Shown here: positions 1 through 64,000 of the stretch, one piece after another
How the letters are laid out: each line of letters begins with the position of its first letter
Numbering within the stretch: the first letter of the stretch is position 1
Assembly: GCA_013335115.1 (NCBI GenBank)
Contig: JAAXWQ010000002.1
Span: 264,529-328,528 of the forward strand
Length of the DNA stretch: 64,000 bases
Source of the DNA: Chlorobiaceae bacterium
GTDB taxonomy: Bacteria; Bacteroidota; Chlorobiia; Chlorobiales; Chlorobiaceae
Reading direction: 5' to 3'
Made by a program: the position numbers and the translations under genes
The notes under the pieces: model-generated
The model's input: the letters and a program-made list of their open reading frames with translations, nothing else
The model's database searches: none
What the model was told of the DNA's origin: nothing

Positions 1-99
1 CGGCGTGAAGCCGGTTTCGATATCGGAGTACGGCCCGGTAAAGTCATCGAGTCCCGAAGAGCGGCGGAAATGGCTGACGCAGGTATCCTTGCTTGGTGA
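1..99 (+). CDS. C-terminal end of an unidentified protein (partial)
   Basis: Frame 1 is open from the first base to a TGA at 97-99 and encodes 32 residues beginning RREAGFDIGVRPGK and ending AEMADAGILAW. The composition looks like real protein rather than a chance frame, and the frame ends just before the convergent clpS gene. The upstream part lies outside the window, so no family can be assigned; the GFD and GK pattern recalls the tail of a Rossmann-type methyltransferase, but this is only an impression. Confidence 0.4.
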   Translation, partial: RREAGFDIGVRPGKVIESRRAAEMADAGILAW

Positions 100-157
100 G
101 GCTGGCCGGTGAAAGCTGCCCGGGGGTGCTTGGGACTTGCGTTGTCACCGATACTCC

Positions 158-502
158 TTATCCTGTCTGTATTTCCGTCTTGAGCGCGATCTCTTCGAGG
201 ACGGCGCTGACCCGGAGGCATTCGGTGATGCCTCCGGAATAGACGATGGAGCTGCCGTTGTTGTGCACCTCCCAGGTGTGCTTTTCCGCTTTTACGCGAG
301 TGCAGCGGACCGCTTTGATGATCTGGAAGATTACCTCGTCGAAGGTGTGCACTTCGTCGTTGAAGAGCACCACGCGATAGGCGTCGAGGGTATCGGTGCC
401 GGAAACGGCCTGTTCGGCCCGGACTTCCGGATTCTGCTGTGCGTCAAGCCTCGTCGTATCCATGGCGGTCGTTACGTTCATCGTGTTCATCGTGTTCGGC
501 AT
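158..502 (-). CDS. clpS: ATP-dependent Clp protease adaptor ClpS
   Basis: 114 residues. After a variable N-terminal tail of about 38 residues comes the ClpS core: [16 protein letters not shown], which carries the NDE/H surface that binds N-degron side chains, then the [13 protein letters not shown] stretch and a C-terminal helix ending ALKTEIQ. ClpS docks on the N-domain of ClpA or ClpC and hands N-end-rule substrates to the Clp protease in the cytoplasm. It lies 47 bases downstream of the LD-carboxypeptidase gene on the same strand and may be cotranscribed with it. Several ATG codons lie close together at the N-terminus (MPNTMNTMN), so the exact start is uncertain by a few residues. Confidence 0.9.
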
Positions 503-549
503 CCCGTCAATCTATCGATCCTTGTTGAATCTGGCAAGCTCCTGAGGGT

Positions 550-1497
550 TCAGGCTTCGACGACCGGGTCGATGGCGCCGAACGACAGGGCTCCTTCGGA
601 AAGTTCGATACGGCATTTCGCCCCGACCGGCATGGTCATCAGCTCAGGGATATGGCCGTACGAAAGTCCCGTCATGACCGGGGTCCCTTCGGCCATCCGG
701 TTGGCATAGTAGGCGAACATCTTGTCGAACCGGTAGTCCCGGTCCTCGTCCGAAGGGTTCTTGCAGAACTGCCCGAACACCAGGCCCCTGCATTTCTGCA
801 CGAGCCCGGCGTTGAACAGGTGCGAAAGCATCCGGTCGATGCGGTAGGCTGGTTCGTTGATGTCCTCGGCGAAGAGCAGGGTGCCCCTGAACGACGGAAG
901 GAACGGCGTGCCGATCAAGGACGAGAGTACCGACAGGTTCCCTCCGATCAGTCGACCGATTGCCGTTCCCGGCTTCAGGCACCTGACGGGGTGATCGGGA
1001 AAATTCCTCAATGAACGCCCGTAAGCCGGATCGGTCAGCATGCCCCAGAAGTGCTCTTCAGTGTAGGTGCTCGGGGCATAGAGTTCCGTGGCGACCATCG
1101 GCCCCGAGAAGTTGACCAGGCCGGTTTTGGCGAAGACGGAGAGCGAGAGCGCCGTGATGTCGGAATAGCCGACGAGAATCTTGGGGTTTGCCGCGATGAG
1201 GTCGTAATCTATCCGGTCGAGCAACCTCGTCGCCCCGGCGCCACCCCGCAGGCAGAAGACTGCCTTCACGTCGGCGTCGGAAAACATCTGGTGGATGTCG
1301 TGCAGTTTGTAACGATCGGTATGCGCGGGGTCGTGTTCGGCCTGGTTCAGGTAACGCGATAGCTTGACCCGGTAGCCGTTGCGCTCAAGGTAATCGATCG
1401 CCAGGCCGATCTTTTCCGGTTCGGCACAGGTCGAAGAAGGGGAGATCAGGCCGATAACGTCTCCCTTGCGAAGGGCTTTTGGTATCAGGATCCTCAT
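550..1497 (-). CDS. ldcA: Muramoyltetrapeptide (LD-) carboxypeptidase, peptidase family S66
   Basis: 315 residues, the usual length for S66. It removes the terminal D-alanine from the L,D-bond of recycled murein tetrapeptide in the cytoplasm. Visible landmarks are KGDVIGLISPSS near the N-terminus, LRGGAG at about 83-88, the nucleophile Ser112 in GYSDITAL, Glu211 in EDINEPAYRID and His282 in YGHIPE, which together form the Ser-Glu-His triad of the family. The gene follows the atp genes on the same strand but is separated from atpC by a strong hairpin terminator, so it probably has its own promoter or depends on read-through. Confidence 0.9.
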   Translation of the reverse strand: MRILIPKALRKGDVIGLISPSSTCAEPEKIGLAIDYLERNGYRVKLSRYLNQAEHDPAHTDRYKLHDIHQMFSDADVKAVFCLRGGAGATRLLDRIDYDLIAANPKILVGYSDITALSLSVFAKTGLVNFSGPMVATELYAPSTYTEEHFWGMLTDPAYGRSLRNFPDHPVRCLKPGTAIGRLIGGNLSVLSSLIGTPFLPSFRGTLLFAEDINEPAYRIDRMLSHLFNAGLVQKCRGLVFGQFCKNPSDEDRDYRFDKMFAYYANRMAEGTPVMTGLSYGHIPELMTMPVGAKCRIELSEGALSFGAIDPVVEA

Positions 1498-1502
1498 GGG
1501 CG

Positions 1503-1540
1503 AAAAAAAACATCAGCAGCACTTGTCGGCACTGCTGATG
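1503..1540 (-). terminator. Rho-independent terminator of the atpD-atpC unit
   Basis: Read on the minus strand, CATCAGCAG pairs with CTGCTGATG (1532-1540 with 1511-1519) around a short loop and is followed by eight T residues (1503-1510). It lies about 35 bases after the atpC stop, as expected for the end of that operon. Confidence 0.85.
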
Positions 1541-1573
1541 TTTCAGGTTGGTTACGCTTCCGGGGCCTCTCCC

Positions 1574-1840
1574 TCAGGAGACGTCCTCGGTAAGCAGGAT
1601 CGCCTTGTTGTTGCTCACTTCGAAAAACCCGTCGGCAATCTGGAAGGATTGCGTGGACTTGTCGGGAAGCGAGAGCTTCACCTTGCCGTTCTTCAGTGCG
1701 GCAAGCAGCGGCGCATGACCTTTCAGGACCTGGAAAAGTCCGTCCTGGCCGGGAGCGATGATGCTATTGACCTCACCCGAGAAGAACAGCTTCTGCGGCG
1801 TGACGATGTCGATCGTTAAGGCTTTGTCGGAACTGGCCAT
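1574..1840 (-). CDS. atpC: F1Fo ATP synthase epsilon subunit, short form
   Basis: 88 residues that match only the N-terminal beta-sandwich of epsilon: [22 protein letters not shown], then [19 protein letters not shown] and the [14 protein letters not shown] end. Typical bacterial epsilon is about 135 residues with a two-helix C-terminal domain that can inhibit ATP hydrolysis; that domain is absent and the frame ends cleanly rather than by obvious damage. It sits 14 bases after atpD on the same strand, giving the separate atpD-atpC pair that is common in Chlorobi and Bacteroidetes. Confidence 0.93.
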
Positions 1841-1854
1841 GTCTTCCCGTTGGT

Positions 1855-3432
<1,578 letters not shown>

Positions 3433-3529
3433 TTGGAAACGGCAGCCCGACAGGCGAGCCACAAAATCAAAGCCAAAATATACTCTAATTGTTTTCAAAA
3501 CACAAAGCAATTGTGAGGGTTCAGAAGGG

Positions 3530-3558
3530 TTGAAAAATATCCTGGATTCATCTATTAT
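3530..3558 (+). promoter_or_regulatory. Sigma-70 type promoter for the thioredoxin-like gene
   Basis: TTGAAA at 3530-3535 and TATTAT at 3553-3558 are separated by 17 bases, close to the housekeeping consensus, and lie about 60 bases upstream of the TlpA-like start codon. Assignment is by pattern only. Confidence 0.5.
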
Positions 3559-3619
3559 TCTTGGCTTGCGCGTCGTCAACAATCGTCCTGTTTCATTACA
3601 TTGATATCAAGGATTCCAC

Positions 3620-4147
3620 ATGAAAACCACCAAGTTCCGCTTACCGGCCATCTGTGCCGCCCTGCTGATCCTTTTCGCAGGCATGACGCTTTCCCGGAGC
3701 GCTTCGGCGGCACCGGTCAAGGCCCCGACATTCTCCGGCATCACCATCGACGGCAAGTCCTTCTCTTCCGCCTCGCTCGCCGGGAAGCCCTACATTGTCA
3801 ACTTCTTCGCCACCTGGTGCCCCCCGTGCCGCGCTGAAATCCCCGACATGGTTGCCGTCCAGAAGGCATGGGCCCCCAAAGGCTTCACCTTCGTCGGCAT
3901 CGCCGTCAACGAAACCGTTCCTGCGGTACAAGGGTTCATGAAAAGCAACGGCATGAGTTATCCGGTGCTCATGGCCACCCCCGCCCTTGTGCAGTCCTTC
4001 AACCGTTATGTCGACGGCGGCATCAGCGGTATCCCGACCACCTTCGTCGTCGATGCCTCGGGAAACCTGACCGGCGTCATCATCGGCCCGCGCGACAAGG
4101 CGACGTTCGAGCAGCTCATCAAGGCTTCGTTCCCGAAGAAAAAGTGA
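3620..4147 (+). CDS. Exported TlpA/ResA-like thiol:disulfide oxidoreductase
   Basis: 175 residues. A signal peptide (residues 1-30, KFRLPAICAALLILFAGM, cleavage probably near ASA-AP) is followed by a thioredoxin fold of the AhpC-TSA/redoxin type. The active site is WCPPC at 66-70, preceded by NFFAT, and the cis-proline loop is GIPTTFVVD. CPPC is typical of ResA/TlpA/CcmG proteins, which reduce disulfides outside the cytoplasmic membrane, for example in cytochrome c maturation. No cytochrome biogenesis genes are adjacent, so the partner is unknown. It is a monocistronic gene with its own promoter and terminator. Confidence 0.9.
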   Translation: MKTTKFRLPAICAALLILFAGMTLSRSASAAPVKAPTFSGITIDGKSFSSASLAGKPYIVNFFATWCPPCRAEIPDMVAVQKAWAPKGFTFVGIAVNETVPAVQGFMKSNGMSYPVLMATPALVQSFNRYVDGGISGIPTTFVVDASGNLTGVIIGPRDKATFEQLIKASFPKKK

Positions 4148-4224
4148 AATGAGCCAAGCCGCCATGTTCCCGGCCGACGCGCCTGCCGCAAGAGACGACA
4201 GGCATCAGGCATCAAAACCATGTT

Positions 4225-4261
4225 CGCCCCGGAGGACCAACTCGCCGGGGCGTGTTTTTTT
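4225..4261 (+). terminator. Rho-independent terminator after the TlpA-like gene
   Basis: CGCCCCGG (4225-4232) pairs with CCGGGGCG (4245-4252) and is followed by TGTTTTTTTC. It separates the thioredoxin-like gene from pckG. Confidence 0.85.
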
Positions 4262-4313
4262 CTTTCCTTTTTTCTGTTAACCCGTCCTTATCAACTGATC
4301 ATTCATCATCATT

Positions 4314-6176
4314 ATGGAATCGATCCCTCTCAACGCACCTGCATACGTCAGGAACCGTAAGCTTTTACAATGGGTCAAGGAGACTGCGGAGCTGTGCCTG
4401 CCTGATTCCGTTTACTGGTGTGACGGTTCGCAGGAGGAGTACGACCGCCTTTGCGTCGAAATGGTGGACAGCGGCACCTTCATCAAGCTCTCGGAGGAGA
4501 AGCGCCCGAACAGCTTCCTTTGCCGCTCCGACCCGAGCGATGTCGCCAGGGTCGAGGACCGTACCTTCATCTGCAGCATCCGCAAGCAGGATGCCGGGCC
4601 GACCAACAACTGGGTGGCGCCAAAGGAGATGAAGGCGACCATGAACAAGCTCTTCTCCGGCTGCATGAAGGGACGGACCATGTATGTCATCCCCTTCAGC
4701 ATGGGGCCGCTTGGTTCGCACATCTCCCACATCGGCGTGGAGATCTCCGATTCGCCCTACGTGGTGACCAACATGCGCATCATGACCAGGATGGGACGTG
4801 CCGCCATGGAGCTCCTTGGTGAGGAGTCCGAATACGTCCCCTGCCTGCACTCGGTCGGCGCACCGCTCGAACCCGGCCAGCAGGATGTGCCGTGGCCCTG
4901 CAACGATACCAAGTATATCGTCCACTTCCCCGAAGAGCGCGCCATCGTCTCCTACGGCAGCGGCTACGGCGGCAATGCCCTGCTTGGCAAGAAGTGCTTC
5001 GCCCTGCGCATCGCCTCGTCGATGGCCCGTGACGAAGGCTGGCTCGCCGAGCACATGCTGATTCTCGGCGTCGAGTCGCCGGAGGGTGAAAAAGACTATG
5101 TGGCGGCGGCTTTCCCGAGCGCCTGCGGCAAGACCAACTTCGCCATGATGATCCCGCCGGCTGAAATGGACGGCTGGAAGATCACCACCATCGGCGACGA
5201 CATCGCCTGGATCAAGCCAGGCAAGGACGGCCGCCTGCACGCGATCAACCCCGAGTACGGCTTCTTTGGTGTCGCCCCGGGCACTTCGGTAAAGAGCAAC
5301 CCGAACGCCATGGCCACCCTGTATGCCAACTGCATCTTCACCAACGTGGCGATGACTCCCGACGGCGACGTCTGGTGGGAGGATATGACCAAGGAGGCTC
5401 CGCCGTCGCTCATCGACTGGCAGGGAAAGCCCTGGACCCCGGATTGTGGCCGCCCGGCCGCCCATCCCAACGCCCGGTTCACCTCTCCGGCGAGCCAGTG
5501 CCCCTCGATCGATGCCGGCTGGGAGAACCCCGACGGTGTGCCGATCGCGGCCTTCATCTTCGGCGGCCGCCGCGGCGACACCATCCCGCTGGTCTACCAG
5601 TCGGCGAACTGGTATTACGGCGTCTACCTTGCTGCAACGATGGGCTCCGAGAAGACCGCGGCTGCAGCCGGCAAGATCGGCGACGTCCGGCGCGACCCCT
5701 TCGCCATGATCCCGTTCTGCGGCTACCACATGGGCGATTATTTCAACCACTGGCTGCAGATTGGCCGCACCCTGTCCGAGCCGCCGAGGATCTTCGGCGT
5801 GAACTGGTTCCGCAAGGATGAGAACGGCAAGTTCCTCTGGCCGGGCTTTGGCGACAACATGCGGGTGCTCAAATGGATCATCGGCAGGGTGCATGGCCGC
5901 TCGGCTGCGGTCGAAAGCCCGCTCGGCTGGATGCCCAAATACGAGTCCCTCGACTGGAGCGGGCTTGAGGACTTCACCTTCGAGAAGTTCACCAAGCTCA
6001 TGTCGGTCGACCGCGAGGCATGGAAGCAGGAGCTCTTCTCACATGAGGAGCTGCTCGAGAAGCTCTATGACAAGCTGCCCAAGGAGTTCAACCACATCCG
6101 CGAGCTGATGCTCTCGACGCTCTGGATGTCGCCCGAGCACTGGGCGCTGGCTCCCGAGCGCTACTCGGAGCAGTGA
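4314..6176 (+). CDS. pckG: Phosphoenolpyruvate carboxykinase, GTP-dependent
   Basis: 620 residues, the length of the GTP-type enzyme. It interconverts oxaloacetate + GTP with PEP + CO2 + GDP. The N-terminal half carries NNWVAPKEM and the P-loop with reactive cysteine, FPSACGKTN at 267-275 (Cys271); further on are the GDDIAW metal site, [14 protein letters not shown] and the guanine-binding region near [13 protein letters not shown]. In an organism running the reductive TCA cycle it would link C4 acids to PEP for gluconeogenesis, but direction cannot be read from sequence. The gene stands alone between two terminators. Confidence 0.97.
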
Positions 6177-6181
6177 GGAGA

Positions 6182-6213
6182 CCGTAGGGGCACGACACGC
6201 CGTGCCCCTACGG
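6182..6213. repeat. 13-bp perfect palindrome (REP-like hairpin) after pckG
   Basis: CCGTAGGGGCACG (6182-6194) is the exact reverse complement of CGTGCCCCTACGG (6201-6213) with a six-base loop. It begins six bases after the pckG stop. GTAGGGGC...GCCCCTAC hairpins are often dispersed repeats, so this may be a REP-like element as well as an RNA-stabilising or terminating structure. Confidence 0.65.
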
Positions 6214-6238
6214 TTTGTCACTTTGTCGTGACTTGCCC

Positions 6239-6287
6239 AAAACAGAAGAGGCTGGCCCGGAACGTCCGGGCCAGCCTCTTCTGTTTT
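6239..6287. terminator. 22-bp perfect hairpin, bidirectional terminator between pckG and dodecin
   Basis: The arms at 6239-6260 and 6266-6287 are perfectly complementary over 22 bp with a five-base loop (AACGT). They begin AAAA and end TTTT, so the structure reads as a terminator in both directions. It lies between the converging pckG and dodecin genes. Confidence 0.85.
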
Positions 6288-6320
6288 GATGAGCTTCGCT
6301 TCCCCTGTCAGGCGGTCGGC

Positions 6321-6533
6321 TCAGTTCCCGTCGAGCGTGAAGCCGATCTTGACCGTGACCTGCCAGTAGGCGACCTTCTGCTCCTCGACGTGGCAGCGGG
6401 TTTCGACGACCTCTACCCACCGGATGTTCCTGACCGACTCGGCGGCTTTGGCGACGGCATTATTCACCGCCTCTTCGATGCTGGTCGGGGAGGATCCGAC
6501 GACTTCGATCTTCTTATAGATATGTGCGCTCAT
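6321..6533 (-). CDS. Dodecin (flavin-storage protein)
   Basis: 70 residues from the ATG at 6533 ([15 protein letters not shown]), the usual dodecin size. A 12-residue upstream extension in frame ([12 protein letters not shown]) is possible but does not resemble the family. Dodecins form hollow dodecamers that bind flavin dimers between aromatic side chains. Seen here are [18 protein letters not shown], the Trp in [11 protein letters not shown] that stacks on the flavin, and the closing [12 protein letters not shown] strand. It is a single gene facing pckG across a bidirectional terminator. Confidence 0.92.
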
Positions 6534-6792
6534 GATGGATGATGTTTGAGAGTTATGGGATGATGCCATTCAGGTCCGCCGGGCGGTTATTCTATTAGGA
6601 TAACGAAAAATAGGATTCGCGGGCGGAAAAAATTCCCGGTGTGCGATTTTTTCTGCCGTCGGCGTCAGGGGTATGGAGGAGTCTCTGGTAGGGCGGTGCC
6701 TGGGCGAATCGTCGGATTTGAACGGGGTATGGAGATGTGTGCCTCGAGGCCTTCCCGGAGGGGGTCCGGGGAGGCCGAGGGGGCACGGCAGG

Positions 6793-7338
6793 TCAGAGGC
6801 CGAGCGAGTGGAGCAGAAGCGGGACGGCGCAGACGCCGATGGCCACGTTCAGCGCACCGCAGATCTTGGTGATGACGTTGTTGTGCTTGTACCAGGTGAA
6901 CGGCAAGAGGATGGTCAGGCCGTTGATGAGCACCAGGACGGTGCCGAGAGGCCAGATCTTGCCGAGCATGATCGCCTTGTAGCTGAACACCGCCGTCATG
7001 AAGAAGATGCCGAGAAAGAAGTGGGCGTAAACTTTCTTGTCGCCCGGGTTGTAGAAGTGCATGGCAACGACGACCCAGAACAAACCGTAGGTGGCGAAGA
7101 TGGTCCCGATATACACGCGGGCTTCCGGAGGCATGCCGACATCGAACAGGTAGAGGCAGATTGCGGTGAACAGCTGTGCGACGCCGCCGAACCATAACGC
7201 GACGTTTGCAAGGCTCCTGAAAAGCTTCGTGTGGTCGGTTTCGCTATTCATGCCGAAGCCGAGCTGCTCGAGGCCGAATACCCAGACGGTCACCATGAGG
7301 CCGAAAACCCCAATAGCTTCCGGATTGACAACGTTCAT
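6793..7338 (-). CDS. Acetate/succinate-type transporter, GPR1/FUN34/YaaH family
   Basis: 181 residues with six predicted membrane segments. The N-terminal NPEAIGVFGL is a variant of the family signature NPxPLGL, followed by FGLEQLGF, GVAQLFTAI and ATYGLFWVVVAMHFY. Members (SatP/YaaH) carry acetate and succinate across the cytoplasmic membrane. Green sulfur bacteria photoassimilate acetate, so an acetate role is plausible but is inferred. No operon partner is visible; the 223-base gap to dodecin and the 266-base gap upstream show no supportable gene. Confidence 0.88.
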   Translation of the reverse strand: MNVVNPEAIGVFGLMVTVWVFGLEQLGFGMNSETDHTKLFRSLANVALWFGGVAQLFTAICLYLFDVGMPPEARVYIGTIFATYGLFWVVVAMHFYNPGDKKVYAHFFLGIFFMTAVFSYKAIMLGKIWPLGTVLVLINGLTILLPFTWYKHNNVITKICGALNVAIGVCAVPLLLHSLGL

Positions 7339-7604
7339 CGGAAGTTCTCCTTTCTCTTTGTGTTGGTTGTTGATTGAGTGACCGGTTCCCGGAACTTCCA
7401 GATGCGGGACGGAGCGGACTGCCGAAAACCGAGACGGAATTTACCGTTAATAAACAGCAATTTTGATTTTTTTAAATCGGCTCAAGGTTGTATTGGGGGT
7501 TAACGGCAGCAGGGCCAGGGTTTTCCGGACATTGTGTATGAAATACCGCCGTTTTTTATACCTTTTCTGCGCCAGAAACTTCCAGAGAACGATGATCACG
7601 TCAT

Positions 7605-8921
7605 ATGAGCGCAGCGACAGAGGGACCTTCCGGGCCAATCCCTTCCGGATCCGGGCATGATGACCGACCCGGCAGGGATTCGCGTTTCCTGTCGGCCTTC
7701 CCTGCATTTGCCAGCAGGAACTTCCGGCTCTACTTCATCGGGCAGATCGTTTCGATGATCGGTACCTGGCTGCAGATGGTTGCCCAGGGGTGGCTGGTGC
7801 TCGAGATGACCGGTTCGGCATTCTGGGTAGGCGTCGCGGCGGCAACCTCTACCATCCCGACACTGTTCCTCTCCCTGATCGGGGGAGTCATCGTGGACCG
7901 TTATCCCCGCAAGGTCATCCTGCTCTGGACGCAGTCGCTCTCCATGGCCCTCGCCTTCATCCTTGGTATCTTCACGCTGACCCATTCCGTGACTGTCCCG
8001 GTCATCCTGGTGCTGGCATTCCTGCTCGGGTGCGTCGGCGCCGTAGCGACCCCGGCCATCCAGGCCTTCCTGAGCGAGATGGTCGACCGCAGCCAGCTCC
8101 ATTCGGCCGTTGCGCTGAACGCTTCGATCTTCAATGCTTCGCGGGTCATCGGGCCGGCCATCGCCGGCCTCATGATCGCATGGATCGGCACTGGCGGGGC
8201 ATTTGTTGCCAATGGCCTGAGCTATGTCGCCGTCATCGTCGCCCTGCAGGCGATTACGACAGCCCCCTCCCCGTCGAAGGTCGTGAACGAGCATCCTTTC
8301 GAGTCGATCCGCGACGGAGTCGCCTATACCTGGAGCCATCCGCTCCTCAGGACGATCGTGCTTTTCGTGGCCGCGGTCTCGATTTTCGGATGGTCGTTCA
8401 TGGCGATGCTGCCGGTGGTGGCCAAGCAGACCTTCGGGCTCGGGGCGTCGGGCATGGGCACGCTTTTCTCGGCTTTCGGGCTGGGATCGTTGAGCGCGAC
8501 CTTCTTCGTGTCGATGTCGAGCGGGCGGATCGGCGCCCCGAGGATGGTTGTCGGCGGGATACTCACCTTCACCCTGGCGCTGATCGCGTTCACCTTTGCG
8601 ACCGCCGTACCCCTCGCGCTTTTTTTCCTCTTCGTCTCCGGCCTCGGCATGCTTTCGGCATTCGCCACCATGACCGCCACCGTGCAGCGCCTGGTAGAAG
8701 ACCGCTACCGGGGTCGCGTGATGAGCATCTACCTCATGGTGCTGATGGGGCTGATGCCGGTCGGCAATTTCCTGGTCGGCATCCTCTCCGAGCGCTTCGG
8801 CACCGCGATCGCCATCCGCTTCGGCACGGTCGTCACCCTTGTGGCCACGCTGGTCCTTATCGCCTCCCGAAACAGGATATCGGAGGCCTGGGCATCCTAC
8901 AAGGCGGCCGAAGGCGCATAG
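7605..8921 (+). CDS. MFS exporter, enterobactin-exporter-like (MFS_3) family
   Basis: 438 residues with 12 predicted membrane helices. The N-terminal soluble tail of about 35 residues is followed by NFRLYFIGQIVSMIGTWLQMVAQGWLV, a hallmark of the EntS-like branch, then GGVIVDRYPRKVIL (the loop 2-3 motif) and a matching LVEDRYRGRVMSIYLMVLMGLMPVGN segment in the second half. It is probably a drug/proton antiporter with unknown substrate. It is followed 50 bases downstream by msrB on the same strand; cotranscription is possible. Confidence 0.88.
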   Translation: MSAATEGPSGPIPSGSGHDDRPGRDSRFLSAFPAFASRNFRLYFIGQIVSMIGTWLQMVAQGWLVLEMTGSAFWVGVAAATSTIPTLFLSLIGGVIVDRYPRKVILLWTQSLSMALAFILGIFTLTHSVTVPVILVLAFLLGCVGAVATPAIQAFLSEMVDRSQLHSAVALNASIFNASRVIGPAIAGLMIAWIGTGGAFVANGLSYVAVIVALQAITTAPSPSKVVNEHPFESIRDGVAYTWSHPLLRTIVLFVAAVSIFGWSFMAMLPVVAKQTFGLGASGMGTLFSAFGLGSLSATFFVSMSSGRIGAPRMVVGGILTFTLALIAFTFATAVPLALFFLFVSGLGMLSAFATMTATVQRLVEDRYRGRVMSIYLMVLMGLMPVGNFLVGILSERFGTAIAIRFGTVVTLVATLVLIASRNRISEAWASYKAAEGA

Positions 8922-8971
8922 CGGGAACCCTGTCGGCGACGGATGGGTTCAGATGGTGAAACGAAGGTCCC

Positions 8972-9508
8972 ATGAAACTCCCGGTACTTCTCATCCTGCT
9001 GTCGACTGCAGCCGTGTGCGCTTGTCGCGCAGGCACCCCGTCGTCGCCAACCCTGAAACACGCTGCCATGCGAGACGCTACCCATGCCTCCAATCCTTGG
9101 TACTCGAGGACGGACACCACCAGGCTCGACCTTCCGGACAGCACCTGGAAGCGGGTGCTGCCGCACGACTTGTACGAGGTCGCCAGGCACGCCGCCACCG
9201 AACGGGCGTTCACCGGAAAGTATAGTGAGTTCGAGGGGATCGGCACCTACTATTGCGCCGCCTGCGGCAACGCGCTGTTCCGTTCCGATGCTAAATTCGC
9301 GAGCACCTGCGGCTGGCCGAGCTTTTTCGAAACCGTGCGGCCGGGTAGCGTCAGCTACAGGAAAGACAGCTCGTATGGTATGGTGCGGACAGAGGTGCTG
9401 TGCGGCCGTTGCGGCGCGCACCTCGGCCACCTTTTTGACGACGGCCCTCCCCCGACGGGAAAGCGTTACTGCATGAATTCGATCTCCCTCGAGTTCGAGC
9501 CCGATTGA
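8972..9508 (+). CDS. msrB: Exported peptide-methionine (R)-S-oxide reductase MsrB
   Basis: 178 residues. The first 18 residues (MKLPVLLILLSTAAVCAC) form a signal sequence whose VCAC end could be a lipobox, suggesting a periplasmic or membrane-anchored protein; this is an inference. The MsrB domain covers about 50-178: YYCAACGNALF and CGRCGAHLGHLF supply the four zinc cysteines, TCGWPSFF is the substrate region, and RYCMNSISLEF holds the catalytic cysteine. It repairs methionine-R-sulfoxide in oxidised proteins. No msrA domain is fused or adjacent. Confidence 0.93.
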   Translation: MKLPVLLILLSTAAVCACRAGTPSSPTLKHAAMRDATHASNPWYSRTDTTRLDLPDSTWKRVLPHDLYEVARHAATERAFTGKYSEFEGIGTYYCAACGNALFRSDAKFASTCGWPSFFETVRPGSVSYRKDSSYGMVRTEVLCGRCGAHLGHLFDDGPPPTGKRYCMNSISLEFEPD

Positions 9509-9531
9509 AAGTGATGCTTCTCTTTATCGAA

Positions 9532-9589
9532 ATCGCTATCGAAATCGAGTAACCGGGCTTCCGACCCCGATGGCGATTTTGATAGCGAT
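9532..9589. repeat. Imperfect 16-bp inverted repeat between msrB and emrB
   Basis: ATCGCTATCGAAATCG (9532-9547) pairs with CGATTTTGATAGCGAT (9574-9589) with one mismatch. The left arm also contains a direct repetition of TATCGAAATCG (from 9525). It fills the 92-base gap between two convergent genes. It has no T-tract, so it looks more like a dispersed palindromic repeat than a classic terminator. Confidence 0.6.
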
Positions 9590-9600
9590 CATTGATGGAT

Positions 9601-11208
9601 TCAATGCGCCGAAGAAAGGTCCGCCTTCTCCGACTTGTCGACCCTGATGAACAACAGGAGGGGCAGGCAGAGCAGGAAGAGCAGGGCGATCAGCATGAAG
9701 GCGTCCATATAGGCGAGATGGTGGCTCTGGACGGTCACGGTGTATTCGAGCGCTTTCAGGGAGGAGTGCTGCGCCTCCACCGGGGAGAGGGTCCTCGACC
9801 CGAAGAGCCGGTTCATCCCTTCGAGCCGCATCACGGCCGCAGGGTCGTAGGGCGACAGGTGCGAGATGATCTCGGTGCGGTGCACGGCGACCCGCCTGGC
9901 GATGTAGGTGTTGGTGATGGCGATGCCGAACGATCCGCCGAGCTGGCGCACCATGTTGTTCAGTCCGGTCGCCTGCCCGATGTCCCTGCCGTGCAGGCCG
10001 GTGACGGCGAGCATGGTGACCGGGATGAAGATGAATCCGAGGGCGAGGCCCCGTATCAGCAGCACCCAGAAGAAATTCGCGGACCCGGACTGGAGCGTCT
10101 GCTGCCCCAGTTCCCAGCAGAAGAACATGAACGCGCTCATCCCGAAGGCCATGAGGAGCTTGGGCGAGGCCCCCCGCTGCAGGGCAATGCCGAGCGGGAG
10201 CGAGATGATGCCGGTAAGCATGGCGCTCGGGAAGAGCACCTGGCCGGTCAGGAGGGCCGTGAAGCCCAGCAGGCGCTGCACGAAGACCGGGAAGACGAAG
10301 AGCGAGCCGTACAGGCCGTAGCCCACGATGAAGGTGAGCACCGCGGCGATGGCCAGGTTCTTGCTGCGGGCCAGCACGCCCAGGTCGACCGCCGGATGCT
10401 CGGTGTGCAGTTCGTGCCAGACGAAGACTGCGAGCGACACGACAGCAATGATGGTGAACCAGGTGATGTAGGGGGTCTGGAACCAGTCCTTCGATTCGCC
10501 GCGTTCGAGGATGAACTGCAGCGACCCGATGCCCACGGAGAGCAGGGCGATACCCGCCCAGTCGATCTTGGCGACCTGGTGCTTCACCTTTGGCTCCTTG
10601 ACGAAGGTCAGTGCGGCCCAGGCAGCCAGCAGGCCGACCGGGATGTTCACGAAGAAGCACCACTCCCATGAGAAGTAGTCCACCAGCCAGCCGCCGAGCA
10701 GCGGTCCGATGGTCGGGCCGAGCACGAGGCCCATCGAGAAAATGCCGGTTGCCGCGCCGCGCTCTTCCGGCTTGAAGGTCTCGTAGAGGATAGCCTGCGA
10801 TGTCGGCAGGAGCGCCCCGCCGCCGATCCCCTGGATGAACCTGAAGAGCACCAGCATCCAGATGTTCGTGGCCATGCCACAGAGGAGCGAGGCTGCCGTG
10901 AACAGCAGGATCGAGCCGATGAAGTAGGTGCGGCGTCCCAGGAGGTTGCCGAGAAATCCCGAGAGCGGGATGACGATCACGTTGGCGATGGCGTAGCTGG
11001 TCACCACCCACGACACATCCTCGATGCTCGCGCCGAGGTTGCCGCTGATATGGTTGATCGCCACGTTGACGATGGTGGTGTCGATCAGCTCGAGCATGGC
11101 CGCCACGATGACCGTCACCGTGATGATCACCTTGCGTATGCCGGTTTCGTATGCGTGCGCCGGGAGTTGGTGGCGCGGGTCGGGGATGACGGCGTTTGCT
11201 GGTGTCAT
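9601..11208 (-). CDS. emrB: DHA2-family (EmrB-like) 14-TM multidrug efflux permease
   Basis: 535 residues from the ATG at 11208, which overlaps the emrA stop as ATGA; the longer frame back to 11601 runs through emrA and is not protein-like. DHA2 features are the first helix MLELIDTTIVNVAINHISGNLG, SWVVTSYAIANVIVIPLSGFLG, FRFIQGIGGGALLPTSQA (motif C region nearby: GLVLGPTIGPLLGGWL), and a second 7-TM half. It should form a tripartite pump with EmrA and the TolC-like protein of the same operon, expelling hydrophobic compounds with proton motive force. Confidence 0.94.
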   Translation of the reverse strand: MTPANAVIPDPRHQLPAHAYETGIRKVIITVTVIVAAMLELIDTTIVNVAINHISGNLGASIEDVSWVVTSYAIANVIVIPLSGFLGNLLGRRTYFIGSILLFTAASLLCGMATNIWMLVLFRFIQGIGGGALLPTSQAILYETFKPEERGAATGIFSMGLVLGPTIGPLLGGWLVDYFSWEWCFFVNIPVGLLAAWAALTFVKEPKVKHQVAKIDWAGIALLSVGIGSLQFILERGESKDWFQTPYITWFTIIAVVSLAVFVWHELHTEHPAVDLGVLARSKNLAIAAVLTFIVGYGLYGSLFVFPVFVQRLLGFTALLTGQVLFPSAMLTGIISLPLGIALQRGASPKLLMAFGMSAFMFFCWELGQQTLQSGSANFFWVLLIRGLALGFIFIPVTMLAVTGLHGRDIGQATGLNNMVRQLGGSFGIAITNTYIARRVAVHRTEIISHLSPYDPAAVMRLEGMNRLFGSRTLSPVEAQHSSLKALEYTVTVQSHHLAYMDAFMLIALLFLLCLPLLLFIRVDKSEKADLSSAH

Positions 11209-12146
11209 TTCACTTTCACTTCGACGATGACATTCATGCCGGCAGCAAGATGTTCCGACGGACGACGGTCGAACACGATCTTGACGGGGACCCTCTGGGC
11301 GACCTTCACGAAGTTTCCGCTCGCGTTGTCCGGAGGCAGGAGCGTGAACCTGGCCCCCGTCCCTGCCGAAATCGACTCGACGTGGCCCTTGAACTCCTTG
11401 CCGGGCCAGGCGTCGACGCTGATCGTCACCGGTTGGCCGGGTCGCACGTGTTCGAGCTGCGTCTCCTTGAAGTTCGCCACAACCCAGAGCTCTCCGCTGC
11501 CGACGATCGCGATGAGCTGCTGGCCAGGCGTGACGTACTGGCCCGGTTCCACGGCCTTTTTCGAGACCCGTCCCGCAGCGGGGGCCGTGATGGCCGTCCA
11601 CGACAGCTGGAGCCCGGCGTTCCTCAGTTCGGCTTCACGTAGCTTTATCTGATTGCCGGCGGCGGCATGCTGTGCCGATGAGGCCGTCGCGCCGGCTGAC
11701 GCCGCATCGAGTTCTGCCTTCGAGATGACGTCCTGGCGCTCCAGGTTTCGGCTCCTCTGCAGGTCTGCGCCGAGTTTCCGTTCCGTGGCTTCGGCGGCAG
11801 CCGCCTGCGACTTCGCGGTCATCAGGGCGGCCTCGGCAATGTCACGCCGTACCTGGTAATCCGACGGGTCGAGCACGACGAGCGTGTCACCCTTGGCGAC
11901 GGCCTGGTTATCCTTCGCCCTCACTTCGGAGACCTTGCCCGCGACGCGCGGGATGACCGGGTAGATATTCCCCTCGATCTGGGCGTTGTCGGTCTCGACG
12001 TAGCTGAACGAATGGAAGAGAGCCTTTCCGCCCCAGACGAGGCCGACAGCCAGCACGACGCCGAACAGGGCGATCCTGACCGGTGATGAAGGGCCGGCTT
12101 TCTCTTCTTTGTTCCCTTCCCTGCTCTGTGTCTGCGAATCTGCCAT
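11205..12146 (-). CDS. emrA: EmrA/HlyD-type membrane fusion protein
   Basis: 313 residues. A short cytoplasmic tail and one membrane helix (about 25-45, RIALFGVVLAVGLVWGGKALF) are followed by the periplasmic adaptor: YVETDNAQIEGNIYPVIPRVAGKV (first lipoyl half), a helical hairpin rich in Ala/Glu/Arg (about 95-175), the second lipoyl half GRVSKKAVEPGQYVTPGQQL, and a beta-barrel. It bridges EmrB to the TolC-like channel. Its stop codon is shared with the emrB start, so translation is coupled, and it lies seven bases after the universal stress gene. Confidence 0.94.
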   Translation of the reverse strand: MADSQTQSREGNKEEKAGPSSPVRIALFGVVLAVGLVWGGKALFHSFSYVETDNAQIEGNIYPVIPRVAGKVSEVRAKDNQAVAKGDTLVVLDPSDYQVRRDIAEAALMTAKSQAAAAEATERKLGADLQRSRNLERQDVISKAELDAASAGATASSAQHAAAGNQIKLREAELRNAGLQLSWTAITAPAAGRVSKKAVEPGQYVTPGQQLIAIVGSGELWVVANFKETQLEHVRPGQPVTISVDAWPGKEFKGHVESISAGTGARFTLLPPDNASGNFVKVAQRVPVKIVFDRRPSEHLAAGMNVIVEVKVK

Positions 12147-12153
12147 GGTTTTT

Positions 12154-12636
12154 CTAATCGTTGGGGTTGGACAATACTGCTAAGGCCGGTTGGCCGTCGA
12201 CGATGCCGGCCCGTGCCGGTGGCGGCGACTTGAGCACCAGGACCTGGCACGGAGCCTGGCGCATGACCGCCTCGGTCGTGCTTCCCACCAACAGGCGCGA
12301 GATGTTGTTCGATCCGTGCGATCCGAGCACGATCAGCTCGGCGCCATGCCGATTCGCCTGCTCGATGATGACTTTGGCGGGGGCGCCGTACTCGACGGAG
12401 AAACGCACATCGCACCGGTAGTCCGAAAGCATGTCGGAAAAGCGCGAAAAGTGGTGGAGGTGCTCTTTCAGGAGGGCCCCGGGGTCGCCGGTATCCGGGC
12501 TCCCGACGTGCAGGACGATCAGTTTCGCATCATCCGCGTGCCGTTCGGCGACGTGGATCAACGCACGCTCCGAGGAAGACGAGAAGTCGACCGGGCAGAG
12601 GATGGTTTTCGGTGCTGTCGAAGTTGTTGCTCTCAT
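12154..12636 (-). CDS. Universal stress protein (UspA family)
   Basis: 160 residues with one Usp domain: KTILCPVDFSSSSERALIHVAE at the start and the nucleotide-binding signature VLGSHGSNNISRLLVGSTTEAV (G-2x-G-9x-G-S/T) near residue 120. ATP-binding Usp proteins act as cytoplasmic stress or regulatory factors. It lies inside an efflux operon, 14 bases after tolC and 7 before emrA, which is not the usual arrangement and suggests a role tied to the stress the pump answers. This functional link is inferred. Confidence 0.9.
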   Translation of the reverse strand: MRATTSTAPKTILCPVDFSSSSERALIHVAERHADDAKLIVLHVGSPDTGDPGALLKEHLHHFSRFSDMLSDYRCDVRFSVEYGAPAKVIIEQANRHGAELIVLGSHGSNNISRLLVGSTTEAVMRQAPCQVLVLKSPPPARAGIVDGQPALAVLSNPND

Positions 12637-12650
12637 CGTGTCGGTATCCG

Positions 12651-13949
12651 TTAGTTGGCGATCAGGTCGCCCGAAGCGCGCCTGACGTCGTAAGCGTTGA
12701 GTACATATTCATAACGCGCCTGCAGATGGGCCAGTTCAGCCTGTGCCAGCGCGGCTTCGGCATCGAGGAGGTCGAGGGTCGTGCCCATGCCGTTCTGGTG
12801 CCGTATCCTTGCGTGCCTGGCAGCAAGCTCGGCCTGCGAAACCTGGAGGGCGGTCGTCCCGATCTTTTCGCGGTTCGTGCGTAGCGAGTTCAGCGACTGC
12901 TTCACCTCTGCCTGCGCCTGTTCTTCGGCATCGATGCGCTGCTGCTGCGCGGCGTGCATCATCGCACTTGCCTCGCTGTTCGCGGCGTTGGTCCTGAACC
13001 CGTTGAACAGCGGTACCTGGATCTGGACACCGGCCATGACGTTGGTGCGCATCTCCTTGATGTCCGGCACGTAGCCGTTCGTGGTGCCCCATGATGCGGC
13101 CCCGGTTATGGTCGGTAACCACTCCCGGGCGGCAAGGGATTTTTTTGCTTCGGCCATGCGGAGGTTTTCGCGGGAGAGTGCCACCTCCGGGCGATGGTCG
13201 AGCGCCGAAGCCGTCAGTCCGTCCGCGTTCGTATCGATCCCGTCGAATTCGAACGATCCTTTCAGCGACAGGGGACCGCTTCCCTTCAGGCCGCAAAGGC
13301 GGCGGAAGGAGATCTCCTGGTTTTCAAGCTGCGCCTGCAGGCCGATTTTCCGGTTCCTGGCCGCAGACACCCGCACCTCGGTGGTCAGGAGGTCGAAACG
13401 GGTGGCGACGCCCTCCCGGTAACGCTTCTGCATGTGCTCGAGGTTGCTGCCGAGTGCGGCGATCTCCTGTTCCTGGACCTTGACGGCCTGTTGCAGGAAG
13501 AGCACCGAATAGAACGAACGCACGGTCGCGAGCGAAAGGTCGCGGATGGTCAGTTCCCTCGAGATGCCGGCCGTCGTCCTGCCGGATTTGGCGATGTCGA
13601 CCCGGCGACCGGTCCGGCCGAAATCGAGGAGCATCATTTCGGCCGTCACCTTCGCGGTGTAGTTGTTGTTGGGCATGAACTGCATTCCCTGCAGCTCGGA
13701 CACGGGATCGATGTAGGTGTACCCCGCTTTCGCCGAAACCTGCGGGTACCAGGCGCTGCGGCTTTCGGTGACCTTCGCATCCGCTGCCTTCACCTCCTCG
13801 CCGGCTTGAAGCGCCCTCGGGTTGTGGCCACGCGTGAGGCGTATTGCTTCGTCGAGCGTCATCGGGGTTTCGGCGCCGAGGCCGGGCCGTGCCATGGCGA
13901 TGAGTGCGGTAAAGGCGATCAGTGCTGCTTTGCTACTGCGTATCTTCAT
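12651..13949 (-). CDS. tolC: TolC-family outer-membrane efflux protein
   Basis: 432 residues with an N-terminal signal peptide (about 1-25, [18 protein letters not shown]) and two repeats of the outer-membrane efflux protein fold: [20 protein letters not shown] and the long coiled-coil helices around 150-220 and 330-400 ([34 protein letters not shown]). It forms the trimeric exit duct for the EmrAB pump encoded downstream. It is the first gene of the leftward operon and lies directly behind a sigma-54 type promoter. Confidence 0.92.
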
Positions 13950-13983
13950 GATCCTTGACTGGTTTTTCGATTACCGTTCATTA

Positions 13984-14000
13984 TACAACAAGCGTGCCAG
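13984..14000 (-). promoter_or_regulatory. Sigma-54 (-24/-12) promoter of the tolC-usp-emrA-emrB operon
   Basis: On the minus strand the sequence CTGGCACGCTTGTTGTA carries the TGGCACG -24 box, then four bases and TTGTA, with the required GG-N10-G spacing; the only deviation from TGGCACG-N4-TTGCA is T for C at -12. It ends 34 bases before the tolC start, and the gene divergent to it encodes a sigma-54 activator. Confidence 0.75.
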
Positions 14001-14096
14001 TCTCGCGGTATATTTTTTATGGCCGGAAATGATTGCATGTAAAGGGTTTGCCGGTTGTGCCCTCGCTCTTGTGCTTTGGTGGATTCTGATATATTC

Positions 14097-14120
14097 GGAA
14101 TATTCTGTTATTGGTATTCC
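14097..14120. promoter_or_regulatory. Candidate activator binding site (inverted repeat)
   Basis: GGAATA (14097-14102) and TATTCC (14115-14120) form an inverted repeat with 12 bases between, about 100-120 bases upstream of the tolC -24 box and just before the activator gene. The position suits an enhancer site for the adjacent sigma-54 activator and could also serve autoregulation. The assignment is inferred from symmetry and position. Confidence 0.4.
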
Positions 14121-14142
14121 TAAAAATACAGAAATTCGCCCC

Positions 14143-16248
14143 ATGAACGACCGGATCCCCTCCGAATCCCGCCAGCTGATGCAGTACATCAGTGATGCCA
14201 TCGGCACCATCCGCGACCCCCAGGAGCTTTTTCGCACGGTTACGGACAAGCTTCGGCTCATCTTCTCCTTCGATTCCGCGGTCATCGTCACGGTCGACCG
14301 GGAGCGGCGCTACCTCAGCCTCTTCTTTGAGATGCTCCGGTTCAGCCTTCCGGACAACATCAGCCGCCAGAAGCGCCTGATTGCGGGCTCCTGGTTCGAA
14401 CACCGCCTCGAAGAGCGTACGGTGACGACGGTGAGCATCGAACGGGAGGTCCCGGGGCCCGAAGATCCCGATACGCCGGTATTCAAGACGCTCCACGAAC
14501 TCGGCATGCGCCAGCTCGTGCTCGCTCCGCTGCGTGTCGGCGGACGGGTAATCGGCTTCCTGAACTTCGTTTCGAAGGAGGAGCGCGAGTGGTCCGAGGC
14601 CGACCGGGAGTTGCTCGCGGTGGTCTCGGCGCCCATCGCCATCGCCGTCAGCAACGCCCTTGCCTTCGAGGAGCTCCGCCAGCGGGAGGCGGAGACCGCC
14701 ATGCAGCTCGCCGTCAACAACGCCCTGTTGACCATCCGCGACAGGAACCGCATGATGCTGGCGTTCTGCGAGCAGGTCGGCAAACTCCTGCCGTGCGCCT
14801 TCATCGGCATCAGGGCGCTCGGAGATGATGGCAAGTACCGGATTTTCGACAACTTCATTCGTGAACAGGGGAGCGGCTTCCAGTCCTTCTCGCCCCTCGA
14901 ACGGCTCGATGTCGACGGCGACGAGGAGATCCTGCGGGAGACCATGGAGCTGATCTCCCGGCCGGGGGTCTATGCCGGCAGCAGCTTCGACCGGCTTGCC
15001 GGGGAGTTTCGCCTGGTGTCGCTCGTCAAGGAGCGCTTCGGGTTCTGCTCGACCATCATCGTCCAGCTCTGGGATATTCCCGGCAGCAGGGCGGGGCTAA
15101 TCATTTCTGCAACCGAAAGCGCCTTCAGCGAAACCGAGCTCACCACCGTTCGGCTCATCATGCCGCAGCTCACGCTCGCCCTGCAGAACTTCCTCGCTTT
15201 CGAAGAGATCGACCGGCTGCGACGGAAGCTCGAAGGCGAGCGTACCTACCTGGTCGAGGAGATCCGGGCGGCGCACAACTTCGAGGAGATCATCGGCAGC
15301 AGCGGCCCGCTCGCTTCCGTGCTGCGCCGGGTGAGCCAGGTGGCGCCTACCGACGCGACGGTGCTGGTCCAGGGCGAGACCGGGACGGGCAAGGAGCTGA
15401 TCGCCCGGGCGATCCACAACCTCTCCCCGAGGAAGGACCGGGTGCTGGTGAGGGTCAACTGCGCAGCCCTGCCGGCGGCGCTCATCGAGTCTGAGCTCTT
15501 CGGGCATGAAAGAGGGAGCTTCACCGGGGCGACCGAGCGTCGCATTGGCAAGTTCGAGCTGGCCGACGGCGGCACCATCTTTCTCGACGAGGTCGGGGAG
15601 ATGCCGCTCGAGCTGCAGGCGAAGATGCTCAGGGTGCTCCAGGAGCGGGAGCTCGAGCGCATCGGCGGGCGGCAGGTGATCCCGGTCGACGTCCGCGTCA
15701 TCGCAGCGACCAACCGGGACCTCGAACATGAGGTCGCCGAGGGGCGGTTTCGGGGCGACCTGTTCTTCCGCCTTAACGCATTCCCGCTCTCCCTTCCGCC
15801 GCTCAGGGAGCGTCGCGATGATATTCCCGTGCTGGCCATCCACTTTGCCGAAAAGCTCGCCCGGGAGTTCGGCAAGCCGTACCGGTCGATCCGTGAAGTG
15901 GATATGGCCGACCTTGCCGCCCGTCCCTGGCGGGGCAACATCCGAGAGCTTTCGCACTGCGTCGAGCAGGCGGTGATCCTGTCGGATGGGGCGTCGCTCG
16001 ATTTTTCCGGCGTCCTGCCTTCGCGGATTCCCGAAACTCCCCTGCCCGACGGGAGCCGTCAGGCCACGATGAAGGAGTTCGAGGCGGAGGTGTCGAACCT
16101 GGAACGCCGGCTCATCCTCGATACCCTCGATCGATGCGGTGGACGGGTCAGCGGCGCGGGCGGCGCGGCCGACCTGCTCAAGGTCAACGCCAAGACCCTC
16201 TACTCCCGCATCGGGAAACTGGGGATCAGGAAGCGCTACCGGGAATAG
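14143..16248 (+). CDS. Sigma-54 dependent transcriptional activator with GAF sensor domains
   Basis: 701 residues from the ATG at 14143 ([13 protein letters not shown]); the frame is open to 13822 but that part overlaps tolC and the intergenic region. Order: a GAF domain (about 15-170), a second GAF-like region (about 190-350), a linker, an AAA+ domain (about 380-620) with Walker A GETGTGKE, the sigma-54 contact loop GSFTGA (variant of GAFTGA), [11 protein letters not shown] (Walker B) and the R-finger region, then a Fis-type helix-turn-helix ending [18 protein letters not shown]. Organisation is FhlA-like. It is divergent from the tolC operon, whose promoter is sigma-54 type, so it is the likely regulator. 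Confidence 0.93.
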
Positions 16249-16255
16249 GGGCCGC

Positions 16256-17449
16256 TCAGCCGCAGACGGCGCGGATGGCCTGGGCGACGATCGGGATGCC
16301 CCGTTCGATCTCCCCGGGGGTGTTGTTGCAGTAGGAGAGGCGCATGGTGTTGTTGCGCGTTCCATCAGGGTCGAAGGTGCTGCCGGTGACGAAGACCGCC
16401 CCTCCTTCGATGGCGCGCTTGAGGATGGCCGTTGCGTCGGCACCCTCGGGCAGCGTCAGCCAGATATAGAAGCCGCCTTTCGGCTCGTTCCACTGCACGT
16501 AATCCGGCAGGTGCCGCCGGAGGGCGTCGGTCATGCAGGCGGCGCGCTTTTTGTACTCCTGCCTCACCGACGCGATGTAGGTGTCGATCTTCCCGGAGCG
16601 GATGAAGGCGTCTGCGATTACCTGAGTGAAGCTCGGCGAGCAGGCGTCGGCCGACTGCTTGATCAGCTCGCACTTCTCCCAGATCGCTTCCGGGGCGAGC
16701 ATCCAGCCGAGGCGCAGCCCCGGGCCGAGTATCTTGGAGAACGAGCCGGTGTAGCAGACGTCGAGCCCCTCGGGGTCAAGCGATTTGATGGGTTTCAGGC
16801 GGTCGAGGTGCTCCTCGCTGAACCAGAGGTCGCCATAGGCATCGTCTTCGATGAGCGGGATGTCGCGCCCCTGCAGCGCCTCGATGAGCTGCTGTTTTCG
16901 CTCCGTGGTGTAGAGCATGCCCGCAGGGTTGTGGAAGTAGGGGGTGATGTACAGGAACTTTGCCGGATCTGCCCGTTCAGCCTCCTTTCGGAGCATGGCA
17001 ATGTCGATTCCCTCCTCGTCGACCGGAATGGAGGCGATATCGGCGCCGCAGGACCGGAAGGCCGCGATGGCCCCGATGAAGCATGGGTACTCGGTCAGCA
17101 CCCGGTCGCCGGGATCGATGAACGCTTTGGCCAGGATGCTCAGCGCCTGCTGCGAGCCGGTGGTGACCATGAGGCGGTTCGTCTTCACCGGCAGTCCCTT
17201 GCGTTCGAGGTAGCCCCCGAGCGATTCGAGCAGCGACGGCAGGCCGGGGGTTGGTCCGTACTGGAACGCTGCCCGTTTGGATTTATCGTCGAGCCCCCTG
17301 AACAGCTCTTCGACCTCAGCAACCGGAAACAGCTCGTTGCCCGGCATCCCGCCGGCAAACGAGATGATGTCGGGCCTCGAAGCGAGGCTCATGAGCTCCC
17401 TGATAGCCGAAGAGCGCAGTGCGGATACGGATTGTGAAAACCTTGGCAT
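16256..17449 (-). CDS. PLP-dependent aminotransferase, class I (2-aminoadipate/aromatic aminotransferase-like)
   Basis: 397 residues. The family pattern is clear: IISFAGGMPGNELFP at the start, QYGPTPGLPSLLE, TTGSQQALSILAK (PLP phosphate), ITPYFHNPAGM, EDDAYGDLWF and the PLP lysine in GSFSKILGPGLRLGW. This is the LysN/ARO8-like group that handles 2-oxoadipate, branched and aromatic 2-oxo acids. It is the last gene of the iorA-iorB-paaK-ACT string, 96 bases after the ACT gene, which favours aryl-pyruvate as a substrate. That substrate assignment is inferred. Confidence 0.9.
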   Translation of the reverse strand: MPRFSQSVSALRSSAIRELMSLASRPDIISFAGGMPGNELFPVAEVEELFRGLDDKSKRAAFQYGPTPGLPSLLESLGGYLERKGLPVKTNRLMVTTGSQQALSILAKAFIDPGDRVLTEYPCFIGAIAAFRSCGADIASIPVDEEGIDIAMLRKEAERADPAKFLYITPYFHNPAGMLYTTERKQQLIEALQGRDIPLIEDDAYGDLWFSEEHLDRLKPIKSLDPEGLDVCYTGSFSKILGPGLRLGWMLAPEAIWEKCELIKQSADACSPSFTQVIADAFIRSGKIDTYIASVRQEYKKRAACMTDALRRHLPDYVQWNEPKGGFYIWLTLPEGADATAILKRAIEGGAVFVTGSTFDPDGTRNNTMRLSYCNNTPGEIERGIPIVAQAIRAVCG

Positions 17450-17545
17450 TGATTCAGATTGCTGTTCGGTACAGGAAGATCCATAAACTTCGATCTTCCT
17501 GCCCTTTTGTCTTTGTTGTCCCTGCTGTCCTTTTGGTCCTTTTCT

Positions 17546-17974
17546 TCAGAGCTGGTACACATCCCCGGCCTGCAGCAGCTCCATCCTGTGCAGCTGCAGC
17601 ACCTCGATGGCCTTCTGTGGTGTATCGGTCCGGATGACCGCAGTCGCGCGGTCGTCGGCCGAGGCGAAGGCGTACATGTACTCGATCGAGATGCCATTGT
17701 CTGTGAGGATCTGCAACGCCTTGTGCAGGCTGCCCGGCTTGTTGGGCATCACCATGCCGATGACGTCGGTAATCTTGACGGCGAAACCGTTCTCCTTCAG
17801 CACCTTTTCGGCCAACTCGGGCTTGCCGGTGATGACGCGCAGGATGCCGAAGTCGGTCGTGTCGGCGATGCTGAAGGCCGAGATGTTGATGTCGTTGTCG
17901 GCCAGGATGCCGGTCAGCTCGGTCAGTCGGCCGGCACGGTTCTCCAGAAACACCGAGAGTTGCTTGATGATCAT
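17546..17974 (-). CDS. Tandem ACT-domain protein
   Basis: 142 residues consisting of two ACT domains (about 1-68 and 70-142): KQLSVFLENRAGRLTELTGILADNDINI and then VIGMVMPNKPGSLHKALQILTDNGI. ACT domains bind amino acids and are often allosteric modules. This stand-alone double-ACT type commonly sits beside phenylacetate-CoA ligase and indolepyruvate oxidoreductase genes, as here (18 bases after paaK). It probably senses an aromatic amino acid and tunes the ligase or oxidoreductase; no direct evidence is visible. Confidence 0.92.
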   Translation of the reverse strand: MIIKQLSVFLENRAGRLTELTGILADNDINISAFSIADTTDFGILRVITGKPELAEKVLKENGFAVKITDVIGMVMPNKPGSLHKALQILTDNGISIEYMYAFASADDRATAVIRTDTPQKAIEVLQLHRMELLQAGDVYQL

Positions 17975-17992
17975 GGTGGATCCTCCTTGCGA

Positions 17993-19294
17993 TTACGAGA
18001 GTTTTCGTTTGTCCACGACGCGCTGCGCCTTGCCCTGGCTGCGCTCGATCGTTCCGGGCTCGACCAGCCTGACGGTCGCGTGCAGGCCGAGGAGGCTGGT
18101 CAGCTTGTCGCTGATGCGCTTGCGGAGGCCTTCGAGCTCCTTGACTTCGTCGGAGAAGAACTGGTCTTCGACCTCGACCTGGATCTCGAGCGTGTCGAGG
18201 TTGTTCTGGCGGTCGACCACCAGCAGGTAGTGCGGCTTGGTTTCGCTCATCTCGAGCAGCACCGACTCGACCTGCGACGGGAAGACATTCACACCCCGGA
18301 TGATCAGCATGTCGTCCGAACGGCCGACGCACTTCTCCATGCGCACCAGCGTCCGGCCGCACTCGCAGATGTCGACGTGCAGGCGGGTGAGGTCGCGCGT
18401 GCGGTAGCGCAACAGTGGCAGCGCCTCTTTGGTGACGGCCGTGAAGACCAGCTCACCGAGCTCGCCGTAGGGGAGTACCTCGCCGGTGTCGGGGTTGATG
18501 ATCTCCGGGATGAAGTGGTCCTCGAAGACGTGCATGCCCTTCTGCATGCCGCACTCCATCGAAACGCCGGGCCCGATCACCTCGGAAAGCCCGTAGATGT
18601 CGTAAGCCTTGAGGCCGAGCAGCTGCTGGATCTGGTTGCGCATCTCCTCGGTCCACGGTTCGGCGCCGAAAATGCCCGCCTTGAGCTTGATCTTCGAGGG
18701 GTCGAGCTTCGCCTCCTGGATCGATTCGCCGAGGAATGCGGCGTAGGATGGGGTGCAGGCGATGGCCGTCGACCCGAAGTCCTCGAGGAGCTGGAGCTGC
18801 TTCATGGTGTTGCCGCCGGAGATCGGGATGACCGATGCGCCGACCTTCTCGGCGCCGTAGTGCAGGCCCAGGCCGCCGGTGAAGAGCCCGTAGCCGTAGG
18901 CCACCTGGATGATGTCATGCTTCGTCACGCCGGCCATGGTGAGCGAACGGGCGACCACCTCCGACCACATCATGATGTCATTGTGGGTGTAGCCCACCAC
19001 CGTCGACTTTCCGGTGGTGCCGCTGGAGGCGTGGAACCGGACGATGTCTTCCTGGGGCACGGCGAAGAGGCCGAACGGGTAGTTGTCGCGCAGGTCCTGC
19101 TTGGTGGTGAACGGCAGCTTCCCCAGGTCGTCGACGGTGCGGATGTCGCCCGGCTCGATGCCCGCCTCCTGCAGCTTGTTCCGGTAGAACGGGACGTTGA
19201 AGTAGATCCGCTCGACCATTTGGCGGAGCCGTTCCCCCTGAAGCGAGGCCAGCTGATCGCGGCCCATGCACTCGTGATGCTCGTTCCAGATCAT
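17993..19294 (-). CDS. paaK: Phenylacetate-CoA ligase (aryl-acetate-CoA ligase)
   Basis: 433 residues, normal for PaaK. It activates aryl-acetates to CoA thioesters through an adenylate. Seen are [19 protein letters not shown], the P-loop-like [16 protein letters not shown] (about 105-120), the adenylate-binding [14 protein letters not shown], and the C-terminal lid with [23 protein letters not shown]. It lies 11 bases after iorB and 18 before the ACT gene. In this context it can feed aryl-acetyl-CoA to the oxidoreductase or recover the thioester energy when the pathway runs in the oxidative direction. Confidence 0.94.
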
Positions 19295-19305
19295 GGATGA
19301 TGGTG

Positions 19306-19881
19306 TTAGGTGTTTGAGAGCTCCAGTCCCTTGCGGAACGCCCTGATGTTGATGTCGACGATCTCGCGGCCCTTGGCCCCGAACAGGGCCTCGATGCCCG
19401 CTTCGAGCTTTTCCGGGGCAATGCCGGTGAAGGGCGCGCCCGCACCGAGCATGACCATGTTCGAGGCTCGCGTGCTCCCGGCCTCCCTGGCGATCTCGGC
19501 AGCATGCACCAGCACCGGCCGGCCTGATTTGCGCAACTCCGCGAGGAGCTCATCCATCGGAGGATAGCCGGGCATGTTGATGAATGGCTCGAGCGCGGTG
19601 GCCATGTGGCCGTCGGGAGCGAGGTAGGGCAGGTAGCGGAGGGCCTCCAGCGGTTCGACCGAGAGGATGAGGTCCGCCGTGCCGAGCGCGATCAGGTCGG
19701 CGAAAATTTCGTGGTCCGCGATGCGCAGGTGCGACTGCACGGCACCGCCGCGCTGGCTCATGCCGTGCACCTCGGCCTGACGGATCTCGAGCCCCTCATT
19801 GAGGGCTGCCCAGTCGATGACTGCGGCGATGCTGAGGATTCCCTGGCCGCCGACGCCGGCGAGTATGATGTTCTTCTGCAT
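19306..19881 (-). CDS. iorB: Indolepyruvate:ferredoxin oxidoreductase, beta subunit
   Basis: 191 residues forming the pyruvate-ferredoxin oxidoreductase gamma-type domain: [19 protein letters not shown] at the start, [19 protein letters not shown], and [13 protein letters not shown]. With IorA it oxidatively decarboxylates aryl-pyruvates to aryl-acetyl-CoA and reduces ferredoxin, or runs in reverse with reduced ferredoxin. It starts six bases after the iorA stop, so the two are translated together. Confidence 0.94.
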
Positions 19882-19887
19882 GTCCGG

Positions 19888-21492
19888 TTACTTCCCTGTG
19901 GCCGCGGTGCGGCGTTTCTCCTTGGCTGCCTTCTCGAGGCAGTCGCGCTTGGCGATGACGATCGAGACCCCCTCGTAAGCGAACTCCTCGCCCAGGACGG
20001 CGATGTTCTCCTCGAGGTTTTTCCTGAGCGGCACGATGGTCCGGATATGGTGCTCCTCCACGCCGAGCCCGAGGCAGATCCTGACCAGTTTCGAGCCTGA
20101 AGCCGACGAGTGCTGGCCTCCGGTCATGGCGGTGGTGTCGTTGTCCGCGATCACGACCGTCAGCGGCGAGCGGTCGTTGACCGCATCGAGCAGGCCGGTC
20201 ATGCCGGAGTGGGCGAACGTCGAGTCGCCGATGACGCACACGGCAGGCCGGAGCCCGGCATCGGCAGCACCCTTGGCCATGGTGATGGACGCTCCCATGT
20301 CCACGCAGGTGTGGATGGCTCTGTATGGCGGTAGGGCGCCGAGCGTGTAGCAGCCGATATCCGAAAAGACGTGGTGGTCTGCATGCTTCCCGATCGCGAT
20401 GTTGATCGCGTCGAACATGTCCCGGTGGCCGCACCCCTTGCAGAGCTCCGGCGGACGGTTGACCACCATCGAGGGGACGGCGGCGGTTTCCGGCAGCGGG
20501 ACGCCGAGCGCCGAGGCGAGCAGGTCGGTGGTGAGCTCGCCGGTGCGGGGCAGGGCCCCGTCCATGCGTCCTCTCACCTTTGGCGAACCGAAATAGCCCC
20601 TGAACAGCTCCTCGTAGACCGGGTACCCCTCCTCGACGACGAGCACTTCGGCGCATGCGTCGAAAAGTTCGTTCACCATCTTCCTCGGGAGCGGATACTG
20701 GCCGATTTTGAGTACCCGGCAATCGAGCCCGTGTGCGACGCGGGCCTCCATCGTGTAGTTATAGCCGATGCCGAAGGCGATCACCCCGACGGGGCCCTTC
20801 CCCTCGACCGGGCGGTTCAGGAACGACGACTCCGAAAGCTCTTCGAGCGTCGGCTGGAGGTCGAGCAGGTGGCGGTACTGCGAGCGTGCGTTGTGCGGCA
20901 TGAGCACGAACCGCTCGGGGGCGTATTCGGCGTGCAGCGGGTTCTGCCCGACGGCCGTACGCTGTTCGACGCCGGCACGCGAGTGGGAGAGGCGCGTGGT
21001 GATCCTGACGATGACCGGCAGGCGCATCGCCTCGGAGAGCTCGAAAGCATGGAGCATCGAATCGTAAAGCTCCTGCTGCGAGGCCGGTTCGAGCACCGGC
21101 CCCATGGCGAACCGCCCGTAGACGCGGCTGTCCTGCTCGTTCTGCGACGAGTGCATCGACGGGTCGTCGGCCACGGCGAGCACCAGGCCCCCATTGACGC
21201 CGGTGATGGCCGAGTTCATGAAGGCGTCGGCAGCGACGTTCAGCCCCACGTGCTTCATGCACACCAGGCTGCGCTTTCCGGCATAGGACATGCCGAGCGC
21301 GGCTTCGTATGCCGTCTTCTCGTTGGTCGACCATGAGGAGCGGACTCCGCCTTCGCGGGCCGCCTTCGAACGCTGGATGTATTCGGTGATTTCGGTGGAT
21401 GGTGTCCCGGGGTAGGCGTATACGCCCGATATTCCGGCATCGAGGGCGCCCTGTGCGACGGCCTCTGCACCGAGGAGTAGTTGTCGGTTCAT
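19888..21492 (-). CDS. iorA: Indolepyruvate:ferredoxin oxidoreductase, alpha subunit (no ferredoxin domain)
   Basis: 534 residues from the ATG at 21492 (MNRQLLLGAEAVAQGALDAG); the frame is open to 21699 but that part looks non-coding. Domains: PFOR domain I (YAYPGTPSTEI, MKHVGLNVAADAFMNS), a central domain, and a TPP domain with ELCKGCGHRDMF and IGDSTFAHSGMTGLLDAVND...DNDTTAMTGGQ. Typical IorA proteins are over 600 residues because of a C-terminal domain with two 4Fe-4S clusters. Here the chain ends IAKRDCLEKAAKEKRRTAATGK, just where that domain should begin, so an external ferredoxin is presumably used. Confidence 0.93.
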   Translation of the reverse strand: MNRQLLLGAEAVAQGALDAGISGVYAYPGTPSTEITEYIQRSKAAREGGVRSSWSTNEKTAYEAALGMSYAGKRSLVCMKHVGLNVAADAFMNSAITGVNGGLVLAVADDPSMHSSQNEQDSRVYGRFAMGPVLEPASQQELYDSMLHAFELSEAMRLPVIVRITTRLSHSRAGVEQRTAVGQNPLHAEYAPERFVLMPHNARSQYRHLLDLQPTLEELSESSFLNRPVEGKGPVGVIAFGIGYNYTMEARVAHGLDCRVLKIGQYPLPRKMVNELFDACAEVLVVEEGYPVYEELFRGYFGSPKVRGRMDGALPRTGELTTDLLASALGVPLPETAAVPSMVVNRPPELCKGCGHRDMFDAINIAIGKHADHHVFSDIGCYTLGALPPYRAIHTCVDMGASITMAKGAADAGLRPAVCVIGDSTFAHSGMTGLLDAVNDRSPLTVVIADNDTTAMTGGQHSSASGSKLVRICLGLGVEEHHIRTIVPLRKNLEENIAVLGEEFAYEGVSIVIAKRDCLEKAAKEKRRTAATGK

Positions 21493-21742
21493 TCTCGCTC
21501 TGTACTGATTCGCCCCTTCCGGGGCTCGGTTGCTATGGGTAAAGATCATAAAATTTTCCTTCCCGAGAGAGTGAAAAATATCGGTTTCGCCACCCACTCC
21601 GTGAGGAGCGCCTTGGTTCTCTCGTTTCCTGTTGTTAACTTTTAAAAGCAAAGCCGCCTTGTGCCTCTCTTGGTATCGTTGGTGCCAGACGGCCGGCATG
21701 AGGTTTCACACAAAAGGGTTACCCCGCTGAAGGAGGGATACT

Positions 21743-22501
21743 ATGGCCAGGGAGATGCAGGTCGGCGATCTCCGCCCATGCGACGTGCTGCTCTACCACG
21801 GGGATTCGGCCGTATCGCAGATCATCCAGTGGTTCGACGGTTCCGAGTACAGCCACGCATCAATCTACGACGGTTCGATGGTCGTCGAGGCCCTCGCCGG
21901 CGGTGTGGTCTCGAACGAAGTCGGCGCCTCGGTCACCGGCAGCAGCTTCGTGGATGTCTGGCGGATGAAGAAAGGTGGGGATTTCATCGGCTCACCCGAA
22001 CTGCCCGATAGGCCCGTGCTCGACGTCGTCGCGAAGTACTCCGCCGAGGGCGGCCGCTACGCCGCCGGGGAGTTGCTCCTGCTCGCGTTGCTTTGCACCA
22101 CGCGTCGCCTGCCGCTGCCGTTCCTGAGGTGGGCGCTCGACGGCGCGGCTTCATGGCTCGAGGAGCTGATCGACGAAGAGCGTGAACCGATGGTCTGCTC
22201 CGAGCTGGTCTTCCGCAGCTTTTCGGAAGCTGAAGGGGATTACTATCCGCGCATCAGGGGCGTGGATATCAGGGCAAAGGTAGAAACACTGCACATGCCG
22301 GGACGTGCGATGCGGAGGATGCTTCCTGCGGACCGTGCGGTCGCGGAGTTCTTCGACCGGTATGCCACCGCCCGGCGCAAGGCGTCGAGGGACGAACTGC
22401 TCATGGCCGCCATCGAGGCTGACCCGAACTTCATCACGCCCGGCGACCTGAAGAGGAGCCCGGATTTTACGAAAGCCGGCAGGCTGCAGCTGCCGTCATG
22501 A
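21743..22501 (+). CDS. YiiX/NlpC-P60 type permuted papain-like hydrolase
   Basis: 252 residues. [25 protein letters not shown] near residues 20-47 contains the catalytic histidine and [15 protein letters not shown] near 150-165 the catalytic cysteine, in the His-before-Cys order of permuted NlpC/P60-like enzymes (YiiX/C92 group). Substrate is unknown: members act as amidases or proteases on peptides or lipids. No signal peptide is seen, so it is probably cytoplasmic. A strong ribosome-binding site (AAGGAGGG) precedes the ATG. Its last six bases overlap the end of the convergent ArsA-type gene. Confidence 0.75.
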
Positions 22502-23704
22502 CGCCGCCGGCGGTGCCGCCTCCCTTTTCCTGAACTCGATGACCAGCCATTGCTCCTCATAGCCGGCACTGGCGACCCTCATGCCGGCCAGGAAGGTCGG
22601 TAGCACCACCCCTTTCTGGTAGTTGCCGATCCTGATGGTCATCGAGTCGCCGATCTGCGTGACGTTCGCCTCCATGCGGTTGTCCGACACGAACGGCAGC
22701 CGCAGCTTCATCAGGTAGTGCCCTTCGCCGGCCTTGCTGATCTCGACATGTTCCTCGTGGTAGAAGATGTCGAGGGGGTTCCGCCCGCCGTACAGCGTCT
22801 CGCCGACCTTGGCGAGCATCTCCAGGCCGAGCACCTCGGTGCGGAACAGCGGTACCTTAATGATCGGGATCGGTGCGAACGAGGTTTCGATCTGCTCGAT
22901 ATACTTCTTCTGGATCTCCTTCCAGCCGGCGAAATACTCGCCGTCCACCTCATCCATGTAGACCCGGTTGATGACGACCTGGTCGACGGTGATGTTGTAG
23001 AGGTTCAGGTAGGTCAGCGCCCGCATCGACTCCTTGATCACCATCTTCTCAGGGTTCATGACCAGCCGTACCGTCGTTTTCGATCCGTCCGAAAGTAGCT
23101 CGATGATTCCTTCAATCGACGAGAAAAGGTGGTCCACCTGGTCGTATACCTCGGTTTCGGGCACGAAATCGTGCAGCCGGCCGATCCGTTTCGAGAGCGG
23201 ACGGATCACCGGCTTGACCACATACTTTTCAAGGTTGCGCATCAGCTTGAGCATCCAGCCGAAGGTCTCCGGGATGGAGAGCAGGCGAAGCGTTTCGCCC
23301 GTGGGGGCACAGTCGACCACCAGCAGGTCATACGCATTCGACTCGTTGTAGCGCTTGATATAGGAGAGCGAGAAGAGTTCCTCCATGCCTGGAAGCACCC
23401 CCATCTCCTCGACGTAGATGCCCTGGATGCCCTGCATCTCCATCAAGTGTGCGAAGTGCTCGCGCACGATCTCCCAGTTGAGCGACAGGTCGCCGTAGAC
23501 GCTCACCTCCTGGCCCCAGAGGTTCTCGGCGATCTTTACCGGAGAGGGCCCCAGGGCGATATCGAAGGAGTCCCCCAGGCTGTGTGCCGGGTCGGTCGAG
23601 ATCACCAGCGTCCGGTACCCCATGGCTGCGGCCCTGACTGCCGTAGCCGCCGCAATGGAGGTCTTGCCCACGCCCCCCTTGCCCGTGAACACGATGTTCC
23701 TCAT
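22496..23704 (-). CDS. ArsA-type anion-transporting ATPase with C-terminal HSP20-like domain
   Basis: 402 residues from the ATG at 23704, which has GGAGG seven bases upstream; a 27-residue extension to 23785 is less likely. The deviant Walker A is [11 protein letters not shown] at about 6-16; [12 protein letters not shown] (switch I region) and [12 protein letters not shown] (the DTAPTGHTLRLL signature) follow. The last 85 residues ([24 protein letters not shown]...) match the alpha-crystallin-like tail of the bacterial ArsA-HSP20 group. The arsenite-binding cysteines of true ArsA are not seen. Green sulfur bacteria have several such ATPases of uncertain role, possibly in membrane protein or pigment handling. 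That role is not established. Confidence 0.9.
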
Positions 23705-23839
23705 GATGCCTCCTGACGGGGGGATGGTTGCATTCGATGTCGCAACTACCTGATTCCTAACCGACAGGGCAGCCTGATAATTCATCAGCCGGCAAGTTCG
23801 GACCCGCTCATTTTTTTATAAAATTTATACGTGCACCTG

Positions 23840-23868
23840 TTGCTTTATTATGGGCTTATGCTTAAAAT
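23840..23868 (+). promoter_or_regulatory. Candidate sigma-70 promoter for sqr
   Basis: TTGCTT (23840-23845) and TAAAAT (23863-23868) are 17 bases apart in an AT-rich stretch of the 345-base gap between the ArsA-type gene and sqr. This would give a leader of about 175 bases. Pattern match only. Confidence 0.4.
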
Positions 23869-23887
23869 TATGAAGAGCCGATTTTTC

Positions 23888-23915
23888 TCCATGTACGGGT
23901 CATCCCTTACATGGA
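23888..23915. promoter_or_regulatory. 8-bp inverted repeat in the sqr leader (possible operator)
   Basis: TCCATGTA (23888-23895) and TACATGGA (23908-23915) are perfect inverted arms with a 12-base spacer, starting about 20 bases after the candidate -10 box. The position suits a repressor site or an RNA hairpin. No binding protein can be named. Confidence 0.35.
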
Positions 23916-24049
23916 CCGGCCATGCGGGCTCGCTCTCCCATTTTCTTCCCTTTTTTCCTTAACAGGCAATCCCGTCGTGTGCAGTTGCCGGCGTCCAGGA
24001 CCGCAACTGAAAGAGTGCCAGTATTAACAATTGAAAACCCTGATTCCTT

Positions 24050-25507
24050 ATGGCAAAGGTCGTCGTCTTAGGGGCCGGTGTTGCAGGCCATACCTGTGCC
24101 TCGTTTCTCAAGAAGAAACTGGGCAAGCATCATGAGGTCGTCGTTGTCAGCCCGAACAGCTACTACCAGTGGATTCCGTCGAACATCTGGGTCGGTGTCG
24201 GACAGATGACCATCGATCAAGTCCGCTTCAAGCTACAGAAAGTCTATGACCGCTGGGGCATCGTCTTCAAGCAGGCAAAGGCCGTTTCCATCCATCCGGA
24301 AGGAGGCAGCGGGTACGAAAGAGGTTATGTCACCATTGAATACACCGACGAGCAGCACGCCGGGCAGACCGAGATTGTCGATTACGACTACCTCGTCAAC
24401 GCCACAGGCCCCAAGCTGAACTTCGAGGCAACCGAGGGGCTCGGGCCCGACAAGAACAGCCTCTCAGTCTGCACCTACAGCCACGCCGCACACGCATGGG
24501 GAAAGCTGCAGGAGAGCATCGCGAAGATGCAGGCCGGACAGAAGCAGCACTTCGTCATCGGTACCGGCCATGCCATGGCCACCTGCCAGGGTGCGGCCTT
24601 CGAGTATATCCTGAACGTCGCCTACGAGATATCCAAGCTCGGCCTGAGCAAGATGGCCCAGATTACCTGGATTTCGAACGAGTACGAACTCGGCGACTTC
24701 GGCATGGCCGGCGCCTTCATCAAGCGCGGAGGCTACATCACCCCGACCAAGGTCTTCACCGAATCGCTCCTGGCCGAGTATGGCATCAACTGGATCCGCC
24801 GAGCCGGCGTCTACAAGGTCGAACCTGGAGTTGTCCATTACGAGAACCTTGACGGCGAGATGAAGACCGAGCAGTTTGATTTCGCCATGCTGATCCCCTC
24901 GTTCTCCGGAGTCGGCATGACCGCCTTCGACAAGGGCGGCGCTGACATCACCGACCAGATGTTCCTTCCGAACAAGTTCATGAAAGTCGATGCGAACTAC
25001 AACGCCAAGCCTTTCGACGAGTGGTCCGCCGACGACTGGCCCACGATCTACCAGGCACCGAAGTACGACAATATCTACGCCGCGGGAATCGCCTTCGCGC
25101 CGCCGCATCCGATCTCCAAGCCCCAGGCGAGCCCCAACGGGCGCCAGATCTTCCCGACACCGCCTCGTACCGGCATGCCGTCCGGCGTTATCGGCAAGAT
25201 CGTCGCACTCAACATCGCCGAACAGATCAAGGGCGGCCACAAGGAGCATCACCACAAGGCCTCGATGGCTCGAATGGGCGCTGCCTGCATCGTTTCCGGC
25301 GGCTTCGGATCCTTCGACGGGCTGGGTGCCTCGATGACCATCTTCCCGATCGTGCCCGACTGGGAGAAATACCCCGAATGGGGCCGCGACATGACCTATT
25401 CTGTCGGCGAAGCAGGCCTTGCAGGCCATTGGCTGAAGTTCATCCTGCACTACCTCTTCTTCCACAAGGCAAAAGGGTATCCGTTCTGGTACCTGATTCC
25501 CGAGTAA
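24050..25507 (+). CDS. sqr: Sulfide:quinone oxidoreductase
   Basis: 485 residues of the disulfide-reductase-like flavoprotein family. FAD binding: VVVLGAGVAGHTCASF (GAGVAG at 8-13) and the second motif YDYLVNATGPKLNF (112-125) with NIYAAGIAF (341-349). There are four cysteines: 16, 141, 179 (GHAMATCQGA) and 413 (GAACIVSGG). Cys141 and Cys179 fit the conserved pair; the third SQR cysteine normally near residue 347 (GVC) is replaced by Ala in NIYAAGIAF, so Cys413 may substitute. The amphipathic C-terminus (HWLKFILHYLFFHKAKGYPFWYLIPE region) should insert into the membrane. It oxidises sulfide to polysulfide and reduces the quinone pool, supplying electrons for photosynthesis. Confidence 0.93.
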   Translation: MAKVVVLGAGVAGHTCASFLKKKLGKHHEVVVVSPNSYYQWIPSNIWVGVGQMTIDQVRFKLQKVYDRWGIVFKQAKAVSIHPEGGSGYERGYVTIEYTDEQHAGQTEIVDYDYLVNATGPKLNFEATEGLGPDKNSLSVCTYSHAAHAWGKLQESIAKMQAGQKQHFVIGTGHAMATCQGAAFEYILNVAYEISKLGLSKMAQITWISNEYELGDFGMAGAFIKRGGYITPTKVFTESLLAEYGINWIRRAGVYKVEPGVVHYENLDGEMKTEQFDFAMLIPSFSGVGMTAFDKGGADITDQMFLPNKFMKVDANYNAKPFDEWSADDWPTIYQAPKYDNIYAAGIAFAPPHPISKPQASPNGRQIFPTPPRTGMPSGVIGKIVALNIAEQIKGGHKEHHHKASMARMGAACIVSGGFGSFDGLGASMTIFPIVPDWEKYPEWGRDMTYSVGEAGLAGHWLKFILHYLFFHKAKGYPFWYLIPE

Positions 25508-25555
25508 GCAGCAACCGGATCCAAGACACTGATTTCAAACTAAAACTCATGACCA

Positions 25556-25714
25556 ATGGGTAACTACAAGATCAAGGCGTACTACGACGAAGCCTATCCC
25601 CCGGTACCGGATTCAGCCACGCTCTTCTGGCGCAAGTTCGTGCCGTGGCAGATCATCCGGTTCTTCATCCTGAACTTCAAGATGATCCGCATCGTCGCCG
25701 GCGGCCACTCCTGA
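25556..25714 (+). CDS. Small amphipathic protein downstream of sqr
   Basis: 52 residues, starting MGNYKIKAYYDEAYPPVPD and ending with a hydrophobic, basic stretch (WQIIRFFILNFKMIRIVAGG). It begins 48 bases after the sqr stop and is followed 38 bases later by a terminator, so it is the second gene of a two-gene unit. A five-codon ATG frame at 25548 overlaps its start. The C-terminal stretch resembles a membrane-bound amphipathic helix like the SQR tail, so it could be an SQR accessory or anchoring peptide. Function is unknown. Confidence 0.72.
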   Translation: MGNYKIKAYYDEAYPPVPDSATLFWRKFVPWQIIRFFILNFKMIRIVAGGHS

Positions 25715-25752
25715 TTCGATCCAGGGAGCTCCTGCCCGCCATCAACGCAACA

Positions 25753-25790
25753 CAAAAAGGCTAACCTTCACCGGATAGCCTTTTTGTTGT
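25753..25790 (+). terminator. Rho-independent terminator of the sqr unit
   Basis: CAAAAAGGCTA (25753-25763) pairs with TAGCCTTTTTG (25776-25786) around a 12-base loop, giving an A-rich/T-rich stem that works in both directions. It closes the sqr/small-protein unit. Confidence 0.85.
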
Positions 25791-25810
25791 TCAGTCCTTC
25801 GCGAATATCT

Positions 25811-25827
25811 GGGGACGTTCCTGACTG
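25811..25827 (+). repeat. Left end repeat of the RAYT unit
   Basis: The 17-base sequence beginning GGGGACGTTCC is identical to the reverse complement of 26893-26909. It is part of a larger hairpin reaching about 25850. Confidence 0.8.
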
Positions 25828-25901
25828 GTTGTATTAATCAGTTAGGAATTGCTAAATTTCAATAGCAAGTTGTTACAGGCTGTTACAGCATCAGCAATTC
25901 A

Positions 25902-26882
25902 ATGAACACTACCATGCCGAGAGGACCAAGGCTTGATGCGCCGGGCGCACTCCATCATGTGATGGTGCGAGGAATTGAGGGAAGCCCGATCATAACGGAC
26001 GATGATGACCGCAATCTGTTTCTGCGGCGTATGGGCATGGCGGCGACTGGCACCGGGACAACCATCTTTGCGTGGGCGTTGATGACGAATCATGCACATT
26101 TGCTTTTGCGAAGTGGTGCGGCAGGGTTGTCGACATTCATGCGTAAATTTCTTACAGGATATGCGTCGCTCTATAATCGGCGCCATCAACGCCAGGGCCA
26201 TCTATTTCAGAACCGGTACAAATCGGTTCTCTGCGAAGAGGATGCGTATTTCCTTAAACTTGTCAGCTACATACACCTGAATCCATTCAGGGCGGGGCTG
26301 GTTGGATCGCTGGATGAGCTGAGTGGTTATCCTTGGAGCGGTCATGCTTCATTGATCAATGGTACGGAAGCCGACTGGCAGGATCGTGATTATGTGCTTG
26401 GACATTTTGGTGACCGTGAGGGGAGCGCACTGAAAGCCTATCTGGCGTTTGTCAGCGAGCAGATGAAGCTTGGCAAGCAGGATGAACTGTCCGGTGGTGG
26501 TTTGATCCGTTCAGCCGGCGGATGGTCAGAGGTGCTTTCTTTGAGGCAACGCGGAGAGTTGCAGTTCAGTGACCAGCGGATTTTAGGAAGCGGAGATTTT
26601 GTTGAGGAGGCTCTCAAAGCGGCGGATGAAATTATAAAATCAAGGGTTACGGTATTATCGGGTAAAACGGAGGCATTCCGGGATCTTGATCGAATGTGCA
26701 AGGATGCAGGGGTTTCCGTGACCGTGCTACAGTCGGGAAGTCGACGCCGGGGGTATTCGGAAATTCGAAAAGTGCTTGTCAGGGAGTTTGTGATGGAAAG
26801 AGGGTTGACGTTGGCTGAAACGGCAAGGCTGCTTGGAATATCGGCATCTGCGGTGAATCAGATTCTTCGGCGGATTGCGTGA
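25902..26882 (+). CDS. REP-associated tyrosine transposase (RAYT, Y1_Tnp family) with C-terminal HTH
   Basis: 326 residues. The Y1 domain (about 5-150) shows PRLDAPGALHHVMVRGIEG, the HUH-type motif WALMTNHAHLLLR (His-Ala-His), and the catalytic tyrosine region YASLYNRRHQRQGHLFQNRYKS, followed by YLKLVSYIHLNPFRAGLV-like sequence typical of RAYTs. The C-terminal third ends in a helix-turn-helix (ERGLTLAETARLLGISASAVNQILRRI), as in the DnaA-HTH-bearing RAYT group. It is a single-strand transposase presumed to act on REP hairpins. The frame is intact and all key residues are present, so it may be active. Base composition is lower in GC than its neighbours. Confidence 0.92.
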   Translation: MNTTMPRGPRLDAPGALHHVMVRGIEGSPIITDDDDRNLFLRRMGMAATGTGTTIFAWALMTNHAHLLLRSGAAGLSTFMRKFLTGYASLYNRRHQRQGHLFQNRYKSVLCEEDAYFLKLVSYIHLNPFRAGLVGSLDELSGYPWSGHASLINGTEADWQDRDYVLGHFGDREGSALKAYLAFVSEQMKLGKQDELSGGGLIRSAGGWSEVLSLRQRGELQFSDQRILGSGDFVEEALKAADEIIKSRVTVLSGKTEAFRDLDRMCKDAGVSVTVLQSGSRRRGYSEIRKVLVREFVMERGLTLAETARLLGISASAVNQILRRIA

Positions 26883-26892
26883 TATGTGTGTT

Positions 26893-26909
26893 CAGTCAGG
26901 AACGTCCCC
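26893..26909 (-). repeat. Right end repeat of the RAYT unit
   Basis: CAGTCAGGAACGTCCCC is the exact reverse complement of 25811-25827 and begins 10 bases after the transposase stop. Confidence 0.8.
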
Positions 26910-26950
26910 TAGGAGGGAATGCCCGTGCGGGAGCGGCCTGAAGATATGTT

Positions 26951-27472
26951 TTACAGAAACTCTACGACTTCGTCGAACGGCTTGCGGGACTTGGGACGGG
27001 TTTCGGCGTCAGGTGAGGCGTAGCCGAGGGGGGTGAGGGCGAAGACCTCTTCGTCGGGGGTGAGGTTGAGCACTTTTTGCAGGAGGACGGGGTCGAAGGC
27101 CGATATCCAGCAGGTGGCGACGCCTTCCGACTGGGCGGCGAGCACGATGTGGTCCATGGCGATGGCCAGGTCGGTTTCGAGGGAGTTCCAGCTGTCGGAG
27201 TCGCGGACCCAGGCGGCGTTGCGGTCGCCTTTGACGATAAGGATCACCGGGGCCTGCCGGAACCACTCGCGGCCGTAGCAGGGGCGGACGGTGTCGAGCA
27301 TCCCGGGGGACCGGACAATGAGGAACTTCCACGGCTGGAGGTTCTTGGCCGATGGGGCGAGCCGTCCGGCGTCGAGGATTCGGGTGAGCACTTCCATGGG
27401 GAGCGGCCTGGACGGGTCGTATCCCCTGACGCTTTTGCGCGATGCGACGAGCTGGTGGAAGTCCATGGTCAT
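26951..27472 (-). CDS. Nitroreductase-family FMN protein
   Basis: 173 residues from the ATG at 27472, which overlaps the upstream channel stop as ATGA; an ATG two codons later (27466) has better spacing to the GGGAGG site and may be the true start. The nitroreductase fold is seen in VASRKSVRGYDPSRPLP (FMN phosphate Arg/Ser), ILDAGRLAPSAKNLQPWKFLIV, and LAAQSEGVATCWISAFD. It resembles small NAD(P)H:FMN reductases. Longer in-frame sequence back to 28207 is an antisense-like frame of the channel gene and is rejected. Substrate is unknown. Confidence 0.9.
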   Translation of the reverse strand: MTMDFHQLVASRKSVRGYDPSRPLPMEVLTRILDAGRLAPSAKNLQPWKFLIVRSPGMLDTVRPCYGREWFRQAPVILIVKGDRNAAWVRDSDSWNSLETDLAIAMDHIVLAAQSEGVATCWISAFDPVLLQKVLNLTPDEEVFALTPLGYASPDAETRPKSRKPFDEVVEFL

Positions 27473-28494
27473 TTTCCTCCCTGGGCGAGGCTGTTGAGGA
27501 TTTCCAGGTCGCCGCCACGGCCGATGGCGATGATGGTGCCGTTCTTCTGGATGATCTCTGCCGGCCTGGGGGTGGTGTGCAGCTCGCCGCCGGGGAGCTT
27601 GTAGCCGACGACGTTGATCCTGTGGTTGTTGTAGAGGTCCACCTCCTGGAAGGATTTGCCGATGAGCGGCGAGGTCTCGCTGATGAGGAACTGGGCGATC
27701 CTGAGGTTGAGGTTGCTGGCGTCGCTGAGCTCGTCGAGGTACTCTTCGAGCTCGGGTTCGATCAGGAGGTTCGCCATCCGCTTGCCGGCCGACCGGTAGA
27801 GCATGACCACTTTTTCGGCGCCTGCCCGGAGCAGCTTGCTTTCGGACTCTTCGCAGTCTGCCCTGGCGACGATGTGCAGGTCGGGCTTGAGGTTCTTTGC
27901 GGTGAGCACGATGAAGACGTTCTCGGCGTCGGTGCCTGCGGCCGCGATGAGCCCGTTGGCCCGGTGGAGCCCGGCGTCGACCAGCACGCTCTCGTCTGCG
28001 GCGTTGCCCTTGATGGCGAGGTCGCCGTTGTCTCGTGCCCTGAGTACCGGCTCGATGGTGTTGTCGATGACGACGAAGGGGATGCCTTTCGCCTTGAGTT
28101 CCTCGGCCACGTTGCCGCCGAGGCGGCCGTAGCCGCAAACGATGAAATGGTCGTTGAGCTTCCGGAGCATGCGTTGGTTGAGTTGTTGTTCCCAGTGCGC
28201 TCGCCACTCGCCCGAGAGGAGGAAGACGGCGACGTTGGTCAGGGTGAAGAAAAAGATGCCGGTGCCCCCCATGATCAGGAGGATGGTGAACAGCTTGCCG
28301 GCGTCGCTGAGCGGGTGGACTTCGCTGAATCCGACCGTCGCCACGGTGATGACCGTCATGTAGACGGCGTTGAGCGGCGACATCTGCTCGATGATCATGT
28401 AGCCTGCCGTGCCGGTCGCGAGCAGGAGCGCCACGCTGATGATCGAGAGCGAGAAGATCCTGATGGCGGAGAGCTGTTGCGGGTCCTTGGTCAA
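27469..28494 (-). CDS. Potassium channel protein with RCK (TrkA-N/TrkA-C) domains
   Basis: 341 residues, MthK-like. Two membrane helices (about 14-36 and 68-95) flank a pore loop with the filter TVATVGFSEV (GFS instead of the common GYG). Then comes the RCK N domain (HFIVCGYGRLGGNVAEELKAKG, a Rossmann GxGxxG, with later DNTIEPVLRARDNG) and a TrkA-C domain (about 255-335, IAQFLISETSPLIGKSFQEV). The last residues overlap the nitroreductase start by four bases. It should be a ligand-gated K+ channel of the cytoplasmic membrane. Confidence 0.92.
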   Translation of the reverse strand: MTKDPQQLSAIRIFSLSIISVALLLATGTAGYMIIEQMSPLNAVYMTVITVATVGFSEVHPLSDAGKLFTILLIMGGTGIFFFTLTNVAVFLLSGEWRAHWEQQLNQRMLRKLNDHFIVCGYGRLGGNVAEELKAKGIPFVVIDNTIEPVLRARDNGDLAIKGNAADESVLVDAGLHRANGLIAAAGTDAENVFIVLTAKNLKPDLHIVARADCEESESKLLRAGAEKVVMLYRSAGKRMANLLIEPELEEYLDELSDASNLNLRIAQFLISETSPLIGKSFQEVDLYNNHRINVVGYKLPGGELHTTPRPAEIIQKNGTIIAIGRGGDLEILNSLAQGGK

Positions 28495-28524
28495 TGGGCG
28501 ATGGTCATGATGGTTGGGGATGTG

Positions 28525-29136
28525 TCACACCGGGCGGACTGTCCCGAAATCGTTCGAGATGCTCTGGAACATCTTGTTGGTGGCCGTCTGCATGATGAAC
28601 GACATGCCGGCGTTGGTCATGGAGCGGATGATCTGTTCCGGGATGATGCGGAACGCCGGGTAGAGGATGAACTTTACGTCGATCTTCAGGTCGAAGTCGA
28701 CCATGGTCTTTGCTTCCTCAAGGGGCGTGAACAGCATGTCGGCGGTGGCCTTGCCTTCGAACTTGTAGTTCTGGGGGTCTTCTGCCGATTCACCGACAGG
28801 GTGGTGGCGCCAGGTGATCTTCCTTCCGACCGTGTACTGGCTGATCATCTCGTCAGTCAGCTTCTCGATGCCGATGCCGGCGATGTCCGGCGGGACTTCC
28901 AGCAGCAGTTCGTCATCCTGCCTGACGTTGAAGATTACATCGAAAGGGTTCTTCTGCGGGTCGGTTACCCGGAACAGCCAGCGGTACGCGTTCTCGTCTC
29001 CGAGTGCTTCGACACTGTGGCAGAACGGGTTGAACCCGAGGATTTTCTTCTGGTCAGACAGGTACCTGACGGTCCTTTCGAAATCGCCGTGGAATATCCA
29101 TTGACCTCGGCTTTTGCCGGTGGCTTCCATTTCCAT
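28525..29136 (-). CDS. SRPBCC-like conserved protein (DUF1997-like)
   Basis: 203 residues, no signal peptide. The pattern [30 protein letters not shown], then [39 protein letters not shown], resembles helix-grip lipid/ligand-binding proteins of the DUF1997 type that are common in phototrophs. The ATG has GGAGGG nine bases upstream, supporting this start. It lies 30 bases before the K+ channel gene on the same strand. Ligand and function are unknown; the family assignment is tentative. Confidence 0.65.
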
Positions 29137-29255
29137 GTTCGCATTCCCTCCGGATCGTCCGGCTGCCGTGGCGCCGGATGCTTGTGGTGTCGATTAAAAA
29201 AATATACGCACTACCGGGTAAAAAGCATGGCTTGAGGATCGAAACCGGAGCGGGT

Positions 29256-30329
29256 TCAGGTGGTTTCGGCCTGCAGTCGTTCGGCCTGGTCGTGCAGCCT
29301 GAGTGCTTCGATGACGCCGTCGAGTTCGCCCTGCATGATCTGCGGGAGGGCGTGGCTCGTGTAGCCGATGCGATGGTCCGTAACCCTCGACTGGGGGAAG
29401 TTGTAGGTCCTGATCTTTGCACTGCGGTCGCCGGTGGTGACCATCGATCGTCGCAGGTCGGCGCGCTGCTTCTGCTGTTCGGCGAGCTGGATGTCGTAGA
29501 GCTTCGAGCGCAGCATCTTCATGGCCCGCTCACGGTTCTGGAGCTGGGAGCGCTCCTCCTGGCAGGCGACCACGATGCCGCTGGGCATGTGGGTGATCCT
29601 GACGGCGGTCTCGACCTTGTTGACGTTCTGGCCTCCTTTGCCTCCGCTGCGGAAGGTGTCGACGTGGAGGTCGTCCTTGCGGATTTCCACGTCGACCTCT
29701 TCGGCTTCGGGCAGCACGGCGACGCTGGCGGCCGAGGTGTGGATGCGCCCCTGGGTTTCGGTGTCGGGCACGCGCTGTACGCGGTGTACGCCGCTCTCGA
29801 ACTTGAGGGTTCCGTAGACGTCGTTGCCGCTGATTTCGAGCACGGCCTCCTTGAGGCTGCCGGGCACCGAGCCTTCATTGGCGTCAAGGAGCTGGCAGCG
29901 CCACCCCAGCCGTTCAGCATAGCGCTGGTACATGCGCATGAGATCGGCCGCGAACAGCCCGGCTTCGTCGCCGCCGGTGCCGGCACGGATCTCCATGATG
30001 ATGTTGCGCGAGTCGGCTTCCTCCCTGGGCAGCAGCAGCACCTTCAACTCCTGTTCGAGCTGCGGCAGCCGTTCCTGCAGTTCGTCGACCTCGGCTTGCG
30101 CGAGTTCCTTCATCCCGGGGTCCTGCTCGCCCTTCAGCATCTGCAGGGCCTCCTCGAGCTGCCGCTTTACCCTGGACCATGCATCGTAACCCAGCACGAT
30201 CTCCTTCAGCGCGCTGTACTCTTTGTTCAGCTTCCTGAACCGGGCCTGATCGGAGGCCGCCTCGGGGTCGGAGAGCTGCTGCTCGAGGTTCAGGTACTTG
30301 TCCTTGAGGGACTGAAGCTTGTCAAACAT
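29256..30329 (-). CDS. prfA: Peptide chain release factor 1
   Basis: 357 residues. The N-terminal helical domain ([19 protein letters not shown]) and PCRF domain lead to the tripeptide region, and [22 protein letters not shown] holds the universally conserved GGQ that triggers peptidyl-tRNA hydrolysis. It recognises UAA and UAG. The arrangement [16 protein letters not shown] and [18 protein letters not shown] favours RF1 over RF2. It is the gene after rseP on the same strand. Confidence 0.97.
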
Positions 30330-30350
30330 GGTCGTTCGTTCTTCCGGGCC

Positions 30351-31712
30351 TCATTTGTTGATGATGTCGTTGATCATGAAGAAGGCGAACATCGCCAGCA
30401 GGATGGCCATGCCGACCTGCTGGATGCGCATCTTGACCTCGAATGGGAGCTCCCGGCCGATAATCCCTTCGATGGCGTTGATCACGAACTGGCCGCCATC
30501 CAGCGCCGGTATGGGCAGGATGTTGATGACGGCAAGCGAGATGGAGAGCACCGCGACGAAATAGAGGAAGCTGATTGGGCCCTGGCTGGCGCTCTGGTTG
30601 GCCATGCGGGCGATCTTGATCGGGCCGCCGACCGACTTGCGGATGTCCTCCTGGCCGGAGAAGAGCTTCGTAAAGCCCTGGATGGTCATGGTGGTCGTCT
30701 TCCAGGTCTGTTTCAGGCCGCTGGACACCGATTCGACCGCTCCGAGCTTGCGGCGCTCCGTGGCGATGGTTTGCTTGAGCGAGATGCCGATCTTTCCGGT
30801 TTTGTTCGGTACGACTTCGGTGGTGACGCTCTGGCCCTGGTTTCGGATCAGCTCCGCCGTGAGCGGTCCGGCGACTGGAGAGGGCAGCTGCATCCAGGTG
30901 ACGGCGAGCTTCCGCCCCTTGCTTTTCGAGATGATGCCGACCACTTCCGTCCAGTCGATGACGGGTTTGCCGTCGATCGCGGTGATGAGTGCGCCGCTCC
31001 TGATGCCGGCTTTTGATGCGGGTTCCCCTGCGAGCACCTGGTCGACGATCGGGGGCATGACCGGCCTGATGCCGATCGACTGATCCTCATTGACCCTGGT
31101 CAGGATGTCCGCCGGCGCTTTCAGCGTAACGATGTTCCCGTTGTGCTCGACGGTGTACTGCAACCCCTTCACGGTGAGCTGCTCAGGATCGATGGCCTCT
31201 TCCCAGTAGGTGAGCCGGTATCCGTTGACTGCAACCAGCCGGTCGCCGGTGGCCAGGCCCATGCTGGCGAAGACCGATCCCTGTTCGACGAATGCGGGAG
31301 CGGTGACCGGTGTGCGTGATTCTCCGAAGATGGCCGTGATGCCGATGAATACGGCTGCGGCGAGCACCATGTTCATGCCGACGCCACCGGCGAGGACGAT
31401 GAGGCGCTGCCAGGCGGGCTTGGCCCTGAACTCCCATGGCTGGGGGGGGGTGGCGGAGAAATTGGTGTCGAGGCTTTCATCCACCATGCCGGCGATCTTG
31501 ACGTATCCTCCGACCGGGAATGCCCCGATGCCGTATTCGGTGTCGCCGATCTGCTTCTTCCAGAGCTTGATGCCGAAGAAGTCGAAACCGATGAAGAACC
31601 TGTCGACCCTCATGCCGAAGATCCGCGCCGTGATAAAGTGGCCGAATTCATGTGCCGTCACCAGGATGAAGATGGCGACGATGAAATAGAAAATGGTGTT
31701 GATGAGGTCCAT
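30351..31712 (-). CDS. rseP: Site-2 intramembrane zinc metalloprotease (RseP family)
   Basis: 453 residues. The active-site HEFGH lies at about 21-25 in the first membrane helix, and the second metal site is [11 protein letters not shown] near 403 in the third helix. Two PDZ-like domains lie in the periplasmic region ([22 protein letters not shown] and [22 protein letters not shown]). RseP-type enzymes cut anti-sigma factors and other single-span proteins in the cytoplasmic membrane. The coding strand has a run of nine C (31442-31450, within TPPQP), a possible slippage site. It lies between dxr and prfA, as in many Bacteroidetes/Chlorobi. Confidence 0.95.
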
Positions 31713-31735
31713 ATCGTTGCTTTTCCGGAAGCGCG

Positions 31736-31753
31736 GTCCCGACGTGTCGGGAC
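31736..31753. repeat. 8-bp perfect hairpin between dxr and rseP
   Basis: GTCCCGAC (31736-31743) and GTCGGGAC (31746-31753) are perfect arms with a two-base gap. It sits in the 97-base dxr-rseP interval. It has no T-tract, so it may be an attenuator or a protein site; nothing more can be said. Confidence 0.4.
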
Positions 31754-31809
31754 GGCATCTTTATGTTAGATAAGAGTAATCATGGGGACGCGGCAATGCG
31801 TGGTCGGCT

Positions 31810-32958
31810 TCACGCGATGAGCTGTTCGGCCATCCGCCGGGCCCAGCGGTCGGCCTCGAGGTACTCGTCGAGTTCGACCGGTTCCCAGGCTTCGTGTGCC
31901 TGCATGGTCATATCGACCAGTTCCGGGATGCCCGTGAAGCTGATCCTGCCGTCGAGGAATGCCGCGACAGCAATTTCGTTGGCGGCGTTCAGGACCGCCG
32001 GAAAGGTTTTTGCTGCCCGAAGCGCATCGTAGGCGAGGCGCAGGCTGGGGAACCTTTCGGTGTCGGGCTCCTGGAAGGTGAGGTTCCCGGTTTTGGTGAG
32101 GTCGAGGCGCTCGATGCCGCTCTGGCATCGTTCGGGCCAGGCCATGGCATAGGCGATCGGGGCGCGCATGTCGGGCACGCCGAGCTGGGCCATCACGCAG
32201 CCGTCGATGTATTCGACCATCGAGTGGATGATGCTCTGGGGGTGGACCACCACGCCGATCCTGTCGGCAGGCATGTTGAACAGCCAGTGCGCCTCGATCA
32301 CTTCGAGCCCTTTGTTCATCAGGGTGGCCGAGTCGATGGTAATCTTCGCCCCCATGTTCCATTTCGGGTGCTTGAGGGCCTGGGTGGGGGTGACCTTGAG
32401 GATCTCCTCAGCGGGCGTGTTCAGGAACGGGCCGCCGGAGGCCGTAAGGATGACGCGCAGGACATCCTCGTGGCGGTGGCCGACGAGCGACTGGTAGATG
32501 GCCGAGTGCTCGCTGTCGACCGGGATGATCTCGACGCCGTGCTTGCGGGCGAGGTCCGAGACGAGGCGGCCGGCGACCACCATGGTCTCCTTGTTGGCCA
32601 GACCGATATGCTTGCCTGCCTTGATCGCGGTGACGGTGGGTACGAGTCCGGCCGCGCCGACGATGGCCGAAATCACCAGCTCCGCCTCTTCCGACGCGGC
32701 GACCGCACAGGCCCCTTGCGTGCCGTGGAGGATCTCCGGGCATTCGCCCCCGAGGGCAGCCTTCAGCGAGTCGACCGACGATGCGTCCCTGACCGAGACC
32801 ACCCCGGGCCGGAACTCCCTGACCTGGTCGGCGAGGAGCGCGATGTTGTTTCCGGCGGCAAGGCCGGAGACCTTGAAGCGTTCCGGGTGCTGCCTGACGA
32901 CGTCGAGGGTGCTGACGCCGATCGAGCCGGTGCTGCCGAGGATGGAGATGGATTTCAT
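31810..32958 (-). CDS. dxr: 1-deoxy-D-xylulose 5-phosphate reductoisomerase
   Basis: 382 residues. It converts DXP to 2-C-methyl-D-erythritol 4-phosphate with NADPH, the first committed step of the MEP isoprenoid route that feeds carotenoids, quinones and the farnesyl or phytyl tails of chlorophylls. Seen are the NADPH fold [29 protein letters not shown], the metal site [21 protein letters not shown] and the [27 protein letters not shown] segment. It is upstream of rseP on the same strand. Confidence 0.97.
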
Positions 32959-33065
32959 GCTGGTTGGGACGTGGTTGCCGGTTTGTATCGGGCTGAATTT
33001 ATGCTTTTTACGGACGGCTTACAAGCTGGCGCCCCCACGGTGCGCATGAAAATGGGGCGCGCCGT

Positions 33066-33093
33066 TTGTTATCTCTCGAAAATGTGTTATACT
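33066..33093 (+). promoter_or_regulatory. Promoter of tRNA-Val
   Basis: TTGTTA (33066-33071) and TATACT (33088-33093) are 16 bases apart and end 15 bases before the tRNA, so transcription would begin just upstream of its 5' end. Confidence 0.55.
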
Positions 33094-33108
33094 GATGCCC
33101 TTTTAGAT

Positions 33109-33182
33109 GGGTCTCTAGCTCAGCTGGTTAGAGCGACTGGTTTACACCCAGTAGGTCGGGGGTTCGAATCCCTCGGGACCCA
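33109..33182 (+). tRNA. tRNA-Val (anticodon TAC)
   Basis: 74 bases fold as a cloverleaf: acceptor GGGTCTC/GGGACCC (one T-G pair), D arm GCTCAGCTGGTTAGAGC, anticodon stem ACTGG/CCAGT with loop TTTACAC (anticodon TAC), T arm GGGGG-TTCGAAT-CCCTC, and discriminator A. CCA is not encoded. Confidence 0.96.
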
Positions 33183-33191
33183 CGCTTATCT

Positions 33192-33205
33192 CCCCCCCCC
33201 CCCCC
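33192..33205. repeat. Run of 14 C residues after tRNA-Val
   Basis: A pure C tract begins nine bases after the tRNA. It lies between genes, so it cannot shift a reading frame; it may vary in length or mark a sequencing difficulty. No T-tract terminator is visible for the tRNA. Confidence 0.8.
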
Positions 33206-33303
33206 ATATTTCCTTTCCAAATCGACATTGAATTTGATCGCTCACGGCCGATAACGGCCACGATGCCGATTTCGATGACGATGAAAAAAGAGAACTTGAT
33301 TTG

Positions 33304-33579
33304 CTAAGAGAGGATCCGGAACCCTCCAGACTCTTGCCCTACGGCTATTTCCCGGACGGTGACCGACGTCACCTTCGACCTCGACGGGCCGACCCGTGCC
33401 ATCTTCACCAGCTCCCCGACCATCCCCGGGGGACCCTGGGCTTCCATCTCCACCGTGCCGTCCGGCAGGTTGCGCGTCCATCCCGAAAGGTTTCGGAGCG
33501 AGGCTTCGCGCACGATGAACATGCGGAAGCCTACCCCCTGGACCAGCCCCTTGACCCTGGCGTTGATCCGCTTTTCCAT
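33304..33579 (-). CDS. acyP: Acylphosphatase
   Basis: 91 residues from the ATG at 33579 (MEKRINARVKGLVQGVGFRMFI), the normal size; a longer frame back to 33696 overlaps ftsH. The phosphate loop VQGVGFRMF contains the catalytic Arg and LSGWTRNLPDGTVEMEAQGP the catalytic Asn. It hydrolyses acyl phosphates in the cytoplasm. It starts four bases after the ftsH stop on the same strand, so it is probably translated from the ftsH message. Confidence 0.93.
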   Translation of the reverse strand: MEKRINARVKGLVQGVGFRMFIVREASLRNLSGWTRNLPDGTVEMEAQGPPGMVGELVKMARVGPSRSKVTSVTVREIAVGQESGGFRILS

Positions 33580-33583
33580 TCCC

Positions 33584-35707
<2,124 letters not shown>

Positions 35708-36005
35708 AAACGCTCGTGATTGAATAATTCACCATTGTGGACCATCGATGTGGACTCCGGCCTTCCGGCCCCCGCACGTGAATCCGGTTCATGGGGTGCA
35801 AATATGCATTGATTCGGGTCGTTATACAATATAGATAACCCAATCGAAAAATGTATTCTCAGGCTTAATAGTTTCAATCTCCCCTTATCCCCGAAGCCAT
35901 TCACTCCCGGCGGGCGCAGCGCCGACGAATTTGTCGGGTAGTGTCAAGCCGTGGATGTTATATTTGACATTCCAGGACAGAAGAAAACATTTGCCGATAT
36001 TTTTC

Positions 36006-36830
36006 ATGAGTTCAGCAAGGAACAAGACAAACGACCGGATCGCCGCACTGAAATCGATGCTTTGCGTGGGGCTCGACAGTGATCCGTCCAAAATTCCGAC
36101 GCTCTTCAGGTCTATGGACCGGCCGGTGCTCGAATTCAACCGTGCGGTCATCAGGGCCACCCGGGATCACGCCGCAGCCTACAAGGTGAACACCGCATTC
36201 TACGAATCGCGTGGCATGTCCGGTATGCGGGACCTCGGCGACACGCTCGAGTCGCTGCCGCCGGAGTGCCTCAGCATCGCCGACGCCAAACGCGCCGACA
36301 TCGGCAACACCAGCCGCCAGTACGCGAAAGCCTTTTTCGAGTCGTGGCCGTTCGATTCAATTACGGTGGCGCCGTACATGGGGTTCGACTCGCTCGAGCC
36401 CTTTTTCGAGTATGACGACAAACTGGTCTTCGTCTTGTGCCTGACCTCGAATCCCGGATCAAAGGATTTCGAGGAGCAGCTCCTGAAGGACGGCCGTCCG
36501 CTCTACCGTACCGTGCTCGACCGCGTCCTCCAGTGGCAACGTAACGGGAACGCCGGCATCGTGGTCGGTGCGACCAAGCCTGGGCTCCTGGAGGAGATCC
36601 GCCGTGATGCGCCCGACCTCTTTTTCCTGATCCCTGGCGTGGGGGCCCAGGGCGGATCGATGCACGACGCCGTGACGCAGGGCGCCGATGCCACTCGCCG
36701 CAGTGCCGTGGTCAATGTCAGCAGGGCGCTGATCTTCCCCGAAGGAGAGTTCAGGAGCGTCGGGGAGTTCGAGGCTGCCGTCGGCAGGGAAGCGCGGAAC
36801 ATGCATGATGGAATGAAAGGAATTTTGTAG
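36006..36830 (+). CDS. pyrF: Orotidine 5'-phosphate decarboxylase, type 2
   Basis: 274 residues from the ATG at 36006 (MSSARNKTNDRIAAL); 25 further in-frame residues upstream do not resemble the family. The subfamily-2 pattern is clear: SMLCVGLDSDPSKIP, NRAVIRATRDHAAAYKVNTAFYE, the catalytic DAKRADIGNTSRQYAKAFF, TVAPYMGFDSLEPF and GVGAQGG (phosphate binding). It makes UMP in the last pyrimidine step. It is followed by glmS 109 bases later on the same strand, with no clear terminator between them. Confidence 0.95.
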   Translation: MSSARNKTNDRIAALKSMLCVGLDSDPSKIPTLFRSMDRPVLEFNRAVIRATRDHAAAYKVNTAFYESRGMSGMRDLGDTLESLPPECLSIADAKRADIGNTSRQYAKAFFESWPFDSITVAPYMGFDSLEPFFEYDDKLVFVLCLTSNPGSKDFEEQLLKDGRPLYRTVLDRVLQWQRNGNAGIVVGATKPGLLEEIRRDAPDLFFLIPGVGAQGGSMHDAVTQGADATRRSAVVNVSRALIFPEGEFRSVGEFEAAVGREARNMHDGMKGIL

Positions 36831-36939
36831 TATTTCGTATTATATCTTGACGTACATGAATGATAGGGTGCAGCTGCCGATGCTGATGGCGCGGAAGATG
36901 CATGGTTCAATGAAATAGTATCCATAAGGGATTGCCATT

Positions 36940-38778
36940 ATGTGTGGAATTGTCGGTTACATCGGCAAGCGTGAAGCGGCGCCGATTCTGCTCAACGGCC
37001 TGAAGCGGCTCGAGTATCGGGGTTACGATTCGGCCGGCATCGCCGTGGTCAATGGAGAGATGCAGGTGCTGAAGCGGAAAGGAAGTGTCAGCAACCTCGA
37101 GGAGTTCATGTCGGGCACCGTGATGATCGGCGCCACGGCAGGCATCGCCCATACTCGCTGGGCCACCCACGGCTCTCCGAGCGACCGGAACGCCCACCCG
37201 CACATGAACGTTTCAGGGGACATCGCCCTGATCCACAACGGCATCGTCGAAAACTATACCAGCCTGAAGAAGGACCTGATAGGGCAGGGATACGCGTTCA
37301 CCAGCGAAACCGATTCCGAGGTGCTGGTACACCTGATCGACCGTATCTGGAAAGCAGATCCGTCGCTCGACCTCGAAGGTGCCGTGCGCCAGGCGCTCCG
37401 CCATGTCGAAGGCGCTTACGGCCTTTGCATCGTCTCATCGCGCGAGCCCGACAAGATCGTCGTGGCGCGCAAGGGAAGCCCGCTGGTGATCGGTATCGGC
37501 GAGGGTGAGTATTTCATCGCTTCCGATGCGGCCCCTATCGTTGAACACACCAACAAGGTGGTCTACCTCTCCGACGGCGAGATGGCGGTCGTCACCCGCA
37601 ACAACTACACGGTCAAGACGATTGAGAACGTCGAGCAGGAGAAGCGGATCACGGAGCTCGATTTCAGCCTCGAAAAGATCGAAAAGGGCGGTTACGAGCA
37701 CTTCATGCTCAAAGAGATCTTCGAGCAGCCGGAAGTGATGCGCGACGTGATGCGCGGCAGGGTCCGCCTCGACGAAGGGCGGATACAGCTCGGCGGCATC
37801 GAGGACTACCTCGACCGGCTGAAGCAGGCAAAGCGCATCGTCATTTGCGCCTGCGGCACCAGCTGGCATGCCGGCCTGATCGGCGAGTACCTGATCGAGG
37901 AGTTCGCCCGCATACCGGTCGAGGTAGACTATGCCTCCGAGTTCAGGTACCGCAACCCCATCGTCACCTCCGACGACGTGGTGATCGTCATCTCCCAGTC
38001 CGGAGAAACCGCTGATACACTGGCTGCACTGAGGCTCGCCAAGGAGAAGGGCGCCATGGTGATGGGTATCTGCAACGTGGTCGGGTCGACCATCGCCCGC
38101 GAGACCCTCTGCGGCATGTACACCCATGCCGGACCCGAGGTCGGCGTGGCCTCCACCAAGGCCTTCACGGCCCAGGTGATCGTGCTCTTCATGCTGGCCA
38201 TGGCCCTGAGCAAGGGGCGCACCATCTCACACGACGAGATCCGCCTCTACCTGCGCGACCTGGCCGATGTGCCCGACAAGGTCGCGAGGATCCTCGAACA
38301 GAACGATGCCATCAAAGAGATCGCCGCCGAGTTCAAGGACGCGAAGAACGCGCTCTACCTCGGCAGGGGCTTCAACTTCCCCGTCGCGCTCGAAGGGGCG
38401 CTCAAGCTGAAGGAGATCTCCTACATCCACGCCGAAGGCTACCCGGCAGCCGAGATGAAGCACGGGCCGATCGCCCTCATCGACGAGGATATGCCGGTCT
38501 TCTTCATCGCCACCAGGGACAACACCTACACCAAGATCATCAGCAACATCGAGGAGGTCCGCAGCCGCAAAGGGCGCGTGATCGCCATCGCGAGCGAGGG
38601 GGACAGCGAGATCGGACGCCTCGCCGAGCATGTGATCTACATTCCCCAGGCCTCCGGGCCGGTGATGCCGCTCCTGACCGTCATCCCGATGCAGCTCCTC
38701 GCCTACCACATTGCCACGCTCCGCGGCTGCAACGTCGACCGTCCCCGAAACCTCGCCAAGTCGGTCACCGTGGAGTGA
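36940..38778 (+). CDS. glmS: Glutamine--fructose-6-phosphate aminotransferase (isomerizing)
   Basis: 612 residues. Cys2 of MCGIVGYIG is the N-terminal nucleophile of the class-II glutaminase domain (THGSPSDRNAHPH, HNGIVENY), followed by two SIS sugar-isomerase domains (CGTSWHAGLIGEYLIEE; SQSGETADTLAAL; LGRGFNFPVALEGALKLKEISYIHAEGYPAAEMKHGPIALI) and the C-terminal tail ending NLAKSVTVE with the catalytic Lys. It makes glucosamine-6-phosphate for murein and lipid A. The 108 bases upstream are AT-rich; no glmS ribozyme-like element is recognised. Confidence 0.97.
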   Translation: MCGIVGYIGKREAAPILLNGLKRLEYRGYDSAGIAVVNGEMQVLKRKGSVSNLEEFMSGTVMIGATAGIAHTRWATHGSPSDRNAHPHMNVSGDIALIHNGIVENYTSLKKDLIGQGYAFTSETDSEVLVHLIDRIWKADPSLDLEGAVRQALRHVEGAYGLCIVSSREPDKIVVARKGSPLVIGIGEGEYFIASDAAPIVEHTNKVVYLSDGEMAVVTRNNYTVKTIENVEQEKRITELDFSLEKIEKGGYEHFMLKEIFEQPEVMRDVMRGRVRLDEGRIQLGGIEDYLDRLKQAKRIVICACGTSWHAGLIGEYLIEEFARIPVEVDYASEFRYRNPIVTSDDVVIVISQSGETADTLAALRLAKEKGAMVMGICNVVGSTIARETLCGMYTHAGPEVGVASTKAFTAQVIVLFMLAMALSKGRTISHDEIRLYLRDLADVPDKVARILEQNDAIKEIAAEFKDAKNALYLGRGFNFPVALEGALKLKEISYIHAEGYPAAEMKHGPIALIDEDMPVFFIATRDNTYTKIISNIEEVRSRKGRVIAIASEGDSEIGRLAEHVIYIPQASGPVMPLLTVIPMQLLAYHIATLRGCNVDRPRNLAKSVTVE

Positions 38779-38825
38779 TTTCGTCAGGGGGTATCGGGGC
38801 GGTTTTGCCTCGTCTTTTCATGGGT

Positions 38826-38863
38826 ACGCTGATCTGAAGGTTCTTCTGACCTTCGATCAGCGT
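38826..38863 (+). terminator. Possible terminator hairpin after glmS
   Basis: ACGCTGATC-T-GAAGGT (38826-38841) pairs with ACCTTC-GATCAGCGT (38849-38863), 15 pairs with one bulged T and a seven-base loop. The sequence after it is pyrimidine-rich (CTCCCCTCTTG) but has no clean T-run, so it could be a terminator or an RNA-protecting hairpin. Confidence 0.5.
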
Positions 38864-39024
38864 CTCCCCTCTTGCCCTTCTTCGTTCCTTTCCAGGCCCC
38901 GTCGCCTCCCCCTTTTGCTTTGCCCCAAGAGTTCGCCCCTTCGTCGTGCGGCGACGGACTACGCTCGCACTCATGCAGCAGGCCCGGGATTACGCCGCTG
39001 AATCCATTTTTCTCCTTTTTATGC

Positions 39025-39054
39025 TTGAGACGTCTCAAAATGAGAATTATTCTC
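39025..39054. promoter_or_regulatory. Paired palindromes upstream of the Tad promoter (candidate enhancer)
   Basis: TTGAGACGTCTCAA (39025-39038) is a perfect 14-base palindrome, and GAGAATTATTCTC (39042-39054) is a perfect palindrome around one central base. They lie 80-110 bases before the -24 box at 39134. Position suits upstream activator sites for a sigma-54 activator. The second one also resembles a Fur-family 7-1-7 box, which is an alternative reading. Confidence 0.5.
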
Positions 39055-39131
39055 GGTTTGAGCACCATTCGCGCGTGCTGGCAGGGTGTCTTTTACGCTT
39101 TTGCGTACCTCTTTTTCGTACTTAGATGGCT

Positions 39132-39148
39132 TTGGCACGCGTCTTGCA
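39132..39148 (+). promoter_or_regulatory. Consensus sigma-54 (-24/-12) promoter of the Tad locus
   Basis: TTGGCACGCGTCTTGCA matches TTGGCACG-N4-TTGCA exactly, with GG at 39134-39135 and GC at 39146-39147 separated by 10 bases. Transcription would begin near 39159, giving a 150-base leader before the pilin ATG. Confidence 0.85.
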
Positions 39149-39311
39149 GTAAATACTTCGAGGCGTAGTCCTGAGCTGCTCCATTCTCATGGATGATTCA
39201 GGAAAATGTCTTAACCGATCTGATTCCAGAGGCCTGAACGGCTTGCCCGGGAAGGCTTTTGGGAGAGGAAATCATAGCTGATCATCATTCTAACCATCTG
39301 GAGAAAAAATC

Positions 39312-39602
39312 ATGAAAAAGATGCTTGATACCCTTGTTTCCTTTGCGGCATTTGGTTTTGGCGGCACGGCTACGGACGACTCTGGTGCGTATGACGACTT
39401 GCTGTTACCAGCTCAGCCCGACAAGGTATTCTCCATCAAATCACAGAAAGGCGTCACCATGATCGAGTATGCCTTGATTGCCGGTTTGATTTCTGTTGTC
39501 GCGATTGGATTTCTTACTAGCGCAGGACAACATGTGACCAGTATTTTTACGGACATCAGTACTGCCCTGGGTACTGCTGCGGGTACTGGTGGTGCAGACT
39601 GA
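39312..39602 (+). CDS. flp: Flp/Tad-type pilin precursor with unusually long leader
   Basis: 96 residues. The processing site is QKG-VTMIEYALIAGLISVV: Gly47 precedes the cut and Glu52-Tyr53 are at +5/+6, as in Flp pilins. The mature form would be 49 residues with one hydrophobic helix and a Gly/Ala/Thr tail. Flp leaders are usually about 10-25 residues, but here 47 residues precede the cut, with a hydrophobic start (MLDTLVSFAAFGFGG) and an acidic middle. GGAG lies eight bases before this ATG and supports it. It is the first gene of the Tad locus, behind a sigma-54 promoter. The prepilin peptidase is encoded at the end of the locus. Confidence 0.9.
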   Translation: MKKMLDTLVSFAAFGFGGTATDDSGAYDDLLLPAQPDKVFSIKSQKGVTMIEYALIAGLISVVAIGFLTSAGQHVTSIFTDISTALGTAAGTGGAD

Positions 39603-39637
39603 ACGTAATTGCCAAGAACTCTTTTACACCCAAAGCA

Positions 39638-40447
39638 GTGAAACTACCACTCTTTGCTGCCATCGCACTCACTCTGGGGGCGATGGCAGCATTCGCCGCC
39701 GCCCGCCTGGTGGGCGTCGCCCAAACAGGGCCCAGGGTCGTCATCGTTGAGCAGCCCATCGAAGCAGGAAAAGCCATTAGAGCAGATCAAATCAAGGCCA
39801 TCGATTGGTCAGGCTCGACCGTACCGCACGAAGCATCCGCTCGCACCACCGACGTGGTCGGTCGAATTGCCATCGTGTCCATGATCCCGGGTGAGCCGGT
39901 CCTGCCAGGCAAATTGGCCCCGAAAAACGCCACTGGCGGGTTATCATCGATCATCCCCGAGGGCAAACGCGCCATTACGGTTCGGGTGAACGAGGTGATT
40001 GCGGTTGCCGGATTTGCCCTGCCGGGGAGCTTTGTGGATGTGTTGGCCAGCGGCAAGGACGCCGACAACCAGCCGTTTTCGCGAACCGTGCTGTCGCGCG
40101 TCAAGGTATTGGCCGTGGCCCAGGAAACCACGGCAGACCAGGCCAAGCCAAAAGTGGTCAATGCCGTAACCCTCGAGCTGACGCCGCTCGAATCTGAAAA
40201 GCTCGACCTGGCCCGCAACATCGGGGTGCTTTCCCTGGTCTTGCGCAACGAGCTCGACACCAGCGAAATAAACTCCGCAGGTGTCCGCCTGCCCGACATC
40301 GTCAATCCGCAGTCCACTCGTGCAGCCTCCGCTTCGCCGGCGGCACCGGCGGTGCCGGCTACGCATACGGTAAGGGCATCTTCGCGTCAAAGCCGTGGAC
40401 CTGAAGAGATCCGTGGCACCAGTCGCCAAACCGTTGCCATCCCCTAA
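39638..40447 (+). CDS. cpaB: Flp pilus assembly protein CpaB/RcpC
   Basis: 269 residues, GTG start (39638). An N-terminal membrane helix (LFAAIALTLGAMAAFAAARLVG) is followed by an SAF-like domain (VIVEQPIEAGKAIRADQIKAIDW) and the RcpC domain (KRAITVRVNEVIAVAGFALPGSFVDVLAS, RTVLSRVKVLAVAQ). A Ser/Ala/Pro-rich tail (about 230-269) follows. CpaB is a periplasmic partner of the Tad secretin, probably steadying it against the cell wall. It lies 35 bases after the pilin gene. Confidence 0.92.
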   Translation: MKLPLFAAIALTLGAMAAFAAARLVGVAQTGPRVVIVEQPIEAGKAIRADQIKAIDWSGSTVPHEASARTTDVVGRIAIVSMIPGEPVLPGKLAPKNATGGLSSIIPEGKRAITVRVNEVIAVAGFALPGSFVDVLASGKDADNQPFSRTVLSRVKVLAVAQETTADQAKPKVVNAVTLELTPLESEKLDLARNIGVLSLVLRNELDTSEINSAGVRLPDIVNPQSTRAASASPAAPAVPATHTVRASSRQSRGPEEIRGTSRQTVAIP

Positions 40448-40458
40448 CCAACACGAAC

Positions 40459-42207
40459 ATGACTTTACCATGCTTCATGCGTTCGGCCTGCAGGATGAGT
40501 GCCCTGGTGGCGCTTGCCGGCACCGTGCCTGTGGCCGCCAAGGCCGCTCCTGAATCCTTGCCCACCAAGTCCTCTCCGGCTCCTGTGGTCGCCAAGGCGG
40601 CCCCTGAATCGATGCCTGCCAAGGCCTCCCTGGTGCTCGCGGGCCCCAAGGCTTCCCCGGTACCCGGGTCCGCCAGGGCCACAGTACCCACAGCCGGCAA
40701 GTCATCCCGGGTAGCGGTGGCCACCAGGTCCTTGCCGGTACCCGCGACCGCGAACGCCTCGCCGGTACGCCTGGCCTCCAGGAACCCGGTACCTGTTACC
40801 GCCAACTCCTCTCCGGTGCCCGTGGCCGCAATGGCCCCACCCACGGCCTACCTTGTGCCTGTGGGCGAATCCAGGGTCTATCGGCTCGAGCGCCCCGTTA
40901 AACGTGTTGCCGTGGGTAACCCCGAGGTGGCCGACTACCTTATGCTCAATGCCTCCGAGCTTTATCTGCTTGGCAAGAAACCTGGCACAACCAATCTTGT
41001 CGTCTGGGACCAACAGGGAAACTTCATCTCCACGCCGCTGCAGGTCAGCCGCAACATGAGCCCCGTAAAGGCCTTGTTGAAAGTCGTCTTGCCGAAAGAG
41101 AACGACGTTCGGATCTTTGCCTCGGGGCCGGCGGTGGTACTGGAGGGCTCCGTATCTGACGCCATGGCTGCTGAGACCGTCACGCGCCTGGTAAAAGCGT
41201 ATCTGGGTGGCACGGTCCCGGGTGTCAACCCCGAATCAACCCTGGCGAACAGTGCCGCCGCCCCTGCCTATGCGACGCCAACCAGTTTGTCTGGCTTGGC
41301 CACTGGTGCCTCGGGCTCTGCGGCATCGGCCAGCACGCAGGGTGCGGCCAACAGTGCGGCTTCTGCCGGCATACCCGGCCTGGTCAACCTCCTCAAGGTC
41401 CGCGATCCGCAGCAGGTCCGGCTCGAAGTCCGCATTGCCGAAGTTTCCAGGTCCTACATCGAAAGCTTGGGCCTCGGCTGGCAGCAAGGCTTGGGCACTA
41501 CCCAGGGCAGCCTCATGACCGGTTTTGTCAGCAACGCAACGCTCGACCTCCTGCTGCAGGCTAAGTACGACCCCATTACCAAGACCACTGTAGGCAACCG
41601 TCTCCTGGCGGACGCCGAGCGCAAGACCAGTTTGTTTAAAATCCTGGCTGAGCCCACCATTGTCGCCATGAGTGGCCAGGAAGGGTACTTCCTGGTTGGC
41701 GGTAAGATTTACACGCCTACCGTCACCTCCAACGGAGCAATCGACTACGTCGAGCGGACCTATGGCGTGGGTTTGCGATTTACGCCCACCGTGCTGGATG
41801 CCGGCCGTATTTCGCTGAGGGTTGCCCCTGAGGTTTCCGAGCCCCTCAAGGATGCCGTTTTTTCGGGAACGACTACCGGCACGTTGCTGCCCGCCTTTAA
41901 AACCAGTTACGCTTCCACCACCGTCCAGATGAACGAAGGGGAAAACCTGGTGATTGGCGGCCTGTTGCGCGACAATCTCAACGACGTCATCCGGGCAGTG
42001 CCTTTGCTGGGTGACATCCCCATCCTCGGCGCGCTGTTCCGGCATACCGAGATGAGTTCTGAAACAACCGAGCTCATGGTCATCATTCGCCCCGTCCTGG
42101 TCAAAGCCAGTGCCTCCGCACCGGAGCTTCCTACCGACAGGGTCGCATCGCCGACACGCAAAGAGCTGTTCATCGACGGAAAGATTCACGGTTCACGGGT
42201 AAAATGA
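40459..42207 (+). CDS. cpaC: Tad/Flp pilus outer-membrane secretin CpaC/RcpA
   Basis: 582 residues. A signal peptide (about 1-28) is followed by a Pro/Ala/Ser-rich spacer of about 100 residues built of six degenerate 17-18 residue units (28-128), the pilus assembly N-domain (YLVPVGESRVYRLERPVKRVAVGNPEVAD), a BON-like region (VVLEGSVSDAMAAETVTRLVKAY), and the secretin beta-domain (RLEVRIAEVSRSYIESLG; VVGLRFTPTVLDAGRISLRVAPEVSE; GENLVIGGLLRD; VPLLGDIPILGALFRH). It forms the outer-membrane gate for the pilus. The gene overlaps tadE by four bases (ATGA). Confidence 0.94.
   Translation: MTLPCFMRSACRMSALVALAGTVPVAAKAAPESLPTKSSPAPVVAKAAPESMPAKASLVLAGPKASPVPGSARATVPTAGKSSRVAVATRSLPVPATANASPVRLASRNPVPVTANSSPVPVAAMAPPTAYLVPVGESRVYRLERPVKRVAVGNPEVADYLMLNASELYLLGKKPGTTNLVVWDQQGNFISTPLQVSRNMSPVKALLKVVLPKENDVRIFASGPAVVLEGSVSDAMAAETVTRLVKAYLGGTVPGVNPESTLANSAAAPAYATPTSLSGLATGASGSAASASTQGAANSAASAGIPGLVNLLKVRDPQQVRLEVRIAEVSRSYIESLGLGWQQGLGTTQGSLMTGFVSNATLDLLLQAKYDPITKTTVGNRLLADAERKTSLFKILAEPTIVAMSGQEGYFLVGGKIYTPTVTSNGAIDYVERTYGVGLRFTPTVLDAGRISLRVAPEVSEPLKDAVFSGTTTGTLLPAFKTSYASTTVQMNEGENLVIGGLLRDNLNDVIRAVPLLGDIPILGALFRHTEMSSETTELMVIIRPVLVKASASAPELPTDRVASPTRKELFIDGKIHGSRVK
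40540..40842 (+). repeat. Six degenerate ~51-54 base repeats in the secretin gene
   Basis: They encode units beginning KAAPESLPTKSSPAPVVA, KAAPESMPAKASLVLAG, PKASPVPG, KSSRVAVAT, ANASPVRL and ANSSPVPV. Copies 1 and 2 still share GCTCCTGAATC-type sequence. The spacer probably spans the periplasm between signal peptide and N-domain. Confidence 0.6.
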
Positions 42208-42680
42208 CTCCAATGTGCACAGATATCGCCAGGTTTCAGGTCCCGGCAACGGAAGGCGCCCAATCCCAAAAGGGCAATGTGCTGATCGAATTTGCGCTTA
42301 TCCTGCCCTTGTTCCTGCTTCTCCTTTTCGGGGTGGTTACGTTTTCCGTAGCCTTGTACGATAAAACCATGCTCACCATGGCCACCCGTGAGGGCGCTCG
42401 TGCCGGAGCCATGTACGTTGCCACCTCCGCTGCCGACATGACGGCCACCAACACCGCAGCAGCCACTGCCGCCAAAGGCAAAACCGAAGCGCTCCTTAAT
42501 AATAATATCAAACTCATCTCCTTTGCGTCTGGAAGCGTTACGCCCACGGTCACGGCTAGCGTTGATACAGGCACCAAGAACATCAATGTCAAAGCCAGCA
42601 TCTCGTTCACTGGACTCTATGTTCTTCCTGATGCAATGCAGATCGCAGCTGAATCTACGATGAGGACCGAATACCAATGA
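42204..42680 (+). CDS. tadE: TadE-like pseudopilin
   Basis: 158 residues. A processing-like site, SQKGNVLIEFALILPLFLLLLFG (Gly, then Glu at about +5), starts a TadE-type hydrophobic helix, and EGARAGAMYVATSA follows as usual for TadE. It is probably a minor pilin needed for Flp assembly, cut by the locus peptidase. It shares four-base stop/start overlaps with the secretin gene before it and the TadG-like gene after it. Confidence 0.9.
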   Translation: MTPMCTDIARFQVPATEGAQSQKGNVLIEFALILPLFLLLLFGVVTFSVALYDKTMLTMATREGARAGAMYVATSAADMTATNTAAATAAKGKTEALLNNNIKLISFASGSVTPTVTASVDTGTKNINVKASISFTGLYVLPDAMQIAAESTMRTEYQ

Positions 42681-43696
42681 CAAGGTCACACTACATCATC
42701 AAATGGTTGCCCGGACAGCGTGGCAGTGCCTCTATCTGGTTTGTCTTGTGCTTGCCGGTGTTGCTGGGATTTGCCGCTTTGTCGGTTGACCTGGCTCGCC
42801 TCAACCTCATCAAGGTCGAACTTCAAAACGCGGCCGACGCTGCTGCCCTGGGCGGTGCTTATGCCATCAGCGTCCCCTCTTCTTCGAAGAAGGACCAGCC
42901 TTACAACTGGACAGCGGCCATAGACAGGGCGACCAAGGTGGCAACATCCAACTTTGCCAACGGCGCGAAGATTACGGATGCGACTGTTGAAACGGGTTAC
43001 TGGAACCTTAAAGCCAGTGCCGTCGACGGCAAAAGCTGTGGAACCGGATGCGTCCCTTACGTCCGGGCAACGGTAACAATCTCCAGCACCGAAAACAACG
43101 GGCCCGTGAAGTTTTTTTTCGCCCCCATTTTTCATGTTGCCCAAAGTAACATTCAAGCCAGTGCCACTGCCGTGACAGGCCCACCCTCGGGCGGTACGGG
43201 CATGTTTCCCTGGGCCATCGATGAAAGTTTCCTGTTAAAAAACTGGAAAGCATATAAGCAAGGCAAAAGCCTGACTATCGCTTCCGTCTACAAAGGCGGC
43301 CATGGCCAATGGAGCAGCTTAATGGGAAATACCTCAGCGGACTCATACATAGATGGATTGATGACGAAAGGAAACTCAAACTATTTAGCTATAAACAGCT
43401 CCGACACCAAGATTTATATAGCAAATGGCGCAATGTCTAACCTGTATGGCGATGCGGCAGGCTTAATCGGTTCAGGCAAAATTTTTGCCGTACCCGTTGT
43501 TCAAACTCTTGCTCAAGGTTCCTCGGTACCAATCCTTGAGATTGCCGCTTTTCAAATTGACTCCGTTAAAAAGAACGGTGCCAACAGCACGGTTACGGGT
43601 CATTTCATCGATGGATATACTTTCCCCGGCCTCACCCTGGGCGATGGCCACGGGAAGTTATACGGCGCCTTCACTGCACCAGTACTGGTCCAATAA
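42677..43696 (+). CDS. tadG: TadG-like pilus-associated protein
   Basis: 339 residues. The N-terminal helix QRGSASIWFVLCLPVLLGFAALSVDLARL and the segment VELQNAADAAALGGAYA are the Tad_N pattern shared by TadG-like proteins. The rest (about 60-339) is mostly beta, secreted-looking sequence rich in Asn, Ser and Gly with one Cys pair (KSCGTGC, about 111-116), and shows no von Willebrand domain. It overlaps tadE by four bases. It is probably a periplasmic or surface component; role is inferred. Confidence 0.82.
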   Translation: MTRSHYIIKWLPGQRGSASIWFVLCLPVLLGFAALSVDLARLNLIKVELQNAADAAALGGAYAISVPSSSKKDQPYNWTAAIDRATKVATSNFANGAKITDATVETGYWNLKASAVDGKSCGTGCVPYVRATVTISSTENNGPVKFFFAPIFHVAQSNIQASATAVTGPPSGGTGMFPWAIDESFLLKNWKAYKQGKSLTIASVYKGGHGQWSSLMGNTSADSYIDGLMTKGNSNYLAINSSDTKIYIANGAMSNLYGDAAGLIGSGKIFAVPVVQTLAQGSSVPILEIAAFQIDSVKKNGANSTVTGHFIDGYTFPGLTLGDGHGKLYGAFTAPVLVQ

Positions 43697-43702
43697 ACAC
43701 CC

Positions 43703-44854
43703 ATGAACATTACTCTTTACTCTCCCCGGCCATGGGAGGTCCCCGACACCCAGCTTGACCTGGGTCAGCACCAGCTGGTCCGACTGGTGGGCGAGCCTGG
43801 GGTTATGGTGCGCCAACTCAACGCGCAAGCCGCCGATCTCGTTTTTCTGGTGGGCTTTGACCCTGCCGAGCCCCGCTACATCCAAGAGGTTGAGAAACTC
43901 TGCCTCTCGCTGCCGCAAGCAGCCATCGTGGCCGTGCACCCACAGGCACAGCCCGAACTGTTGTTGACCCTTATGCGCGCCGGTGTGCGTGAAGTCATCG
44001 TCGACAGCACCCCCGAAACCCTGCGACAGGTTATCGAGCGCGCCCGCCTTCGTGCCAAAGGCGCCAGCATCAGCCGGGGACGGGTTTTTGGGTTTGTCGC
44101 TTCCAAAGGGGGGGATGGCTGCTCCTGCATCGCGGCCAACCTGGCCTATGCGCTCGCACAAGTGCCCGAAACCCGCGTGCTGGCCGTCGATCTTTCTTTA
44201 CCTTTTGGCGACCTCGACATGTACCTCACCGGAGATAACCACCCGCAAGACCTGGCCGACATCTCCGGTCAATCCGACAGGATCGACCAGTCGCTGCTCG
44301 ACAGCATGGTGCAGCACCTCAACCCCACGCTCGACCTCATCCCCTCGCCCACGACGTTTGAAAAAATCGTTCAGATCGAACCCGAGCGCGTGAGCCAGCT
44401 GATTCAGCTTGCTACAAATTTTTACGACTACATCCTGGTTGACTTCGGCTCATCTTTTGACCAGGTCGGCATCTGGGTCCTGGAGCACCTGAACGAACTC
44501 TGCATCGTATCCACCCCGTCGTTGCCGTCGCTGCGCAGGGCGGGCCAACTGCTCAAGCTCTGGAAAGAATTTGAAAAACCCATGTCGCGCGTCGAAATCA
44601 TCCTCAACCGTGACGACACGAGCGCTCCCGTTTCCATTGCCGAAATCGAAAAAGTCATCGGCAGGCCCATTGACAGACGCCTCCCCTCCGACGCCGAAGC
44701 CGTGCAGCAATCCCTTTTGATTGGTCAGCCTTTCCTGCACGTGGAACCCAGGTCCGAACTTTCCAAAACCATCGTTGACTGGGCCGCGCAACTCACCGGC
44801 AACAGTCATCGTCATCGTAAACGCTCGCTATGGGAACGCTTAAAGATCAAATAG
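43703..44854 (+). CDS. tadZ: Tad pilus localisation ATPase CpaE/TadZ
   Basis: 383 residues. The N-terminal receiver-like atypical domain (about 1-125) is followed by a MinD/ParA-type ATPase domain: FGFVASKGGDGCSCIAANLAYAL (deviant Walker A with KGGxG), LAVDLSLPFGDLDMYL, and DYILVDFGSSFDQVG. The Walker A has Cys where GKT/GKS is usual (GGDGCS), a feature of many TadZ proteins. It places the pilus machine at the cell pole. Its last 25 bases overlap the start of tadA. Confidence 0.9.
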   Translation: MNITLYSPRPWEVPDTQLDLGQHQLVRLVGEPGVMVRQLNAQAADLVFLVGFDPAEPRYIQEVEKLCLSLPQAAIVAVHPQAQPELLLTLMRAGVREVIVDSTPETLRQVIERARLRAKGASISRGRVFGFVASKGGDGCSCIAANLAYALAQVPETRVLAVDLSLPFGDLDMYLTGDNHPQDLADISGQSDRIDQSLLDSMVQHLNPTLDLIPSPTTFEKIVQIEPERVSQLIQLATNFYDYILVDFGSSFDQVGIWVLEHLNELCIVSTPSLPSLRRAGQLLKLWKEFEKPMSRVEIILNRDDTSAPVSIAEIEKVIGRPIDRRLPSDAEAVQQSLLIGQPFLHVEPRSELSKTIVDWAAQLTGNSHRHRKRSLWERLKIK

Positions 44855-46269
44855 CCCGCTGGAACCTTTCCACCAAACGGGTTACGGTTCCCCCGACATC
44901 GGTGCCTGGCGCCGCCGATGCGCCGGCACGACCTCAGGTCGTTGAGGCTCAGGCTTCGCCAGCACCATCGCCGGCGATAAAAGCCAAGGCTACCCCGGGG
45001 GTTGACTATTGCGCAACCAAAATGAAGTTGCACCAACAGCTGCTCACCCGCATCGATCTCAACTCCATCGAAAGCCTGACCCCCGAGCAGCTGCGCAACC
45101 AGCTTGGGGCTTTGCTGGTCGAGTTCATCGAAGAGGACTCCATCCCCCTCAATGATCGGGAACGCGCCAGGCTGGTGGCCGACCTCAAAAACGAGATCAT
45201 GGGCCTTGGCCCTTTGGAGCCCTTGCTTGCCGACCCCGCCATTTCTGAAATCATGGTCAACGGCCATCAAAACATCTTTGTCGAAAAAGGCGGATGCATT
45301 GAGAGTACCGACATCCGCTTCAACGACGATGCACACCTCATGAAAATCATCGACAAGATCGTCTCCCGTGTGGGACGGCGCATCGATGAATCCAGCCCCA
45401 TGGCTGATTCACGCCTGCCCGATGGGGCCCGCGTCAACGCCATCATTCCGCCATTGGCCCTCGACGGCCCGGTCCTCACCATTCGGCGCTTTTCGGTGGT
45501 TCCGCTGCTCATGCACGACCTCATTGAAAAACACACACTGACGCCAGCCATGGCCGAACTGCTCTCGGCCCTGGTTAAGGTCAAGTGCAACATCATCATT
45601 TCCGGGGGGACCGGTACGGGCAAGACCACGCTGCTCAACATCCTCTCAAGCTTCATTCCAAGCAGCGAACGCATCGTCACCATTGAAGACACTGCCGAAC
45701 TGCAGCTTCAGCAGGACCATGTTATCCGCCTGGAAACGCGCCCGCCGAACATTGAAGGCAAAGGCGAAATCACCATGCGCGCACTGGTGAAAAACTCCTT
45801 GCGCATGCGGCCCGACCGCATCGTGCTGGGCGAGATCCGCAGCGCCGAGGTGATCGACATGCTCCAGGCCATGAACACCGGGCACGAGGGCTCGCTCACC
45901 ACCATTCACGCCAACACCCCGCGGGATGCACTGAGCCGGCTCGAAAACCTGGTGGGGATGGGTGGCATCAGCCTTCCCGGCAAAGCCCTCCGGCAGCTCA
46001 TTACCTCGTCGATTCACTTTATCGTCCAGGTCACCAGGCTGGATGACGGTAGCCGCAAGCTTACGAGCATCCAGGAAATCATCGGCATGGAGGGCGACAT
46101 CATCACCACCCAGGAAATCTATTGCTACAAGCGCACCGGCACCAACCCGGACGGATCCGTGCAGGGAATGTTCAGCGCTACGGGCGTGCGTCCCAGGGTG
46201 TATGAAAAAATATGCACTTACGGTATTCGCCTCAGTGACGGCATGTTCGACCCCGGCGTCAACGATTAA
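44830..46269 (+). CDS. tadA: Tad pilus assembly ATPase CpaF/TadA
   Basis: 479 residues of the VirB11/GspE secretion ATPase family. An N-terminal Pro/Ala-rich tail leads into the N-domain (about 60-240, MGLGPLEPLLADPAISEIMVNGHQNIFVE), then Walker A GGTGTGKTTLLNIL, the Asp box IVTIEDTAELQLQQDHV, Walker B RPDRIVLGEIRSAEV and the His box GHEGSLTTIHAN. It powers pilus extension and secretion from the cytoplasm. It overlaps tadZ by 25 bases. Confidence 0.96.
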   Translation: MGTLKDQIARWNLSTKRVTVPPTSVPGAADAPARPQVVEAQASPAPSPAIKAKATPGVDYCATKMKLHQQLLTRIDLNSIESLTPEQLRNQLGALLVEFIEEDSIPLNDRERARLVADLKNEIMGLGPLEPLLADPAISEIMVNGHQNIFVEKGGCIESTDIRFNDDAHLMKIIDKIVSRVGRRIDESSPMADSRLPDGARVNAIIPPLALDGPVLTIRRFSVVPLLMHDLIEKHTLTPAMAELLSALVKVKCNIIISGGTGTGKTTLLNILSSFIPSSERIVTIEDTAELQLQQDHVIRLETRPPNIEGKGEITMRALVKNSLRMRPDRIVLGEIRSAEVIDMLQAMNTGHEGSLTTIHANTPRDALSRLENLVGMGGISLPGKALRQLITSSIHFIVQVTRLDDGSRKLTSIQEIIGMEGDIITTQEIYCYKRTGTNPDGSVQGMFSATGVRPRVYEKICTYGIRLSDGMFDPGVND

Positions 46270-46283
46270 CCCGCGAGCACATC

Positions 46284-47255
46284 ATGAACAAGGTTTTACT
46301 CCCGTTCCTGGCTTTTGTGGCCGTCATGCTGATCATGTTGCTCCTCTATGGGGTGTGGGTCTACGTTTTCGACCGCAGCAACCAGGCCAGGAAAAAACAG
46401 CGCTTGCAGACTATCCACAACGCCGTTCAGCCGGGCGGGCACAACCTGGACAGCGTGCAAGCCAGCCGGCAGGAGCGTGCACTCGAAACCTGGCTGCGCT
46501 CACGCTCCAGGACATTTGAACTACTTGAAAACCTGGCCAGGCAAGCCCACAGCCCGATCTCTGCCGGGCGCTTGGTGGGCATCATGCTCGCCTTTTTTAC
46601 GGTGGTTGTGGTGCTTGGACTGCTGCGCCAGGCAAACCCTTTGCTCATGCTGGTGCTTGCGGTCGCCATCGCCGGTACGCCGGTCCTGTGGTTACGTCGA
46701 AAGGCCAGTCGACGCCGCCAGGCCTTCGGAGACAAGCTCCCGGAAGCGATCGACTACATTTCGCGGGCACTGCGCGCCGGCCACAGCCTCAGCACGGCCA
46801 TCGGCATGCTTGGCAAGGAGTTCCCAGACCCCATAGGCCATGAATTCAAAGCCGTCTCCGATGAAATCCTCTTCAGCATCCCGTTCAAAGACGCCATGGG
46901 CCAACTCGCCGATCGCGTGCAAAGCAATGACCTCAATTTCTTTGTCATCTCGCTCATGATCCAGCACGAAACCGGCGGCAACCTCACCGAACTGCTTGAC
47001 GGGCTGGCCAAAACCATGCGCGAACGTGTCAAGCTGCGCGGCAAGATCCGCACGCTCTCATCCGAAGGGCGCGTATCAGCGCTGATACTTGGTGGCATGC
47101 CGTTTGTGCTCACCGGCATCCTCCTGTTCATCAACCCCGTCTACATCTCGACGCTCTGGACCACTCCCCAGGGCCAGAATCTCATTTCCATCGGTGGCGG
47201 GCTCATGGTTGTTGGCTTCCTCCTGCTCAACCGCATCATCCAGATCAAGGTTTAA
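46284..47255 (+). CDS. tadB: Tad pilus inner-membrane protein TadB
   Basis: 323 residues with a type II secretion F domain. Membrane helices lie near the N-terminus (LPFLAFVAVMLIMLLLYGVWVYVF), around 95-135 and at the C-terminal end. The T2SSF pattern is KLPEAIDYISRALRAGHSLSTAIGMLGKE...GDRVQSNDLNFFVISLMIQHETGGNLTELLDGLA. With TadC it forms the inner-membrane platform of the pilus. It starts 14 bases after tadA. Confidence 0.93.
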   Translation: MNKVLLPFLAFVAVMLIMLLLYGVWVYVFDRSNQARKKQRLQTIHNAVQPGGHNLDSVQASRQERALETWLRSRSRTFELLENLARQAHSPISAGRLVGIMLAFFTVVVVLGLLRQANPLLMLVLAVAIAGTPVLWLRRKASRRRQAFGDKLPEAIDYISRALRAGHSLSTAIGMLGKEFPDPIGHEFKAVSDEILFSIPFKDAMGQLADRVQSNDLNFFVISLMIQHETGGNLTELLDGLAKTMRERVKLRGKIRTLSSEGRVSALILGGMPFVLTGILLFINPVYISTLWTTPQGQNLISIGGGLMVVGFLLLNRIIQIKV

Positions 47256-47274
47256 CCCTAGCCGCTCCCACACC

Positions 47275-48222
47275 ATGCTTGCAACATTGCAAATCCTGAC
47301 GATCGTGCTCACGGGGGCTGCTGCCGCCTCGCTTGCGCTTGCGTCGTACGGTTGGGCGATCGACAACGCCCTCAAAAAACGCTTTACCCGAGTCGTTCGC
47401 CAAGGCTGGGCCACGGCTGACGCATCCTTGACCAAGACGGCCAATCCCCGCAAGGTGGCCGCCGTCATCGATATCCTGTCCAAGCTCTCGCTCCCGGAAG
47501 AGGGTTGGCAAAGCTCTAGTGTCCGGCTCAGGTTTTTGCAGGCCGGAATCCGCAATAAAAATGCACCGCGCGACTACTTCGCCATCAAGACCCTGCTCAC
47601 CATGGTGCTACCGGTGGCGCTGGCTTTGTCCCTGCATTTCACCCGGCCGGACATCCCCGTCATACGGGTCTTGCTCCTGGTGCTGCTCACCGCCGCAGCA
47701 GGCTACTACCTGCCCGAACTGTTCCTGCGTTTCATCACCCGGCAACGTATCGAACGCATGCGCAACAGCCTGCCCGACATGATCGACCTCATGGTCATCT
47801 GCACCGAGTCGGGAATGGGCATCGACTCCGCCATTGCCCGCATATCGCACGAAATGGCCCGTATCGCCCCCGACCTGGCCCAGGAGTTTTACCTCTCGGC
47901 CCTCGAGATGCGTGCCGGCGCCACCCGCATCGATGCCTTGCGCAACCTTGCACTGCGTTCACGCCTTGAAGACCTGGAAGATTTCGTCGCCATGCTGGTA
48001 CAGGCCGATAAGTTTGGTACCAGCCTTGCTGAATCGTTGCGTGTGCAGTCAGACATGATGCGCTCACGCCGTTCCCAACGAGCCGAAGAGCTTGCTGCCA
48101 AAATTCCCGTCAAAATGCTGCTGCCGCTCGCTTTGTTTATTTTCCCGACGCTCCTGATGGTCCTGCTGGGCCCGGCAGTCATCCAGATGATTCAAGCCTT
48201 CTCAAACAAGCCCATACCATGA
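47275..48222 (+). CDS. tadC: Tad pilus inner-membrane protein TadC
   Basis: 315 residues from the ATG at 47275; the frame is open to 47089 but that part overlaps tadB. Helices at the N-terminus (LQILTIVLTGAAAASLALASYGWAI), about 105-145 and the C-terminus, with the T2SSF segment SLPDMIDLMVICTESGMGIDSAIARISHEM...DLEDFVAMLVQADKFGTSLAESLRVQSD. It is a paralogue of TadB and its platform partner. It overlaps the peptidase gene by four bases. Confidence 0.93.
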   Translation: MLATLQILTIVLTGAAAASLALASYGWAIDNALKKRFTRVVRQGWATADASLTKTANPRKVAAVIDILSKLSLPEEGWQSSSVRLRFLQAGIRNKNAPRDYFAIKTLLTMVLPVALALSLHFTRPDIPVIRVLLLVLLTAAAGYYLPELFLRFITRQRIERMRNSLPDMIDLMVICTESGMGIDSAIARISHEMARIAPDLAQEFYLSALEMRAGATRIDALRNLALRSRLEDLEDFVAMLVQADKFGTSLAESLRVQSDMMRSRRSQRAEELAAKIPVKMLLPLALFIFPTLLMVLLGPAVIQMIQAFSNKPIP

Positions 48223-48932
48223 ACCTCAACTCCATGTTGCGTGTCTTTTGGGCGCTCTGGCCGTGGTGCCTGGCCGGCGCGTTGATTGGCCTGTGGCTGG
48301 TGCCCCTGGCCCGCATCATTCCGCGTACGGTGTTGCAGCGTGCACGATCCCCGCTGCACGAATGGCAGGGGCCGGGTGGTGGCCTGGGCCAGCCGGTGCC
48401 GCCGGCACGACGCATTTGGGTGCCGTTGCTCAACGCCGGCCTCTGGGCGTATGCTGCCGCCACGGCCACCCAGCCGGCATTCTGGGCCGCGCTACCGGAG
48501 GCAGGTTTGGCCAGTACCCTGGTATTGCTCGCCCTTATCGACTGGGACACCACCATGTTGCCGGATTGGGTGGTTTTGCCGCTTGGGGTGGCAGGTCTCT
48601 TGGGCAGCTATGCGGGGTTGACTCCGAACGGCCTGCCCGTCAGCGCGGCATCCGCCGCCGTGGTGCTGGTTTTGCTGGGCGGGCTTGCCTGGGCGTTCCG
48701 GCTAATCAAGGGCGCCCGAGGCATCGGTGGTGGCGACCTCAAGCTCCTGGCCGCACTTGCTGCATGGTTCGGCCTTTTCGGCGTGCTGTACGTGGTGTTG
48801 TGGTCAAGTGTCGTTACCGTAGCCTGGTATGTGGCGTGGCGCCGTTTCAAAGGCCTTGGAATCGAGGCCGAATGGCCATTCGGGCCCGCTATCGTGGCAG
48901 CTGCGCTGGCATGGAGCTTGGGGGTTGCTTAG
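48219..48932 (+). CDS. tadV: Prepilin peptidase (A24 family), CpaA/TadV-like
   Basis: 237 residues with about six membrane helices. The two catalytic aspartates are in ALIDWDTTMLPDWVVLP and GIGGGDLKLLAAL (the GxGDxKLL motif). It lacks the N-terminal methyltransferase cysteines of PilD. At 237 residues it is longer than usual TadV/CpaA (about 170) and closer to the GspO core. It should cut the Flp pilin and the TadE/TadG pseudopilins. It is the last gene of the locus; its stop overlaps the end of the convergent sensor kinase by four bases. Confidence 0.9.
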   Translation: MNLNSMLRVFWALWPWCLAGALIGLWLVPLARIIPRTVLQRARSPLHEWQGPGGGLGQPVPPARRIWVPLLNAGLWAYAAATATQPAFWAALPEAGLASTLVLLALIDWDTTMLPDWVVLPLGVAGLLGSYAGLTPNGLPVSAASAAVVLVLLGGLAWAFRLIKGARGIGGGDLKLLAALAAWFGLFGVLYVVLWSSVVTVAWYVAWRRFKGLGIEAEWPFGPAIVAAALAWSLGVA

Positions 48933-50905
48933 GGCAATTGCTGCTGATTGTGTTCCAGTATCGTATGGACCTTGTTGAGGAACCGGATGATGCTGAACGG
49001 CTTTGAGATGAAATTGGTTTCTTCACTGACCTTCCCGTATTCGCCCAGGGTCTCGGTACTGTATCCCGAGATGAACAGGAACTTCATGGCGGGGTTATGT
49101 TTCACCAGCTCCTTGCTCATGAGCACCCCGTTCATACACGGCAGGAGGATGTCGGAAATGGTCAATTCAATCTTTTCCGTCTGCTGCCGGGCGATTTCAA
49201 GGGCATCTTCGGCATTGTTCGCGCCCAGTGCCACGAATCCTGCCTGTTCCAACACCGTCTTGATGATTTTTGCAATGTGAGGCTCGTCTTCCACGACGAG
49301 TACCACTGTTTTGTCAGGTGCTGCAGGTTGGTCCATCGGAATCGGGCTGTCGTCAGCGTCGGGTGACTTCTGGACAATCGGGAAAAAGATGTTGAATGTC
49401 GTGCCCTTGCCCATCGCGGTTTCACAAGTGATATGCCCATCGTTTTGCCTGACCAGGCCATACACCGTAGACAATCCCATGCCGGTGCCCTTTCCAACTC
49501 CCTTGGTTGTAAAGAATGGTTCGAATATGTGAGGGTAGATGTCGGGAGGGATTCCTGAACCATTGTCCGAAATCCTTATCCTGAGATAGTCGCCAGGCGG
49601 GTTGACAGAAACATGCTGGAGCTCTTCGCAGTTGTGCGCATTGACGGTCGTTGTGTTGAGGGTGATGTGGCCTTGGCCATATCCGTCAATGGCATCACGG
49701 GCGTTGACGCAGAGGTTGGTGACAATCTGGACAAGATTTGCCGGATCGATTTTTACCAGGAGGTTCGGGCAATTCAGCTCCCAGCGCAGGAAGATGTTTT
49801 CCCTGAGCAGTTTGCGAAGCAGAAGGTACATCCTGTCGAGTTCGGCGTCTATTTCAATGTCTATGGGGCACCTCGGCTGCTTGCGGGCGAAAGCGAGCAG
49901 GTGCTTGACCATCTCCGCTGAACGGTCGACCGAATGCGTGATGGTGACGAGGTTCTGGTAATGCGGATTGGTGGGGGAGATATCTTTCATAATGAGCTCG
50001 GTGCTGCCCTGGATCGATGTCAGCACATTGTTGAAGTCGTGGGCTATGCCTCCGGCGAGTTGCCCGAGCAATTCCAGCTTCTGGGCTTGAACGAGCTGCT
50101 CCTGCAATTCCTCATTGATCCTTTTGAGTTCGTTGAACTCGGTTATGTCCTGAGTAGTGCCAACGTAGTGCGTTGCCTTGCCGTTAGCGTCGAACTGGCA
50201 ACTCGACATGACATAAATCCAGCGGCGCTCCCCGTCGGTACGACGAATACGGCATTTATAATAGTAATTGGATTGCGTGTTTATCGATGAGCGGATCAGG
50301 GTTTCTATGCCGGGGCGATCCTCCGGGACGATGTGCTCCAACAGGCGTTCCCTGGTCCATGATACGTCGGCATCGGGTTCGTAACCGAAGATTCGTGCCT
50401 GTTCAGCGTTCCCGACAGCGGTATTGGTCATGAGGTCAATTTTCCACAGGCCGATATGGCAGGATTCGGAAGTGATGTCCCACTGTGTCTGCAGGTCGCA
50501 TATCTCCTGCTCGTTTTGGTGCTGCTGGGTGATGTCCCGTAAAATGATGAAGAGCTCGATGACCTCTCCATTTGGGGATAAGATGGGATAGGCCCCGATT
50601 TGGTTTGCGATGCTGTTATGGGTGTCAGTAAAGACAACGCTTTTTTTTGTGCTCAAAACCTGCTGCAGGATTGCCCTTCTGCTGGACCCGACAGCTCCCA
50701 TCGTCGGGTGTGCTTCCATGAAATCAAAGACATTTGTTCCGGGACCCTTTACGCCATACCCCGCACAGAATGATTTTCCTGTCGGATTGGTCTCGATGAT
50801 CGTGCCTGCGGCGTCGATGATGAACATGGGTTCGGCGCTGCCGTCGAAAAAGGCATGCATCCGGTTGTATTGGCAGGTGATTCCGGTTTTATCAGGCATG
50901 GGCAT
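48929..50905 (-). CDS. PAS-PAS hybrid histidine kinase with C-terminal receiver
   Basis: 658 residues, no membrane helices. Order: PAS (about 10-130, MFIIDAAGTIIETNP), PAS with PAC (about 145-275, RIFGYEPDADVSWTRE, GTTQDITEF), a short coiled linker, HisKA with the phosphoacceptor His in LAGGIAHDFNNVLTSIQG, HATPase_c (VTNLCVNARDAI, ISDNGSGIPPD, GTGMGLSTVYGLV), and a receiver (VVLVVEDEPHIAK; Asp in ISDILLPCMNG; Lys in FISKPFS). Organisation resembles CckA. It is cytoplasmic and probably senses an internal redox or ligand signal. It converges on the Tad locus and has no adjacent regulator gene. Confidence 0.93.
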   Translation of the reverse strand: MPMPDKTGITCQYNRMHAFFDGSAEPMFIIDAAGTIIETNPTGKSFCAGYGVKGPGTNVFDFMEAHPTMGAVGSSRRAILQQVLSTKKSVVFTDTHNSIANQIGAYPILSPNGEVIELFIILRDITQQHQNEQEICDLQTQWDITSESCHIGLWKIDLMTNTAVGNAEQARIFGYEPDADVSWTRERLLEHIVPEDRPGIETLIRSSINTQSNYYYKCRIRRTDGERRWIYVMSSCQFDANGKATHYVGTTQDITEFNELKRINEELQEQLVQAQKLELLGQLAGGIAHDFNNVLTSIQGSTELIMKDISPTNPHYQNLVTITHSVDRSAEMVKHLLAFARKQPRCPIDIEIDAELDRMYLLLRKLLRENIFLRWELNCPNLLVKIDPANLVQIVTNLCVNARDAIDGYGQGHITLNTTTVNAHNCEELQHVSVNPPGDYLRIRISDNGSGIPPDIYPHIFEPFFTTKGVGKGTGMGLSTVYGLVRQNDGHITCETAMGKGTTFNIFFPIVQKSPDADDSPIPMDQPAAPDKTVVLVVEDEPHIAKIIKTVLEQAGFVALGANNAEDALEIARQQTEKIELTISDILLPCMNGVLMSKELVKHNPAMKFLFISGYSTETLGEYGKVSEETNFISKPFSIIRFLNKVHTILEHNQQQLP

Positions 50906-51252
50906 CCAGTTTACGTGCTGAATTCAAATGTGCGACTCGCTGCAGTCGAACAAACTGCCAGGTCAAACGGTCCCCTGATGATGGCGGGGGGGGAGTGGTC
51001 GTCATGCGGGCTTGATAGAATTTGCATATACGGCGTGACGTATAATAGTAATTTATGCAAAAAAACATACCATCAAAGCGAGGCTGTATGTCCGGATTCC
51101 CCTCAATCTGGCGATGATGCTGTCCTGGTTGATGGAGCGTGTCTTCGAATACCATGATGCGCCTTGTTTGCCCGGGAATTATTACGTCAGGCTTTCCGGT
51201 TGTTTGTTCCAGGTCACGTGCAGGTTCCTGTCAAACATTCAACCCGATTCGC
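50906..51252. other. 347-base gap between the sensor kinase and the epimerase gene
   Basis: It holds nested inverted repeats at 51021-51061 and both divergent promoter regions. It also has a run of G at about 50987-50994. The ORF extension into 51139-51252 is not protein-like. No small RNA is recognised. Confidence 0.5.
51021..51061. promoter_or_regulatory. Nested inverted repeats in the kinase/epimerase divergent region
   Basis: TTTGCATA (51021-51028) and TATGCAAA (51054-51061) are perfect outer arms, and TATACG (51027-51032) with CGTATA (51039-51044) form an inner perfect palindrome. An A-run follows. The site may bind a regulator or form a hairpin; neither can be decided. Confidence 0.45.
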
Positions 51253-52197
51253 ATGGAAGGTCATATCGTCATTACCGGCGCAACCGGCATCATCGGCACC
51301 GAGCTGGCGCTGAGGCTTATCGCCTCAGGAAGGGATGTGGTCGTTTTTGCGAGGAATACCGGGGCTGCGGCCGCAAAGATCCCCGGGGCTGCCGGTTATG
51401 TCAGTTGGGATTCAGATATGGTGTCCGGTGAATGGACTGCATCGCTGGAAGGGGCTTTTGCCGTCGTCCACCTTGCGGGCAAGCCGCTGCTCGAGGGCGG
51501 GCGTTGGACCGAAGGGCACAAGGCGGCCTGTTACGATTCCCGGATCAAGGGTACCCGGGCGCTGGTTTCGGCCATGGCGGGCCTGGTAAAAAAGCCGGAG
51601 GTCCTCATCTCCTCTTCCGCCATCGGTTACTACGGGGCTTTCGAAAACTGCGGGGATACCGGCGAGCTGGCCGAGTCGGCTTCTGCCGGCAGTGATTTCC
51701 TTGCCAATATCTGCCATGACTGGGAAGTTGAGGCATTACCTGCCGAAAAACTCGGCGTAAGGGTCGTGCTGCTCAGGACCGGCATTGTACTTTCGACTCG
51801 CAGCGGGATGCTGCAGAAGATGATGACGCCGTTCAACTATTTCGTGGGAGGTCCGGTCGGTACGGGTAAGCAGTGCATTTCCTGGATCCATCTCGATGAC
51901 GAGGTTGCCATTATCCTCCAGGCCCTTGACAACCCATCGTATCGTGGTCCGGTGAACGCTGTCGCCCCGAACCCGGTCTCCATGTCCGGGTTTGCCTCGG
52001 AACTTGGTGCCGTCATGGGCAGGCCGTCGTTGTTCCCGGTCCCGAAACTCGTGGTACAGCTGATCATGGGGGAGGGAGCTGAATATGCCGTGAAGGGGCA
52101 GAAGGTGGTGCCCGGGTTTCTGCAGGAGCAGGGATTCCGGTTTGCCTGGCCGAAGTTGCACGATGCCCTGGCAGACCTGATTGGCAACGGAAAATGA
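51253..52197 (+). CDS. NAD-dependent epimerase-like protein, TIGR01777/YfcH family
   Basis: 314 residues from the ATG at 51253 (MEGHIVITGATGIIGTELALR). The Rossmann motif GATGIIG, VVHLAGKPLLEGGRWTEGHKAACYDSRIKGTRALVSAM, SSSAIGYYG and the DUF1731-type C-terminus (VVPGFLQEQGFRFAWPKLHDAL) place it in the YfcH group of short-chain dehydrogenase-like epimerases. Related proteins in plants and algae (SulA/YfcH) are linked to cell division or chloroplasts, but substrate is unknown. It is a single gene before a convergent RRM gene. Confidence 0.92.
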   Translation: MEGHIVITGATGIIGTELALRLIASGRDVVVFARNTGAAAAKIPGAAGYVSWDSDMVSGEWTASLEGAFAVVHLAGKPLLEGGRWTEGHKAACYDSRIKGTRALVSAMAGLVKKPEVLISSSAIGYYGAFENCGDTGELAESASAGSDFLANICHDWEVEALPAEKLGVRVVLLRTGIVLSTRSGMLQKMMTPFNYFVGGPVGTGKQCISWIHLDDEVAIILQALDNPSYRGPVNAVAPNPVSMSGFASELGAVMGRPSLFPVPKLVVQLIMGEGAEYAVKGQKVVPGFLQEQGFRFAWPKLHDALADLIGNGK

Positions 52198-52219
52198 CGG
52201 TGATATTGGGCTGGGAGGC

Positions 52220-52253
52220 AAAAAAAACGGGCGATGCCTTTCGGCTCGCCCGT
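52220..52253 (-). terminator. Rho-independent terminator of the RRM protein gene
   Basis: On the minus strand ACGGGCG pairs with CGCCCGT (52247-52253 with 52227-52233) and is followed by eight T residues (52220-52227). It ends the RRM transcript and also separates it from the convergent epimerase gene. Confidence 0.8.
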
Positions 52254-52278
52254 AGAGTTCTTCAGAAGCGGAAAAGGG

Positions 52279-52551
52279 TTAGTAGCGTTCCCTTCTCATC
52301 GGGCGCTCTTCGCGCGGCCTTGCCTCGTTGACCTTTATGGTGCGCCCCTTGAAATCCTTGTCGTTCATGGCTTCGATCGCTTCGCGACCCTCGCCATCGT
52401 TCGGCATGTCGACAAAACCGAAACCTTTGGAGCGGCCGGAGAATTTGTCAGTGATGATGTTGGCGCTTTGCACCTGCCCGAACTGGGAAAAAGCATCGCG
52501 TAAATCTTCTTCCGTAACGCCGTACGGCAGATTGCCAATGTAAATATTCAT
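52279..52551 (-). CDS. RNA-binding protein, single RRM domain
   Basis: 90 residues. One RRM fills the protein: MNIYIGNLPYGVTEEDLRDAF (RNP2 as IYIGNL) and GRSKGFGFVDMPND (RNP1 as KGFGFV), then an Arg/Glu-rich tail (EARPREERPMRRERY). Such single-RRM proteins in bacteria are often cold-induced RNA chaperones. The 5' region has a palindrome 80-100 bases upstream and an AT-rich stretch. It is monocistronic, ending at a clear terminator. Confidence 0.94.
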   Translation of the reverse strand: MNIYIGNLPYGVTEEDLRDAFSQFGQVQSANIITDKFSGRSKGFGFVDMPNDGEGREAIEAMNDKDFKGRTIKVNEARPREERPMRRERY

Positions 52552-52628
52552 TGTTGGACGGTAGAAACTTGTGCCTTGACAGAAAGAGACGCGACCGAAT
52601 AACCAAAGGCACCAGTTACTCGTGAGCG

Positions 52629-52649
52629 ATTAGCCAACCACTGGCTAAT
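52629..52649. promoter_or_regulatory. 8-bp inverted repeat upstream of the RRM gene
   Basis: ATTAGCCA (52629-52636) and TGGCTAAT (52642-52649) are perfect arms around ACCAC, about 80-100 bases upstream of the RRM start on the minus strand. It may be an operator or the base of a leader hairpin. Confidence 0.4.
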
Positions 52650-52959
52650 TTAATTATGAATTTACCTTATTATATAGCTGTTTTCAAAATGAAAAAGGCG
52701 CGAATTAGTGTATAAACACCGTAAAGCGCCTCTGATTTTAGTCCTTTTGCCCCCTTTTTCGGATTCCGGGAGGAACTTCCCTGGAAAAATATTCCGCTCT
52801 CGTCCTGGCGTTCCTCCCGCACCCGCCACCACCCTTCCTTTTTCCCGAGCCCGGCGTTCCTGTCGTCCAGGGGTTGCAGGCTCATTGCCCATGACAACCC
52901 CTGAATCGCGCCAGCTCCGGAGCTCAATCTACTATTTTGTAAGAAAAGATCGTTTTGTC

Positions 52960-52988
52960 TTGCATACGCTTAAAAAAGTAATTATAAT
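52960..52988 (+). promoter_or_regulatory. Sigma-70 type promoter of amtB-glnK
   Basis: TTGCAT (52960-52965) and TATAAT (52983-52988) are 17 bases apart with a perfect -10 box, and lie 56 bases before the amtB ATG. No sigma-54 site is seen here, unlike many amtB promoters. Confidence 0.65.
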
Positions 52989-53044
52989 CAGTCAGTGTTC
53001 ATTAATAATTAAGGAGCCTCAATCACAATAAACTGAAAGTCATT

Positions 53045-54376
53045 ATGGTAAAAAAAATCAGTACATCGCTGCTGCTCGTCTTTGCGGCAATGATGATCCA
53101 CGGCACCGGGTGGGCTGCCGAGGCGGTGACGACCGATACCGGCACCACATCGTGGATGCTCACCTCGACGGCGCTCGTCCTGCTCATGGTCCCTGGACTG
53201 GCCATGTTCTACGGGGGCCTGGTAAGGACCAAGAATGTCATCGGAACGATGATGCACAGCTTCGCTGCGATGGTGGTCATCGGCGTGCTCTGGCCGATGA
53301 TCGGCTATTCGCTCAGCTTTGGCCCGGGCATCCTGGGTGGGTTTATCGGCTGGGACCCGAAGTATTTCATGTTGCAGGGGATCGATGAAACGATCATGTC
53401 GACGCATATTCCGGAATATGTGTTTGCCATGTTCCAGGGTAAGTTCGCGATCATCACCCCGGCACTGATCGCCGGAGCGTTCGCGGAGCGAGTGAATTTC
53501 AAGGGGTACCTGTTGTTCATCGCCCTGTGGAGCATCCTGGTCTATAGCCCGATCTGCCACTGGGTGTGGGCTGCTGACGGTTTCCTGTTCAACCTTGGCC
53601 CCAAGGGAGCCATCGACTTTGCCGGCGGCACCGTCGTCCACATCTCTTCCGGCGTGACGGCCCTTGTCGCCGCGCTGTTCCTCGGCGCCCGTCGCGGTTA
53701 CCCGAAGAACGTGATGCATCCAAGCAACCTGGTCATGACCATGATGGGGGCCGGACTGCTCTGGGTGGGATGGTTCGGATTCAATGCCGGTAGCGCCATA
53801 GCCAGCAACCTCGATACGGCCCGCGCCCTGACGGTTACCCAGATGGCGGCTGCTTCCGGGGCATTCACCTGGATGATGATCGAGTTCCTGCACCATGGCA
53901 AAGGTACCAGCCTCGGCGTCGCCTCGGGTATCCTTGCCGGCCTGGTCGCCATCACTCCTGCTGCTGGTGTGGTACAGCCTGCCGGTGCCTTCGCCCTCGG
54001 AGCCATTGCATCGGTCATTTGCTACCTTGCCATCATGTTGAAGGGCAAGCTCGGTTACGATGACAGCCTTGATGCTTTCGGCGTGCATGGTGTCGGCGGT
54101 ATCGTCGGTGCGATTTTCCTGACCTTCTTCATTCGTCCGTCCTGGATGGCTGAGGCGGCAGGCAAGGTTGCCGGCGGATGGACCGTGATGCAGCAGCTGG
54201 GTGTTCAGGCGACCGCCGTAGGTATCACGGTCGCCTATGCTTCGGTTGTTTCGCTCATCCTGCTCTTCATCGTCGAGAAAACCATCGGCCTCCGCATCGG
54301 CGAGAACGACGAGATGTCGGGCCTCGACCACAGCATGCACGGCGAGCAGGGATACGGTCTTATCAATCCTAATTAA
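53045..54376 (+). CDS. amtB: Ammonium transporter AmtB
   Basis: 443 residues with a cleavable signal-like N-terminus (about 1-24, LLLVFAAMMIHGTGWAAE) and 11 predicted membrane helices. Amt landmarks are ALVLLMVPGLAMFYGGLVRTKNV, DFAGGTVVHISSGVTALVAALFLG (with the pore histidine), FGFNAGSA and DAFGVHGVGGIVGAIFL (second pore histidine). It conducts ammonium across the cytoplasmic membrane and is gated by the PII protein encoded just downstream. The AAGGAG site is 29 bases before the ATG, oddly far; no better start is seen. Confidence 0.96.
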   Translation: MVKKISTSLLLVFAAMMIHGTGWAAEAVTTDTGTTSWMLTSTALVLLMVPGLAMFYGGLVRTKNVIGTMMHSFAAMVVIGVLWPMIGYSLSFGPGILGGFIGWDPKYFMLQGIDETIMSTHIPEYVFAMFQGKFAIITPALIAGAFAERVNFKGYLLFIALWSILVYSPICHWVWAADGFLFNLGPKGAIDFAGGTVVHISSGVTALVAALFLGARRGYPKNVMHPSNLVMTMMGAGLLWVGWFGFNAGSAIASNLDTARALTVTQMAAASGAFTWMMIEFLHHGKGTSLGVASGILAGLVAITPAAGVVQPAGAFALGAIASVICYLAIMLKGKLGYDDSLDAFGVHGVGGIVGAIFLTFFIRPSWMAEAAGKVAGGWTVMQQLGVQATAVGITVAYASVVSLILLFIVEKTIGLRIGENDEMSGLDHSMHGEQGYGLINPN

Positions 54377-54384
54377 TACGAAGC

Positions 54385-54726
54385 ATGAAACTGATAACTG
54401 CAATCATACAGACGGACAGGCTCGACCACGTTCGCGAGGCACTGATCCAGGCCGATATCACGAGGATTACCGTCAGCAGGGTGGCCGGCCACGGACGCCA
54501 GGAGGATATCGAATACTACCGTGGCCAGAAGATCGCCCCGAGCCTGCTGCCGAAAGTCCGCCTCGATATTGCCGTGAACGACCAGTTCGTCGATATCACG
54601 GTCGATACCATCATCAAGGCCGCCAAGCACGGCATGGGTGAGATCGGCGACGGCAAGATCTTTATCACCCCCATGGAGGAGTGCATACGGATCAGGACCA
54701 ACGAGCGAGGTGGAACCGCGATCTGA
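54385..54726 (+). CDS. glnK: PII-type nitrogen regulator GlnK without Tyr51
   Basis: 113 residues. PII features: MKLITAIIQTDRLDHVREAL, the T-loop start GHGRQEDIEYYRGQKI and LLPKVRLDIAV, and the ATP/2-OG binding end GDGKIFITPMEECIRIRT. Against E. coli GlnK the T-loop is one residue shorter, and the uridylylation site Tyr51 (in GAEYSVNFLP) is replaced: the aligned stretch here is GQKIAPSLLP. It lies eight bases after amtB, so it probably blocks the AmtB channel according to ADP/ATP/2-oxoglutarate, without UMP control. Confidence 0.9.
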   Translation: MKLITAIIQTDRLDHVREALIQADITRITVSRVAGHGRQEDIEYYRGQKIAPSLLPKVRLDIAVNDQFVDITVDTIIKAAKHGMGEIGDGKIFITPMEECIRIRTNERGGTAI

Positions 54727-54740
54727 TAATCGCTGATAAC

Positions 54741-54771
54741 AAAGAAAGGCGGGATTTTCCCGCCTTTCTTT
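54741..54771. terminator. Bidirectional terminator between glnK and the TPR gene
   Basis: AAAGAAAGGCGGG (54741-54753) pairs with CCCGCCTTTCTTT (54759-54771), 13 bp with a five-base loop. The AAAG start and CTTT end give T-rich tails on both strands, as suits convergent genes. Confidence 0.85.
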
Positions 54772-54787
54772 GTTTCAGTCACTGAAG

Positions 54788-55333
54788 TCATTTTCGCACC
54801 TGTCGCCATCCGGGATTGCTGGCGTCGAGCCATCGCTCGGCATCCAGGTCCCCGTATTTCGCTGCCTGGATGAAATCTTCGAGCTTTCCGGCGTTGTCGC
54901 CGGTCTTGCTTCGGGCGAGGGCGCGATGGAAGTAGGCCGGTCCCATGAAACGGTCGATGGATATGGCCATGTTGAAATCGACGATGGCTTCGGCGAAGTG
55001 CCCGGCCATGTTCTTGACGATGCCGCGGTTCAGGTAGCCGACGGCCTTGAAGGATGGTTCGCCGAGGTTTACCACCATCGTGTAGTCGTCGATGGCCCTG
55101 GAGTACTGGTGGAGCCTCTGCCAGGCTGCGGCCCGCATCTGGTAGGCCATCACGAAGTTCCCGTCGGTGTCGATCGCCTTGGAGTAAAGCTTCACGGCCT
55201 CCTTGAGGTCGCCTGCCTGATGCCTCGAGAACCCGGAGTCGAACCAGGAGTTCGCCGTCTCGGCAAGGCACGGCTCGACGAACGCAACCATTCCGGCAAT
55301 GGCGAGGACAATTGGGGTCGAATGGCGCTTCAT
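54788..55333 (-). CDS. Exported tetratricopeptide-repeat protein
   Basis: 181 residues. A signal peptide (about 1-24, PIVLAIAGMVAFVEPCLA, cut before ET) is followed by about four TPR units: NSWFDSGFSRHQAGDLKEAVKLYSKAIDTD, FVMAYQMRAAAWQRLHQYSRAIDDYTMVVNLG, KAVGYLNRGIVKNMAGHFAEAIVDFNMAISID, and PAYFHRALARSKTGDNAGKLEDFIQAAKYGD. It should act as a protein-binding scaffold in the periplasm. It is about 5.9 kb from the Tad locus; TadD is also a TPR lipoprotein but no lipobox is seen here, so it is not assigned to it. Confidence 0.85.
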   Translation of the reverse strand: MKRHSTPIVLAIAGMVAFVEPCLAETANSWFDSGFSRHQAGDLKEAVKLYSKAIDTDGNFVMAYQMRAAAWQRLHQYSRAIDDYTMVVNLGEPSFKAVGYLNRGIVKNMAGHFAEAIVDFNMAISIDRFMGPAYFHRALARSKTGDNAGKLEDFIQAAKYGDLDAERWLDASNPGWRQVRK

Positions 55334-55530
55334 TATGTGCGGGGCCCTTTTCTGGATTCGGAGGTCTTGTTTCCCTTTCGGGTGCCCGGGGGCGCCGGGT
55401 TTTGATGGTAAAAATACCGATCACCAACCAGAAAATTAAACGGAAAGTCTGTACCTTGTTAAATATTGTTTCCGTGCCTGCACGGGTCCGCTCAGGTCAA
55501 TGTTCCCAATCCTAAATCCGCTCGATACGG

Positions 55531-56259
55531 ATGTTCCGAATCAGTCTCGATGAGTTCGAAGGCCCCCTCGACCTGCTGCTGTTTTTCATCAGGCGCGACG
55601 AACTCGATATCTACAACATCCCCGTTTCGAAGATTACCGGCGATTTTATCACGTATATCCGTACCATGCAGAGCCTCAACCTCGAGGTGGCCGCTGAATT
55701 CATCTATATGGCGTCGATGCTGATGAGCATCAAGGCCCGCATGCTGCTGCCGCACGAGGAGGCCGGGGTTGCCGACGACGGCGAGTTCGACCCGCGGACC
55801 GAGCTGGTCCAGCGCCTGCTCGAATACAAGCGGATCAAGGAGGGGGCTTCCGAACTCGAGTTGCTGGCTGTCAGGCGTGAGGCCATGTTTCCCGCCGGGT
55901 TTTTCGAGGAGTTCGAGCCGCTGGTGATCGATGAGATGGATGCGGCCGTCAACCGCCCCACCCTGTACCACCTCATGCTGGCCTACCAGGCGGTGATGGA
56001 CAATATGCCGAAGACGAGGACGCAGAACGTGACCGAAGCTCCGGTCACCGTCGAGCAGCAGTCGGCACTGATCCTTGGGCGCCTCGGCGGCCGGGTGCAG
56101 GTGTCGTTCAGCTCGCTTTTCGATGAGTGCCGCGAGGCGATCGTCTTGGTGGTGACCTTCCTTGCTGTACTGGAACTGTGCAGGAACCGCCACATCACCG
56201 TCATTGTCAAAGAGGGATTCAACGATTTCTGGATTTCACAACGAGATCGTGTCGACTAA
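55531..56259 (+). CDS. scpA: Segregation and condensation protein A
   Basis: 242 residues. ScpA pattern: FRISLDEFEGPLDLLLFFIRRDELDIYNIPVSKITGDFITYI, MASMLMSIKARMLLPHEE, and the C-terminal winged-helix part (RVQVSFSSLFDECREAIVLVVTFLAVLELCRNRHITV). It is the kleisin that, with ScpB, bridges SMC in chromosome compaction. ScpB is not adjacent. It starts a rightward run that continues with the DUF1015 gene after 19 bases. Confidence 0.93.
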   Translation: MFRISLDEFEGPLDLLLFFIRRDELDIYNIPVSKITGDFITYIRTMQSLNLEVAAEFIYMASMLMSIKARMLLPHEEAGVADDGEFDPRTELVQRLLEYKRIKEGASELELLAVRREAMFPAGFFEEFEPLVIDEMDAAVNRPTLYHLMLAYQAVMDNMPKTRTQNVTEAPVTVEQQSALILGRLGGRVQVSFSSLFDECREAIVLVVTFLAVLELCRNRHITVIVKEGFNDFWISQRDRVD

Positions 56260-56278
56260 CCTATAACCATGTAAGCCC

Positions 56279-57562
56279 ATGCCTGAAATCGTGCCATTCA
56301 AGGGGATCGTCTACGGATCCGGGGTCATCGGGGATGCGGACCGGTTGATCTGTCCGCCCTACGACGCCATTTCACCTGCCGTGCAACGTGAGCTGTATGA
56401 TGCCTCTCCTTACAATGCCGTCCGCATGGAGCTGCCCATGGAGGCCGATCCCTACGACGCTGCCGCCGTAAGGCTTCGTGAGTGGCTGGCATCAGGGGTC
56501 CTGCAGCAGGATGTCGAGCCGGCGATCTATCCGTGCGCCCAGACCTTCATCGACGAGAAGGGGAACGAACTCACCAGGAGCGGTTTCTTTGCCGCGCTGA
56601 AGCTGTACGATTTCGGGGAGGGACAGGTGCTGCCGCATGAGAAGACCCTTTCCGGGCCGAAGGCCGACCGCTTGAGCATGTTCAGGAAGACCGGGGCGAA
56701 CCTTAGCAGCATCTTTGGCCTGTATGCCGACGATTCCCGGGTCGCCGACCAGGCTGTCAGTGCGTTCTGCGAGGCGAATGAGCCGGTCGTCGACGCGGTG
56801 TTGCAGGGGGTCCGGAACCGCCTGTGGCGCATCACCGACAGTGCCCTTGTCGCCCAGGTCCAGTCGGTGCTGGCCGCCCGGAAAGTCTACATCGCCGACG
56901 GCCATCATCGTTACGAAACCGGTGTGGCCTACCGCAATGAGCGTGCGGCTGCCAATCCGGGCCATACCGGCAGTGAGCCCTATAATTATATACTCGCCTA
57001 CCTCTCGAACATCCATGACGAAGGGCTGCGTATCCTGCCGATCCATCGCCTGGTCAGGGGGCTCGGGAGTTTCGATATCAATACTTTCGTGTCGGAGCTT
57101 GACCGTCATTTCACGGTCTGGGAGCTTCCGGGCCACAAGGCAATGGACGACTTCCTGGGGGGCTGCCCGTCATGCATCGCCTACGGTATCGTGCTGCCCG
57201 GCATCACCCTCGGGATCTCGCTGGACTGCAAGCCCGAAGAGGCCCTGTCGACGCCGGTTCCCGAGGCGCTCCGGACGCTTTCAGTCGTGCTCCTGCACGA
57301 CCTGGTGTTCGGCCAGATCCTCGGGATTACTGCCGAAGCCACCGCGAAAGAGAGCAACATCACCTACGTGAAGAACGAGCAGGAGGTGTTTGATTCGGTC
57401 GATTCAGGCGAGGCGCAGCTCGGTGTGGTGCTCAAGCCCACGAGGGTGGAGCAGGTGGTTTCGGTCGCCGGAACCGGCGAGGTGATGCCGCAGAAATCGA
57501 CCTGGTTCTACCCGAAGATCATGACCGGGATGGTGTTCCGTTCGCTGGGGGGCGATGCATGA
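56279..57562 (+). CDS. DUF1015-family conserved protein
   Basis: 427 residues. The family N-terminus is seen as [12 protein letters not shown]...[31 protein letters not shown]; other conserved blocks are [32 protein letters not shown] and [18 protein letters not shown], with an HH(R)YE motif that resembles a phosphate- or metal-binding site. Function is unknown; members are linked in some genomes to HTH or to serine metabolism. It overlaps tsaE by four bases (ATGA). Confidence 0.9.
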
Positions 57563-57987
57563 GGGGTGAGTTCCTTTCCAGTTCGCCCGAACAGACCCGC
57601 GAGTACGCCCGGCGGTTCGCTGCAGGACTCGGGCCTGGCGATGCGGTCTGCATGACCGGACCGCTCGGTGCGGGCAAGACGGAGTTCATGCGGGGAATCA
57701 CGGAGGTGTTCGGGTGCGAAGGGCAGCTCTCCAGCCCCACCTTTTCCCTGCTCAACATCTACGAGGGCTGCATGCGCGGCCAGCAGCTGGAGCTGCACCA
57801 TTTTGACCTTTACCGGATCGAATCCGAAGGGGAACTCGAGGCGACGGGGTTCGGGGAGTATCTTTCCGGGCCGTTCGTCTCGGTGGTCGAATGGGGTGAG
57901 AAATTCCCCTCGTACCATCGGAGCTACACCCGGCGGGTGGTGCTGGATATCGCCGGGGAGGGCATGAGAAAGATTACCATAACTTAA
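57559..57987 (+). CDS. tsaE: tRNA threonylcarbamoyladenosine biosynthesis ATPase TsaE
   Basis: 142 residues. Walker A is [15 protein letters not shown] (about 34-48), followed by [13 protein letters not shown] and the Walker B-like [18 protein letters not shown] is the TsaE C-terminal signature. It supplies ATP hydrolysis to the TsaB-TsaD complex that makes t6A37 of ANN-decoding tRNAs. It is followed after 17 bases by tsaB, so the two modification genes are together; tsaD is not in the window. Confidence 0.93.
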
Positions 57988-58004
57988 GGCTCAGCGCGGG
58001 ATCC

Positions 58005-58688
58005 ATGAAGATACTTGCCATCGAGTGCACGCACCAGGTCGCGTGGGTCGCGGTGAAAAACGGAAGCATCACGGTCGAACGAACTGGCGGTGAGTGGCAG
58101 AAGACGGCAGAGGTGGTCGTGCCGCTGGCCATGCAGGCGATGTCGGCGGCGGGGCTTGTCCCGGCTGACCTCGACGGCGTGGCGGTATCCTCCGGGCCGG
58201 GATCCTTCACCGCTCTGCGCATCGGCATGTCCGTCGCCAAGGGGATCGCCTACGGCGCCGGATGCCCGCTCGTGCCGGTATCCACCCTGGCAGCCATGGC
58301 CCGGGCAGCATGCGCCCATACCGATGCCCGGCACCTCATGCCGGTCGTTCCGTCCCGTCCGGGGGAGTACTTTTACGCGATCTATCGGCGCGACGCCGGT
58401 GTGCCGGGCACACTCATGGAACTGGGCCAGGGGCGCTGCATGGTGCAAGAGCTTGCCGGGCTGCTGGAGCCCTTTTCAGGCGATGCCGTCATTCCCGTGC
58501 GGGATGCCGGGGCGCTGGCAACCCATGCGCCCGGGTTCGGGCAAATCGCGCTTGATGCCGCGTTCTTTACGGCCTCCAGCCTGCTGGGATTGGCCGAAAC
58601 GGCCCTCGGAAAAGGGGCCGCGCCGACCGTCGGCGAGGCCTCGCCGGATTATCGCCAAATCTTTGTACCGCTTCAGAAAAAACAGTGA
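58005..58688 (+). CDS. tsaB: tRNA threonylcarbamoyladenosine biosynthesis protein TsaB
   Basis: 227 residues of the ASKHA fold. Seen are [61 protein letters not shown] (the glycoprotease-like motif) and the ending [12 protein letters not shown]. It is the inactive paralogue that dimerises with TsaD. It sits between tsaE and rsfS on the same strand. Confidence 0.93.
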
Positions 58689-58752
58689 ATCAATTGCTAT
58701 ATTGATGCGCGGGAACCCGTCCCGCTGTATGGATTTCTTATCATTAAAACGG

Positions 58753-59190
58753 ATGTTTATGCCCCGAACGGAACAGAAGGTTCCTGCTACCCATGAGGCC
58801 CGCGAAGTGGCCATGAGCGAGCTGCTCGCCAGGCGGGCCGCCGAATTGTCGCTGGAAAAGAAAGGTGAAGATGTCAAGATTCTCGATCTCAGGGGGTTGA
58901 CGACCGTTACGGATTTTTTTGTCATTATCACGGCCGATTCCGAGAGGAAGGCCAAGGCTGTTTCCGATCACATCATCGATGAACTGAAAGAGGACGGCGA
59001 GCGTCCGACGCACGTCGAGGGCCTTGAGACGATGCGCTGGATCCTCGTCGACTACGTTGACGTTGTGGTGCATATCTTCCAGCCGGACGAGCGGAGGTTC
59101 TACGACCTCGAATCGCTCTGGTCCGATGCGCCCGTCACCAGGGTCGTCGATCTTCCCCCGGCCGAAGCGACCGAAAATCAGGAATCGTGA
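58753..59190 (+). CDS. rsfS: Ribosomal silencing factor RsfS
   Basis: 145 residues from the ATG at 58753; ATGs at 58729 and 58759 are alternatives and no clear ribosome-binding site decides between them. The frame extends back to 58090 but that part overlaps tsaB. The RsfS/Iojap domain shows [44 protein letters not shown] and the end [21 protein letters not shown]. It binds uL14 on the large subunit and blocks subunit joining in starvation. A short acidic tail follows the domain. Confidence 0.92.
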
Positions 59191-59304
59191 GAAATGCTTT
59201 TCCGAAAATAAGTTACGGGTTCCCGCGTCCTTTATTTTCCGGGAGCTATTTCATACATTACGTCATTGTCTAGCCAGTGGTAACCCAACGTCAGGACCTC
59301 TATT

Positions 59305-61788
<2,484 letters not shown>

Positions 61789-61839
61789 CAGGTCCCGAGC
61801 GGGAGTTTCATAAAAACCGTAACCAGCGGAGGCGCGAGC

Positions 61840-62067
61840 ATGCAGAAAGAGAACAGGCCGGTGATCATCACTGAGGAGGCGGGAGTCAAGTTTTACTGCG
61901 CTTGCGGCAAAGCGGCCAATTGGCCATACTGCGACGGCAGCCACGCCGGTACCGGCATCACGCCATTCCGGACGGAGATTGAAAAGGATGGGAACGTGGC
62001 CATCTGCGGTTGCGGGAAATCCGCGAAGCTTCCTTTTTGCGACGGCGCCCATAAGGCATTGCACTGA
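61840..62067 (+). CDS. CDGSH-type iron-sulfur protein
   Basis: 75 residues with two CDGSH domains: FYCACGKAANWPYCDGSH and AICGCGKSAKLPFCDGAH. Each holds the three Cys and one His that ligate a 2Fe-2S cluster (CxC-X8-CDG-S/A-H). Double-CDGSH proteins of this kind are small cytoplasmic redox or cluster carriers. It lies between gyrA and pyrG on the same strand, 51 and 39 bases away. Function is not established. Confidence 0.93.
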   Translation: MQKENRPVIITEEAGVKFYCACGKAANWPYCDGSHAGTGITPFRTEIEKDGNVAICGCGKSAKLPFCDGAHKALH

Positions 62068-62106
62068 CGACGATACGATCATCACTATCTAACCACCATA
62101 AGACGT

Positions 62107-63804
62107 ATGGCGCGCCCGAAGAACGTTAAGCATATCTTTGTCACCGGCGGGGTGATCTCCTCACTTGGAAAGGGCATCCTTTCCGCATCTCTTGGGTTCC
62201 TGCTCAAGTCCCGCGGATTGCGAGTCGCCATCCAGAAGTACGACCCGTACATCAACGTCGACCCCGGCACCATGTCTCCTTACCAGCACGGCGAGGTATA
62301 TGTGACCGATGACGGCGCGGAGACCGACCTTGACCTCGGCCATTACGAGCGCTTCCTCGACGAATCCACCTCCCAGGCCTCGAACCTGACCATGGGGCGT
62401 GTCTACAAGTCGGTCATCGACAAGGAGCGCAAGGGCGAGTACCTCGGCGGGACGGTGCAGGTCGTGCCCCACGTCATCGACGAAATCAAGGAGAAGATGG
62501 GCGAGCTGGCCAGGAATGGCAGCCTCGACGTGCTCATCACCGAAATCGGCGGCACCATCGGTGATATCGAGTCGCTTCCCTTCCTCGAGGCAATGCGCCA
62601 GCTCAAGCTCGAGATCGGCGAGCGCAACCTGCTGAATATCCACCTGACCTACGTCCCCTACATCAAGGCGGCGTGCGAGCTGAAGACCAAGCCGACCCAG
62701 CACAGCGTCAAGATGCTGCTCGAAACCGGCATCCAGCCCGACATCCTCGTCTGCAGGAGTGAGAAACCCCTCTCCAAGGAGATCAAGGGGAAGGTCGGCC
62801 ACTTCTGCAACGTCAACGAGCAGGATGTGGTCGGCATGAACGACTGCGAGACCATTTACGAGGTCCCGCTCCTCCTGCTCAAGGAGCAGCTCGACCTGAG
62901 GGTGATGAAAAAGCTTTCGCTCAAGAAGTTCAGGGAGCCGAACCTTTCCTACTGGAGGGAGTTCTGCGACAAGGTCAAGCACCCGAAGGACGGCGAGATC
63001 ACCATTGGCCTCTGCGGAAAGTATACCGAGTACCCCGATGCCTACAAGTCCATCCTCGAATCGTTTGTGCACGCCGGAGCGGCCAACGACGTCAAGGTCT
63101 CCCTTCGCCTCTTCAGGGCCGAGGACGCCGAAGACCCGAAGTTCGACCTTGGCAAGGCGCTCGAAGGGGTCAGCGGACTGTTGGTCGCCCCCGGCTTCGG
63201 AGACCGCGGCATCGAGGGCAAAGTGCAGTTCATCAGGTACGCAAGGGAGAACAACATTCCGTTTTTCGGCATCTGCCTCGGCATGCAGTGCGCCACCATC
63301 GAATTTGCACGGAATGTCTGCGGCATGACTGACGCCAACTCCACAGAATTCAACAAGCGCAGTCGATTCCCGGTGATCGACCTCATGGAACAGCAGAAGA
63401 AGGTCAAGGAGAAGGGCGGCACCATGCGTCTTGGCAGCTACCCCTGCATTATCCGGGAGGAGTCGAAGGCCTACGAGGTCTACCGGAAATTCCTGATCAA
63501 CGAACGCCACCGCCACCGCTACGAATTCAACAACCAGTTCAGGAAAGCGTTCGAGGAGAAGGGGATGATCTTTTCGGGCACCTCTCCCAACGGCGACCTC
63601 GTCGAGATCGTCGAGCTGAAGGATCACCGCTGGTTCGTGGCCGTACAGTTCCACCCGGAACTGAAGTCGCGTGTCCAGAAGGTTCATCCGCTCTTCAGCG
63701 GCTTCGTTAAGGCAGCCAAGGAGTTCGCCCAGGGAACCCGCCAGCTTACCCTCGAAGTCGAAATGCCGCGTCTCACCTCGACGGAGATGGACACCGCCGG
63801 CTGA
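62107..63804 (+). CDS. pyrG: CTP synthase
   Basis: 565 residues. The synthetase domain (about 1-270) begins [30 protein letters not shown] (P-loop-like) with [39 protein letters not shown]; the class-I glutaminase domain has [12 protein letters not shown], the nucleophile Cys in [17 protein letters not shown] and a C-terminal His-Glu pair in FHPELKSR. It makes CTP from UTP with ammonia from glutamine. Its stop is followed by a strong hairpin terminator. Confidence 0.97.
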
Positions 63805-63831
63805 AGCGCTGCGGCGTGGTTTTGTTTTATG

Positions 63832-63866
63832 GCGGCGCCGCGAGGCGCCGCTCTTTTTTTTCTCTT
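63832..63866 (+). terminator. Rho-independent terminator of pyrG
   Basis: GCGGCGCC (63832-63839) pairs with GGCGCCGC (63844-63851) around a GCGA tetraloop and is followed by TCTTTTTTTTCTC. Confidence 0.9.
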
Positions 63867-64000
63867 TTCCCCTTTTTTATCAAGAAAGATGAAATAGTAT
63901 TTGGAAGTGGAGGGGTAGGTTGGTACATTAGGAGCCTTCACTTGAGACGGCAACGTCGCCGAGTGGGGGAGAAGCCCGAAAGGGTTATGTTATTTGGCTT

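Follow-up and report, generated by a model that had tools for sequence, protein, structure and literature searches.

A sigma-54-type promoter and a predicted enhancer word upstream of a Tad pilus locus in a green sulfur bacterium, with a candidate regulon

The Tad locus and its promoter

The analysed stretch of DNA, referred to here as the window, comprises 64 kb (C1:264529-328528) of a genome, very likely from the genus Chlorobaculum, that was available as 2.10 Mb on 29 contigs. Pfam searches assigned ten ORFs between 39312 and 48932, all on the plus strand, to a Tad/Flp locus, which agrees with the ten-gene rightward locus described in an earlier note on this DNA. It begins with the gene for an Flp pilin (39312-39602; Flp_Fap, E 1.2e-14), followed by genes for an RcpC/CpaB protein (39638-40447), a secretin (CpaC/RcpA; 40459-42207), TadE (42204-42680), a Tad/TadG-like protein (42677-43696), a CpaE/TadZ-like ATPase (43703-44854; AAA_31), for which we assume the name CpaE, the assembly ATPase CpaF/TadA (44830-46269; T2SSE), TadB (46284-47255; T2SSF), TadC (47275-48222; T2SSF), the start of which was placed within the ORF 47089-48222 by ribosome-site scoring, and a prepilin peptidase (48219-48932; Peptidase_A24). 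Upstream of the locus lies a glmS-like gene with SIS and glutamine amidotransferase domains, and inverted repeats and a terminator-like hairpin are found downstream of this gene and before the Tad locus. At the other end, a gene for a PAS-PAS hybrid histidine kinase (48929-50905, minus strand) abuts the last Tad gene. Further on, a Chlorobi-RRM RNA (RF01697, 70.5 bits) was detected at 52579-52651 on the minus strand, just upstream of the gene for an RRM protein (52279-52551).

The pilin gene is preceded by the sigma-54-type promoter sequence TTGGCACGCGTCTTGCA (39132-39148, plus strand), which carries the -24 GG at 39134-39135 and the -12 GC at 39146-39147 with ten bases between them (GG-N10-GC), agrees with the consensus TGGCAC-N5-TTGC and would place the transcription start near 39159. 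Its score of 18.7 is the best possible one in the site model used. The consensus match reported in the earlier note was confirmed to be exact and is the only exact one in the window, where 0.15 would be expected by composition; the other 60 of the 61 matches found at up to two mismatches contain one or two, and the number of matches as a whole is at chance level (shuffle mean 65.7). For the longer pattern TGGCACG-N4-TTGCA, composition predicts 3.7e-5 occurrences on the promoter's strand of the 532-bp gap. Across the genome the exact core was found at seven sites, compared to two for the reversed pattern and 4.9 expected by composition; taken alone and genome-wide, the core hexamers are near chance and constitute weak evidence. 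A genome search for promoters at up to one mismatch was likewise discarded as no better than chance (119 sites vs. 153 for the control). Judged by ORF overlap, four of the seven exact cores are intergenic and face a gene, namely the Tad pilin gene, nifH, an hsp20-like gene and an exopolysaccharide export gene (the names nifH and hsp20 being read from translations and not from family matches), and three lie inside ORFs. The earlier claim that no other strong promoter precedes the locus is consistent with a sigma-70 scan upstream of the pilin gene, which returned a single 9-of-12 match (39025-39053) that overlaps the enhancer described below. A riboswitch in the pilin leader was also considered and rejected, as Rfam gave no credible match (best E 0.62, to a snoRNA).

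An upstream word shared with other loci

Comparison by eye of the regions upstream of the Tad promoter and of the exopolysaccharide site revealed a common word, represented by TCTCAAAATGAGA and TCTCAGAATGAGA, respectively. At the Tad locus it forms an exact TCTCA-N3-TGAGA (39033-39045) 87 bp before the promoter, a distance within the range of roughly 80-160 bp upstream that was used as the criterion for an activator site of a sigma-54 promoter. A weaker second copy with two mismatches, TCTCGGTTTGAGC (39051-39063), lies 18 bp beyond the first, and the two copies together make up a 29-bp near-palindrome (39034-39062). The palindrome at the Tad locus alone was not significant, with 13 of 200 shuffles being equally good, and generic palindrome scoring missed the shared word. 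In the genome, TCTCA-N3-TGAGA occurs exactly at 11 places, compared to none for the reversed control and 1.1 expected by composition, and at up to one mismatch at 27 places vs. 11 for the control; another 31 exact places were found across five relatives. Copies of the word form arrays with a spacing of 19-21 bp. At an offset of 17-22 bp from 40 exact words, 17 extra copies with up to three mismatches were counted, some of them overlapping or counted from both sides, vs. 1.4 in shuffles (highest value 5). No word at up to two mismatches was found within 300 bp of the sigma-54 sites of nifH, the hsp20-like gene and the efflux genes of the window; the site before the hsp20-like gene (L013, G000:C16:36854-36868, minus strand) has an exact core. 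Taken together, TCTCA-N3-TGAGA is predicted to be an enhancer word, i.e., the site of an activator, and it is the presence of this word, not the hexamers alone, which makes the call of a sigma-54 promoter convincing.

The association between word and promoter was examined by searching for the best sigma-54-like site within 200 bp of each exact word, in the outward direction and, as control, in the inward direction (score cut-off 9, set in the same script). In the window's own genome, an outward site was found for 9 of the 11 words and an inward one for 1 of the 11, while the five relatives with the candidate regulator described below yielded 27 of 31 vs. 1 of 31. For the six genomes together this amounts to 36/42 vs. 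2/42 (Fisher's exact test, 8e-15, with relatedness ignored), with spacers of 74 to 155 bp between word and site. Two of the 36 paired cases, the Tad and exopolysaccharide promoters, are not independent, since the word was defined from them. As these two own sites defined the word and most of the own sites had been seen beforehand, the 31 words of the relatives represent the clean test, although among them one promoter was counted for two words (L223), L209 and L210 are perhaps the same gene on two contigs and the site of L221 is weak. Genomes of the genus without the regulator gave 0/8 outward and 2/8 inward sites, and in the wider family, among the matches listed (20 of 25 places), the counts were 8/20 and 2/20.

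The genes behind these word-site pairs are the predicted members of a regulon. They include an exopolysaccharide cluster that starts with SLBB and Wzz proteins and contains glycosyltransferase genes further on (two of which were scanned), rfbA-rfbC-rfbD-like genes, and an operon that encodes a family 2 glycosyltransferase together with a polysaccharide deacetylase/GHL protein (poly-N-acetylglucosamine-like), which we presume to be comparable to pgaC-pgaB. Further predicted members are an outer-membrane-barrel gene, small secreted-looking proteins without family matches, a chaperone-like gene adjoining the regulator gene (recognised by eye, without family match) and a gene weakly similar to nucleotidyltransferases, the homologues of which are preceded by a word-site pair in all six genomes. 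A DUF4402/PapD-type cluster is a possible member; its word lies 357 bp from a near-consensus site, i.e., beyond the 200-bp range of the test. None of the ten target proteins scanned against NCBIfam matched any model, and the exopolysaccharide export protein scored 34.6 bits with the export model of the PEP-CTERM system, below its cut-off of 180.

In addition to protein-coding genes, the predicted regulon contains RNA loci. Tandem promoters at C25:241755 and C25:242187, both on the minus strand, precede Chlorobi-1 RNAs (RF01696) with terminator-like ends (L158, G000:C25:241478-242150); two of the four Chlorobi-1 matches in the genome exceed the gathering cut-off (61.4 and 58.3 bits). Of the 21 genomes of the genus, only the six with a close homologue of the regulator contain RF01696, and all six of them do. 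The RNA core was located in 15 of 26 Chlorobi-1 loci (the other 11, among them every genome's lone second locus, lie outside this count), and each of these 15 is preceded by a sigma-54-like site at a distance of no more than 700 bp. At the nearest site of these 15 cores, the best word has zero or one mismatch in 12 cases and two mismatches in three. Tandem Chlorobi-1 RNAs behind sigma-54-type promoters and the same word were also observed in L194, L205, L223 and L263-L288. Chlorobi-1 appeared in a 2010 list of candidate structured RNAs (PMC2864571), and a search of the open-access literature found no function for it.

The candidate activator and competing readings

The genome encodes one RpoN and five full sigma-54 activators; four additional proteins that match the activator domain weakly probably represent other AAA proteins. 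Together with the shared enhancer word, this repertoire supports the sigma-54-type reading of the Tad promoter put forward in the earlier note. Its remark that no activator gene lies beside the promoter holds locally, but the window does contain one such gene, about 23 kb upstream of the Tad promoter (start probably at 14143, end at 16248), which encodes GAF and sigma-54 AAA domains. Beside it lie outer-membrane-efflux and HlyD-type genes (12651-13949 and 11205-12146, minus strand), preceded by a one-mismatch sigma-54 site of their own (13985-13999, minus strand). As this activator adjoins efflux genes whose own site lacks the word, it was rejected as regulator of the Tad locus and is probably not the one acting there.

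The search for an activator fitting the palindromes upstream of the promoter, which the earlier note had proposed, points instead to C25:146473-147861, an orphan response regulator encoded outside the window. It is of the NtrC type, with receiver, sigma-54 AAA and Fis-type domains and a GAFTGA loop in its translation. In G000 (the window's genome), G010 and G018, a word starts 20, 18 and 21 bp past the stop of the regulator gene, respectively; in G006, G011 and G016 none follows it, the best candidates having three to four mismatches. Since only three of the six genomes have the word next to the regulator gene, the idea of a fixed neighbourhood was dropped. The regulator-adjacent word is followed by a sigma-54-like site and related chaperone-like genes in G000 and G018. 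In G010 this word has no good site after it, and a related chaperone-like gene is located on a different contig, where it has a word and a site of its own.

A homologue of the regulator with at least 70% identity is present in 6 of the 21 genomes of the genus, and these six (G000, G006, G010, G011, G016, G018) contain 11, 6, 5, 9, 4 and 7 words, respectively. The other 15 contain zero to three words, the three being found in G017, which is 77% complete. In a GyrA tree covering all genomes of the genus except G017, which gave no match (20 of 21), the six fall inside a clade of eight, with at least two label changes; the other two members of the clade, G007 and G012, have no close homologue, zero and one words and no Chlorobi-1. 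The co-occurrence of regulator and word thus mostly reflects common ancestry, with no more than a single joint loss, and does not amount to six independent events. Homologues elsewhere in the family, at 53-62% identity, are not accompanied by a clear enrichment of the word. The distribution within the genus and the adjacency in three genomes suggest that, among the five activators, it is C25:146473-147861 that binds the word. The PAS-PAS hybrid histidine kinase next to the Tad locus could be a partner of this orphan regulator.

It is conceivable, albeit unlikely, that the promoter is sigma-54-dependent and part of the regulon while a different activator recognises the word, such as the response regulator C25:196441-197775 or the activator at C25:228438, which lacks a sensor domain. 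Both carry Fis-type DNA-binding domains and both lie outside the profiling across relatives, which covered C25:146473-147861 alone among the five activators; moreover, the word lies away from the favoured gene in three of the six genomes. Against this stands that close homologues of the favoured gene track the word within the genus and adjoin it in three genomes, and that C25:196441 has an adjacent kinase gene. Two of the remaining activators are further disfavoured by the promoters next to them, as a NifA-like activator adjoins nifH and the window's own activator the efflux genes, and neither promoter has the word.

We consider it quite improbable that the promoter depends on sigma-54 with an activator binding elsewhere and the palindrome serving as the site of a repressor such as Fur. 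The stretch TGAGAATTATTCTC (39041-39054), which we take to resemble a Fur box, has three other occurrences in the genome at up to one mismatch vs. none for the control; however, 36 of the 42 copies of the word overlapping it are paired with a sigma-54-like site, and the Fur-like extension is missing from the other members of the word set. A fortuitous promoter match, with transcription of the locus starting at another promoter or continuing from glmS, is very improbable: the near-chance frequency of the core hexamers across the genome, the scarcity of such sigma-54 sites before the Tad loci of relatives and the lack of a match to the promoter region in the 20 other genomes of the genus speak for it, but an exact word at the distance and in the direction seen for most other copies is unexpected by chance, no strong sigma-70 match lies upstream of the pilin gene, and the inverted repeats and the hairpin downstream of glmS oppose read-through.

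The explanation we favour, and hold to be probable, is that the sigma-54-type promoter of the Tad locus belongs to a cell-surface regulon extending across the genome, with C25:146473-147861 as the predicted protein that binds TCTCA-N3-TGAGA and drives sigma-54 RNA polymerase. At the level of DNA sequence it draws on the putative promoter and enhancer and the distance between them, on the recurrence of this pairing in front of many other genes, and on the enrichment of the word in those genomes of the genus that carry a close homologue of the regulator. As the Tad pilus, slime-making and small-RNA genes share the upstream word and sigma-54-type promoters, one regulator is likely to co-activate them. 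In such a scheme, a signal, presumably phosphorylation, would activate the orphan regulator, whose oligomers on the arrayed words would reach the sigma-54 polymerase at -24/-12 through DNA looping. The outcome might be joint production of pili, polysaccharide and Chlorobi-1 RNAs as a programme for attachment or aggregation.

Other Tad loci, known systems and implications

The same genome contains a second Tad locus on contig C10 with all ten genes (secretin approximately 90%, ATPase 87%, TadE 52% and TadG 49% identical), and neither such a sigma-54 site nor the word was found upstream of its pilin gene. Conservation of the Tad promoter as proof of its function failed: a word at up to one mismatch is present in 2 of 45 stretches upstream of pilin genes, neither of them paired as in the window, these 45 comprising relatives and the own second locus, with L107 and L127 shortened by contig ends and no pilin match in L114, L129 and L135. 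The window's promoter region itself has no match in the 20 other genomes of the genus. Since no Tad locus of a relative examined has the enhancer-promoter pair, the locus looks like a recent recruit to the regulon. Sigma-54-like sites at up to one mismatch do precede Tad pilin genes in five relatives (six on the forward strand including the window vs. none on the reverse), with an exact core in G024, and as these few relatives have sites of their own, sigma-54 may have been recruited to Tad loci more than once. Upstream of the first pilin gene, L105, L132 and L071 share a common TTTCATGGCA...TTGA stretch that has, by eye, the look of a TTGA-type sigma-54 site.

Further features were observed around the pilin genes of these loci. 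A conserved leader of approximately 95 nt lies directly before the Tad pilin genes of six relatives and of the own second locus (L102:3755-3862, L109, L111, L116, L130, L133, L134); it has no Rfam match at gathering level and a weak predicted fold of seven pairs, and was not seen before the Tad locus of the window. In L123 (G015:C1; 1996-3630) and L121 (G019:C1; 2640-4099), pilin genes occur in three tandem copies, which in L123 have a 732-bp period with a cpaB start after each copy.

Several known systems resemble the predicted one in part. PilS-PilR controls a type IVa pilin gene through a sigma-54 promoter; here, a sigma-54-type promoter would likewise serve a pilin gene, but one of a Tad/Flp locus and with an unlinked orphan regulator for which no PilS-like partner was identified. 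In LuxO-Qrr, a response-regulator activator exerts sigma-54 control over tandem small RNAs, which is reminiscent of the sigma-54-type promoters before repeated small RNAs described above; in contrast, the RNAs here are Chlorobi-1 (RF01696), the predicted output includes surface structures, and the regulator scores 331.4 bits with the LuxO model, far below its cut-off of 800. The PrsR/PEP-CTERM system, as far as the accessible text of its descriptions goes, shares an NtrC-type response regulator, a two-part site of activator and sigma-54 motifs, a matching phylogenetic profile and an exopolysaccharide context (PMC1569441; PMC9850573). It is described there for Proteobacteria, and the regulator studied here reaches 370.6 bits with the PrsR model (TIGR02915), below the cut-off of 502.6.

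The closest precedent comes from Desulfovibrio vulgaris, where, according to the available part of the source, the sigma-54-dependent response regulator DVU2114 targets the pilin genes DORF39640-DVU2116 beside cpa/Tad-type assembly genes (PMC3333781); its targets are listed under pili in a further source, likewise available in part (PMC4641369). As described in the former, the DVU2114 gene is near its pilin targets by locus number and the other listed target is a pilus-assembly operon (PMC3333781), whereas the regulator here is unlinked and the predicted regulon wider, with polysaccharides, Chlorobi-1 RNAs and an enhancer word of its own. This precedent makes the arrangement less novel than the earlier note had assumed (PMC3333781). 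What would be new is the activator, its enhancer and the link to Chlorobi-1, sigma-54 control of a Tad-type locus being already precedented. For green sulfur bacteria, no report of sigma-54 control of Tad was found in the open-access literature, which is weak evidence of absence, and the accessible part of a recent sigma-54 survey mentions nitrogen fixation for this bacterial group (PMC12316311).

On a broader interpretation, towards which we incline slightly, one Chlorobaculum clade would possess a dedicated surface-lifestyle switch, by which sigma-54 and an orphan regulator of the NtrC type, acting on TCTCA-N3-TGAGA, turn on matrix polysaccharides and, as an RNA arm, Chlorobi-1, with the whole Tad operon having been captured in the species of the window and the paralogous second Tad locus staying outside. 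Starting from a single promoter match, the analysis arrives at a predicted regulon for which an activator, a ten-base enhancer word and the spacing can be specified. The genome's two Tad loci, only one of which falls within this predicted regulon, would represent a case of regulatory rewiring. With a promoter and a likely regulator at hand, the role of Chlorobi-1 becomes testable. As Tad pili have been proposed to keep green sulfur bacteria within syntrophic mixtures (PMC7762298), joint control of pili and matrix would also bear on aggregation.
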